Of a stretch of DNA of 42,920 bases, positions 1 through 42,920 are shown piece by piece. The position numbers and the translations under genes are program-made. A model generated the notes under the pieces. That model saw nothing but the letters and a program-made list of their open reading frames with translations, had not been told where the DNA came from and did no database searches. Positions within the stretch are counted from its first letter, which is position 1. Every line of letters starts with the position of its first letter. The stretch is taken from the NCBI GenBank assembly GCA_007125005.1, contig SLDY01000001.1, positions 1-42,920 on the forward strand. Direction: 5' to 3'. Source of the stretch: Natronohydrobacter sp. (GTDB lineage Bacteria > Pseudomonadota > Alphaproteobacteria > Rhodobacterales > Rhodobacteraceae).

Positions 1-1
1 C

Positions 2-2446
2 GCCCCGCATGAGAAAGCCTTCGCCTTTTGCGACCTGTTGGTTATCGGCTCTGGCCCGGCGGGGTTGATGGCGGCACTGACCGCCGCGCGGGCAGGCGCA
101 GATGTGATCCTGTGCGAAGAAGACCGCCAGATGGGCGGGCGCCTTTTGTCCGATGCAGGCCAGATCGACGGGATGCCGGGCGGGGCTTGGGCGGCGGGCG
201 TGCTGGCGGAACTGGAAAGCCTGCCCAATGTCCGCCTGATGCCGCGCACCAGTGTTTTCGGGGCCTATGATGGCGGGGTTTACGGCGCGCTGGAGCGCGT
301 CAGCCTGCATCTGGCCGCGCCCGGCCGAACCCCGCGCGAATGCTATTGGCGTATCACCGCCAAGCGCGCGATCCTGGCCACAGGCGCGCTGGAACGCCCA
401 ATCGCCCACCCCGACAATGACCGCCCCGGCACCATGCTTCTGGGCGCCGTGGCAAGCTACTGGCGGCGCTTCGCGGTCGATCCGGGCCGTGTGGTGGTGT
501 TTGGCAATAATGACCATGCGCTGGCTACGGCCAAGGTGCTGGCGGCGGATGGCATGGATATCCGCGCCTATATCGACCCGCGCGAGGTGACGGCGGATAC
601 GCCTTTCAACACCTATCGCGGCGAGGTGATTGGCACGCGCGGGCGTCACGGGCTGCACTCCGTCACTTTCCGCCATCAGGGCCGCGAGACACGGCTGGAA
701 GCCGACACACTGGCCCTGTCCGGCGGCTGGAACCCGTCGCTGCATCTGGCCTGCCATATGAACGGCCGCCCGGTCTGGGATGATGCCATCGCCGCATTTG
801 TTCCCCGCGAGCACATGGTGCCGGGGATGCAGGCAGTGGGTGCGGCGGCGGGTATCTTCTCGACCCATGGCGCGCTTGAAAGCGGTGCGCGGGCGGCCAA
901 GCTGGCGCTCGATGCCCTTGGCCTGCACGCATCGCTCCCTGACTTGCCACAGGCCGAAGATGCCCCCTATGCGATCACACCGCTCTGGCAAGTGCAGGCC
1001 AAGGGCCGCGCATGGCTCGATTTCGCCAATGACGTGACCACCAAGGATGTCACGCAGGCCGCACGCGAAGGCTTCGCTTCGGTCGAGCATATGAAGCGCT
1101 ACACCACCCAAGGCATGGCCCCCGATCAGGGCAAGTCGTCCAATATGGGCGCGCTGGCCGTGCTGGCCGATGCGACAGGCGGCACCATCCCCGGCACCGG
1201 CACGACCACCTTCCGCCCGCCCTTCGTGCCGATTTCCATCGCAGCCCTTGGCGCGGGGGGCTACGGCCCAAGCTTCGCGCCCCAGCGCTTCACCACATCA
1301 CACGCGCAGACCCGCAAGATGGGCGCGCCGATGATCGAGGCCGGGTTGTGGTATCGCCCGTCCTATTTTCCACAGGCCACCGACCGCGATTGGCGCGATG
1401 CCTGCAACCGCGAGGCGCTATATGTGCGCAACACCGTGGGCGTGTGTGATGTATCCACTCTGGGCAAGATCGACGTGCAAGGCCCGGATGCCGCGCGGTT
1501 TCTGGACTTTGTTTACACCAACACCATGTCCAGCCTGAAACCGGGCCGCGTGCGCTACGGGCTGATGCTGCGCGAGGATGGCCATGTCATGGATGACGGC
1601 ACCTGCGCGCGGCTGTCAGACCAGCAGTTCCTGATCACCACCACCACGGCGGCAGCAGGCGAGGTGATGCGGCATCTGGATTTCGTGCAGCAGGCATATT
1701 GTGCCGATTGGGCTTTCCGGCTGATCTCGGTGACTGAGGCCTGGGCACAGTGCGCCATCGCGGGCCCGCTGGCGGATGAAGTGCTGGGCCTTGTTCTGGG
1801 CGATGCGCCTGGGCTGCCCTTCATGGGCTGCACGCCTGTCACGGTGGGCGGGGTTAACGCGCGTTTGTTCCGCATCTCTTTCAGTGGTGAGCGCGGCTAT
1901 GAACTGGCAGTGCCCGCGCGCTATGGGGCGGACCTCTATCGGCATCTTGTCACGCTGGCCGAATCCTTGGGTGGGGGTGCTTACGGGATGGAAGCGCTCA
2001 ATGTCCTGCGCATCGAAAAGGGATTTGTTACCCATGCCGAGATTGACGGGCGCGTGACCGCTTTCGACCTTGGCCTGCAAGGCATGGTCTCCGCCAAGAA
2101 GGATTGCATCGGCAAGGCCGCCAGCCAACGCCCCGGATTGACCGGATCTGCGCGGCTGCAACTGGTCGGGCTGCGCCCTGTGGACCCGAAGGCCGAGATC
2201 ACGGCCGGCGCGCATCTTTACCCCGGCGATAAACCGGCCAAGGCGGCTTATGGGCTGGGGCATGTGAAATCAGTCTGCTATTCGCCCATGCTGGAAAGCT
2301 GGCTGGGGCTGGCGCTTTTGGAAAACGGGCGCGCGCGCCACGGTGAAACCCTGCGCCTTGACGACGGGCTGCGCGGCATCAGCGCCGATGTCGAAATCTG
2401 CAACCCGGTCTTTTTTGACCCGGACGGAGGGCGGATGCGTGATTAG
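2..2446 (+). CDS. soxA: Sarcosine oxidase alpha subunit, 5'-truncated by the window edge
   Basis: The reading frame is open to the left edge, so the true start lies outside; about 814 residues are visible, against roughly 1000 for the family. The heterotetrameric enzyme oxidatively demethylates sarcosine to glycine, passing the one-carbon unit to tetrahydrofolate and making H2O2. A dinucleotide-binding loop (GSGPAG, 47-64) opens the FAD/NAD-binding half. The DQGKSSN stretch (about 1124) and GTTTFRPP follow, both typical of this subunit, and the C-terminal third is a GcvT-like folate-binding domain. A TTG at 38 could be mistaken for a start, but conserved residues (a Glu-Lys-x-x-Ala-x-x-Cys-Asp-type lead-in) continue upstream of it. 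The stop overlaps the soxG start by 8 bases. The family assignment is firm. The exact methylamine substrate (sarcosine or a relative) is inferred. Confidence 0.93.
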   Translation, partial: APHEKAFAFCDLLVIGSGPAGLMAALTAARAGADVILCEEDRQMGGRLLSDAGQIDGMPGGAWAAGVLAELESLPNVRLMPRTSVFGAYDGGVYGALERVSLHLAAPGRTPRECYWRITAKRAILATGALERPIAHPDNDRPGTMLLGAVASYWRRFAVDPGRVVVFGNNDHALATAKVLAADGMDIRAYIDPREVTADTPFNTYRGEVIGTRGRHGLHSVTFRHQGRETRLEADTLALSGGWNPSLHLACHMNGRPVWDDAIAAFVPREHMVPGMQAVGAAAGIFSTHGALESGARAAKLALDALGLHASLPDLPQAEDAPYAITPLWQVQAKGRAWLDFANDVTTKDVTQAAREGFASVEHMKRYTTQGMAPDQGKSSNMGALAVLADATGGTIPGTGTTTFRPPFVPISIAALGAGGYGPSFAPQRFTTSHAQTRKMGAPMIEAGLWYRPSYFPQATDRDWRDACNREALYVRNTVGVCDVSTLGKIDVQGPDAARFLDFVYTNTMSSLKPGRVRYGLMLREDGHVMDDGTCARLSDQQFLITTTTAAAGEVMRHLDFVQQAYCADWAFRLISVTEAWAQCAIAGPLADEVLGLVLGDAPGLPFMGCTPVTVGGVNARLFRISFSGERGYELAVPARYGADLYRHLVTLAESLGGGAYGMEALNVLRIEKGFVTHAEIDGRVTAFDLGLQGMVSAKKDCIGKAASQRPGLTGSARLQLVGLRPVDPKAEITAGAHLYPGDKPAKAAYGLGHVKSVCYSPMLESWLGLALLENGRARHGETLRLDDGLRGISADVEICNPVFFDPDGGRMRD

Positions 2447-2930
2447 GCTCAAGGAAACCTCTGCAGTCGCACAACCGCGCCTGCCGACTCTGACCGGCTG
2501 CACCCTGCGCGCGTTGCCACCCGTGCGGATAACCTCGGTTGCGCCCTATCCCGGTCAGACTGAAGCACTGCGCGCCCGGTTGGACGGCTTTCCCGCTCCG
2601 GGCGAGGTGCTGACAGTGCAGGGCATCGATCTGGTCTGGGCGGGCCGCGATCTGGCCTTTGCCTTTGGCGATGATCTGCCCGACGGTCTGGACGCATTTT
2701 GCGCGCTCACAGATCAGTCCGATGGCTGGTGCGGTTTCGCGCTGCAGGGCACAGGGGCGGAAGCCCTGCTTGCGCGGCGTCTGCCCTTCGATCTGCGCAA
2801 TATGCCCTCGCAGGGTTCCGCCCGCAGCGTGCTGGATCATCTGCCAGTGCTGGTGCTGCGCCGGGCGAGCGATAGGTTCGAGATCTGGGTTTGGCGCTCG
2901 ATGGTCCAAAACGCCCTCGCCCGACTCTGA
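2439..2930 (+). CDS. soxG: Sarcosine oxidase gamma subunit
   Basis: SoxG is the small, GcvT-like partner of SoxA in the heterotetrameric sarcosine oxidase. The GTG at 2439 is preferred because a GGAGG sits 8 bases upstream inside the end of soxA and because MIRLKETSAV is a normal SoxG beginning; the frame extends further upstream only through soxA coding sequence. Family features are the LTDQSDGW stretch (about residues 92-99) and the C-terminal hydrophobic-Arg-Ser-Met ending (WVWRSMVQNAL). At 163 residues it is somewhat shorter than the usual 180-200, with the shortfall spread over loops rather than an obvious break. It is translationally coupled to soxA and completes the usual soxBDAG order, with soxB and soxD expected to the left of the window. 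Confidence 0.88.
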   Translation: MIRLKETSAVAQPRLPTLTGCTLRALPPVRITSVAPYPGQTEALRARLDGFPAPGEVLTVQGIDLVWAGRDLAFAFGDDLPDGLDAFCALTDQSDGWCGFALQGTGAEALLARRLPFDLRNMPSQGSARSVLDHLPVLVLRRASDRFEIWVWRSMVQNALARL

Positions 2931-3042
2931 AAGGGACGCGCGCCTGCTTCAATGAAAACGACCCCTCAATAGCTGCATCCGTCGTTTCACTTTCGGCGTG
3001 ATCTTTTGCACCCTCGCTGAACGCAGGGCGAAAGGAGCGGCG

Positions 3043-4020
3043 ATGAAAACGGGCTTTATCGGGTTGGGCAATGTGGGATCAAAGCTCGCAGGCAGCCTGC
3101 TGCGCAACGGGCATGATCTGACGGTTTTCGACCTCGACACGGCCAAGGTTCAGGAATTCGTTGCAAAAGGCGCAGGTCATGCCGACAGCGCAGGCGCCCT
3201 GATGCGCGCCTGTGATATTGTGATCACCTGCCTGCCATCGCCTGTGATCTGCGAGGCGACTGTCACCGAGATGCTGCCCGAAGTGACCCCCGGCAAGACA
3301 TGGATGGAAATGTCCACCACGGATGCAGGCGTCATGCAGGCGCTGGCGGCACAGGTGCAGGCGGCAGGCGGGGCCGTAGTGGAATGCCCGGTCTCTGGCG
3401 GGTGCCATCGGGCCGAGACTGGGAATATCTCGATTTTCGCAGGCTGCGACCGGGCGACGTTCGAGCTTGTGCTTCCGCTGTTGACCACCTTGGGCCGCCG
3501 GGTGTTGCATACGGGCGAGATCGGCACGGCCTCGGTGCTGAAAGTTATGACCAACTATCTGGCCACAGCCAATCTGCTGAGCGTCTGCGAGGCGCTGGTG
3601 ACGATGAAAGCCGCCGGGATGGATCTGAACACAACCTATGAAGCGATCAAGATATCCTCCGGCACCTCCTTCGTGCATGAAACCGAGAGCCAGATCATCC
3701 TCAACGGCTCGCGCGATATTTCCTTCACGATGGATCTGGTCAAGAAGGATATCGGCCTGTTCCAGAGCATTGCCGAGGATGCGGGCGTGCCGCTGGAGAT
3801 CAGCCCGCTGATGGTGTCGATCTTCGATGACGGCATCGCCCGATTCGGCGCGCGCGAGTTGTCGCCCAACATCATCAAACGGCTGGAAGAGGCGACCGGG
3901 CTGAGCATCCTCGCCCCCGGATTCCCGGCCCTTCTGACCGACGATGAACCCGAAGAACCGGGATACGAGGTCATTCCCACGGGCCGCACGACCCCTTTGG
4001 CGGCGGAGCAATCCAGATGA
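3043..4020 (+). CDS. NAD(P)-dependent beta-hydroxyacid dehydrogenase (3-hydroxyisobutyrate dehydrogenase family)
   Basis: A 325-residue two-domain dehydrogenase. The N-terminal Rossmann loop is GFIGLGNVGSK (residues 3-13). The substrate-binding signature ECPVSGGCHRAE lies near residues 129-140, and the catalytic-lysine region (VLKVMTNYL) near 166-174. The family oxidises beta-hydroxyacids such as 3-hydroxyisobutyrate, tartronate or threonate with NAD(P)+. The ATG at 3043 follows AAGGAG by six bases; an in-frame GTG at 2998 lacks a ribosome site and would add residues absent from the fold. It follows soxG after 112 bases and overlaps the next gene as ATGA, so it forms an operon with the class II aldolase and the gamma-butyrobetaine hydroxylase-like gene. 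The last ~30 residues are acidic and extend past the usual family end. Substrate unknown; a hydroxyacid made by its operon partners is likely. Confidence 0.85.
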   Translation: MKTGFIGLGNVGSKLAGSLLRNGHDLTVFDLDTAKVQEFVAKGAGHADSAGALMRACDIVITCLPSPVICEATVTEMLPEVTPGKTWMEMSTTDAGVMQALAAQVQAAGGAVVECPVSGGCHRAETGNISIFAGCDRATFELVLPLLTTLGRRVLHTGEIGTASVLKVMTNYLATANLLSVCEALVTMKAAGMDLNTTYEAIKISSGTSFVHETESQIILNGSRDISFTMDLVKKDIGLFQSIAEDAGVPLEISPLMVSIFDDGIARFGARELSPNIIKRLEEATGLSILAPGFPALLTDDEPEEPGYEVIPTGRTTPLAAEQSR

Positions 4021-4763
4021 ACATGCGCCCGAATATCGACCATTGGACCGAGCGCTGCGAGCTTGCCGCCGCCTTTCGCTGGGCGGCCAAGCTGGGCATG
4101 CATGAAGCCGTGGCCAATCATTTCAGCCTGTCGGTGAATGCAGATGGCACGCGCTTCCTGATGAACCCCAATCAGGTGCATTTCAGCCTGATCCGCGCCT
4201 CTGATCTGCTGCTGATCGACGCCAATGACCCCGCCACGCTGGACCAGCCCGACGCGCCCGACCCGACAGCATGGGGATTGCATGGCTCCATCCACCGGCT
4301 GTGCTCGCATGCGCGCTGCGTCATGCACACCCATTCGATCTTCTCCACCGTGCTGGCGTCGCTTGCCGATAGTCGCCTGCCGCCGATCGACCAGAACACC
4401 GCCACCTTCTTCAACCGCTATGTGATTGACGAACAATTCGGCGGGCTGGCCTTCGAGGAAGAAGGGATGCGCTGTGCCGCCATGCTCTCGGACCCTGCGA
4501 AAAAGGTGATGATCATGGGCAATCACGGCGTTCTGGTCATAGGGCGCGACGTGGCCGACACGTTCAACCGCCTCTATTATTTCGAGCGCGCCGCCGAGAC
4601 CTATATCCGCGCGCTGCAAACCGGCCAGCCCTTGCGCGTGCTGTCCGACGAGATCGCCGAAAAGACCGCGCGCGAACTCGACGACTATCCCGGTCAGGCC
4701 GAAGCGCATCTGGCCCAGATCTGCCGCATCCTTGACCGCAGCGACCCCGATTACGCCACCTGA
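4017..4763 (+). CDS. Class II aldolase/adducin-family protein
   Basis: A 248-residue protein of the fuculose-aldolase/adducin fold, zinc-dependent lyases or decarboxylases of the cytoplasm. The metal-binding set is visible: HGSIH and the HTHS motif in the middle (about residues 91-107), and a further His in MGNHGVLV (about 166-173). The start overlaps the preceding dehydrogenase stop as ATGA, with CGGAG upstream. Pairing with a beta-hydroxyacid dehydrogenase resembles threonate/tetronate-type pathways, where such proteins act on 3-oxo acids, but the DUF1537 kinase of those pathways is not seen. Here it sits between the dehydrogenase and a gamma-butyrobetaine hydroxylase-like enzyme, which suggests cleavage or decarboxylation of a hydroxylated or keto product. 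The activity cannot be read from sequence. Confidence 0.83.
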   Translation: MNMRPNIDHWTERCELAAAFRWAAKLGMHEAVANHFSLSVNADGTRFLMNPNQVHFSLIRASDLLLIDANDPATLDQPDAPDPTAWGLHGSIHRLCSHARCVMHTHSIFSTVLASLADSRLPPIDQNTATFFNRYVIDEQFGGLAFEEEGMRCAAMLSDPAKKVMIMGNHGVLVIGRDVADTFNRLYYFERAAETYIRALQTGQPLRVLSDEIAEKTARELDDYPGQAEAHLAQICRILDRSDPDYAT

Positions 4764-4775
4764 GAAAGATCCGCC

Positions 4776-5918
4776 ATGACTGACACCATTGCCCTGTCCG
4801 ACCGCGGCCTGACCCTGACGCTTGGAGAAACGCCGCACTATTTCAACTATTTCTGGCTGCGCGATGCCTGCACCAGCTGCATCGATCCGCAAACCCGTGA
4901 GCGGATTTTCGACTGTTCCGCGCTGCCAAATCCACCCAGGGCGACCGCTGCATGGATCGAGGGTGATCATTTGCGCCTGTCATGGCAGGATGAAGCGGTC
5001 GTGTCCTCTGTGCCGCTATCGCTGCTGCACGAGATATCCGCGACGGGCCGCCCGCATGACCCTGCGGACCTGCCCCGCAGATTGTGGATGGCGGATTTCG
5101 AGCCACAGATCGCGCGCATCCCGCAAGCGGATGTGTTGCACTCGGATGCAGGCCGCGCGCAATTCTGCCGCGCGCTGATCGAGGATGGTATCGCGATTGT
5201 CACAGGCATGGAGCCGGGTAAGGAGAGCCTGACGGCGCTGGTGGAAACTCTGGGCAGCATCAGCCCGTCGGCCGAGGGGTATTTCTTCGAGGTGCGTGTC
5301 GAGATCGCGCCGACCAATCTGGCCTTCACCGCCGGGCCGTTGGAAATGCACACTGACCTGCCCAGCGAAGAAGCAGCACCCGGTCTGCAATTCCTGCATT
5401 GTCTGGAAAACACTGTCGAGGGCGGCATGTCGCTGTTTCTGGATGGGGCGGCTGTGGCTGAAGCGCTGCGTGCGGAAGACCCCGACGCCTTCGCGCTGCT
5501 GGCTGCGCATGACATTCCGTTCTTCTATCGCCATGACCATCTCGACTACCGCGCCCATCAGCGCGTGATTGAAACGGACCCCCAAGGCCGCGTGACCGGC
5601 GTGACCATCTCGCAGCATTTGCAGGACACGCTCGATCTGCCGCAGGAGTTGCTGGACACATATTACCCGGCTTTCGTGAAATTCATCCGGCTGATGCAGC
5701 AAGACCGCTTCCGTGTGCGGTTTCGCTCGCAAGCGGGTAATTGTGTTGTGTTCGACAATCACCGTATCGTGCATGGGCGCGAAGGCTATGTGGCCGAAAG
5801 CGGCAAGCGGCATTTGCGCGGCTGCTATTGTGACCGGGGGGGCTTGCGCAGCACCTACCGCGTTCTCGCGAAGCAGGGTTATGACGGGCTGGCCGCGCCC
5901 GCCCGCGCGACGGCCTGA
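4776..5918 (+). CDS. Gamma-butyrobetaine hydroxylase-type 2-oxoglutarate/Fe(II) dioxygenase
   Basis: A 380-residue protein with the two-part build of the gamma-butyrobetaine/trimethyllysine hydroxylase family. The N-terminal DUF971-like zinc domain carries YFWLRDAC with Cys32 and Cys35. The double-stranded beta-helix has iron ligands His192 and Asp194 (MHTDLP) and His333 in DNHRIVHGRE; Arg335 fits the 2-oxoglutarate-binding arginine. The family hydroxylates C3 of gamma-butyrobetaine to make L-carnitine, using O2 and 2-oxoglutarate and releasing succinate and CO2. It starts 12 bases after the aldolase-like gene and ends just before a strong hairpin, so it closes the operon. Its presence beside sarcosine oxidase suggests use of quaternary or methylated amines. 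Family call strong; the exact substrate could be a gamma-butyrobetaine analogue. Confidence 0.88.
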   Translation: MTDTIALSDRGLTLTLGETPHYFNYFWLRDACTSCIDPQTRERIFDCSALPNPPRATAAWIEGDHLRLSWQDEAVVSSVPLSLLHEISATGRPHDPADLPRRLWMADFEPQIARIPQADVLHSDAGRAQFCRALIEDGIAIVTGMEPGKESLTALVETLGSISPSAEGYFFEVRVEIAPTNLAFTAGPLEMHTDLPSEEAAPGLQFLHCLENTVEGGMSLFLDGAAVAEALRAEDPDAFALLAAHDIPFFYRHDHLDYRAHQRVIETDPQGRVTGVTISQHLQDTLDLPQELLDTYYPAFVKFIRLMQQDRFRVRFRSQAGNCVVFDNHRIVHGREGYVAESGKRHLRGCYCDRGGLRSTYRVLAKQGYDGLAAPARATA

Positions 5919-5924
5919 CAAGTT

Positions 5925-5946
5925 GGCCGGGTCGCAAGACCCGGCC
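5925..5946. terminator. Perfect hairpin between convergent genes, likely terminator
   Basis: A 9-bp perfect GC-rich stem (GGCCGGGTC with GACCCGGCC) is closed by a GCAA tetraloop of the very stable GNRA kind. It fills the 35-base gap between the plus-strand dioxygenase stop (5918) and the minus-strand aldehyde dehydrogenase stop (5954). No long T-run follows on either strand, so it may work as a bidirectional RNA end-stabiliser or a weak intrinsic terminator. Confidence 0.7.
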
Positions 5947-5953
5947 GCTTCGC

Positions 5954-7384
5954 TCAAGGCTGGAAGGGTGGGCGGACTTTCACCTCGTAGAATTCTGCCA
6001 GCCCATACGCGCCGCCTTCGCGGCCATTGCCGGATTGCTTGAACCCACCAAAAGGCGAGCCGTAATCCGTCGCGCGCCCGTTGATATGGATACCGCCTGC
6101 GCGCAAGCGACGCGCCACGCGCGCGGCGCGCGCTGCATTATTTGTGGCAAGATAGGCATCCAGTCCGTAAGGCGTGTCATTGGCAATGGCGATGGCCTCC
6201 TCTTCGCTGTCGAAGGGGATCATCACCAGAACCGGGCCGAAGATTTCCTCCTGTGCGATGCTCATATCGTTGCGCACATCGGCAAAGAGGGTGGGCTTCA
6301 CATACCAGCCCGCCTCGAACCCTTGGGGTTTGCCCAAGCCCCCCACAACCAGCCGCGCGCCCTCCTCGATGCCTTTCTGGATCATCCTTTGCACACGTTC
6401 ATACTGGATCTGATCGAAAAGAGGGCCAATGTGATTGCCCTCTTCCAGCGGGTCGCCCACAGCTTGTGCCCGTGCCGCCTGTGCTGCGAGTTCGACGGCC
6501 CGGTCATAGACACTGCGCTCAACCAGCATCCGGGTGGGCGCATTGCAGGACTGCCCAGTGTTGGCGAAACACTCCAGCACGCCTTCGGAGACGCGGGCTT
6601 CAAGATCGGCATCTGCAAAGATGATATTGGGTGATTTCCCGCCTAGCTCCAATGCCACGCGCTTGACGCTATCGGCCGCATTCTTGGTGACAGAAATCCC
6701 CGCGCGGGTCGATCCGGTGAAAGACATCATCGCTACATCCGGATGGCGCGACAGGGCCGCTCCGACCGTTGGTCCATCCCCGAACACAAGGTTGAACACG
6801 CCCTTGGGAAAGCCCGCCTCATGGATCATTTCTGCATAGAGATGCGCAGAGAGCGGTGTGTGCTCTGACGGTTTGAGCACACAAGTATTGCCCGCCGCGA
6901 GGGCAGGGATCACTTTCAGCGCGATCTGGTTCACAGGCCAGTTCCACGGTGTAATCAACCCACATACGCCAATCGGCTCATGGGAAAGAATATCGCCATT
7001 CGGCAGGGTTTCTTCTTCCTTAATCGCGTCTAACGCGTACAGAAAGGCGCGCAGGTGCCCGGTGCCGGAGGCCGCCTGTTGCTCGCGCGACAAAGAGATC
7101 GGCGCGCCCATCTCGGCTGTGATCGCCTGCGCCATCTCTTCTTCGCGCGCGACGCTGATTTCCAGAAGACGTAGAAGATAGGCGCGGCGCTCGGGCTTTG
7201 GCGCGAAGCCCCAAGTTTCGAACGCCGCCTTTGCCGCAGCCACGGCTCGGTCCACATCCGCCGCATTGCCCAGTGTCACTGTGCCGATCCTGCTGTTGGT
7301 AGCAGGGTTCAGGATTGGCATGGTTTGCGTGCCGCATGGTGTGATCCAGGCGCCATCGATGTAGAAGCGGTTGATATCGGTCAT
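5954..7384 (-). CDS. NAD(P)-dependent aldehyde dehydrogenase
   Basis: A 476-residue member of the aldehyde dehydrogenase superfamily, which oxidises aldehydes to acids via a thiohemiacetal. The conserved PWNWPVNQ segment is at residues 146-153, KPSEHTP at 171-177, the general-base Glu246 lies in LELGGKSPN and the nucleophile Cys280 in [11 protein letters not shown]. The context around the cysteine differs from classical betaine aldehyde dehydrogenase, so betB is not assigned. The start overlaps the upstream GMC oxidoreductase stop as ATGA with GGAGG in front, so the two are translationally coupled. A GMC alcohol oxidase followed by an aldehyde dehydrogenase implies two-step oxidation of an alcohol (choline-like or polyol-derived) to a carboxylate. 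The substrate is inferred only. Confidence 0.9.
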
Positions 7385-8964
7385 CTGTTATCCTCCAGTA
7401 TCAGCTCTGCCGCGCGAGCGGCGAGCATCATTGTCGGCGCGTTGGTATTGCCCGAGGTAATATTGGGAAAGGCCGAGGCATCGACAACCCGCAGCCGATC
7501 CGTGCCATGCACCCGCAGCCGTGCATCAATGACAGAGCGCGCAGGATCATCGCCCATGCGACATGTGCAACTGGGATGAAACACGGTCGACGCACGCGCG
7601 CGGAAATCCGACAAAAGGGCGTCGTCATCGAGTGCCAGGAGATCGGGACCAATTGGCGACCGCCGCGCGCGCGACATGGTCGCGCTCTGTGCCAGTGATT
7701 GTAGCAGATGCCCTGCGCGGATAGCGCTCGCACAGTCGTCCTGCGTGGACAGTGAGTTCGGGAAAATCTTCGGCGGGTCATCCGGGTTGCGAGAAGCGAT
7801 GCAGATCTCGCCTCGGCTGGTCGGGCGACACGGTTGCGCAGAGAGAATAAACCCTGATGCAGAGGGGACCATCGGTCCCTCCGAACTATAGGAATAGACC
7901 ATCGGGTTACAGTATATCTGTGTATCCGGTGCTTGCTCGGGATTTGATGCAATAAACCCACCGATTTGATTGATTGGAACTGCAAGCGGGCCAGTGCGGG
8001 TTGCCAGATAGCGCGCTCCGTTCAGCAAACGCCCCTGCAGCGAGCCAAGTGCGGCATTGAGCGTCTTGGGAAATGCTGCGAAACTGTAGGAAATGGCGAG
8101 ATGATCCTGAAGCCCGCGCCCAACCTCCGACAGCGGATTGTGCACATCGATACCATGTTCCTGCAGAAGAGTGCCCGGCCCGATCCCCGAGAGTTGCAGC
8201 AATTGTGGCGAGTGGATCGCGCCCGCCGATAGAATGACCTCACGCCGCGCTCGCGCTGTGACCAAAGCACCATGCTTGCGATAAATCACTCCGTCTGCAG
8301 TGCCATCCTCGATAACGATCCGTTGCACCTGTGCGTGCGTTTCCAGACGGACGCGACCGCGCCGCATGGCAGGGCGCAGAAACGCATCCGCTGCAGACCA
8401 GCGCCGCCCTTTCCAGACGGTGCTGCGATAGTGGCCAAGCCCGGATTGAGCGGTGTTGAGGTCCTCCAGTACAGGCCATCCGATTTCGGCGGCAGCGGTC
8501 AGGAAGGATTGGGAGAATGAGTGCATCATGCGCGACAGGTCACTGACACGGATCGGACCGGGGTCGGCCTGCAGCCCCTTGTGTTCGAGGCTGTCATAGA
8601 TCGCGCAGACCGTCTGCCAGTCCCATCCGCGCGCACCTGCTTTCGCCCAGTCATCAAAATCTACTGGCAAACCGCGCATATAGGTCATCGCATTGATAGA
8701 GCTGCACCCGCCTACAACCCGACCGCGGGGCCAGAACCCGCGTCGCCCTGCAAGCCCCGCATCTTCTTCGGTCGGACATGTCGTAGAAATGCGAGGATCC
8801 TTATAGGCAAACGCATAACCCAGCGGCACCTTGACCCAGAAGTAACGATCAGAGCCGCCCGCCTCAAGAACCAGGATTCTATTCCGCGGATCCTTGCTCA
8901 GCCGGTCTGCCAAAACACAGCCAGCCGAGCCCGCGCCAATTATGATATAGTCATACTCTATCAC
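7381..8964 (-). CDS. GMC-family FAD-dependent alcohol oxidoreductase (choline dehydrogenase-like)
   Basis: A 527-residue flavoprotein of the glucose-methanol-choline family. It shows the N-terminal FAD-binding loop [13 protein letters not shown] (residues 10-22), the GMC signature around [13 protein letters not shown] (about 79-91), the second signature [16 protein letters not shown] in the middle, and the C-terminal catalytic-His region [10 protein letters not shown] followed by [10 protein letters not shown]. The start is GTG (no ATG is available), six bases after an AAGGA. It probably takes electrons from a primary alcohol to the respiratory chain or O2, and the overlapping aldehyde dehydrogenase would finish the oxidation. 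A divergent LysR gene 170 bases away is the likely regulator. Choline is one candidate substrate, but betB/betI partners are not recognisable. Confidence 0.9.
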
Positions 8965-9134
8965 CGGAATATCCTTCAGGTATGATCAGTTCTGTGCCGT
9001 CTCTAAGACAGCACTTCAAACAACGCTTCTTCGCTCTGAGGGGTGGTTTTATTTGCAGCCAGTGGCGCGCAGACCCCACTTTCCATGATCCTGTTTCCCA
9101 TGCATATTGCGCCAGAGTTGAAGGAGTGCATCCG

Positions 9135-10028
9135 ATGTCAAGATTGCCGCATGTGATCTGGTTGCGCGCTTTCGAGGCAGCGGCCCGGCATAGCAGTTTT
9201 TCGGGCGCGGCGAATGAGCTCAATCTCACGCCGGCTGCAGTAAGTCAGCATATCCGGCTTTTGGAAAAACATCTTGGCGTCAGTCTGTTCAAGCGCCTGC
9301 CGCACGGAGTTACGCTGACGGATATGGGGCAAGCCTACGCCCTGCCGATCCGCAAGGCGTTTACCGAAATGCACGACGCGACTGCTGGTCTGTTCCGGCG
9401 GCGCGTAAGACGGCATCTGCACATCCGTACTTCCGTCACCTATGGCGCTTTGGTGCTCGCACCCAGGCTGGCGGAGTTCTATGCACTCCATCCTGATGTT
9501 GAGTTGCACATGACGACTGCAGTCTGGTCTGACAGGTTAGATGATCCACGCATTGATATCGACATTCGTTACGGCACCGGGAATTGGTCAGAGCCACATC
9601 TTTGGCAGTTATCCCAGGAAACTGGCGTGGTGGTCTGTGCACCAGATCACGCCGCGCGCTTTGGTACACCGCCTGATCTTGCGGCCCTCGCTTCAGATCA
9701 CCGCGTTCTCATTATGGGGTCTGAGGTGGAGTGGCAGCGCCTTTCCGCGCATTTTTCGCTCGATCTTGGTCCTGCAGTTCATTGCTCAAGGGCTGATTCC
9801 TCGCTGATGGCGCTACAGATGCTGCTGGGGGGAGGATGCTCGGCCATCATCCATGAAAGTTTCGCCGCACCGTATCTGGAGCGGGGTTTGCTCATCTGTC
9901 CATTCGACTATCGTCTGCCAATCCGCGAAGCCTATTACTTGATCATCGACAGTGAGGCCCTGAAGAGGTCTGAAGTCGTGGACTTCCGTGACTGGCTGGT
10001 AAGTGACGTGGGATTGGTCAAGACGTAG
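9135..10028 (+). CDS. LysR-family transcriptional regulator (GcvA-like)
   Basis: A 297-residue regulator with an N-terminal winged helix-turn-helix (residues about 7-65; FSGAANELNLTPAAVSQHI is the recognition region) and a C-terminal periplasmic-binding-protein-like effector domain. The WLRAFEAAARHSSFSGAA opening is typical of the GcvA branch. The ATG at 9135 has AAGGAG nine bases upstream; longer in-frame starts would add an unrelated tail. It diverges from the GMC/aldehyde dehydrogenase operon, and the shared 170-base region (8965-9134) should carry both promoters and the operator. By the usual LysR pattern it would activate that operon in response to its substrate; this is inference from position. 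Confidence 0.9.
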   Translation: MSRLPHVIWLRAFEAAARHSSFSGAANELNLTPAAVSQHIRLLEKHLGVSLFKRLPHGVTLTDMGQAYALPIRKAFTEMHDATAGLFRRRVRRHLHIRTSVTYGALVLAPRLAEFYALHPDVELHMTTAVWSDRLDDPRIDIDIRYGTGNWSEPHLWQLSQETGVVVCAPDHAARFGTPPDLAALASDHRVLIMGSEVEWQRLSAHFSLDLGPAVHCSRADSSLMALQMLLGGGCSAIIHESFAAPYLERGLLICPFDYRLPIREAYYLIIDSEALKRSEVVDFRDWLVSDVGLVKT

Positions 10029-10122
10029 ACGGGCGCATGCGTGCCTCTCAGATGGTTGAGTATTTTTGCGCTATCCCGCTCGGACGACCGCTTCTCGAAA
10101 ACAGCTGCTGTTGGGCCCGGTA

Positions 10123-11121
10123 TCAGGGTTCAGAATCTGCGGCGCTATGACCGTCAGTGCCAAGCCCATATGTGCGTTCGCTGATGGGATGGGAGTGGAT
10201 CGCAGCTTTCAAGGCCTCAAGAAAAGCGGTTTCTGCGCGATTGAGCGTTGCTTTCGGATTCCATGCCAGATGCACATCGATCGCAGGCGGGTTGGTATAG
10301 GGTGGAAGCCGCCATAGCAGACCATCTGAAACATCACGCGCCACGACATGCAAAGGCAAGGGGCCAATCCCAAGCCCGGCAATGACCATGCGACGCACTT
10401 CCTCCAGATGGCTGGACGTACCAATGATTTGTTCATTCAGCTCCGATTGAGCCCGTAACAAGGTCACAGAGCGAAGGGCATCATGTAACCTGTCAGTCTC
10501 GAAGCTCACCGCCGAATGCCCGGCCAGATCACTTTGCTGTAGCCGCGCGCGCCCGAATAACGGATGTGGCGGGCCACAGAACAGGCCAAAGAATTCGCGA
10601 TAAAGTCTCAGATATTCAATTTTCGGATCGCGCCTGTGCACAAGGCAGATGGCAAAAGACGCTGTGCGTGCAGTGACACTGGCCAGCGCAGCACTTGAGC
10701 CAAGCACCGAAATCGACAAGGTGGCGCGCGGGTGGAGAGTGTGAAACGAGGCAAGTACTTGATCAAATAATGGGCAAACGACATGACTGGCCACCGCGAT
10801 CCGCACATGGCCTGTGACCTCGTCAGTCATATCGCGCATCAATGTGGATAGCCGATGCACGGCTCCGTGGATCTCGACAGCTTCACGATACAAAACGGCG
10901 CCCGCACGGGTCAGCTCATAGCGTCCTGGGGCGCGATCAATCAGGCGCTTTCCGATAATTTCTTCAAGCTTTTTCAATGCGGTAGAAACGGAGGGTTGTG
11001 TGATTCGCAACCGCTGTGCAGCGTCGGTGATCGAGCGTGACTCAACCATGACCACGAAACTGCGCAATAGATTCCAGTCCAGATCCCGGGTCAGACGATC
11101 CGTGTCATGAGGTTCAGTCAT
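10123..11121 (-). CDS. LysR-family transcriptional regulator divergent from the ABC transporter operon
   Basis: A 332-residue LysR protein. The helix-turn-helix lies at about residues 16-75 (ITDAAQRLRITQPSVSTALKKLEE) and is followed by the effector-binding domain. The first ~12 residues are an uncharacteristic polar lead, so the start could be slightly downstream. It is separated from the transporter/catabolic operon by only 106 bases on the opposite strand and is the best candidate for its regulator. The known D-glutamate cassette (dgcN/dgcA) in other proteobacteria also has a LysR regulator (DgcR), but whether this gene is its counterpart cannot be told from sequence alone. It is convergent with the other LysR gene, with a 94-base gap that shows no convincing terminator. 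Confidence 0.9.
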   Translation of the reverse strand: MTEPHDTDRLTRDLDWNLLRSFVVMVESRSITDAAQRLRITQPSVSTALKKLEEIIGKRLIDRAPGRYELTRAGAVLYREAVEIHGAVHRLSTLMRDMTDEVTGHVRIAVASHVVCPLFDQVLASFHTLHPRATLSISVLGSSAALASVTARTASFAICLVHRRDPKIEYLRLYREFFGLFCGPPHPLFGRARLQQSDLAGHSAVSFETDRLHDALRSVTLLRAQSELNEQIIGTSSHLEEVRRMVIAGLGIGPLPLHVVARDVSDGLLWRLPPYTNPPAIDVHLAWNPKATLNRAETAFLEALKAAIHSHPISERTYGLGTDGHSAADSEP

Positions 11122-11134
11122 TGATGCGGCCTAT

Positions 11135-11156
11135 ATTCATTATTCTAATTATCAAT
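11135..11156. promoter_or_regulatory. AT-rich imperfect dyad, candidate LysR operator
   Basis: Inside the 106-base divergent gap between the LysR gene and the transporter operon there is a 22-base AT-rich imperfect palindrome. The left half ATTCATTATT matches the reverse complement of the right half at 8 of 10 positions. It contains T-N11-A spacing (11136/11148), as often seen in LysR boxes, although that pair is not centred on the dyad. It stands out against GC-rich surroundings. Role inferred. Confidence 0.45.
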
Positions 11157-11227
11157 TTGCTTTATGCGTCGATGCTTTGCAATCAGGAAGCGTAGGCATT
11201 TTCAGACCGTTCTGCAGGAAGAAAACC

Positions 11228-12094
11228 ATGTCGGTCGAAGCACGAGAGAAGCGCCAGCCGTGGATATTGCTTTCCCCCGCTTTAGGGGCAGTAGCGCTTT
11301 TATTGTTGGTGCCGCTTTTGTTTATCGTGGTTTATTCTTTCTGGCTGCGCTCGGCGGTCGGGCCAGACACGGTGGGGTTTCACCTTGATAACTGGCAGCG
11401 CGCGCTGACCGATCCTTTCTATCGCTATATATTGCTTAACACGCTCAAGATTGCGGCGATCACGACGTTTTTCTGTGCGTTGCTGGGCTATCCGGCGGCC
11501 TATTTCATCACGCGATCAAGCGGCAACAAGCTGCTGTTGTTGCTGTTGCTGATGCTACCCTTCTGGATCAGCTACATCATTCGCACAATGAGCTGGATCA
11601 ACATTCTGGGCAGCTCGGGCGCGCTGAACACGCTGCTGATGGCCATGGGCATCACCTCATCTCCTATCCAGATGCTCTATAATGAGGCCACGGTCATTTT
11701 GGGGTTGGTCCATTTCCTGCTGCCCTTCATGGTCCTGAATATCTATGTGAGCCTCGACGGGATCGACACTAATCTGGAAGACGCGGCAACCTCTCTGGGG
11801 GCAACGCGTTGGCAGGCTTTCCTGCAAGTGACTCTGCCATTATCGCTGCCCGGCCTCGCGGCAGGGGGGCTGCTGTGCTTTGTCTTGGGTGCGGGCACTT
11901 ACATCACGCCGCTGATCCTTGGCGGGCCGCGCGATGCGATGTTCGCCAATCTTGTGTTCGAGGCGATCATCACTCAGCTCAACTGGCCGATGGGCTCGGC
12001 CTTGTCGCTGCTACTGCTGATCGTGCTTGGCGCGCTGGTGGCGCTCTACAACCGTTATCTGGGCATGTCGCAACTGACAAAGGGGCTGGGATAA
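11228..12094 (+). CDS. ABC transporter permease, spermidine/putrescine (PotB-like) type
   Basis: A 288-residue inner-membrane permease with about six hydrophobic segments; the first is at residues 13-38 and a Leu-rich one near 100-115. The binding-protein-dependent transport signature EDAATSLGATRWQAFLQVTLPLSLPG (EAA loop that contacts the ATPase) lies near residues 184-209. The ATG at 11228 follows AGGAAG; an upstream TTG at 11177 would add a charged tail without a ribosome site. This is the first gene of a ten-gene operon. It pairs with the next permease, its TAA overlapping that gene's ATG by one base. The family imports polyamines or related organic cations and amino-acid derivatives. Confidence 0.92.
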   Translation: MSVEAREKRQPWILLSPALGAVALLLLVPLLFIVVYSFWLRSAVGPDTVGFHLDNWQRALTDPFYRYILLNTLKIAAITTFFCALLGYPAAYFITRSSGNKLLLLLLLMLPFWISYIIRTMSWINILGSSGALNTLLMAMGITSSPIQMLYNEATVILGLVHFLLPFMVLNIYVSLDGIDTNLEDAATSLGATRWQAFLQVTLPLSLPGLAAGGLLCFVLGAGTYITPLILGGPRDAMFANLVFEAIITQLNWPMGSALSLLLLIVLGALVALYNRYLGMSQLTKGLG

Positions 12095-12879
12095 TGGGGT
12101 GGTCTGTAATTCGCGCCTATACGATCCTTGTTTATCTGTTCATGTTCCTGCCCGTTGCCGTGGTGGTGCTGCTGTCCTTCAACCAGAACCAGTTCGGCAG
12201 CTTTCCGATGACCGGCTTTTCCTTGCGCTGGTTCGAAGCGCTGTGGAACAATGACGCAGTAATGCGGGCCTTCCGCACATCGCTGGTACTTGGCCTGCTG
12301 ACAGCGCTGATTTCCACGACGCTGGGCGTGCTGGCGAGCCTTGCGCTGGTGCGCTACGCGGTGCCAGGCAAGAACCTGATCACCACTATCCTGATCGCGC
12401 CCATTCTGGTGCCCGAAGTGGTGCTGGCGGTCGCGCTGCTCCTGTTCCTCAACTGGTTGGGCATCGGCAAAAGCTTCGCGCTCTTGCTGGCGGGCCATGT
12501 GATCTTCACGCTGCCCTTCGTAATCCTGGTGGTGCAGGCGCGGCTGGTCAGCATCCGCCGCGATGTGGAAGAGGCGGCGCTCAGCCTCGGGGCCTCGCCC
12601 GTGCAGACTTTCTTTTCCGTCACACTGCCGCTTCTGATGCCCGCCGTGGCAGCCGGCGCGCTATTTGCCTTCACGATTTCCTTTGATGACATCACCGGCA
12701 CGCTGTTCTGGAAGCCGGGCGGCGTGGAAACCGTGCCCACGCAGATCTTCTCGATGCTGCGCAATTCGATCAGCCCCGAGATCAACGCGCTGGGCACAGT
12801 GATGATCATCATTACTGTGGGCCTGCCTTTGCTGGGCGCCGCGATTGCCCGCAAGATATCCATCAAACGCGGCATGTAA
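12094..12879 (+). CDS. ABC transporter permease, spermidine/putrescine (PotC-like) type
   Basis: A 261-residue inner-membrane protein with six predicted membrane segments; the first (ILVYLFMFLPVAVVVLLSF) is at about residues 11-29. The EAA loop (EEAALSLGASPVQTFFSVTLPLLMP) is at about 166-190. The segment SFDDITGTLFW near the C-terminus is typical of PotC-type permeases. Its ATG overlaps the previous stop (TAATG), so the two permeases are translationally coupled and should form a heterodimer. Substrate range follows the binding protein and is unknown. Confidence 0.92.
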   Translation: MGWSVIRAYTILVYLFMFLPVAVVVLLSFNQNQFGSFPMTGFSLRWFEALWNNDAVMRAFRTSLVLGLLTALISTTLGVLASLALVRYAVPGKNLITTILIAPILVPEVVLAVALLLFLNWLGIGKSFALLLAGHVIFTLPFVILVVQARLVSIRRDVEEAALSLGASPVQTFFSVTLPLLMPAVAAGALFAFTISFDDITGTLFWKPGGVETVPTQIFSMLRNSISPEINALGTVMIIITVGLPLLGAAIARKISIKRGM

Positions 12880-12916
12880 GAACCGTGAGAACCCTCAACC
12901 CGACAAGGAGAAGACA

Positions 12917-14059
12917 ATGGAAAATACCAAACGTTACGAGCGCCTTCTGGAGCGCTATCGCAATGGTGATCTGGATCGGCGGAGCTTTCTGGGCCTTATC
13001 GGTGCGGCAGGGCTGGCTTATGGCGTCCAGACCCCGTTTGCAAAGATGGCCTTTGCTCAGGATGTGACGCAGGTGCGCTTCGACGGCTGGGGCGGGGTGG
13101 TCTCGGAAGCCTTCCGCCGCTACGCGTTTGACCCTTACACCGCCGCCACAGGCATCACCGTGGTCGATGGCACATTCGCAGGCGGCGACGAATATCTGGC
13201 GCAGGTGCGTTCCTCGCGTGAAGGTGAATACAACATCGCCCATTTGTCTGGCGTGTTTGACTATGCCCGCTATGTGAATTTCGGGCTGGATGTCGAACTG
13301 AACCTCGACAATATTCCGAATATGGAGCTGGTGATGGACGCGCTGACCAGTGCCTATCGGCGAGTCACGCCCGATCATCTCTCGGCGGTGCCATATAACT
13401 ACGGCACCACAGGGCTGGCCTATAACCGCAAATACATCTCGGATGAGGAAATGCGCCAAAAGGGCGCCATGATCCTGATCGATGAGGCCTATAAGGGCAA
13501 GATCGGAGGCTGGCAGGACTGGCGGACGCGGATGTGGTATGCGGCGCTGCAAACTGGCCAGAGCCCCAATGACATTCAGGATCTTGATGCGGCCTGGGAT
13601 GCAATCCGCGCCCATCGCGACCTCGCGCTGAAATACTGGGGCTCGGGGGCGGAACTGATGAGCCTTCTGGCCGAGGAAGAAATCTACGTCACCGAAGGCT
13701 GGTCAGGCCGCATTGCAGCATTGCAGGAGCAAGGGCATGATATCGGCTATTATGACCCGCCAAACGGCTTTGGCTGGCAGGAATGCCTGTTCGTGATCAA
13801 GGGTTCGCCTGTGGAAGCCTGCGAGGAGTTGATAAACTTCATGCTGGCGCCCGAAACCTCGATTGCGGTAGCAGAAGGGCAGAACTATCCGCCGGCGCTC
13901 GATGGCACCAAGGTTGATCTTGGTGCGAAGATTCCAACACTGCCCGCCTATGATCCGACTGGCACGCTCGAGGCGCTGACCTTCGCCGATCCGAATTACT
14001 GGAACGGCAATGAAGCGGAGTGGTCGGAAACCTTCGCCCGTGTGCAGCGCGGTTTCTGA
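12917..14059 (+). CDS. ABC transporter substrate-binding protein (PotD-like), Tat signal
   Basis: A 380-residue periplasmic solute-binding protein of the extracellular binding family 1 (PotD/PotF-like). The N-terminus has a twin-arginine motif (DRRSFLGLIGAAG, Arg21-Arg22) and a likely cleavage site after Ala47 (AFA-Q). Export in folded form through Tat is unusual for this class in enterics but common in Rhodobacterales. The start at 12917 follows AAGGAG. The mature domain has the WGG beginning and the two-lobe pattern of polyamine binders. It lies between the permeases and a hairpin that precedes the ATPase gene. The ligand could be a polyamine, acetylated amine or another cationic compound; the binding residues cannot be assigned with confidence. 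Confidence 0.9.
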   Translation: MENTKRYERLLERYRNGDLDRRSFLGLIGAAGLAYGVQTPFAKMAFAQDVTQVRFDGWGGVVSEAFRRYAFDPYTAATGITVVDGTFAGGDEYLAQVRSSREGEYNIAHLSGVFDYARYVNFGLDVELNLDNIPNMELVMDALTSAYRRVTPDHLSAVPYNYGTTGLAYNRKYISDEEMRQKGAMILIDEAYKGKIGGWQDWRTRMWYAALQTGQSPNDIQDLDAAWDAIRAHRDLALKYWGSGAELMSLLAEEEIYVTEGWSGRIAALQEQGHDIGYYDPPNGFGWQECLFVIKGSPVEACEELINFMLAPETSIAVAEGQNYPPALDGTKVDLGAKIPTLPAYDPTGTLEALTFADPNYWNGNEAEWSETFARVQRGF

Positions 14060-14067
14060 GTGCGGGG

Positions 14068-14087
14068 CAGGGGGGCCAGCCCCCCTG
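14068..14087 (+). other. C/G-rich hairpin in the gap between binding protein and ATPase genes
   Basis: An 8-bp perfect stem (CAGGGGGG with CCCCCCTG) with a CCAG loop starts 8 bases after the binding-protein stop. No T-run follows, so it is more likely an mRNA-stabilising or processing element, letting the binding protein be made in excess, than a full terminator. It is the hairpin half of a Rhodobacterales-like intergenic element whose tail lies at 14097-14117. Confidence 0.6.
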
Positions 14088-14096
14088 AACCCCCCG

Positions 14097-14117
14097 GAGT
14101 ACTTTTGGCGAGATGAA
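14097..14117 (+). repeat. Conserved tail of a Rhodobacterales-type intergenic element, copy 1
   Basis: Directly after the C-run following the hairpin there is a 21-base stretch beginning GAGTACTTTTGG and ending AGATGAA. A stretch identical at 19 of 21 positions lies inside ileS (36666-36686). From memory, a C-rich hairpin followed by a GGAGTATTTTTGG...GATGAAG tail is scattered between genes in many Rhodobacterales genomes; its function is not known to me. Confidence 0.55.
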
Positions 14118-14167
14118 GGGAAAGCCCTGTATTTTGCAGGCTGCTTTCCCAGGTGAAAGGGCGGATC

Positions 14168-15241
14168 ATGGGCGCTGTCAGTCTGAAAAATATCGTCAAG
14201 CGGTTCGGAGTGTTTACCGCTGTCGAGAAGACATCGCTGAGTATCGCCGAAGGAAGTTTCACCACTCTGCTGGGACCATCTGGCTGCGGCAAGACGACGA
14301 CACTGCGCATGATCGCCGGACTTCTGGATCCGACAGAGGGCGAGATAATCATCGGGGGCAAGCGCGTCAATGATGTGCCGATCTACAAGCGCAATCTGGG
14401 GTTGGTGTTCCAGAATTACGCGCTGTTTCCGCATAAGACTGTGTCTGAAAACGTGGCCTTCGGGCTGCGCTACCGCAATGTCACGAAGCCTGAGATTGCC
14501 CGGCGCGTGCAGGAGGCGCTGGAACTGGTGCAATTGCCACAGGTGGCCGCGCGCTATCCCAGGGCACTGTCAGGCGGCCAGCAACAGCGTATTGCGCTGG
14601 CGCGTGCTATTGTGATCGAGCCGGACGTGCTGCTGCTAGATGAGCCGCTTTCTGCGCTCGACGCCAATCTGCGCGAGGATATGCGCGTTGAACTCAAGCG
14701 CATTCAGGAACGAATCGGGGTGACGACTGTATTCGTGACCCATGACCAATCCGAGGCGCTGGCGATGTCCGATCAGATCGTGGTCATGTCGGATGGCCGT
14801 GTTGAGCAGGTGGGTGCCCCTGAAGAGGTGTATAATACCCCCGCCAGCGAATTTGTGGCCAAGTTTCTCGGCGCCTCGAATATTCTTGATGGCCGATGCC
14901 TCTCACGCGGGCCCGAAGGAGCCGTGCTGGAAGTGCCTGTCTTTGGCAAGGTCATTGTTCCGTCGGCAAAAGCCCCGCATCTGGTGGGCGAAGGCGCAGC
15001 CAAACTGGTCATTCGCGCAGAGAAACTTCTCTTGCGCCGCAGCCCACCCGAAAGTGGTGCTTTCAGCGCCCCTGCAGAAGTTGAAACTGTTGATTATCAG
15101 GGCCAGTCGGTACGCTATTTTGTCCGTGCGGGTAACGTGCAATTACAGGCTATAAACATGATCGACGAACGCCCTTTTCCTGCAGGTGCGCAGGTGCATA
15201 TGACACTCAGGCCGCAGGACTGCGCGGCCCTGCCCGGATAA
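14168..15241 (+). CDS. ABC transporter ATP-binding protein (PotA-like)
   Basis: A 357-residue ATPase that powers the importer encoded just upstream. Walker A is GPSGCGKT at residues 36-43, followed by the Q-loop (VFQNYALFPH), the signature LSGGQQQR, Walker B with the D-loop (VLLLDEPLSALD), and the H-loop (FVTHDQSEAL). The C-terminal ~110 residues form a TOBE-type domain, as in PotA/UgpC-like ATPases. The ATG at 14168 is chosen over a GTG at 14153 because MGAVSLKNIVKRFG is a normal beginning. A 108-base gap with a hairpin separates it from the binding-protein gene, and the aminotransferase starts only five bases after its stop. Confidence 0.94.
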   Translation: MGAVSLKNIVKRFGVFTAVEKTSLSIAEGSFTTLLGPSGCGKTTTLRMIAGLLDPTEGEIIIGGKRVNDVPIYKRNLGLVFQNYALFPHKTVSENVAFGLRYRNVTKPEIARRVQEALELVQLPQVAARYPRALSGGQQQRIALARAIVIEPDVLLLDEPLSALDANLREDMRVELKRIQERIGVTTVFVTHDQSEALAMSDQIVVMSDGRVEQVGAPEEVYNTPASEFVAKFLGASNILDGRCLSRGPEGAVLEVPVFGKVIVPSAKAPHLVGEGAAKLVIRAEKLLLRRSPPESGAFSAPAEVETVDYQGQSVRYFVRAGNVQLQAINMIDERPFPAGAQVHMTLRPQDCAALPG

Positions 15242-15246
15242 AAGCC

Positions 15247-16581
15247 ATGAGCCATCTCTTTTACCAGACCAGCCAGCGCCGCCCCCTGCTGGATCAGGCC
15301 CGCGGTGTCTATATGTGGGATGTAGACGGCAAGCGCTATCTGGACGGCTCAAGCGGTGCAATGGTGTGCAATATCGGTCATTCGAATCCAAATGTCCTGG
15401 ACGCCATGCGCCGCCAGATGGAGAAATCGACCTTCGGCTACCGTTTGCATTTCGAGACCGAGGCGTCCGAGCAACTGGCCGCCAAGACGGCCGCGCTGTG
15501 CCCAGAAGGTATGAACAAGGTATTCTTTGTCTCAGGGGGCTCGGAAGCGGTGGAATCCGCGATCAAGCTGGCGCGCCAACATGCGCTTGCTGTGGGGCAG
15601 GGAAACCGCTGGAAGGTTATCAGTCGCGCGCCAAGCTATCACGGCTGCACGTTGGGCGCCCTCGCAGTCACAGGCTATGCGCCGCTCACCGACCCGTTCG
15701 AGCCCATGATGCGCAAGATGCCGAAAATCCCTGCCCCGCGTGCCTATCTCGATGGTCTCGACCCGTCCGATCCCGCGACGGGCGCGCATTATGCGGCCAT
15801 GCTGGAGGCCGAGATCCTCGCACAAGGGGCGGACACTGTGTTGGCCTTTATCGTTGAACCTATTGGCGGCGCGTCCACTGGTGCGCTGGTGCCACCCATG
15901 GGCTATATGCAGGCTGTGGATGAGATTTGCCGCCGTTACGGTGTGCTGTTGATCCTTGATGAAGTCATGACCGGTGCAGGGCGCACGGGCCGCTTTCTTG
16001 GCCTGGAGCATTGGGATCTTAGCCCCGATATCGTGGTGCTGTCGAAGGGCTTCGCCGCAGGATATGTGCCACTTGGAGCGATTGCCGCGCGTGATGATCT
16101 GGTGCAGGCTGTGCTTGAGGGTGGCGGTTTTCTTCATGGCTTTACCTATGCGGGCAATCCTCTGGCATGTGCGGCGGGCAGCGCTGTGATCGATGAGATC
16201 GCGCGTCTGGGGTTGGTGCAGAATGCCGAAGAGATGGGCGCGGTTTTGCGCATGCGGCTTGAGGGTTTGGCAGAGCGGCATCTGATCATTGGCGATGTGC
16301 GCGGCAAGGGGCTTCTGTTGGCTTTTGAATTGATGGCCGACCGGGAGACAAAGGCTCCCCTACCTGCGCATTTGGACGCGCATCAGCGGATGGTCGATAT
16401 CGCTTATGAGATGGGCCTGATCGTCTATTCGCGCCGCACCCGCGACGGGTTGGAAGGAGATCATATCATGGTGTGCCCGCCCCTGATCGTGACCGAAGCG
16501 CATCTGGACGAAATCACCCAGGTGCTGGATGGAGCACTGACCCGGCTGGTTGACGATCTGGCTCTGTCGGAAATGGTGTGA
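15247..16581 (+). CDS. Class III PLP-dependent aminotransferase
   Basis: A 444-residue fold-type I aminotransferase of the omega-amino acid/4-aminobutyrate group. The core motif LILDEVMTGAGRTGRFLG contains the PLP-ring aspartate, and the Schiff-base lysine is Lys267 in VLSKGFAAGYVPLGAI. The phosphate-binding loop SGGSEAVESAIKLARQ is near residues 97-112. The family moves a terminal amino group from amines or omega-amino acids to pyruvate or 2-oxoglutarate. It begins five bases after the ATPase stop and is followed six bases later by the BKACE gene. In the same operon as a polyamine-type importer, a plausible role is deamination of an imported diamine, aminoaldehyde or amino acid. The exact substrate is not readable. 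Confidence 0.9.
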   Translation: MSHLFYQTSQRRPLLDQARGVYMWDVDGKRYLDGSSGAMVCNIGHSNPNVLDAMRRQMEKSTFGYRLHFETEASEQLAAKTAALCPEGMNKVFFVSGGSEAVESAIKLARQHALAVGQGNRWKVISRAPSYHGCTLGALAVTGYAPLTDPFEPMMRKMPKIPAPRAYLDGLDPSDPATGAHYAAMLEAEILAQGADTVLAFIVEPIGGASTGALVPPMGYMQAVDEICRRYGVLLILDEVMTGAGRTGRFLGLEHWDLSPDIVVLSKGFAAGYVPLGAIAARDDLVQAVLEGGGFLHGFTYAGNPLACAAGSAVIDEIARLGLVQNAEEMGAVLRMRLEGLAERHLIIGDVRGKGLLLAFELMADRETKAPLPAHLDAHQRMVDIAYEMGLIVYSRRTRDGLEGDHIMVCPPLIVTEAHLDEITQVLDGALTRLVDDLALSEMV

Positions 16582-16587
16582 GGGCGC

Positions 16588-17514
16588 ATGTCGGGGATTA
16601 TTATCACTTGTGCGTTGACAGGCTCCATCCACACGCCGAGCATGTCGCCGCATCTGCCGATCACCGGCGCGGATATCGCGCAGCAGGGGCTGGCGGCGGC
16701 GCAAGCGGGCGCATCCATCCTGCATTTGCACGCGCGCGACCCAATGACTGGCCAGCCCTCAGCCGCGCTCGATCATTTCAATGGCTTTGTGCCGGCCTTG
16801 GCGCGAGGCACAGATGCCATTCTGAACCTGTCCACAGGCGGCAGCGCAGTCATGACGCTGGAGGAACGCCTTGCCGCCCCCATGGCTATTGCGCCGGAAA
16901 TGGCTTCGCTTAACATGGGAACCATGAATTTCGCGCTTTATCCGATGCTGGGCAAAGATCGCGACTGGCTGCATGGTTGGGAAAAGCCGTTTCTTGAAGG
17001 CACGGATGATCTGGTCTTCAAGAACACGCCGCGTGATCTTACCCGCATCCTGACCGCGCTCGGCCAAGAGCGTGGCGCGCGGTTCGAGTTTGAATGCTAT
17101 GATCTGAGCCATCTCTACATGCTGCGCCACTTTGTGGATCGCGGGTTCATACAGCCGCCCTATTTCATCCAGTTCGTATTCGGGGTGCTGGGGGGCATGG
17201 GGCCGGATCCTGAAAACCTGTCGCATATGGTGCGTATCTCGGACAAGCTGTTCGGGGATGATTATTTGTTCTCGGTGCTTGCTGCGGGGCGTTACCAGAT
17301 GCCATTGATTTCCATTGCGGCGGCGATGGGCGGGCACGTTCGCGTGGGGCTGGAAGACAGCCTGACCATCGCGCGCGGCCAGCTTGCATGCTCCAATGCC
17401 GAGCAAGTGGAGAAGATACGCGAGATCGTGGAGCGACTGGGTCGCGTTGTCATGACCCCGCATCAGGTTCGCGCCACGCTGGGGCTGAAGGGTGCGAGGA
17501 ATATTAATGCGTGA
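16588..17514 (+). CDS. Beta-keto acid cleavage enzyme (BKACE, DUF849)
   Basis: A 308-residue TIM-barrel metalloenzyme of the family founded by 3-keto-5-aminohexanoate cleavage enzyme (Kce). It condenses a beta-keto acid with acetyl-CoA, giving acetoacetate and a shortened acyl-CoA. Zinc ligands His46 and His48 (ILHLHARD) occupy the same positions as in Kce; the expected third ligand is Glu256 in GLEDS. The NLSTGG motif (80-85) is also present. Members act on different beta-keto acids, including dehydrocarnitine, so the aminotransferase next door may form or precede its substrate. The stop overlaps the next start by eight bases. Family firm, substrate open. Confidence 0.9.
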   Translation: MSGIIITCALTGSIHTPSMSPHLPITGADIAQQGLAAAQAGASILHLHARDPMTGQPSAALDHFNGFVPALARGTDAILNLSTGGSAVMTLEERLAAPMAIAPEMASLNMGTMNFALYPMLGKDRDWLHGWEKPFLEGTDDLVFKNTPRDLTRILTALGQERGARFEFECYDLSHLYMLRHFVDRGFIQPPYFIQFVFGVLGGMGPDPENLSHMVRISDKLFGDDYLFSVLAAGRYQMPLISIAAAMGGHVRVGLEDSLTIARGQLACSNAEQVEKIREIVERLGRVVMTPHQVRATLGLKGARNINA

Positions 17515-17995
17515 CACTGAGTTTCGCAACGTCACGAGTGTGGGTGATCTGGAACGGCTGGAGAATGCCTTGCGCGCACTGAGTGCAGAGATCGCTGAGG
17601 ATTACGCCACAGACAAGGCAGCGCTCGCGGAGGCGGTTCTGGGCGCGCAACCTGCCGCACATGGGCTGTTGGCGCTGGTCAGCGGGCAAACACTTGGCGC
17701 GGCGCTTTACAGCCCATTGTTTTCAACTGTGCGCGGCGCGGCAGGGGTGTATGTGTCCGACCTTTGGGTGAATGCTGATGCGCGTGGGCAGGGGCTTGGC
17801 GCACACCTTCTGGCACAGGTCATGCGCGCTGGAGCGGCGCGCTGGCAAGCAACATGGCTCAAGCTTGCGGTTTATGACCACAGTCGCGACTCACAGCAGT
17901 TTTACAAGCGCTTGGGTTTTGAGCCCGCGTGCGGGATGCAGGAGATGAGCCTCGGCCCGCAGGGCGTGGGCGCGTTGATAAAGAGGAACTCATGA
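17507..17995 (+). CDS. GNAT-family N-acetyltransferase
   Basis: A 162-residue single-domain acetyltransferase using acetyl-CoA. The acetyl-CoA-binding motif A is VSDLWVNADARGQGLGAHLL (the RGQGLG pyrophosphate loop), and the C-terminal SQQFYKRLGFEP is the usual motif B. The D-L-x-V-x-x-x-x-RGxGxG pattern resembles diamine/spermidine-type acetyltransferases, but that is only a resemblance. The ATG at 17507, with GAGGA seven bases upstream, overlaps the BKACE stop by eight bases; the end overlaps the amidohydrolase start as ATGA. Position between BKACE and a deacetylase suggests it acetylates an amine intermediate of the same pathway. Confidence 0.88.
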   Translation: MRDTEFRNVTSVGDLERLENALRALSAEIAEDYATDKAALAEAVLGAQPAAHGLLALVSGQTLGAALYSPLFSTVRGAAGVYVSDLWVNADARGQGLGAHLLAQVMRAGAARWQATWLKLAVYDHSRDSQQFYKRLGFEPACGMQEMSLGPQGVGALIKRNS

Positions 17996-19008
17996 AAGCC
18001 ATATTCGACGACCGGCAGCGCCTGCATGACCCGCAGCATTTTATGGCCAATGGCAAGACCTATCCCAGCCCGGAATCTCCCGAACGCATCGTCCGGCTGA
18101 AGGCGGGTGCGCAGGCGGCCGGCTGTCGGTTTGAGCCCCCCCAGGATGCCGGGCTCGCCCCTTTAGCCGCAGTTCACAGCGCGGAATATCTGCGTTTCCT
18201 GCAAAACATCCATACTCGTTGGCAGCGTATCCCCGATGCAGGGACGGAGGTGATCCCGAATATCCATCCCGCCAACCGAAGGGATAATTACCCCAAATCG
18301 GCGCTCGGGCAGGCGGGTTATCATCAGACCGACACATCCTGCCCGATCGGGGCGCATACATGGGAGTCGGCCTATTGGTCTGCGCAATCAGCGATTGCCG
18401 GGGCTGATCTAATATTTGCAGGTGAGAGGGCGGTCTATGTGCTTTCACGTCCGCCTGGACACCATGCCTTCACGGATCTGGCGGGCGGATTTTGTTTTTT
18501 GAACAACTCCGCCATTGCCGCCGAGCGGTTGCGCAAGAGGGGGCTGCGGCCCGCGATCCTTGATGTTGATGTGCATCACGGAAATGGCACGCAAGGCATA
18601 TTCTATGAGCGCGATGATGTGCTGACAGTTTCGCTTCATGCTGACCCCGACCGCTTCTATCCGTTCTTCTGGGGCGGCGCGCAGGAACGCGGCGAAGGGC
18701 GCGGGATGGGGTATAACCTGAACCTACCCCTGCCACGCGGCACAGATGACGCTGGCTATCTGGCCGCTCTGGACACCGCACTAGCACGCATCGAGGCGTT
18801 TGGCGCAGATGCGGTGGTCGTGGCGCTGGGACTGGATGCGCATATAGATGACCCGTTCAAGGGGCTGGCAATTACCACGCAGGGCTTTCAGGCAATGGCA
18901 CAGGCAATTGCAGGGCTCGGCCTGCCGCAGGTGTTGGTGCAGGAGGGTGGCTATGTAAGCGATGCGCTGGCGGATAATTTGACAGCGTTTCTGGATGGGG
19001 TTTCATGA
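17992..19008 (+). CDS. Histone-deacetylase-fold amidohydrolase, acetylpolyamine amidohydrolase-like
   Basis: A 338-residue zinc amidohydrolase of the arginase/deacetylase fold. The active-site His pair is His157-His158 in RPPGHHAF. Zinc ligands are Asp193 and His195 in DVDVHHGNGT and Asp282 in GLDAHIDDPF, and the EGGY loop near the C-terminus carries the transition-state tyrosine. Length and motif spacing match Mycoplana-type acetylpolyamine amidohydrolase, which removes acetyl groups from acetylputrescine, acetylcadaverine and acetylspermidine. It overlaps the GNAT gene upstream and the dgcA-like gene downstream, both as ATGA. In this setting it could hydrolyse an N-acetylated amine, or the N-acetyl-L-glutamate formed by DgcA; the second idea is inference. 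Confidence 0.9.
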   Translation: MKAIFDDRQRLHDPQHFMANGKTYPSPESPERIVRLKAGAQAAGCRFEPPQDAGLAPLAAVHSAEYLRFLQNIHTRWQRIPDAGTEVIPNIHPANRRDNYPKSALGQAGYHQTDTSCPIGAHTWESAYWSAQSAIAGADLIFAGERAVYVLSRPPGHHAFTDLAGGFCFLNNSAIAAERLRKRGLRPAILDVDVHHGNGTQGIFYERDDVLTVSLHADPDRFYPFFWGGAQERGEGRGMGYNLNLPLPRGTDDAGYLAALDTALARIEAFGADAVVVALGLDAHIDDPFKGLAITTQGFQAMAQAIAGLGLPQVLVQEGGYVSDALADNLTAFLDGVS

Positions 19009-20036
19009 AGATTGAATTTCACGAGCGCTATCTGAAGAAGCGCTTTCCGTTGCGGATCTCGCGCGGTGAGATACGCGGCGGTGAAAACCTGTTCATTTCG
19101 GTGAGCGAGGGCATGCTGACCGGATGGGGCGAAATGGCCCCCGGTGCCAGTGAAGGCGCGGCAGATGTTGCTGAAGGCCGCGCGCAGCTTGAGCGCTTTT
19201 GCGCGCAGGGGCTGGATGGCGCGATTCACGACATCTGGGCGCGTGCCCATTCGGCAGGTGTTGGCGCATGTGCGTTGGCGGCACTGGATATCGCGCTGTG
19301 GGATCTTCGCGCCAAACAGGCGGGGATGCCGCTCTACCGCCTTCTGGGTCTGGCGCGGCGTGGGGTAGTTTCATCGCTGACTGTGGGGATCAACCCGCCT
19401 GAGGTGGTGCGCGAGCGTGTACCGCTTTTGCTGGACCGGGGGGCCAAGGCACTTAAGATCAAACTGGGCAGTGCTGAAGGGATCGAGGCTGACAAAACCA
19501 TGTTTGCAGCCGTGCACGAAGCAGCGACAGGCAGTGACGCTGTCTTGCGCGTTGATGCGAATGGTGGATGGACCTTGGCGGATGCGCGCCATATGCTAGC
19601 CTGGCTCGCTGATCGGGGCGTGGAATATGTAGAGCAACCCCTTGTTGAAGGGGCAGAAGAGCAGTTGCCTGAGTTGTTCAGCGGGAGAGCCTTGCCGATA
19701 TTCGTCGATGAATCCTGCCGTTTGTCTACTGACATTCCGGGCTTTGCCGATTGCGTGGATGGAGTGAACCTGAAATTGATGAAATGCGGCGGCATTACAG
19801 AAGCGCTGCGCATCGTTGCCACGGCCCGCGCGCATGGTTTGAAGACCATGATTGGATGTATGGGCGAAAGCTCGGTGGCGATTGCAGCAGGGGCCAGCCT
19901 TTCAGCGCTGTTCGATTATATTGACCTCGATTCCCATCTTAACCTTGACCCGGATCCAGCGACAGGCGCACCATTTGAGCATGGTATCACCCTGCCCGCT
20001 GATCAGCCCGGCCACGGAGGCAGCCTTTATGCTTGA
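19005..20036 (+). CDS. dgcA: Enolase-superfamily racemase, DgcA-like (N-acetyl-D-glutamate racemase/dipeptide epimerase)
   Basis: A 343-residue member of the muconate-lactonizing/dipeptide-epimerase branch of the enolase superfamily. Catalytic KIK (Lys151/Lys153), metal ligands Asp184 (DANGGW), Glu210 (EQP) and Asp235 (DES), and the lysine of NLKLMKCGG (257-260) are all present. By sequence alone it would be an L-Ala-D/L-Glu epimerase. Being directly coupled to a DUF1611 gene matches the DgcN-DgcA pair described for D-glutamate catabolism in marine proteobacteria, where DgcA converts N-acetyl-D-glutamate to the L form. It overlaps its neighbours by 4 and 8 bases. The dipeptide role remains an alternative. 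Confidence 0.82.
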   Translation: MKIEFHERYLKKRFPLRISRGEIRGGENLFISVSEGMLTGWGEMAPGASEGAADVAEGRAQLERFCAQGLDGAIHDIWARAHSAGVGACALAALDIALWDLRAKQAGMPLYRLLGLARRGVVSSLTVGINPPEVVRERVPLLLDRGAKALKIKLGSAEGIEADKTMFAAVHEAATGSDAVLRVDANGGWTLADARHMLAWLADRGVEYVEQPLVEGAEEQLPELFSGRALPIFVDESCRLSTDIPGFADCVDGVNLKLMKCGGITEALRIVATARAHGLKTMIGCMGESSVAIAAGASLSALFDYIDLDSHLNLDPDPATGAPFEHGITLPADQPGHGGSLYA

Positions 20037-21063
20037 GCCGTCCCAACCCATTGCTCTGTTTGCCGAGGCCACAATGGGCAGCCTGAATGCAAAGATGGCG
20101 GAAGGGATCCTGCGCTATGGCAGCAATCCCGTGGTTGCCGTGATCGACAGCACGCAGACAGGTAAGCGCGTTCGCGACTTATGCACAATAGACAGCGATG
20201 TGCCCATCGTGGGATCGCTTGCAAAGGCACAGGCGCTCGGCGCACAGGTTCTGGTTCTGGGCACCGCGCCCTCGGGCGGTCGACTGCCGCAAGAATGGGT
20301 ATCGGTTCTGGAACAAGCCGTGGCGGAGGGCATGTCACTCGTTAACGGTATGCATGACCGCTTGCACCCAATGTTCGAAAGCAGGCTGCGCGCAGGGCAA
20401 TGGGTATGGGATCTGCGCGTGCCTCAGGGCGACGCACCACGCATTGGTATGGCGCGTGCCGCAGGCTTGAATAATACACGCGTCTTGATGGTGGGCACGG
20501 ACATGGCCATCGGCAAGATGACCGCCGGGCTGGAACTGACCCGCAGTTTGCAGCTCTTGGGGCGCAATGCAGCATTTCTGGCCACAGGCCAAACCGGCAT
20601 TGCAATCACCGGGCGTGGCATTCCGCTTGACGCAATTCGTGTCGATCATGCAGGGGGCGCGGTCGAGCGTATGGTGCTGGAAGCCGCCGAGCACGAGATT
20701 GTGGTGGTTGAAGGGCAAGGCTCTCTGTTGCATCCGGGCAGCACTGCAACCCTGCCGCTGATGCGCGGCAGCGCCTGTACGCATATGATTCTGTGTCACC
20801 GCGCTGGTATGCAGACACTGGATGAATTGGACAGCGTGCGCATTCCACCACTGCGCGATGTTATTGCCCTCAATGAGATCGTAGCACGCGCAGCAGGTGC
20901 ATTGACTCCTGCTAAAGTCGTGGCAATTGCCCTGAATACGGCGCGGTTGACACAGGCAGAGGCTGAGGTCGCCTTGAGAGCGATCGAGGATGACACAGGC
21001 TTAGCCGCAGCGGATCCGGTCCGGCAGGGGGCAGAAAAACTGGCAAAGGCAGTGTTGGAATAA
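20029..21063 (+). CDS. dgcN: DUF1611 protein, DgcN-like D-glutamate N-acetyltransferase
   Basis: A 344-residue DUF1611 protein. It shows a P-loop-like GTDMAIGKMTAGLELTRSL segment in the middle, then ATGQTGIAITGRGIP and VEGQGSLLHPGS, which are the family hallmarks. DgcN was shown to acetylate D-glutamate with acetyl-CoA, before racemisation by DgcA. The ATG at 20029 has GGAGG nine bases upstream and overlaps the dgcA stop by eight bases; the frame extends upstream without support. It is the last gene of the operon, followed by 692 gene-poor bases. The family call is firm; D-glutamate as substrate is transferred from the studied homologues. Confidence 0.85.
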   Translation: MLEPSQPIALFAEATMGSLNAKMAEGILRYGSNPVVAVIDSTQTGKRVRDLCTIDSDVPIVGSLAKAQALGAQVLVLGTAPSGGRLPQEWVSVLEQAVAEGMSLVNGMHDRLHPMFESRLRAGQWVWDLRVPQGDAPRIGMARAAGLNNTRVLMVGTDMAIGKMTAGLELTRSLQLLGRNAAFLATGQTGIAITGRGIPLDAIRVDHAGGAVERMVLEAAEHEIVVVEGQGSLLHPGSTATLPLMRGSACTHMILCHRAGMQTLDELDSVRIPPLRDVIALNEIVARAAGALTPAKVVAIALNTARLTQAEAEVALRAIEDDTGLAAADPVRQGAEKLAKAVLE

Positions 21064-21755
21064 GGAAGACCCACAAAGGCCAGCTTCAAACGCGCCACTG
21101 AGCGAAATTAGCAGCGCAGGTGGAATTGTCATGACTAAAAGGTAAGCTGACGTTGCTGAGTAACTAATCTGCATGGGATATGTGCGCAGGTTTATCATCC
21201 GTATTCCGCGAGGTCGTCCTGCTTTTTCGACCAGCTTGCAGCACAATTAAGGTGGATTAGGGTTTTCTCATGAAGTCCATAAGATCAATTATTTCGTATG
21301 GTCGTCAGAGCGTTAACCCATACTATTGGAATCACGCCGATATCGATTGCCAGTGTCATTCCACTGTTCGCAACTTGCATGCGCTCCGATATGGCAAGGC
21401 TTCGGCTGTTTGCCTGCCCCACACATATCGAGTACAGAGAAGTTGATATCATTCTTGAAGCGGTAGCAAGGCGGAAGAAACTCAACCTGATCGACCCCAA
21501 CCCTGGCTCATAAGATAGTATTGCGCTTGGGCGGTTGTGAGCCGATAGGCATCGTCATGACCTATTGCAGCACTGCGCGTGCATAGTCCCTGTCGTTTGA
21601 TCCGGACGCAGGTCAGGCGAGGGGAGGCGTGAGATCGGTCGTTTTCGGGTGCGGCTTTTATATGAAGCAAGTCGTCAGAGTGGGGAGATTTAGGGATCCA
21701 TGAGAGTAGTCCAGCGTGAGCCGCATCCTTCGCCAACAGATTTCAGACATCAAAA
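21064..21755. other. 692-base gene-poor gap with at most a gene remnant
   Basis: No convincing gene, tRNA or intrinsic terminator is seen between dgcN and dusA. The only plus-strand frame of note (21298-21513, 71 codons) has no ribosome site and no recognisable domain; its end (REVDIILEAV...) might be a decayed C-terminus. Base composition is visibly more A/T than in the operon to the left. This may be a decayed gene or an old insertion junction. Confidence 0.5.
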
Positions 21756-22751
21756 ATGAAGATCAACCGGAATTCAAAATTGGCCGTTGCGCCGATGATG
21801 GATTGGACTGACCGGCATTGTCGGTTTTTCCATCGCCAGCTCTCCGCGCATGCACAGCTTTACACCGAGATGGTGACAGCGCCTGCGCTCGTGCGGGGCG
21901 GCGCGCTTCACCTTCTGGAGCATGATCCTACGGAACATCCTGTGGTGCTTCAGCTTGGCGGCTCTGATCCTGCTGAATTGGCAGCGGCAACTCGTATTGG
22001 CTGGACGGCGGGCTATGGTGAGATCAATCTCAATTGCGGCTGCCCTTCGGATCGCGTGCAATCCGGCTGCTTTGGTGCAGTGCTGATGACACAACCTGGT
22101 CTCGTGAGCGATATCTGCATTGCAATGCGCGAGGCAAGTCCTGCTGAGATTACGGTGAAATGTCGGATTGGCGTGGATGAGCAGAACCCGCAAGAAGTTC
22201 TGCCCGCGTTTCTGGAAACTCTAAACAATGCCGGGATAAGCCATGTGATCATTCATGCCCGAAAGGCGTGGCTTCAAGGCCTTTCTCCGAAAGAGAATCG
22301 TGACATACCTCCGTTGGATTATGACCTCGTTCTTGAAATGAAATCCGCGTTTCCGAATTTGCGGATAAGTGTTAACGGAGGCATCAGCAGCCTTGCACAA
22401 GCGCGCGAATTTCTTGAACAGGGTATAGACGGCGTAATGATTGGCCGCGCAGCCTATCAGCGACCGGGAGATATTCTTGCGATGGCGGATCGTGTGATTT
22501 TCGGCGACACAAAGACAGTTTCGGCCTTTGAGGTGATAGAAAATATGCGGCCATACATCGAACGCGAACTCGCGAAGGGTGTGCGTCTTGCCGCTATGAC
22601 ACGCCATATGCTCGGGCTTTTCGCTGGGCTGCCCGGTGCGCGACATTGGCGCCAGATCCTGTCACAGAAAGCTCATGTCCCAGGGGCAGGCTTTGAGGTG
22701 CTTGATGAAGCAAAGGACGCGGTCCTCAAAGCTGTATCCGAAGCAGCTTGA
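21756..22751 (+). CDS. dusA: tRNA-dihydrouridine synthase A
   Basis: A 331-residue flavoenzyme that reduces uridine in the tRNA D-loop (U20/U20a for DusA) with NADPH and FMN. The TIM-barrel starts with VAPMMDWTDRHCR (residues 11-23). The catalytic Cys96 is in NLNCGCPSDRVQ, and the FMN-phosphate loop is SVNGGI...GVMIGRAAYQRP. The RKAWLQGLSPKENR segment is the DusA-specific tRNA-binding loop. Length is normal for DusA. It stands between the gene-poor gap and an AT-rich spacer before a GntR regulator. Its codon use is somewhat more A/T-rich than that of the catabolic operon upstream. Confidence 0.95.
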   Translation: MKINRNSKLAVAPMMDWTDRHCRFFHRQLSAHAQLYTEMVTAPALVRGGALHLLEHDPTEHPVVLQLGGSDPAELAAATRIGWTAGYGEINLNCGCPSDRVQSGCFGAVLMTQPGLVSDICIAMREASPAEITVKCRIGVDEQNPQEVLPAFLETLNNAGISHVIIHARKAWLQGLSPKENRDIPPLDYDLVLEMKSAFPNLRISVNGGISSLAQAREFLEQGIDGVMIGRAAYQRPGDILAMADRVIFGDTKTVSAFEVIENMRPYIERELAKGVRLAAMTRHMLGLFAGLPGARHWRQILSQKAHVPGAGFEVLDEAKDAVLKAVSEAA

Positions 22752-22840
22752 TAAAAAATAAACTATAAATGATAAAGTAATTTTGATATGAACTTCTAAA
22801 TATTGTGCATGACCATTCTGATCGTGAGAAAGCCTTACTG

Positions 22841-23575
22841 ATGTCTGCTCCTCTCGCTGGCCCGCGGCCGGTTTCTCAGCCCCTGCATCGTCAGTTGCGG
22901 GATCTCATGATGGCGCGCATCGAGGCCGGAGAATGGTCGCCCGGTACATATCTGCCGCCGGAAACGCGGCTCGCAGAGGAGTATGGTGTAGCCGTTGGAA
23001 CTTTGCGCAAAGCCCTTCTGGATATGGCATCAGAGGGGGTTGTCGTCCGGCGACAGGGTAAAGGGACAGTTGTTGCAACGCATGACAGTGACGCTGTGCT
23101 GTTTCGTTTTTTCAATCTCCGCAGGCCTGATGGCTCGACATTGAGGCCAGAAAGCCGCGTTCTTTCGCGCATAAAGCGTGCTGCGAATGCAGATGAACGG
23201 TCTGCTCTCGCACTTGAGCCGGAAGCCGAAGTCATCTGCATTACCCGCATTCGCGACGGCGATGGAGCGCCGATTATCTTCGAGCATATCCTTCTTGATG
23301 CCAATAGGTTTGGAGCCTTGGCGCATCAACCTCCATCTCTACCCAATACATTATATCAGTTATATCAGACCGAATACGCGGCAACTGTTCATCGGGCGCG
23401 TGAGCGTGTTACCGCAGCTGCGGCTACTGGAGCCTGCGCCGAGGCACTCGGCGTCTCTGAAGGCGTGCCGCTCCTGCATATCATGCGCCAGGCGCTTGAC
23501 TACAATGCTAGCCCCATTGAGCTACGGTTATCCTGGGTTAATACCTCGGAATTGTTTTATCAGGCAGAGGTTTGA
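22841..23575 (+). CDS. GntR-family regulator with UTRA domain (HutC subfamily)
   Basis: A 244-residue regulator. The N-terminal winged helix (about residues 12-75; PLHRQLRDLMMARIEAGEWSPG and the ETRLAEEYGVAVGTLRKAL recognition helix region) is joined to a C-terminal UTRA effector-binding domain (about 95-240). The ATG at 22841 is preferred over an in-frame GTG at 22805 because SAPLAGPRPVSQPLHRQ is a normal lead, but the ribosome site is weak in both cases. A strikingly A/T-rich spacer (22752-22840) precedes it and probably holds its own promoter and operator. HutC-type proteins sense small metabolites such as urocanate, amino sugars or phosphonates. No obvious target gene is adjacent, so the effector is unknown. 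Confidence 0.86.
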   Translation: MSAPLAGPRPVSQPLHRQLRDLMMARIEAGEWSPGTYLPPETRLAEEYGVAVGTLRKALLDMASEGVVVRRQGKGTVVATHDSDAVLFRFFNLRRPDGSTLRPESRVLSRIKRAANADERSALALEPEAEVICITRIRDGDGAPIIFEHILLDANRFGALAHQPPSLPNTLYQLYQTEYAATVHRARERVTAAAATGACAEALGVSEGVPLLHIMRQALDYNASPIELRLSWVNTSELFYQAEV

Positions 23576-23746
23576 AGCATGGTTTCTGAGGCCGGCTGTT
23601 TTTCGCGCATTTTTCACTGTGTATCAACTGCAACGACATGACAAAGTTGCACAAGCCTTGAGCCTTGAGGCGCTTGCCGTTACCAGTTGCGGATGGGGTT
23701 CCGGTCAGTCTGGTCGGGTGCCGTTTTGAAATACGAAAGAGAGAGA

Positions 23747-24634
23747 ATGCCAAGTATAACAAAAGCCGTATTCCCGGTTGCCGGTCTTGGCACAAGATTT
23801 CTCCCCGCCACCAAGGCCATGCCCAAGGAATTGCTGCCCATCATCGACAAGCCCATCGTTCAATATGCTGTCGAGGAGGCAGTTGCTGCCGGGATCACTG
23901 AGCTGATCTTTGTTACTGGGCGCAATAAGCGGGCTGTAGGCGATCATTTTGATGCCAATCTGGAGCTCGAAAATCAGTTGCTGAGCAAAGGCAAGACCGA
24001 ATTACGCGATATGGTGCGCAATATCGTGCCCGAAGGCGTGTCGTGTATTTTCGTACGCCAGCCAGAGCCTTTGGGCCTAGGCCATGCCGTGCTTTGCGCA
24101 GCGCCGGCTGTGGGGGACAATCCCTTCGCTGTTCTGCTGGCCGATGATCTGATGCAGGGCCAAACCTTGCCGACCGCTGCGCTGGTTGCGGCTTTTGAGA
24201 AAAAAGCGCAAGCATTGCTCTCGGTCTCGGAGGTGCCACATACGCAAGTCTCGAAATATGGCATCCTGCGGCCTGGCGCGACAGGTGCAGACGGTTTCAT
24301 CGCTGTTGAAGGTCTGATCGAAAAGCCTGATCCAGATGATGCACCCTCCAATATGGCTTCTTTCGGCCGCTATGTGTTCACTTCAGAGATTTTCGGTATT
24401 CTGCGCAGCCTGCCGCCGGGTGCTGGAGGCGAGATCCAGCTGGCAGATGCGATTGACCTCTTGGCTGCGCGGGGCAAGGTGTCTGCAATCGTAAACCCAG
24501 CGCGGCGTTATGATTGCGGTGACAAGTTCGGTTATCTGAGCGCGATTGTCGATTTTGCGCTTGAGGCCCCCGAGTATCGGGATGATTTCATTGCGCTGCT
24601 ACGATCACGCCTGGCAGATTTTGATGTGAGGTGA
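23747..24634 (+). CDS. galU: UTP-glucose-1-phosphate uridylyltransferase
   Basis: A 295-residue nucleotidyltransferase making UDP-glucose from UTP and glucose-1-phosphate. The nucleotide-binding loop GLGTRFLPATKAMPKELLP (residues 13-31) is complete. Further family segments are QPEPLGLGHAVLCA, LLADDLM (metal-binding aspartate) and VEGLIEKP. The ATG at 23747 follows GAAAGAGAGAG; longer in-frame starts lack family similarity. galE begins four bases after its stop, so the two form an operon feeding UDP-glucose and UDP-galactose into exopolysaccharide, LPS or glycolipid synthesis. The 171-base gap upstream is likely its promoter region. Confidence 0.95.
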   Translation: MPSITKAVFPVAGLGTRFLPATKAMPKELLPIIDKPIVQYAVEEAVAAGITELIFVTGRNKRAVGDHFDANLELENQLLSKGKTELRDMVRNIVPEGVSCIFVRQPEPLGLGHAVLCAAPAVGDNPFAVLLADDLMQGQTLPTAALVAAFEKKAQALLSVSEVPHTQVSKYGILRPGATGADGFIAVEGLIEKPDPDDAPSNMASFGRYVFTSEIFGILRSLPPGAGGEIQLADAIDLLAARGKVSAIVNPARRYDCGDKFGYLSAIVDFALEAPEYRDDFIALLRSRLADFDVR

Positions 24635-24638
24635 CAGT

Positions 24639-25664
24639 ATGCCCAAGGAGGCGCGGCCCGTCATTCTTGTTACAGGGGGCGCGGGCTATATCGGGTCACA
24701 TGCCTGCAAGGTTTTGGCACAAAATGGGTATTTTCCCGTTACCTATGACAATCTCTCGACAGGCTGGGCGGAAGCGGTGAAATTCGGCCCACTTGTCATA
24801 GGAGATCTCCTGGACACAGCTGCGTTGGATGCGGTTTTTGCAGAATACCAGCCACGCGGGGTAATGCATTTCGCGGCCCTCAGTCAGGTGGGTGAGGCGA
24901 CGCGTGATCCCGGTCTTTACTGGCGCAACAATCTTGGCGGCTCGCTCAATCTGGTCGAGGCGATGCTAAAAGCCGGATGTCGTGACATCGTGTTTTCTTC
25001 CACCTGTGCAACCTATGGAGATCAGGATGGGGTTGTTCTGACCGAAGAGAGTGCACAGCGCCCGCTTAATGCCTATGGTGCCTCGAAACTCGCTGTCGAA
25101 GGGGTCTTGCGGGATTTCGGGCGCAGCGATGGGCTCAATGCAGTCATCTTTCGGTATTTCAATGTAGCAGGGGCCGATCCGGACGCTGAGATTGGTGAAT
25201 GGCACCAGCCAGAGACACATCTCATCCCCGCGATGATCGAGGCCGTTGCGGGCGCGCGCGAGGCGCTGGTAATACATGGCAAAGACTATCCCACCCATGA
25301 TGGCACCTGCATCCGGGATTATGTGCATGTAATGGATCTGGTTGATGCCCATCTGCGCGGATTGCGCTGGCTTGAAGATGGACGCGGCAGCCGTGTCTTT
25401 AACTTGGGAACGGGTGTCGGTTTCTCAGTTGAAGAAGTGATCCGCAACTGCCGAGCGGGCACAGGCCGGCGCGTGCCGCATGAATTCGGACCGCGCAGGG
25501 CAGGGGATGCAGCCTCGCTGGTCTCCGGCAGCCAGCGCGCGCAGGATGAACTGGGGTGGATTGCGCAGCGATCCTCGCTCAAGGTTATGATCGAGGATGC
25601 ATGGCGCTGGTATCAAACGGGTGGTTATTTGAAACAGCTTTCAGAGCGTAAGGCAGAAGGATGA
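24639..25664 (+). CDS. galE: UDP-glucose 4-epimerase
   Basis: A 341-residue short-chain (extended SDR) epimerase interconverting UDP-glucose and UDP-galactose through a 4-keto intermediate with bound NAD. The NAD-binding loop is VTGGAGYIGSH (residues 11-21). The catalytic Ser/Thr region is SSTCATYG, the Tyr-x-x-x-Lys pair lies in YGASK, and the GalE-type RYFNVAGAD and HDGTCIRDYVHVMDL motifs follow. It is coupled to galU by a four-base gap and ends 15 bases from the convergent ferredoxin gene. Confidence 0.95.
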   Translation: MPKEARPVILVTGGAGYIGSHACKVLAQNGYFPVTYDNLSTGWAEAVKFGPLVIGDLLDTAALDAVFAEYQPRGVMHFAALSQVGEATRDPGLYWRNNLGGSLNLVEAMLKAGCRDIVFSSTCATYGDQDGVVLTEESAQRPLNAYGASKLAVEGVLRDFGRSDGLNAVIFRYFNVAGADPDAEIGEWHQPETHLIPAMIEAVAGAREALVIHGKDYPTHDGTCIRDYVHVMDLVDAHLRGLRWLEDGRGSRVFNLGTGVGFSVEEVIRNCRAGTGRRVPHEFGPRRAGDAASLVSGSQRAQDELGWIAQRSSLKVMIEDAWRWYQTGGYLKQLSERKAEG

Positions 25665-25679
25665 TGCGGCCGCCTATGC

Positions 25680-26147
<468 letters not shown>

Positions 26148-26178
26148 TTATGGAAACGGTCGAAACGGGCAGACGCAA

Positions 26179-26619
26179 ATGTCGAAGACAATACTGCACA
26201 GAGTAGCCATCCCGCTGGGGCTGGTCTGTATCCTGTCAGCCGGCACGGCGATGGCAGAACAGGTCGGTGCGAGTCGTGCCAAGGTCGAAGTGGCAAGTAT
26301 TTCATTACCTGCGAATGCGCCACGGTCCTGTTGGGCACGTTATAGTGTTGGCAGTGGAGATGCACGCAATGGTAAAATTGAGGAGGTGGCATTCAGGGTT
26401 CCATGCCCTGAATTGATGACATCCGGCTTCATCGAGACATTGCAGCGCGCACTCGCCGCGCGGAACCATTACCAGGGCCCCATCACTGGGCGCCCAGATA
26501 ATGCAACGCGAATGGCAGTTCAGAGTTTCCAGCGCGCAAACGGATTCAACAGCCCAATCCTGACGCTTGAAACAGCACAACGCCTTGGCCTTGTGCCAAT
26601 TGAGATCACTCGGAACTGA
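26179..26619 (+). CDS. Small secreted protein with peptidoglycan-binding-like domain
   Basis: A 146-residue protein with a Sec signal peptide (hydrophobic residues 8-22, cleavage near AMA-EQ, residues 25-26). The C-terminal ~65 residues match the PG_binding_1 pattern (IETLQRALAARNHYQGPITG...ATRMAVQSFQRANG...LTLETAQRLGL). Two cysteines in the middle (SCWARY and RVPCPE) could form a disulfide. No catalytic domain is present, so it is probably a cell-wall-associated accessory or structural protein. It stands alone between the divergent ferredoxin gene and a strong terminator. Specific function not recognised. Confidence 0.75.
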   Translation: MSKTILHRVAIPLGLVCILSAGTAMAEQVGASRAKVEVASISLPANAPRSCWARYSVGSGDARNGKIEEVAFRVPCPELMTSGFIETLQRALAARNHYQGPITGRPDNATRMAVQSFQRANGFNSPILTLETAQRLGLVPIEITRN

Positions 26620-26635
26620 CCGATGATTTCAACAA

Positions 26636-26665
26636 AAAACGCGCGCCTCGAAAGGCGCGCGTTTT
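26636..26665. terminator. Bidirectional intrinsic terminator
   Basis: A 13-bp perfect stem (AAAACGCGCGCCT with AGGCGCGCGTTTT) with a CGAA loop. It has a T-run on its right (TTTTGCGTTTTT) and an A-run on its left, so it can end transcripts from both sides. It lies between the stop of the secreted protein (26619) and the degP stop (26683), which are convergent. Confidence 0.92.
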
Positions 26666-26682
26666 GCGTTTTTGGGTCGCGT

Positions 26683-28152
26683 TCAGTTATCCAGACTTAA
26701 CGCAACGAAGCGAGGATCACCGTCACGACGCAGCAAGATAAGCAACGATCGACGCCCGGCCTCGCGTGCTTCATCTGCGCGATTCTGCAGATCCTCCACT
26801 GATGTGATGGGCTGCTGGTTGGCCTCGGTTATCAGGTCACCGGTCTGGATGCCCTTTTGTGCTGCATCGCTATCAGGGTCTACCTCGCGTACAATCAAGC
26901 CAGTGGCCGTGGAGGGCAAATTCAGCTCCGCGCGCAGGCCATCATCAAGCGATTGGAGCATCATGCCAAGATAGCCCGAGGGCTCTGCTGGCGTTTCTGG
27001 ATCAGCTTCTGCGCGCCGCGCAGCAGCCTCGAACAATTCGCGCTGTCCAAGCGTGACGGTCAATGTGAGCTCTTCACCGTTACGGAAAACGACCACATCT
27101 ACATCACGCCCTACGCCAGCGTCACCCACTCGGCGCACAAGCATCCGTGTATCGCGCACAGCGCCATCGTCAAATCGCAAGATGACATCACCCGCGAGCA
27201 TACCCGCGTCCTTGGACGGACCGTCCATCACATCTGTGACCATTGCTCCTTGTGCCCGTTCCAGACCGATTGCATCGGCCATTTCATCCGTGACATCTTG
27301 AATCCGTACACCGAGCCAACCACGTCGTGTTGTGCCAAATTCCAGAAGCTGATCAATGACATTGGTCGCAACCGTCGAGGACATGGCAAACCCGATCCCG
27401 ATCGATCCGCCCGTCGGTGACAGGATTGCAGTGTTCACACCGATTACTTCGCCATCCATATTGAACAGCGGACCACCCGAATTTCCGCGGTTGATTGCCG
27501 CATCGGTCTGAATGTAGTCGTCGAAATTGCCTTGGAGCGCTCGCCCGCGGGCCGAGATGATCCCGGCACTGACAGAAAAACCCTGTCCAAGCGGATTGCC
27601 GACGGCGATCACCCAGTCGCCAACTCGCGCCGCTTCTGCATCACCCCACGGCACATGGGGCAGAGGCTCGTCATGTTCCACTTTCAGCAATGCGATATCA
27701 GTCGCGGGATCGGTGCCAACAAGTTCAGCTTCCAGTTCAAGCCCGGAGAAGAACTCGATGCGGATCTCGTCAGCTCCTTCAATCACATGGTTGTTTGTGA
27801 CGATAAACCCGTCTTCAGAAATCACGAAACCCGACCCGAGCGCCTGATTGCGGCGTGGACGTTCCGGGCGCTCGCGCGGCCCGTCGAAGAAATCTCGGAA
27901 GAAATCCTCGAAGGGTGAGCCCTCGGGAAGGCGTGGTGAGCCATCGAGCCGGGCTGCAACTGTCGAGCTGGTGGTGATATTCACAACTGCGGGGCTGACG
28001 CGCTCGGCCAAATCGGCGAAACTTTCCGGGCGCGCCTGCTGTGCTGCAGCGGCCGAAATCTGGGCAAGGCCGATAATCAATGCAAGCGTCAGCAGCCAGA
28101 GCCCCTGTACGATGCCAGGCCGGCGCGACCCTGATGAGACGGCATGTAACAT
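26683..28152 (-). CDS. degP: Periplasmic serine protease Do (DegP/HtrA family)
   Basis: A 489-residue protease-chaperone for misfolded envelope proteins. A signal peptide or anchor covers residues 1-38. The trypsin-like domain has the full triad His122 (VTNNHVIEG), Asp152 (TDIALLK) and Ser225 (GNSGGPLF). Two PDZ domains follow (about 285-375 and 395-485). An acidic/arginine-rich loop (DFFDGPRERPERPRRN) corresponds to the LA regulatory loop. The ATG at 28152 has AGGAG upstream. It is the last gene of the hflK-hflC-DUF2065-degP block, a conserved alphaproteobacterial arrangement, separated from DUF2065 by 133 bases, so it may also have its own stress promoter. Confidence 0.95.
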   Translation of the reverse strand: MLHAVSSGSRRPGIVQGLWLLTLALIIGLAQISAAAAQQARPESFADLAERVSPAVVNITTSSTVAARLDGSPRLPEGSPFEDFFRDFFDGPRERPERPRRNQALGSGFVISEDGFIVTNNHVIEGADEIRIEFFSGLELEAELVGTDPATDIALLKVEHDEPLPHVPWGDAEAARVGDWVIAVGNPLGQGFSVSAGIISARGRALQGNFDDYIQTDAAINRGNSGGPLFNMDGEVIGVNTAILSPTGGSIGIGFAMSSTVATNVIDQLLEFGTTRRGWLGVRIQDVTDEMADAIGLERAQGAMVTDVMDGPSKDAGMLAGDVILRFDDGAVRDTRMLVRRVGDAGVGRDVDVVVFRNGEELTLTVTLGQRELFEAAARRAEADPETPAEPSGYLGMMLQSLDDGLRAELNLPSTATGLIVREVDPDSDAAQKGIQTGDLITEANQQPITSVEDLQNRADEAREAGRRSLLILLRRDGDPRFVALSLDN

Positions 28153-28285
28153 CCTGAAATTCTCCTGTAGATTTGTGTGGCCTGCGGGTCAGGGCCAACT
28201 CTTGTAGGCAGTAATCTAAGTCATGCTCCCCGAAACGCAATTTGCGTTTGTCGCTTTCAACCAGTCGTGAAATGTTGTCAGTGGC

Positions 28286-28489
28286 TCAGTTGCCGGCAAT
28301 CATACTCGAAAGGGTAACAAGAACCGCGCCGATCGAAAGCGCGACCAGCCCGATCATGCGCCGCGCCTCAACAGGCAATGCGGCGAGAATACGCAGGAAT
28401 TCCTCAATGCGCCGAGGGGCCAGTGCAAAGACCAGCCCCTCGAATATAAGCACCAACCCGATGGCCAGAACCAGTGTCTGAACGCTCAT
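28286..28489 (-). CDS. DUF2065 family small membrane protein
   Basis: A 67-residue protein with two hydrophobic segments (about residues 3-20 and 42-62) around a basic loop APRRIEEFLRIL. This pattern belongs to DUF2065, which is found beside hflC in proteobacteria. The ATG at 28489 is used because the GAGGAC overlapping the hflC stop lies just upstream; a longer frame starts inside hflC. It probably sits in the inner membrane with the HflKC complex, but its role is unknown. Confidence 0.85.
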   Translation of the reverse strand: MSVQTLVLAIGLVLIFEGLVFALAPRRIEEFLRILAALPVEARRMIGLVALSIGAVLVTLSSMIAGN

Positions 28490-28499
28490 AAAGGCGTCC

Positions 28500-29504
28500 T
28501 CAGTTGCCGATGATCGCCTCGAGCTCGCGCACGGCATCCGGCTCGGATGGGTCGGCCTCCGGCGCGCGCTGCTGGATCATATCGGGTTCCTCTGCAAGGC
28601 GTTGTGCTGCTTCCTGCACAGCAGCAAGCACATCATCACCAATCCCGTCGGAGCGTAGAAAAGCAAAGAATTCGCTATCGGGACGCAGCACCATGCTGGC
28701 ATTGTCGCCGCGTAGGGCGCGCTCGTAACTCTGCATGGAGCGTGTGAAGGCAAAGAACTCAGGGTCGAGATTGAACGCTTCAGCATAGATCCTGTTGCGC
28801 TCGGCATCCGCTTCACCCCGTACGATCTCTGCCTCGCGTCGCGCGGCAGAAACAAGTTCCACCACAGTCCGGTCGGCAAGTGCGCGTACGCGCTGTGCAG
28901 CCTCGTTCCCGCGGGCGCGTTCATCTGCAGCCTCGCGTTCGCGTTCGGCACGCATCCGGGCAAAAGTCGCCTCAAGGTTCTCGCGCGGTAGGTCGGTCCG
29001 CGTCAGCCGCACGTCGATCACTTCAATCCCAAGGGTCTGAGCTTCGCGCCGCGCAAGATCGCGGATGCGGTTCATAAGCGCTGTACGGTCTTCAGAGAGA
29101 ACCGCGTTGGAGGGGACGGACCCGAGTACTTCGCGGATCGCAGCGTTCATGATGCGGTCCATCCGGCCTTGCGCCGCGCGCACCCCATCTACACCGACAG
29201 CCTCGCGGAAGCGGCGGACATCAGTCAGACGCCAGCGCAAGAAGGCATCAACCACCAGTCGGCGGTCATCAAGTGGTGTGACTTCAAGTGGCTGCGTCTG
29301 AAGCCCCAGTATCCGCGCGTCATAGCGCACCACTTCCTGAATGAAGGGAATCTTGACGCCAAGCCCCGGCTCGGTGATTTCCTGTTTGACCTGCCCGAAT
29401 TGCAGAACAAGAACATTTTCGCGTTCGTCCACAACGAATAACGCCGAAAAGGCCGTAACGATCGCTACCACCAGAACGGGCAGTAAGAAGCCAGCTTTTT
29501 TCAT
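28500..29504 (-). CDS. hflC: FtsH protease modulator HflC
   Basis: A 334-residue SPFH/prohibitin-domain membrane protein. One N-terminal transmembrane segment (about residues 5-25) precedes the SPFH domain (ERENVLVLQFGQVKQEITEPGLGVKIPF). A long coiled coil rich in Arg/Glu/Ala follows (about 190-260), and the tail is acidic. With HflK it forms the large cage around FtsH that limits membrane-protein degradation. Its ATG overlaps the hflK stop, so the pair is translationally coupled in the usual K-C order. Confidence 0.95.
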   Translation of the reverse strand: MKKAGFLLPVLVVAIVTAFSALFVVDERENVLVLQFGQVKQEITEPGLGVKIPFIQEVVRYDARILGLQTQPLEVTPLDDRRLVVDAFLRWRLTDVRRFREAVGVDGVRAAQGRMDRIMNAAIREVLGSVPSNAVLSEDRTALMNRIRDLARREAQTLGIEVIDVRLTRTDLPRENLEATFARMRAEREREAADERARGNEAAQRVRALADRTVVELVSAARREAEIVRGEADAERNRIYAEAFNLDPEFFAFTRSMQSYERALRGDNASMVLRPDSEFFAFLRSDGIGDDVLAAVQEAAQRLAEEPDMIQQRAPEADPSEPDAVRELEAIIGN

Positions 29505-30637
29505 CAGTTTGCGCTCCTCTGGCGTTGCAGCTGATCAAGCGGCAGGAAGGGCAGAACGCCGCTGCTGCCACCCTCACCGGTTGCGGTGACATTATCGAGA
29601 ATGGTCAGATTCATATCGCCCAGCACTCGCTCCATTGTTTCGAGGTACATCCGGCGCCTGGTGACCTCGGGTGCATTGACATATTCCGAATAGACCGACA
29701 CGAAGCGGGCCGCCTCACCCTGCGCGTTGTTAATTACCTCTGCGCGGTAGGCTTCTGACTCTTCCATAAGCTGTGCGGCCTGACCACGCGCTTGTGCGAG
29801 AACCCGGTTGGCGTAGGCGTCGGCCTCGCGCTCAAGACGGTCGCGTTCCTGACGCGCTGTCTGCACATCGCGGAAGGCGTTGATCACTTGCTCGGGCGGG
29901 TCGGCTTTATCAAAGTTCACGCGGATGACCGAGATACCGGAATCGTAGCTATCAAGCAATTCCTGTACTGCCGCGCGCAGATCGGCTGCAATCGCGCCGC
30001 GGTCGCGGTTGAGAATCGGCGAAAGCTCAGAGCGTGCGATGATGTCACGCATCGCTGATTCCGACGCCGCGCGTACTGTCTCGCGTGGATCGGCAAGGTT
30101 AAACAGGAAACGCGCTGGATCTGTCACATTCCAGACCATTTGGAATTCGATATCGACCACTGCTTCGTCGCGCGTCAGCATCAGGCCAGTATCGAGCTGG
30201 CTGCGCCCCGTGCCCACTTCGGTCACGCGTTCGGTCGTCACCTGTACAACCTCGTGTGACACCACCGGCCATGGTGCGAAATTCAGACCAGGATTGCCTG
30301 TGCGGTAGTATTGGCCGAACAGCAACTCGACCGAACGCTCTTCCGGCCGCACTGTGTAGAATGAAGCAAAAGCCCACATCACGACCAGCGCCACAAGGCC
30401 GAGGAGCACTCCGCGTTTTGAAAAACCCGGACCACCCATTCCGCGACCACCTTTGCCGCCGCCGCCGCCACCCATGAGCACGCGCAGTTGCTCTTGGCCT
30501 TTCTTTACGATCTCATCAATCTCGGGGATCGGTTGTTGGCCGTCACCGCCACGGCCACCACCGCCGCCGCCGCTACTACCGCGGTTACCGCCGCGGTTGC
30601 CGCCGCCTCCCCAAGGTCCACCACTGTTTCCAGACAT
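29504..30637 (-). CDS. hflK: FtsH protease modulator HflK
   Basis: A 377-residue SPFH protein and partner of HflC. The N-terminal ~75 residues are a Gly/Arg-rich low-complexity cytoplasmic region (two glycine-rich blocks at about 6-32 and 56-70). A transmembrane segment (about 75-92), the SPFH domain (YTVRPEERSVELLFGQY) and a coiled coil with ERDRLEREADAYANRVLAQARG follow. The DNA coding for the glycine blocks is a GCC/CCG-rich near-repeat, so it may be prone to length change. It lies 69 bases after gor on the same strand. Confidence 0.95.
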   Translation of the reverse strand: MSGNSGGPWGGGGNRGGNRGSSGGGGGGRGGDGQQPIPEIDEIVKKGQEQLRVLMGGGGGGKGGRGMGGPGFSKRGVLLGLVALVVMWAFASFYTVRPEERSVELLFGQYYRTGNPGLNFAPWPVVSHEVVQVTTERVTEVGTGRSQLDTGLMLTRDEAVVDIEFQMVWNVTDPARFLFNLADPRETVRAASESAMRDIIARSELSPILNRDRGAIAADLRAAVQELLDSYDSGISVIRVNFDKADPPEQVINAFRDVQTARQERDRLEREADAYANRVLAQARGQAAQLMEESEAYRAEVINNAQGEAARFVSVYSEYVNAPEVTRRRMYLETMERVLGDMNLTILDNVTATGEGGSSGVLPFLPLDQLQRQRSAN

Positions 30638-30706
30638 CCGGACTCCATTCCTGCTATTGGTTTCAATTTTGCATGAAAGTGGGCTTAGCCACCTCTAATT
30701 CAACCC

Positions 30707-32068
30707 TCAGTCGCTGTGGCTGCGCGTCGCAGCTCGCATCGTGACCAATTCTTCGGCCATCGTTGGATGCACGGCCAATGTTCGGTCAAAATCTGCCTTG
30801 GTTGCGCCCATGCCGATAGCCACTCCTGCAAGCTGGATCATCTCGCCAGCATGATCTGCAACGATGTGGCACCCTAGCACCTTGTCGGTTTGGCGGCAAA
30901 CGATGAGCTTCATCATCGCGCGATTGTCACGTCCTGCAAAGAGGCTATGCATCGGGCGGAACGCAGCGGAGAAGATATCTACCGGGCCTTGTGCGCGTGC
31001 CTCCTCTTCCGTTAGCCCGACTGTGCCGTATTCCGGTTGTGTGAAAATCGCCGTCGGGATCAATCCGTGATCGAAATAGCTTGGCTTGCCGCCAAAGACA
31101 GTGTCGGCAAAGGCATGGCCTTCGCGGATAGCCACAGGTGTGAGATTCGCTCGATCCGTGACATCCCCTACAGCATAGATCGAAGGGATTCTGGACTGGC
31201 TGTAACGATCCACAGGGATCGCTCCATTGGCCTCCAGCTCCAGACCCAGCGCCTCCAGACCGAGCCCTGCCGTATTGGGCCTCCGCCCTGTTGCGAAGAG
31301 GACAGTGTCAAAACATCCATCATGGCCAGTGGTTGACTTGACCCATGTCTTGCCATCTCGGGCTTCCATTTCGAGGATATCCGTTCCGAGTTGCAAATTG
31401 ATGCCCGCATCGTCCATTTCACCCGCTATATGCCCGCGCGCTTCTTCATCGAACCCGCGCAGGATTTGCGCGCCGCGATAGAATTGTGTGGTCCTGACCC
31501 CAAGGCCGTTGAAGATACAAGCGAACTCGCTGGCGATATAACCACCGCCCACGATCAGGATTGATTTGGGCAGCGACTCCATAAGAAACACCTCATTCGA
31601 GGTCATGCAGCCCATGCCTTGCCATTTCTCCGGCACCACCGGCTGTCCACCTGTCGCAATCAGGATATGCTTGGCAGTGACCTCGCGCCCGTCGCCAAGC
31701 ACTACCTCATGCGGCCCGGCCAGCGTCGCACGACAATCATGAACGGTCACATCGGCGCGTTCGAGATTGGCACGGTATATTCCTTCTAGTCGGCTCAATT
31801 CGTTATCGAGTTGCGCCTTGAACGTTGTCCAGTCAAACGCTTTGATCCCAGCGTCCCAGCCATAAGCGCGTGCGTCGGATACAGCCTGCGGAAAGCCTGA
31901 TGCAAAGACCATCAATTTCTTGGGCACGCAACCGCGAATGACGCAGGTGCCACCCATGCGATACTCTTCTGCGAGCGCCACTCTTGCGCCATAGCCGGCT
32001 GCGATGCGTGCCGCGCGCACCCCGCCAGAGCCGCCGCCTATAACAAATAGATCGTAGTCGAATGCCAT
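30707..32068 (-). CDS. gor: Glutathione-disulfide reductase
   Basis: A 453-residue flavoprotein disulfide reductase that regenerates glutathione with NADPH. The FAD loop GGGSGGVRAARIAA (residues 11-24) and the redox-active pair Cys42/Cys47 in GGTCVIRGCVPKK are seen. The NADPH-binding GGGYIASEF and the C-terminal dimer-interface active site (VHPTMAEE, with its His-Pro) are intact. It starts 10 bases after rpiA, so both are likely co-transcribed, tying pentose-phosphate flux (NADPH) to glutathione recycling. Confidence 0.95.
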   Translation of the reverse strand: MAFDYDLFVIGGGSGGVRAARIAAGYGARVALAEEYRMGGTCVIRGCVPKKLMVFASGFPQAVSDARAYGWDAGIKAFDWTTFKAQLDNELSRLEGIYRANLERADVTVHDCRATLAGPHEVVLGDGREVTAKHILIATGGQPVVPEKWQGMGCMTSNEVFLMESLPKSILIVGGGYIASEFACIFNGLGVRTTQFYRGAQILRGFDEEARGHIAGEMDDAGINLQLGTDILEMEARDGKTWVKSTTGHDGCFDTVLFATGRRPNTAGLGLEALGLELEANGAIPVDRYSQSRIPSIYAVGDVTDRANLTPVAIREGHAFADTVFGGKPSYFDHGLIPTAIFTQPEYGTVGLTEEEARAQGPVDIFSAAFRPMHSLFAGRDNRAMMKLIVCRQTDKVLGCHIVADHAGEMIQLAGVAIGMGATKADFDRTLAVHPTMAEELVTMRAATRSHSD

Positions 32069-32078
32069 TATCCTGCCT

Positions 32079-32867
32079 CTAAAGATCAGAGAAGATGTTG
32101 CGAGCCTCGCCCAGATCGACCCTGCGCTCGCTCATTTCGGCAACGCCTGTGCTCAGGTCGCGCAACTCGCATGTGCCATCGGCATGGCCTATAATCACGA
32201 TATCCGCGATATCGACGAACAGACCGTTTTCGACCACGCCCGGTACCTGATTGAGCACGAGCGAGAGTTGGCGCGGATTGCCAATCCGCCCGAGCGCAAG
32301 ATCAAGGATGTAATTACCTTCATCGGTCACAAAGGGCTGTGTGCCATTCATGCGCAAGCTTGACTGCCGGCCCATTACATCGACAGATGCAAGTAATTCC
32401 TCAACCAGTGCCTTGGTGGCTCTCCATCCGAAGGGCACAACCTCTATCGGTAATGGGAAGGAACCCAAGGTTTTCACCTCCTTGGCGGCATCAGTAATGA
32501 CGATCATTTGATCGGATGCTGTTGCCACAATCTTTTCTTGTAACAATGCGCCACCACCGCCCTTGATCAGCGTCAGTTCCGCGTCAAACTCGTCGGCACC
32601 GTCTATGGTCAAGTCAAGCCAGCGCGCCTCGTCGAGTGATACCACATTGATGCCCACATCGCGGGCAAGCTGTGCTGTGCGTGTCGAGGTCGGCACGGCT
32701 ATGATGCGCAGTCCTTCCTGTTTCACCCGCGCGCCAAGTCTGCGCACCATCCATGCGGCGGTAGAGCCTGTGCCGAGCCCTACGCGCATACCATCCTGCA
32801 CAAAATCGGCAGCGCAATGGGCGCTCGCGTATTTCGCACGGTCGATTGGGGTCAACTGGTCGGTCAT
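32079..32867 (-). CDS. rpiA: Ribose-5-phosphate isomerase A
   Basis: A 262-residue isomerase of ribose-5-phosphate and ribulose-5-phosphate. All family motifs are present: GLGTGSTAAW (phosphate loop), DGADEFD (catalytic aspartates), IKGGGGALLQEKI (catalytic Glu and Lys), and the C-terminal KTLG/PIEVVPFGW segment. Two adjacent ATG codons (32870 and 32867) are possible; 32867 is better spaced from AAGGG. A longer frame to 32951 would add a Cys/Arg-rich tail foreign to the family. Length is slightly above that of E. coli RpiA (219) but normal for alphaproteobacteria. Confidence 0.95.
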   Translation of the reverse strand: MTDQLTPIDRAKYASAHCAADFVQDGMRVGLGTGSTAAWMVRRLGARVKQEGLRIIAVPTSTRTAQLARDVGINVVSLDEARWLDLTIDGADEFDAELTLIKGGGGALLQEKIVATASDQMIVITDAAKEVKTLGSFPLPIEVVPFGWRATKALVEELLASVDVMGRQSSLRMNGTQPFVTDEGNYILDLALGRIGNPRQLSLVLNQVPGVVENGLFVDIADIVIIGHADGTCELRDLSTGVAEMSERRVDLGEARNIFSDL

Positions 32868-32956
32868 CATCAAGCCCTTTCTTCGGTCGCGGGCTTTATA
32901 GGCGCTTTCGCGGCAGGGGGAAAAGCAGATTCGGCACTCCGAAACCCGCAAACGCT

Positions 32957-33346
32957 TCAGCGCTGGATGGTGCGTAGATAAGCGTCGAGTGCGATGATCG
33001 GTTCTGGCAACAGACGCGAGAGACCGCGGTCGGTTTCTACGCGTGTGAGCCGCCCTGTCAGCAGATCGCCGAAATTCGGCATCTCAACGCCCTCATAGAT
33101 CACCGCGCCGCGCGCATAGCCATCGAGCTTGTCTAGCACCATGCGCTGAGGGTAGCGTCCGCCCGCGCGCGCTGCAAGCGCCGTCAGATCGGGGATATGC
33201 GCGCCACCGCGCCCGTCTGCGCCGTGGCAGGAGACACAATTCTGCATGTAGATGTTGCGTCCGGCTTGTGGGCTGGTCCAAGGCGAGCAGGCGCCAAGGA
33301 CGACGAGGATTGCACTAAGCGTCAGGAATGCAGTCGATTTGCTCAT
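32957..33346 (-). CDS. Lipoprotein monohaem cytochrome c
   Basis: A 129-residue class I cytochrome c. A lipoprotein signal peptide ends in the lipobox LGAC (Cys20), so it is probably tethered to a membrane facing the periplasm. The haem site is CVSCH (37-41). Met89 in GVEMPNFG is the likely distal ligand. It may carry electrons from a periplasmic dehydrogenase to an oxidase, but no partner is adjacent. The ATG at 33346 gives a proper signal peptide, whereas a longer frame to 33421 does not. It lies 89 bases upstream of rpiA on the same strand and diverges from sdaA. Confidence 0.9.
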   Translation of the reverse strand: MSKSTAFLTLSAILVVLGACSPWTSPQAGRNIYMQNCVSCHGADGRGGAHIPDLTALAARAGGRYPQRMVLDKLDGYARGAVIYEGVEMPNFGDLLTGRLTRVETDRGLSRLLPEPIIALDAYLRTIQR

Positions 33347-33493
33347 AGCGGCAGACTGACGCAAATTCGGCGCGCTGCCAAGAGGACAATCGCCGCCGCA
33401 TGTCTGCTTTCTTGGGGCCAATGTCGTTTTACAGCCAGTATATAGATTGGGGTTTGGTTAGACGGATGTTCTGCAATACAAAAAGAGGTGGGC

Positions 33494-34864
33494 ATGTTTC
33501 TGTCGGTTTTTGATATGTTCAAGATCGGGATCGGTCCGTCCTCGTCGCATACGATGGGGCCGATGGTGGCGGCTGCACGCTTTCTTTCCCATCTGCGGGG
33601 CCTGTCCTTCAGCGTTGCTGGGGTGCGCGCTAGCCTGCATGGCTCGCTGGCCTTCACCGGTGTTGGCCATGCCACCGATCGCGCCGTGATCCTCGGGCTA
33701 GCAGGGTTCACGCCCGATGCCTATGATGCGGATCGCGCAGAGAAAGCGCTGGCGCAAATCCACGAGAGTGGTGAGATCGAAGCAGAGGGGCTGGGGCGGC
33801 TGCACTTCCTGCCGAAGTCCGATCTTATCTTCGATTACGGCCCGCCGCTCCCGGGCCATGCCAATGGTCTGCGCCTGATGGCAACGGATGCGCAGGGCGA
33901 TGTGATCGCACAGGAAACATATTACTCGATCGGGGGCGGTTTCGTTGTGAGCGAGGCGGAGCTTGGCGCGGCACATCCGAAACCCGCTGAAGAGATTCCC
34001 TTTCCCTTTGAGACGGCGGCGCAGATGCTCGCAATGGCAAGGGCCTCAGGCAAGAGTATAGCGCAGATGAAGCGCGCTAATGAGCTTGCGTTTATGGGGC
34101 CTGCCCGGCTCGACGACGGGTTGCGTCGCATCTGGGATGTGATGAATGATTGCATCGACCGTGGTCTGACCAGTGAGGGTACGCTTCCAGGCGGTCTGAA
34201 CGTTCGCCGCCGCGCCAAGGCGATCCGCGAGGCGCTGGAGCGCGAGCGCGGCCTTAACCTGACTGCACCGCATGTCATCAATGACTGGATCAGCACCTAT
34301 GCGATGGCCGTTAATGAAGAAAACGCTGCCGGTGGGCAGGTGGTAACAGCGCCTACAAATGGTGCAGCCGGCGTCGTACCCGCGACGATCCGCTATTGGC
34401 TGGCGCATGTGCCGGGCGCGTCCGAGGCGCGGGTGGGGGAGTTTCTGCTAACAGCTGCCGCGATCGGGGGGTTGGTAAAGCATAATGCTTCGATCTCGGG
34501 GGCGGAATGCGGCTGTCAGGCTGAGGTCGGCTCGGCCGCTGCAATGGCAGCGGCGGGGCTGGCCGCAGTTCTTGGCGGCACCCCCGAACAGGTAGAAAAT
34601 GCGGCAGAAATTGCTCTTGAGCATCATTTGGGCATGACCTGCGATCCGGTGAAAGGGCTTGTCCAGGTGCCCTGCATCGAGCGCAATGGCCTCGGCGCGA
34701 TCAAGGCGATCTCTGCAGCAAGTCTTGCTTTGCGCGGTGATGGAACGCATTTCATGCCGCTTGATAATTGCATCGAGGCCATGCGCCAGACAGGTGCGGA
34801 TATGTCAGAGAAATACAAGGAAACGGCCCTTGGGGGGCTCGCGGTGAATATCCCCAATTGCTGA
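33494..34864 (+). CDS. sdaA: L-serine ammonia-lyase, iron-sulfur type
   Basis: A 456-residue fused (alpha plus beta domain) L-serine dehydratase that converts L-serine to pyruvate and ammonia with a [4Fe-4S] cluster. The N-terminal [15 protein letters not shown] substrate region is typical. Cluster cysteines Cys341, Cys383 and Cys394 keep the same spacing as in the characterised Legionella enzyme (343/385/396). The ATG at 33494 sits six bases after AAGAGG; a GTG two codons earlier is less likely. The reaction also removes serine made from glycine and one-carbon units, which fits with the sarcosine oxidase at the left of the window, though the genes are far apart. A weak ACTCAC/GTGAGT hairpin follows the stop (34864-34879). 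Confidence 0.95.
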
Positions 34865-34952
34865 CTCACGACAGTGAGTTTGCGCCAGATCATGGTTGTA
34901 TATCGGGTTTGCCCACAGATTGAGTTGCATGAACGGAACCACGGAGGCCGAA

Positions 34953-35285
34953 ATGCAGCTTTATGAGGTCGAAGTCACTTGTCCTGACAAGGACAGTGCG
35001 CGCGAGATTGCGCACGCCTGCCTGCGGGCGCGGCTCATTGCCTGCGCCAATCTTCTGCCGAAGGTCGAGAGTTTCTTCTGCTGGCAGGGTCAGATCGATT
35101 CCGAGAGTGAGGTGCTTTTACGGATGAAAACACCGGCAGAGCATTTTGATGCTGTCTGCAAGAAAATCCGCGCAAGCCACCCGTTCCAACTGCCAGCAAT
35201 TATTGCCCTGCCGGTCCAGGCAATGGGGCCGGGCGTCGAGGATTGGGTGTTGAGCGAGACTCAGGCCGCGAAAATCTGCGACTGA
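34953..35285 (+). CDS. cutA: Divalent-cation tolerance protein CutA
   Basis: A 110-residue trimeric ferredoxin-like-fold protein of the CutA1 family. Markers are the EVEVTCPDKDSAREIAHACLRARLIACANLLP beginning (split here as TCPDKDSA and RLIACANLLP), FFCWQGQIDSESEVLLRMKT (the WQGQI core) and SHPFQLPAIIALPV. The ATG at 34953 follows CGGAGG. The family binds divalent metals and is linked to copper tolerance in E. coli, but its general role is uncertain. Its 3' end overlaps the convergent VOC gene by 25 bases. Confidence 0.93.
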   Translation: MQLYEVEVTCPDKDSAREIAHACLRARLIACANLLPKVESFFCWQGQIDSESEVLLRMKTPAEHFDAVCKKIRASHPFQLPAIIALPVQAMGPGVEDWVLSETQAAKICD

Positions 35286-35674
35286 TCGGCAAAGCCCTTC
35301 ACCTCGATCGGATTGCCAGATGGGTCGCGGAAAAACATCGTCCATTGCTCTCCGGGCTGACCTTCAAAGCGCAACGTGGGCGGAATGACGAAATTCACGC
35401 CAGCTTCTTCAACTCGCGCGGCCAGAGCTTTGAAGCGCGGTTCATCGAGCACCAGCCCGAAATGCGGCATCGGCACCATATGGTCGCCAACCTTGCCTGT
35501 GGTCTCATTGCTGAACGGTGTGCCAAGATGCAGGCTGATCTGGTGACCGAAGAAATCAAAATCGACCCAGGTCTCGGTGCTGCGGCCTTCCTTGCAACCA
35601 AGTATCCCGCCATAAAAGGCGCGCGCTGCATCCAGATCATGGACGTGATAGGCGAAATGAAATGGCATCAGCAT
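35261..35674 (-). CDS. VOC-superfamily (glyoxalase/dioxygenase-fold) protein
   Basis: A 137-residue single-unit protein with two beta-alpha-beta-beta-beta repeats. A first-strand His (FHFAYHVHDLDAARAFYGGILGC), a middle His (ISLHLG) and the C-terminal FFRDPSGNPIEVKGF with its Glu form the usual metal set. The ATG at 35674 has AAGGAG upstream; the frame extends further without support. Such proteins act as glyoxalases, extradiol dioxygenases or resistance binders, and the substrate cannot be told. Its last 25 bases overlap the end of cutA on the opposite strand, so read-through from either gene would make antisense RNA to the other. Confidence 0.88.
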   Translation of the reverse strand: MLMPFHFAYHVHDLDAARAFYGGILGCKEGRSTETWVDFDFFGHQISLHLGTPFSNETTGKVGDHMVPMPHFGLVLDEPRFKALAARVEEAGVNFVIPPTLRFEGQPGEQWTMFFRDPSGNPIEVKGFADQSQIFAA

Positions 35675-35889
35675 GGCAACACTCCTTTTGCTTCGGTTGA
35701 TCGGCGCTTCATTAACGACCGTTAAAACGCCACCGAGTCCCGCTTTGCCTCGGAACATACAAGCATACAAGAGAGCGGGTTTCACTCGGTCTAGCTGACA
35801 GTTCATATGCGCCTTGCTACTGGACGCGCAAGACCAGCGCTCCTATAAGGCGGCGCATGTCATGCGTCATGATCATTCGGCGAATTAGC

Positions 35890-35924
35890 GGCCCGGCACT
35901 CTGATGCGCCCGGAGTGCCGGGCC
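35890..35924 (+). promoter_or_regulatory. Strong hairpin in the ileS leader
   Basis: A perfect 12-bp stem (GGCCCGGCACTC with GAGTGCCGGGCC), extendable by one G-T and one G-C pair, with a 7-base loop. It lies 46-80 bases before the ileS start, in the 296-base gap between the divergent VOC gene and ileS. No T-run follows, so it is probably a leader structure or a Rho-type boundary rather than a simple terminator. No T-box features (specifier loop, T-box sequence) are visible. The rest of the gap shows nothing else that can be named. Confidence 0.55.
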
Positions 35925-35970
35925 AGCCTTGGCGCTCGCCTTATCCAAACACCGCATGAGTGACCGAACC

Positions 35971-38889
35971 ATGACCGACACGATCGACTACAAAGATACG
36001 CTTTTTCTGCCTGAAACCGAGTTCCCGATGCGCGCGGGACTGCCTGCCCGCGAACCTGAATGGCTTGCGCGCTGGGAGCGTCTGGGCATTTATGATCGCC
36101 TGCGCACGAAGGCCGAGGGGCGCAAACCCTTCATCCTCCATGATGGCCCGCCCTATGCGAATGGCCACCTGCATATCGGCCATGCGCTCAACAAGGTGCT
36201 TAAGGATTTCATCACGCGCAGCCAGCAGATGCTGGGGCGCGATGCGCGCTATGTGCCGGGCTGGGATTGCCACGGCCTGCCCATCGAGTGGAAGATCGAA
36301 GAACAATACCGCGCCAAAGGGCTCGACAAGGACAAGGTCAATATTGTCGATTTCCGACAGGAATGCCGTCGCTTCGCCGAAGGTTGGATCGAGGTGCAGC
36401 GCGAGGAATTCAAGCGGCTGGGCATCACTGGCAAATGGGACCGGCCTTACCTCACGATGGATTACCACGCCGAAGCCGTCATCGCCGATGAGTTCATGAA
36501 ACTCCTGATGAACGGCGCGCTCTATCAGGGCTCCAAACCCGTGATGTGGTCGCCGGTGGAGAAGACCGCTTTGGCCGAGGCAGAGGTCGAGTATCATGAC
36601 CATACCAGCCATACGATCTGGGTGAAGTTTCCCGTGACGGATTTCGGGGATGCGGCCGAGGAATTGAGTATTTTTGGCAAGATGAAACCTGTGTCGGTTG
36701 TCATCTGGACCACGACACCATGGACCATCCCGCAAAACCGCGCAGTGTGTTTTGGGCCCGAGATTGCCTATGGGCTGTATGAAGTATCTGAGGCGCTGGA
36801 GGGCAGCAAGGAAGAACCGGGCGCGCTGGTTCTGCTGGCCGATGCGCTGGCCGAAGGCGCGTTTTCTGCTGCCAAGGTCAAGGCCGAACGCAAGCGCGAT
36901 GTCAGTGCGGCGGAACTTGCCGCGCTCACTCTTGCTCACCCGTTCCGCGCCGTGGACGGGGCAGGCGGCGAATGGGATTTCGACGTCCCAATGCTCCCCG
37001 GCGATCACGTCACCGATGACGCGGGCACCGGCTTTGTTCACACGGCCCCCAGCCACGGCGATGATGACTATCAGATCGGCCTGAAGCACGGTCTGCCGAT
37101 GACCTATAATGTGCTGGAAGATGGCAGCTACCGCCCCGATCTGCCGCTCTTCGGGGGTGAGGTGATCATCAAACCCGATGGCAAGGAAGGCGGCGCGAAT
37201 GTCGCGGTGATCAAGCAACTCGCCTATGCAGGCGCGCTTTTCGCCAAGGGCAAGATGCGCCATTCCTACCCGCATAGCTGGCGCTCCAAAGCGCCGCTGA
37301 TCTACCGCAACACTGCGCAATGGTTCGCCGCCATCGACAAACCGCTCGAGGACGGGTTGGGCCAGCACGGGCAGACCATACGCGCCCGCGCGCTGGAATC
37401 CATCGACAAGCTGGTGAAGTGGACCCCTCAGACCGGCCGCAACCGGCTCTATTCGATGATCGAGGCGCGGCCCGACTGGGTGCTCTCGCGCCAACGGGCA
37501 TGGGGCGTGCCGCTCACATGTTTCGTCAAGAAAGGTGTCAAGCCTGACGCACCCAATTTTCTGCTGCGCGACGCTGACGTGAATGCACGCATCGTGGCGG
37601 CCTTTGAAGCCGAAGGCGCTGATGTCTGGTATGTGCCGGGCTTCAAGGAGAGGGTGTTGGGCGGGCTGCATGACCCCGAGGCATATGAGCAGGTGTTTGA
37701 CATTCTCGATGTGTGGTTCGACTCTGGCTCGACCCATGCTTTCGTGTTGCGTGACCGCGAAGATGGCAGTGCGGACGGGATTGCCGACCTCTATCTGGAA
37801 GGGACCGACCAGCATCGCGGCTGGTTCCACTCCTCAATGCTGCAAGCCTGCGCCACCAAAGGCCGCGCGCCTTATCATGGCGTGCTGACCCATGGCTTCA
37901 CGCTCGATGAAAAGGGCATGAAAATGTCCAAATCTCTGGGCAACACTGTCGCGCCGCAAGAAGTGATTGACGAATATGGGGCCGATATTCTTCGGCTCTG
38001 GGTCGCGCAATCCGATTACACGGTCGATCTGCGCATCGGCAAGGAAATCCTCAAGGGCGTCGCCGACAGCTACCGGCGGCTGCGCAACACGATGCGTTTC
38101 ATGCTGGGCAACCTCGCGGGTTTTACGGAAGAGGAGCGCGTGGCACCTGCGGATATGCCAGAGCTGGAACAATGGGTTCTGCACCGACTGGCGCAGCTCG
38201 ATGTGCAGGTACGCAAGGGCTATGCGTCCTATGATTTTCAGGGTGTGTTTCGCGAGTTGTTTGCCTTTGCGACATCCGATCTGTCGGCTTTTTACTTCGA
38301 TATCCGCAAGGATGCGCTTTATTGCGACGCCGCTTCATCGCTGCGCCGAAGGGCCGCACGGACTGTGCTGGATATCCTGTTCCAGCGCCTGACAACATGG
38401 CTTGCGCCCGTTCTGGTCTTCACGATGGAAGATGTCTGGCTCTCGCGCTATCCGGGCGAGCAATCCTCGGTGCACTTGCGGGATTTCCCTGAAACGTCTG
38501 CGGATTGGCTCAATGAACCGCTTGCGCAGAAATGGGCAGGCATACGGCAGGCGCGCCGCGTTGTGACCGCAGCGCTTGAAATCCAGCGCCGTGACAAGGT
38601 TATCGGTGCTTCGCTGGAGGCCGCGCCTGTGGTCCATGTGCGCGAGCTCACGATCATGACTGCGCTGAAATCGGTCGATTTTGCAGATATCTGTATCACA
38701 TCGGGCATCGCTCTGACAGCTGATCCAGTTCCGGCTGAAGCCTTCCGCTTGCCGGAGGTCCAGGGCATTGGTGTGGTGTTCGAGCGCGCCGAAGGGCAGA
38801 AATGCCAACGCTGCTGGAAGATCAGCACAGATGTGGGAAGCCACGCGCATAGCGGTACCTGCGGGCGCTGCAATGAGGCGCTGGGGTGA
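35971..38889 (+). CDS. ileS: Isoleucine-tRNA ligase
   Basis: A 972-residue class I aminoacyl-tRNA synthetase that charges tRNA-Ile. The HIGH motif begins at His68 (HLHIGHALNK), the editing domain includes WTTTPWTIP and GFVHTAPSHGDDD, and KMSKS is at 651-655. VWFDSGSTHAF and the WKIS tail follow. The C-terminal zinc finger has Cys945, Cys948, Cys964 and Cys967, marking the bacterial zinc-type enzyme. The start is uncertain: ATG at 35971 or 35956, both with poor ribosome sites. A variable loop before the editing domain (residues about 222-240) is partly encoded by a copy of an intergenic-type repeat tail. The stop overlaps the DUF2798 start as GTGA. Confidence 0.96.
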   Translation: MTDTIDYKDTLFLPETEFPMRAGLPAREPEWLARWERLGIYDRLRTKAEGRKPFILHDGPPYANGHLHIGHALNKVLKDFITRSQQMLGRDARYVPGWDCHGLPIEWKIEEQYRAKGLDKDKVNIVDFRQECRRFAEGWIEVQREEFKRLGITGKWDRPYLTMDYHAEAVIADEFMKLLMNGALYQGSKPVMWSPVEKTALAEAEVEYHDHTSHTIWVKFPVTDFGDAAEELSIFGKMKPVSVVIWTTTPWTIPQNRAVCFGPEIAYGLYEVSEALEGSKEEPGALVLLADALAEGAFSAAKVKAERKRDVSAAELAALTLAHPFRAVDGAGGEWDFDVPMLPGDHVTDDAGTGFVHTAPSHGDDDYQIGLKHGLPMTYNVLEDGSYRPDLPLFGGEVIIKPDGKEGGANVAVIKQLAYAGALFAKGKMRHSYPHSWRSKAPLIYRNTAQWFAAIDKPLEDGLGQHGQTIRARALESIDKLVKWTPQTGRNRLYSMIEARPDWVLSRQRAWGVPLTCFVKKGVKPDAPNFLLRDADVNARIVAAFEAEGADVWYVPGFKERVLGGLHDPEAYEQVFDILDVWFDSGSTHAFVLRDREDGSADGIADLYLEGTDQHRGWFHSSMLQACATKGRAPYHGVLTHGFTLDEKGMKMSKSLGNTVAPQEVIDEYGADILRLWVAQSDYTVDLRIGKEILKGVADSYRRLRNTMRFMLGNLAGFTEEERVAPADMPELEQWVLHRLAQLDVQVRKGYASYDFQGVFRELFAFATSDLSAFYFDIRKDALYCDAASSLRRRAARTVLDILFQRLTTWLAPVLVFTMEDVWLSRYPGEQSSVHLRDFPETSADWLNEPLAQKWAGIRQARRVVTAALEIQRRDKVIGASLEAAPVVHVRELTIMTALKSVDFADICITSGIALTADPVPAEAFRLPEVQGIGVVFERAEGQKCQRCWKISTDVGSHAHSGTCGRCNEALG
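36666..36686 (+). repeat. Intragenic copy of the GAGTA...GATGAA repeat tail within ileS, copy 2
   Basis: Twenty-one bases inside the ileS frame match the tail of the intergenic element at 14097-14117 at 19 of 21 positions, differing only by two transitions. In frame they encode LSIFGKMK, in the variable loop just before the conserved VVIWTTTPWT strand. No C/G-rich hairpin accompanies this copy. Confidence 0.5.
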
Positions 38890-39101
38890 AGCTGAGGATA
38901 CTTACCGGTCTATTGATGGGCACGATGATGTCGGTTGTTATTTCCGGCATCATCACCTTCATCAACACTGGAATGGATGCAGGTTTTCCGGTCCGTTGGG
39001 TGCGGGCATGGTTTGTTGCGTGGTGCATTGCTGTGCCGATGGCCATCTTGCTCACACCGATTGCGCGCGCATGGGCCGAGCGCCTGACGACACCGAAATA
39101 A
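38886..39101 (+). CDS. DUF2798 family small membrane protein
   Basis: A 71-residue protein with two transmembrane segments (about residues 5-28 and 40-60), joined by a loop with NTGMDAGFPVRWVRAW. This matches DUF2798, a two-helix family of unknown role. The GTG start overlaps the ileS stop (GTGA), so it is translationally coupled to ileS. The C-terminus is basic. No function is known. Confidence 0.8.
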   Translation: MKLRILTGLLMGTMMSVVISGIITFINTGMDAGFPVRWVRAWFVAWCIAVPMAILLTPIARAWAERLTTPK

Positions 39102-39346
39102 GAGCGGAGCTTATTGCAGTGGCGGTGGCGCGCGGGGCAAGCAAGAGCTTCTGCCCCCCTGATGTGGCGCGGAGGTTCGGTCCGCACTGGCGCTTATTAA
39201 TGCCCGAGATAAGGCGTGTCGCGGCGGGTGTGCAAGCTGAAGGCGTGCTGTTCGTTACACAGAAAGGCCGCCCCGTGAAAATAAGACATGCGAGAGGGCC
39301 GATCCGTCCTGCGCTCTCCTCTGGACAGACCGCGCCGCGCCGCTAG
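39071..39346 (+). CDS. DUF3253 family protein
   Basis: A 91-residue soluble, basic protein with the DUF3253 pattern: AVARGASKSFCPPDVARRFG, then WRLLMPEIRRVAAGVQAEGVLFVTQKGRPV and a final RGPIR. The fold resembles a small winged helix, suggesting nucleic-acid binding, but this is inferred. The ATG at 39071 lies inside the DUF2798 gene, giving a 31-base overlap; there is no clear ribosome site, so translation may rely on reinitiation. An SDR gene follows 26 bases later. Confidence 0.8.
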   Translation: MGRAPDDTEIRAELIAVAVARGASKSFCPPDVARRFGPHWRLLMPEIRRVAAGVQAEGVLFVTQKGRPVKIRHARGPIRPALSSGQTAPRR

Positions 39347-39372
39347 CTCTCAACTCACAGGGAGGAGAGCTT

Positions 39373-40038
39373 ATGAAACGAGCATTGGTGATCGGATCGT
39401 CTGGTGGAATCGGGCAGGCTTTGCGCATGGCTTTGGGCGATCAGGGCTGGCATGTCACAGGGCTTTCGCGAAGTGAATATGGGCTTGATGTGACAGACGA
39501 AGCATCGGTGGCTGAACACCTTGAAGCTCTGTCTGGTTCCTTTCAGCGCATTCTGATCGCAACGGGTGCACTTGAGATCAACGGGCATGTGCCCGAGAAG
39601 GCATTCAAACATATCTCTTCCGATGCGATGGCCGCACAATTTGCAGTGAACGCAATCGGCCCTGCACTGGTCATAAAACACGCGCTCCGTCTTCTGCCGC
39701 GTGACGAGGCATCGGCCATGGCGGTGCTCTCGGCGCGTGTGGGATCAATCGGCGATAACAGGGCAGGGGGATGGCACAGTTACAGGGCCTCGAAAGCGGC
39801 GCTTAACCAGATCATTCGCGGCGCTGCCATCGAATTGGGGCGGACACATCGGGCGGCCGTCTGTGTGGCGCTACATCCCGGAACAGTCGCAACAAGGTTC
39901 ACAGAAAAATACCTTGGGCGTCATCCGGCCGTACCACCCGGAGAGGCGGCTAAAAACCTGTTGCGGGTGATCGACGCACTGACACCCGAACAAAGCGGCG
40001 CGTTCTTTGATTGGGCCGGGAAACCAGTGCCATGGTAA
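39373..40038 (+). CDS. Short-chain dehydrogenase/reductase (C-factor-like)
   Basis: A 221-residue SDR. The NAD(P) loop is VIGSSGGIGQAL (residues 6-17), the catalytic Ser is in VLSARVGSIGD, and the Tyr/Lys pair lies in WHSYRASKAALN. It belongs to the group often annotated as C-factor/cell-cell signalling SDR, whose substrate is unknown. GGGAGGAG precedes the ATG. Its stop overlaps the photolyase start by seven bases. SDRs of this kind are often found next to photolyase or cryptochrome genes, hinting at a linked redox role, but this is not proven. Confidence 0.87.
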   Translation: MKRALVIGSSGGIGQALRMALGDQGWHVTGLSRSEYGLDVTDEASVAEHLEALSGSFQRILIATGALEINGHVPEKAFKHISSDAMAAQFAVNAIGPALVIKHALRLLPRDEASAMAVLSARVGSIGDNRAGGWHSYRASKAALNQIIRGAAIELGRTHRAAVCVALHPGTVATRFTEKYLGRHPAVPPGEAAKNLLRVIDALTPEQSGAFFDWAGKPVPW

Positions 40039-41558
40039 AGCTTGTGCTGGTCTTGGGCGATCAGTTGAGCGATGACATCGCGGCGCTGAAAGCGGCAGAT
40101 AAGCAGGCAGATGTGGTTGTCATGGCCGAAGTCGCAGCGGAAGCCGAATATGTTTCGCATCATCCGAAGAAAATTGCGTTTCTTTTTACCGCGATGCGGA
40201 AATTCGCTGCGCAACTGCGCGAGAAAGGTTGGGAGGTCGCCTATACTGCGCTCGATGATCCAGAAAATTCCGGATCCATCCCCGGTGAATTGCTCCGGCG
40301 CGCTGAAGAATTCGAAGTATCATCAGTGCTGGCCACCGAGCCAGGCGAATGGCGTTGTATCCTCGCCCTTCAGGACACGTCCCTTGATGTGAAGCTTCTA
40401 CCCGATGACAGGTTCCTGTGTTCGCATGACGAATTTGCAGACTGGGCAAGGGATCGCAAGTCCCTACGTATGGAGTACTTCTATCGTGAGATGCGGCGCA
40501 AGACCGGGCTGTTGATGAACGGTGACAAGCCTGTCGGGGGGAAATGGAATTTCGACCATGAGAATCGCAAGCCTGCCAAGGAGGATCTGTTTCGCAAGGG
40601 ACCGCTCAAGGCACAAGCGGATGCTGTGTGCGATGAGGTTCTGGAGCTTGTGGAAGAGCGTTTCCCGAACAATTTTGGTAAGTTGCGTCCGTTCTATTTC
40701 CAGACTGACAGGGCAGGGGCATTGCTTGCGCTTGATCATTTCATAGAACACGCTCTGCCGGATTTCGGAGCCTACCAAGACGCGATGCTAGAGGGCGATC
40801 CATATCTCTATCACGCTGTAATCGGACTCTATCTGAACATTGGATTGCTGGGGCCGCTCGAAACCTGCCAGAAAGCCGAAGCTGCCTATCATTCTGGTCA
40901 TGCACCACTCAATTCTGTGGAAGGTTTTATCCGCCAGATCATTGGCTGGCGTGAATTCGTTCGCGGTATTTATTTTCTGGAGGGTCCGGATTATCCGCGC
41001 CGCAATGCGCTCAACCACCAACGCAAGCTGCCTGCATTTTACTGGGGCGAGAAAACGCGCATGAACTGTATCGCCCAAGCCGTCAGGCAGACATGCGATC
41101 TGGCTTATGCGCATCATATCCAGAGGTTGATGGTAACTGGCAACTTCGCTCTGCTGGCCGGGATAAACCCTGCTGAGGTGCATGAATGGTATCTCGCTGT
41201 TTATGCCGATGCTTATGAATGGGTTGAGGCCCCGAATACGGTAGGCATGTCGCAATTCGCTGATGGTGGGATTCTTAGCTCGAAGCCCTACGTGAGTTCA
41301 GGAGCCTATATCGATCGTATGTCTGATTACTGCAAATCCTGCCACTACAAGGTCAAGGATAAGACGGGGGAGAAAGCCTGCCCGTTCAACCTGCTCTACT
41401 GGCACTTCCTGATACGCCATCGCGAGAGGTTTGAAGGAAATCCACGCATGGCGCAGATGTATCGAACCTTTGATAGGATGGATGAGTCGCGACGCGAAAC
41501 AGTGCTTGCTGAGGCCGAGGCTTTTCTGGAACGTTTGTCAAAAGGAGAACTGGTCTGA
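40032..41558 (+). CDS. phrB: Iron-sulfur bacterial photolyase/cryptochrome (FeS-BCP, PhrB type)
   Basis: A 508-residue member of the FeS-BCP class, represented by Agrobacterium PhrB and Rhodobacter CryB, which carries FAD, 6,7-dimethyl-8-ribityllumazine and a [4Fe-4S] cluster and repairs (6-4) photoproducts or acts as a light sensor. The N-terminal antenna domain starts VLVLGDQLSDDIAAL. The cluster cysteines are Cys355 (RQTCDLAYAHH), Cys434, Cys437 (YCKSCHYK) and Cys450 (KACPFN). FAD-binding segments such as FIRQIIGWREFVRG and NTVGMSQFADGG are intact. The ATG at 40032 overlaps the SDR stop. Confidence 0.94.
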   Translation: MVKLVLVLGDQLSDDIAALKAADKQADVVVMAEVAAEAEYVSHHPKKIAFLFTAMRKFAAQLREKGWEVAYTALDDPENSGSIPGELLRRAEEFEVSSVLATEPGEWRCILALQDTSLDVKLLPDDRFLCSHDEFADWARDRKSLRMEYFYREMRRKTGLLMNGDKPVGGKWNFDHENRKPAKEDLFRKGPLKAQADAVCDEVLELVEERFPNNFGKLRPFYFQTDRAGALLALDHFIEHALPDFGAYQDAMLEGDPYLYHAVIGLYLNIGLLGPLETCQKAEAAYHSGHAPLNSVEGFIRQIIGWREFVRGIYFLEGPDYPRRNALNHQRKLPAFYWGEKTRMNCIAQAVRQTCDLAYAHHIQRLMVTGNFALLAGINPAEVHEWYLAVYADAYEWVEAPNTVGMSQFADGGILSSKPYVSSGAYIDRMSDYCKSCHYKVKDKTGEKACPFNLLYWHFLIRHRERFEGNPRMAQMYRTFDRMDESRRETVLAEAEAFLERLSKGELV

Positions 41559-41603
41559 ATTGTGGCTCTTGCCCCGCGCTATCGGCTCGCCTATCCATTG
41601 AGC

Positions 41604-42707
41604 ATGAGCTCACCGCGCTACACAGACCTTGTTGCAAGCCTGCCCGCCACAACCCCGTTTGTTGGCCCGGAGGCGCATATGCGTGCCTCCGGGCGGGCTT
41701 TCCGGGCCCGGTTGGGTGCGAATGAGAGTGTCTTTGGCCCATCACCGAATGCCATTGCAGCAATGCAGAGCGCTGCGGCGGATCTGTGGATGTATGGCGA
41801 CTCCGAAGCCCATGATCTGCGCGTCGCTTTGGCAGATCATCACGGTATCGCGCCCGAGAACATAATCATCGGCGAAGGGATTGATGGGCTGCTCGGAAAT
41901 CTTGTGCGGTTGCTCGTGGGGCCCGAAGATCCGGTCGTCACATCCGATGGGGCCTATCCCACCTTCAATTATCATGTTGCCGGATTTGGTGGCGCTTTGC
42001 TCAAAGTGCCCTATCGCGAAGATCACGAGGATCCAGCAGCTTTGCTCGAGCGTGCCGAAGCCGCCAATGCCAAGATCCTCTATTTCTGCAATCCTGATAA
42101 TCCGATGGGCAGTTGGCATCCGGCGCGCATCGTTCAGCGAATGATTGATGCAGTTCCTGAAGGCACGCTTCTTGTGATAGATGAAGCCTATATAGATGCG
42201 GCACCCGAGGGCACAGCACCGCCCATTGATCCCATCAATCCACAAGTCATCAGAATGCGTACCTTTTCCAAGCTTTATGGGCTGGCAGGGCTGCGCATCG
42301 GTTATGCAATTGGCGCAGCGCCGCTGATCGCGAAGTTTGACCGGGTGCGAAATCACTTCGGGGTGGGCAGGCTTTCCCAGATTGGCGCGCTTGCAGCCTT
42401 GCAGGATCAGGAATGGTTGCAACAGGTGCGCGCGGCTGTGATCGAGGCGCGCTACGAACTAGGGCGGATTGCGACTGATAATGGCCTCCACGCCCTGCCA
42501 TCGGGAACGAATTTCGTTACCATCGATTGTGGCCGCGACGGAGCCTTTGCGCGCCGCTTGGTTGCGGAATTGATGGCACGCGATGTCTTTGTGCGGATGC
42601 CGTTCATTGCGCCCCATGATCGCTGCATCCGTGTCAGCGCGGGACGTGCTGCTGAACGTGAGATTTTCGCTTATGCACTAAGGGACGCACTCAAAGAGAT
42701 TGGCTGA
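41604..42707 (+). CDS. HisC-like class I/II PLP-dependent aminotransferase
   Basis: A 367-residue aminotransferase of the histidinol-phosphate aminotransferase group. It shows the substrate-arm ANESVFGPSP (about residues 39-48), the PLP-contact NPDNPMGS, VIDEAYIDA, and the Schiff-base lysine in TFSKLYGLAGLRIGYAIG; the C-terminal RVSAGRAAE has the carboxylate-binding arginine. The ATG at 41604 gives a family-like beginning; a GTG at 41562 is possible, with AAAGGAG further upstream. No his genes are near, so it may be a paralogue acting on other amino acids or on aromatic or phosphonate substrates. It follows the photolyase gene by 45 bases. Confidence 0.85.
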   Translation: MSSPRYTDLVASLPATTPFVGPEAHMRASGRAFRARLGANESVFGPSPNAIAAMQSAAADLWMYGDSEAHDLRVALADHHGIAPENIIIGEGIDGLLGNLVRLLVGPEDPVVTSDGAYPTFNYHVAGFGGALLKVPYREDHEDPAALLERAEAANAKILYFCNPDNPMGSWHPARIVQRMIDAVPEGTLLVIDEAYIDAAPEGTAPPIDPINPQVIRMRTFSKLYGLAGLRIGYAIGAAPLIAKFDRVRNHFGVGRLSQIGALAALQDQEWLQQVRAAVIEARYELGRIATDNGLHALPSGTNFVTIDCGRDGAFARRLVAELMARDVFVRMPFIAPHDRCIRVSAGRAAEREIFAYALRDALKEIG

Positions 42708-42900
42708 AACACTGACGAAATCACGCAAATGCGCAGGCGGGTTTTGAAGAGATTCGGCAGTCCCACCCTTGCGCCTCATGCTACGCAGACTGTCGGGCTG
42801 TCTCTTTTGCGGCGAGGTGATGTTTTCGCTGTCCACAGGCGACCCGTCGCCAGCGGCTCGCGCCATTTGCACCAGCCACAAGACCGAATTGTGACGGAAA

Positions 42901-42920
42901 TGGCTGGGGTGGTAGGATTC
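42901..42920 (-). tRNA. 3' end of a tRNA on the minus strand, probably tRNA-Gln, cut by the window edge
   Basis: Read on the minus strand, the last 20 bases are GAATCC TACC ACCCCA GCCA. This is the end of a T-loop and T-stem, an acceptor strand CACCCCA, discriminator G and an encoded CCA. A 5' acceptor of TGGGGTG, implying a U1-A72 pair with G73, is characteristic of bacterial tRNA-Gln. The anticodon lies outside the window, so the identity is inferred. The 193 bases between this and the aminotransferase (42708-42900) show no other gene. Confidence 0.72.

Follow-up and report, generated by a model that had tools for sequence, protein, structure and literature searches.

The GNAT, HDAC-fold, DgcA-like and DgcN-like genes of the 42,920-nucleotide Natronohydrobacter sp. 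stretch analyzed here (the window) look like the last four genes of a ten-gene operon for nutrient degradation. Judging from sequence, we give about an even chance that this operon is catabolic and degrades an imported amino compound via a free beta-keto acid, N-acetylation serving as a protecting group. The route, of which every reaction, the order of the steps and the substrate are predicted, draws on observed gene families, gene order, conservation, displacement patterns and residue differences. No description of the operon was found by titles and abstract openings among the matches listed in the open-licence literature.

Gene organization

Table 1. Genes of the putative operon and its divergent regulator
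Product	Coordinates	Strand	Profile matches	Remarks
LysR-type regulator	10123..11121	-	Pfam HTH_1 + LysR_substrate	Divergent from operon
ABC permease, PotB-like	11177..12094	+	BPD_transp_1; NCBIfam PotB 199 bits, best, below cut-off	Exact start uncertain
ABC permease, PotC-like	12055..12879	+	BPD_transp_1; NCBIfam PotC 210 bits, best, below cut-off	Start uncertain, open frame from 11809
Extracellular solute-binding protein, PotD-like	12845..14059	+	SBP_bac_8	
ABC ATPase, PotA-like	14153..15241	+	ABC_tran + TOBE_2; TIGR01187 potA 362 bits, over cut-off 355.6	
Class-III aminotransferase (AT3)	15247..16581	+	Aminotran_3 7e-101	Proposed: beta-amine to beta-ketone
BKACE	16588..17514	+	PF05853 BKACE 5e-101; NF053538 457 bits, cut-off 430	
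GNAT N-acetyltransferase	17507..17995	+	Acetyltransf_1 2.6e-12	Proposed: terminal-amine acetylation
HDAC-fold zinc amidohydrolase (HDAC), 338 aa	17992..19008	+	Hist_deacetyl 4.1e-73	Proposed: omega-acetamido deacetylase
DgcA-like racemase, enolase superfamily	19005..20036	+	MR_MLE_N/C; NF042940 193 bits, below cut-off 400	DgcA paralogue
DgcN-like DUF1611 protein	20029..21063	+	DUF1611_N/C 3e-67; NF041892 222 bits, below cut-off 480	DgcN paralogue

The ABC transporter genes (11177-15241) precede AT3 and BKACE, which are separated by 6 bases and join the gene run upstream of GNAT. The GNAT ATG (17507) overlaps the BKACE stop (17514) by 8 bases, and the run continues through 4-base overlaps of the GNAT stop (17995) with the HDAC ATG (17992) and of the HDAC stop (19008) with the DgcA-like ATG (19005), followed by an 8-base overlap of the DgcA-like stop (20036) with the DgcN-like ATG (20029). 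The first-pass annotation had described four genes overlapping by 4-8 bases, which these overlaps of 4, 4 and 8 bases bear out; it did not include AT3 and BKACE, the commonest partners, and the gene run begins further upstream than it had placed it. Pfam upheld its GNAT and HDAC-fold calls. The names DgcA and DgcN stood at the family level only, both proteins falling below the NCBIfam cut-offs. As each of the four proteins is over a Pfam cut-off and their order recurs in other genomes, the arrangement is not a product of chance.

A LysR gene similar to that at 10123..11121 lies at the same place in many of 80 loci (best 80 of at least 579 matches). The PotD-like protein shows weak similarity to solved polyamine-binding proteins, with a best match of 42 bits. 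A scan for promoters and terminators gave 6 promoter-like sites against 5.5 expected and 13 terminator-like sites against 9.0 expected, and none was used.

Proposed route and candidate substrate

In the proposed route, the ABC transporter would import the amino compound, GNAT would acetylate its terminal primary amine, and AT3 would transaminate the beta-amine. BKACE with acetyl-CoA would cleave the resulting beta-keto acid, yielding an omega-acetamidoacyl-CoA and acetoacetate. The HDAC-fold enzyme would take the acetyl group off, acting either once the thioester has been hydrolyzed or on the thioester itself, and the product would be an omega-amino acid, for example GABA. Acetylation would keep the amino-ketone from ring closure.

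The best candidate substrate is predicted to be beta-lysine or N6-acetyl-beta-lysine, the latter an archaeal osmolyte. Aerobic beta-lysine degradation in Pseudomonas was reportedly worked out by Barker and co-workers around 1981; its N6-acetyl-beta-lysine transaminase and 4-acetamidobutyryl-CoA deacetylase are presumably EC 2.6.1.65 and EC 3.5.1.51, and we know of no genes for the pathway. Each of its steps (acetyltransferase, transaminase, acetyl-CoA-dependent beta-keto acid cleavage, thioester hydrolysis/deacetylation) has one candidate gene in or near the cassette, whereas DgcA and DgcN are not known to have a place in it. A more specific proposal, which sequence comparison leads us to advance only tentatively, is that AT3, BKACE, GNAT and HDAC are the enzymes of this pathway, with HDAC acting on 4-acetamidobutyrate or its CoA ester, and that DgcA/DgcN form a new non-glutamate acetylation-racemization pair. 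If true, this would make N6-acetyl-beta-lysine a nutrient for cassette-bearing bacteria, supply candidate genes for a pathway known to us only by its biochemistry, give an HDAC-fold enzyme a metabolic role beyond polyamine or protein deacetylation, and provide a testable function for a common operon with gene annotations such as histone deacetylase family protein or 3-keto-5-aminohexanoate cleavage protein.

The lysine 2,3-aminomutase family (TIGR00238) counts against beta-lysine, being absent from this genome and present in 15/149 family genomes. As a KamA-type query also matched 0/144 loci, beta-lysine would need to be imported. Co-occurrence gave no support either: over-cut-off BKACE, a rough stand-in for the operon, was counted by eye in 6/11 TIGR00238-passing genomes, compared to 61/149 overall. 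Beta-aminoisobutyrate, opines, ectoine-type compounds and acyl-homoserine lactones were weighed as substrates on paper only and left, as none seemed to explain BKACE, GNAT and HDAC together as well.

Conservation and gene displacement

Conservation was surveyed in the 80 loci that were best by HDAC similarity among at least 579 matches listed. Within these best 80, AT3 and BKACE lie upstream of HDAC in 67 of the 75 loci with enough upstream sequence, BKACE is present in 68/75, and all four candidates (acetyltransferase, transaminase, cleavage enzyme and deacetylase) occur together in 54/75 as well as in the window. GNAT adjoins HDAC in 57/75 loci of the same set, a recurrent pairing that agrees with the first-pass idea of an acetyl-on/acetyl-off module. 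Among the genomes covered, many marine Alphaproteobacteria and some from soil carry the AT3-BKACE-GNAT-HDAC cassette.

Several loci count against the acetyl-protected beta-amino acid route. GNAT was not found beside AT3 and BKACE in 13/67 of these loci (best 80 of at least 579), three loci (L019, L024, L044) have AT3, GNAT and HDAC without BKACE, L138 and L140 likewise yielded no BKACE, L113 holds only a BKACE remnant, and distant relatives often lack the cassette. On plasmids, three of eight loci reached through HDAC carry AT3 and BKACE (L085-L087) and five do not; eight reached through AT3 include three full cassettes (L114, L118, L120), a CoA-transferase version (L115), the remnant in L113, and three with nothing similar (L116, L117, L119).

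AT3 was also followed to 22 sites other than its own, at 48% identity or more, in 398 Pseudomonadota genomes. BKACE lies alongside it at 16/22 sites, 3-oxoacid CoA-transferase A/B and thiolase take the place of BKACE at 3/22, the two versions occur together at 0/22, and neither is found at 3/22. HDAC is present at 16/22 sites and only an ArgE/DapE deacylase at 3/22, with GNAT at 14/22. Altogether, CoA-transferase and thiolase replace BKACE in four relatives (L115, L125, L129, L141), and an ArgE/DapE deacylase replaces HDAC in four. At L115, a plasmid locus, the CoA-transferase genes exceed the curated 3-oxoacid CoA-transferase cut-offs, and one CoA-transferase genome (G046) has no NF053538 match whatsoever. 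Records of Shinella and Roseateles, as well as four genomes, have a gene close to the cassette that is named thioesterase or resembles one.

The transporter class differs among loci (Pot, amino acid and branched-chain types), and relatives carry extra amidase-type genes, namely creatininase-family genes, a PGAP-named N,N-dimethylformamidase-beta-like protein, a C45 hydrolase (L072) and two M20 proteins (L115). Both observations favor a different acylated beta-amino acid or conjugate processed by the same logic, a reading that overlaps with the beta-amino acid route and that we regard as possible but somewhat doubtful. Nothing specific speaks against it, as the mechanism is the same and the side chain differs.

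Residues and folds of BKACE, GNAT and HDAC

The closest solved chains to the window BKACE are 3e49 and 3e02, then the characterized BKACE15 (8rio). The zinc-binding His pair, H46 and H48, is present in 80/80 sequences, and position 14 is Ile or Val in 80/80, with Ile in BKACE15. Relative to characterized members of the family (Kce; BKACE15 of Paracoccus denitrificans, 8rio/8rip/9hnf), the window protein has the same sequence around position 14, but its clade sits in an aminotransferase-GNAT-HDAC cassette. The confirmed BKACE15 substrates are neutral beta-keto acids (PMC11961710). An acetamido chain is likewise neutral. NF053538 is named for the 3,5-dioxohexanoate enzyme, a different beta-keto acid, which counts against the preferred route; as the window match is the second lowest over-cut-off row in 149 genomes, we did not trust that name as a substrate, and it may denote an in vitro rather than a natural one.

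The GNAT model (pLDDT 94.6) has close folds that include thialysine and spermidine/spermine N-acetyltransferases at 15-24% identity, with ornithine acetyltransferase lower down. Aminoglycoside and ribosomal-protein acetyltransferases are also on the list, which counts against the preferred route.

The HDAC fold is nearest to 3men, named acetylpolyamine aminohydrolase (48% identity), with M. ramosa APAH at 42%. Residues D193, H195 and D282, which we take to be the zinc site, and Y321, presumably the catalytic Tyr, are invariant in 25 aligned sequences. The enzyme thus shares its fold family, zinc ligands and Tyr with M. ramosa APAH (3q9b) but lacks all three acidic substrate-site residues: APAH E17 and E106, presumably binding the cationic polyamine, and E117 align with F17, L105 and S116. 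E117 is described as a polyamine salt bridge (PMC5454378). These three positions are F/Y, V/I/T/L/A/G and A/S in the HDACs compared, with acids in 0/81 sequences.

The first-pass annotation had offered a separate polyamine acetyl cycle as one option. In such a route GNAT would acetylate putrescine or cadaverine, AT3 would oxidize the free amine, an aldehyde dehydrogenase encoded elsewhere would form the acid, and HDAC would deacetylate it. In its favor, 48 of the 66 loci with enough upstream sequence (best 80 of at least 579) carry PotA- and PotB-like genes, the GNAT fold resembles spermidine/spermine acetyltransferase, the nearest HDAC folds bear APAH names, and three loci have AT3, GNAT and HDAC but no BKACE. 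However, as the polyamine-site acids are absent in 81/81 HDACs and most loci encode a step that would cleave a beta-keto acid (BKACE, or CoA-transferase/thiolase in its stead), a pure polyamine cycle is disfavored. Pfam and NCBIfam identified none of the genes between 11177 and 21063 as an aldehyde dehydrogenase, and several lineages pair the cassette with amino acid-type transporters. We consider the polyamine route improbable.

The DgcA-like/DgcN-like pair

The DgcA-like and DgcN-like proteins adjoin HDAC and belong to the families of the DgcN/DgcA D-glutamate pathway (NF041892, NF042940), with which they share adjacent genes and racemase catalytic residues. The first-pass annotation had suggested HDAC as the missing deacetylase of that pathway. 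The pair nevertheless scores less than half of both equivalog cut-offs, and the genome encodes a genuine DgcN at another place (G000:C49), at 560 bits over the NF041892 cut-off and next to a DgcA homologue. Racemase position 23, which aligns with the presumed glutamate-binding Arg of Ala-Glu epimerase, is Arg in 13/13 genuine DgcA compared and in 0/23 window-type proteins. In addition, by eye from the tables, 0/113 over-cut-off DgcN have an over-cut-off BKACE within 10 kb, compared to 6/9 window-type paralogues. The low profile scores, the second, genuine pair and the loss of Arg23 led us to reject the D-glutamate reading as very improbable; the window pair is unlikely to be the D-glutamate pair already described, and family membership alone is no basis for annotating DgcN/DgcA homologues as D-glutamate enzymes.

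Conserved adjacency of HDAC with DgcA/DgcN, which the first-pass annotation had proposed to look for, does occur: a window-type pair lies downstream of HDAC in 14/73 loci and was not found in 59/73 (best 80 of at least 579). It also adjoins HDAC in L105-L108, of which L106 is probably the same species as L012. The pair was found at 0/22 non-own AT3 sites, and the DgcA-like query matched no plasmid at E 1e-60. The pair is probably a lineage-specific attachment that acetylates and racemizes a related amino acid with a side chain that is not glutamate-like, possibly using HDAC as its deacetylase.

Alternatively, the tail could be a D- to L-amino acid unit in which the DgcN-like protein acetylates a D-amino acid other than glutamate, the DgcA-like protein racemizes it and HDAC deacetylates it before AT3 and BKACE act. 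In L110, HDAC-DgcA-DgcN occurs with an oligopeptide-type transporter and without AT3/BKACE within 16 kb, and K151/K153, D184, E210, D235 and K257 are kept in 23/23 window-type racemases; this KxK motif, three metal ligands and opposing Lys suggest that racemase chemistry is retained. An Alr-type racemase or FAD amine oxidase fills the same slot after HDAC in other lineages. Against this reading are the many HDAC loci and AT3 sites where the pair was not found, as well as L109, where DgcA/DgcN accompany AT3/BKACE without HDAC. The expected substrates of APAH-type HDACs are amides of unbranched primary amines rather than N-acetyl-alpha-amino acids, and we judge this unit rather unlikely.

The FAD amine oxidase, the Alr-type racemase and DgcA/DgcN that follow HDAC in one lineage or another are alpha-amino acid enzymes by family, and plain beta-lysine has no alpha stereocentre for them; both points count against the beta-amino acid route. 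The N-succinylamino acid racemase operon, consisting of GNAT, racemase and hydrolase, shares the logic of acyl-on, racemize, acyl-off, but its hydrolase is of another family and the conserved core described here is without a racemase in most loci examined.

Operon layout

The four overlapping genes (GNAT, HDAC-fold amidohydrolase, DgcA-like and DgcN-like) that the first-pass annotation had read as an acetyl-on/acetyl-off module proved to be real, with the overlaps confirmed, and are the final four genes of a longer run starting at 11177. From gene spacing we infer that this run (11177-21063) is co-transcribed; a promoter scan yielded none standing out. No description of this operon was found in titles and abstract openings among the literature matches listed.

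Genes of the run and the adjoining regulator
Feature	Position	Remark
LysR gene	10123-11121	divergent from operon
PotB-like permease	11177-12094	start of run
Second permease	about 12055-12879	
Solute-binding protein	12845-14059	
ABC ATPase	14153-15241	
Class-III aminotransferase (AT3)	15247-16581	
Beta-keto acid cleavage enzyme (BKACE)	16588-17514	
GNAT	17507-17995	
HDAC-fold amidohydrolase (HDAC)	17992-19008	
DgcA-like racemase	19005-20036	
DgcN-like DUF1611 protein	20029-21063	

The neighbouring group at 2998-8964 encodes a TauD-type dioxygenase, a 3-hydroxyisobutyrate-dehydrogenase-like protein, an aldehyde dehydrogenase and a choline-dehydrogenase-like GMC protein. The best matches of the dioxygenase are 2-trimethylaminoethylphosphonate and gamma-butyrobetaine dioxygenases, both below cut-off; the group as a whole looks like quaternary amine catabolism.

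Conservation of the AT3-BKACE-GNAT-HDAC cassette

Scanning the genome collection with the HDAC yielded at least 579 relatives, of which the best 80 loci (L handles denote fetched loci) were kept; nearly all are labelled Rhodobacterales, so this sample is biased to close relatives. Two of them, L055 and L056, are one contig under two names, filed as a Roseobacter MAG and as an unverified Flavobacteriia MAG, the latter label probably being a binning error. Within these best 80 of at least 579, 75 loci reach 2.8 kb or more upstream; of these, 70 contained AT3, 68 BKACE (67 both) and 57 GNAT, and 54 contained all three. PotA and PotB were present in 48 of the 66 loci reaching 7 kb or more upstream, and DgcA and DgcN in 14 of the 73 reaching 2.1 kb or more downstream. 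Passages of PMC10130141 give the R. pomeroyi polyamine transporter as SPO3466-3469.

Counts for the slot after the HDAC in the same best 80 are rough because the ORF caller was crude. By ORF clustering, a DAO-family FAD-dependent oxidoreductase lies right behind the HDAC in 31 loci within L016-L083 (e.g., L024:11020-12123), and a RidA-type protein was clustered in 8 loci, in some near this oxidoreductase. The alternative content is an M20 hydrolase together with a protein of the alanine-racemase type (in 7 loci plus plasmid L087).

Plasmid loci of more distant relatives were fetched by HDAC similarity (eight) and by AT3 similarity (eight). Among the former, L085, L086 and L087 carry AT3 and BKACE; L084, L088, L089, L090 and L091 lack the two together, with BKACE only in L089 and AT3-type proteins just 30-36% identical in L090. 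Among the latter, the full cassette is present in L114, L118 and L120 and a CoA-transferase version in L115; in L113 a BKACE remnant occurs together with GNAT and HDAC, and nothing resembling the cassette was found in L116, L117 and L119. The remnant, on a Rhizobium plasmid (L113:10345-10746), has 133 residues, N- and C-terminal parts only, between AT3 and GNAT.

Displacement of BKACE beside AT3

An AT3 search of 398 Pseudomonadota genomes matched 36 at 1e-100, own genome included; 22 non-own sites at 48% identity or more and 2 of 15 weaker non-own sites were fetched, presence being called from alignments that span half of the query or more. At the 22 sites, BKACE adjoins AT3 in 16, CoA-transferase A/B plus thiolase takes its place in 3 (L125, L129, L141), and neither was found in 3 (L138, L140, L142); in none do the two occur together. 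The HDAC is present at 16 sites, an ArgE/DapE deacylase only at 3 (L125, L128, L129), and neither was found at L124, L142 and L133, the last ending with its contig. GNAT occurs at 14 of the 22 and DgcA/DgcN at none. No such cassette was found at the weaker sites L144 and L145. By PGAP names, plasmid L115 has the CoA-transferase/thiolase/ArgE version, its CoA-transferase subunits scoring over 3-oxoacid CoA-transferase cut-offs; neither BKACE nor HDAC occurs in the 19 kb of this locus.

BKACE and CoA-transferase with thiolase are two known ways of cleaving beta-keto acids, and their replacement of one another beside the same AT3 is therefore the strongest sign in these comparisons that the product of AT3 is a free beta-keto acid.

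The genome of L129 (G046) has no match at all to NF053538, a BKACE-family profile, and carries a lysine 2,3-aminomutase-family gene over cut-off on another contig. L086, L118 and L120 have a thioesterase-named gene close to the cassette, and L132, L133, L135 and L137 a gene 43-45% similar to it. An N,N-dimethylformamidase-beta-like gene lies directly 5' of AT3 in L114 (a Pararhizobium plasmid) and in nine Alphaproteobacteria loci within L132-L140.

The DgcA/DgcN pair

The D-glutamate role proposed for this pair in the first-pass annotation is disfavoured: the window DgcN-like protein scores 222 bits against the DgcN profile NF041892, a genuine DgcN elsewhere in the same genome (contig C49) scores 560 bits, with a DgcA homologue adjoining it (L104), and the window-type racemase keeps its catalytic residues but lacks Arg23 of genuine DgcA (compared over 23 sequences of window type and 13 genuine ones, excluding one further match, L082 at 30%).

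Family-wide, DgcN exceeds the NF041892 cut-off in 113 of 149 genomes, own included. Proximity to BKACE was read by eye from tables, and broken contigs could hide some cases: no over-cut-off BKACE lies within 10 kb of any of the 113 over-cut-off copies or of 15 further matches at 165-177 bits, while one lies within 4 kb of six of the nine window-type paralogues (about 190-230 bits), in genomes G000 (the own genome), G020, G024, G037, G064 and G126. Loci L105, L107 and L108 combine a branched-chain-type transporter with AT3, BKACE, GNAT, HDAC, DgcA and DgcN; L109 has the pair without GNAT and HDAC, L110 joins HDAC-DgcA-DgcN to an oligopeptide-type transporter, and L111 and L112 carry the pair, with no BKACE found within the stretch fetched. 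L106 and L012 are probably the same species. The HDACs linked to DgcA/DgcN occupy two positions in the HDAC tree, one of 14 rows (100/100) and one of 6 rows (98/95). Locus distribution, paralogue scores and the missing Arg23 indicate that the pair travels with the cassette in several lineages, that its substrate is probably not glutamate, and that the cassette can do without it.

Behind DgcN, L054 (Roseovarius) encodes a histidine kinase and a sigma-54-type response regulator (13165-16136), and L072 (Roseibaca ekhonensis) a C45-family acyltransferase/hydrolase (6896-7705).

Residues, folds and a candidate pathway

HDAC F17, L105 and S116 align with E17, E106 and E117 of the M. ramosa acetylpolyamine amidohydrolase (APAH), of which we take E17 and E106 to be polyamine-site residues. 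In the window HDAC and its counterparts from the 80 loci (81 sequences), these positions are F/Y, V/I/T/L/A/G and A/S, acidic in none, and 79 of the sequences have K or R at position 102. According to passages of PMC5454378, APAH E117 salt-bridges the polyamine. The HDAC gave a model of only fair quality (pLDDT 78.6, with weak stretches at 99-115, 163-166 and 221-233); its fold matches 3men (48%), which bears the name acetylpolyamine aminohydrolase, and, at 42%, M. ramosa APAH. For the GNAT the model is of good quality (pLDDT 94.6). The fold list of the GNAT opens with an integron cassette protein and a probable N-acetyltransferase, then thialysine N-acetyltransferase (2bei) and spermidine/spermine acetyltransferases, followed by ribosomal-protein, aminoglycoside and ornithine (8xj5) acetyltransferases; with identities of about 14-24%, the list is a hint only. 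BKACE position 14 is Ile in 78 of 80 sequences and Val in 2; in the 3-keto-5-aminohexanoate enzyme it is presumably Glu.

Gene content, conservation and displacement suggest an order in which the substrate would be imported, its terminal amine acetylated, the product transaminated to a beta-keto acid and this cleaved to acyl-CoA and acetoacetate, with thioester hydrolysis and deacetylation following. What we take to be the aerobic beta-lysine pathway has the same steps; on chemical grounds, acetylation would there keep 6-amino-3-oxohexanoate from cyclising. Against beta-lysine itself, lysine 2,3-aminomutase had no match in the own genome or in any of the 144 fetched loci, BKACE is missing in L019, L024, L044, L138 and L140 and a remnant in L113, and the modules after the HDAC are alpha-amino-acid in character, which plain beta-lysine does not account for. 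Together these points suggest a possible substrate among related or conjugated beta-amino acids.
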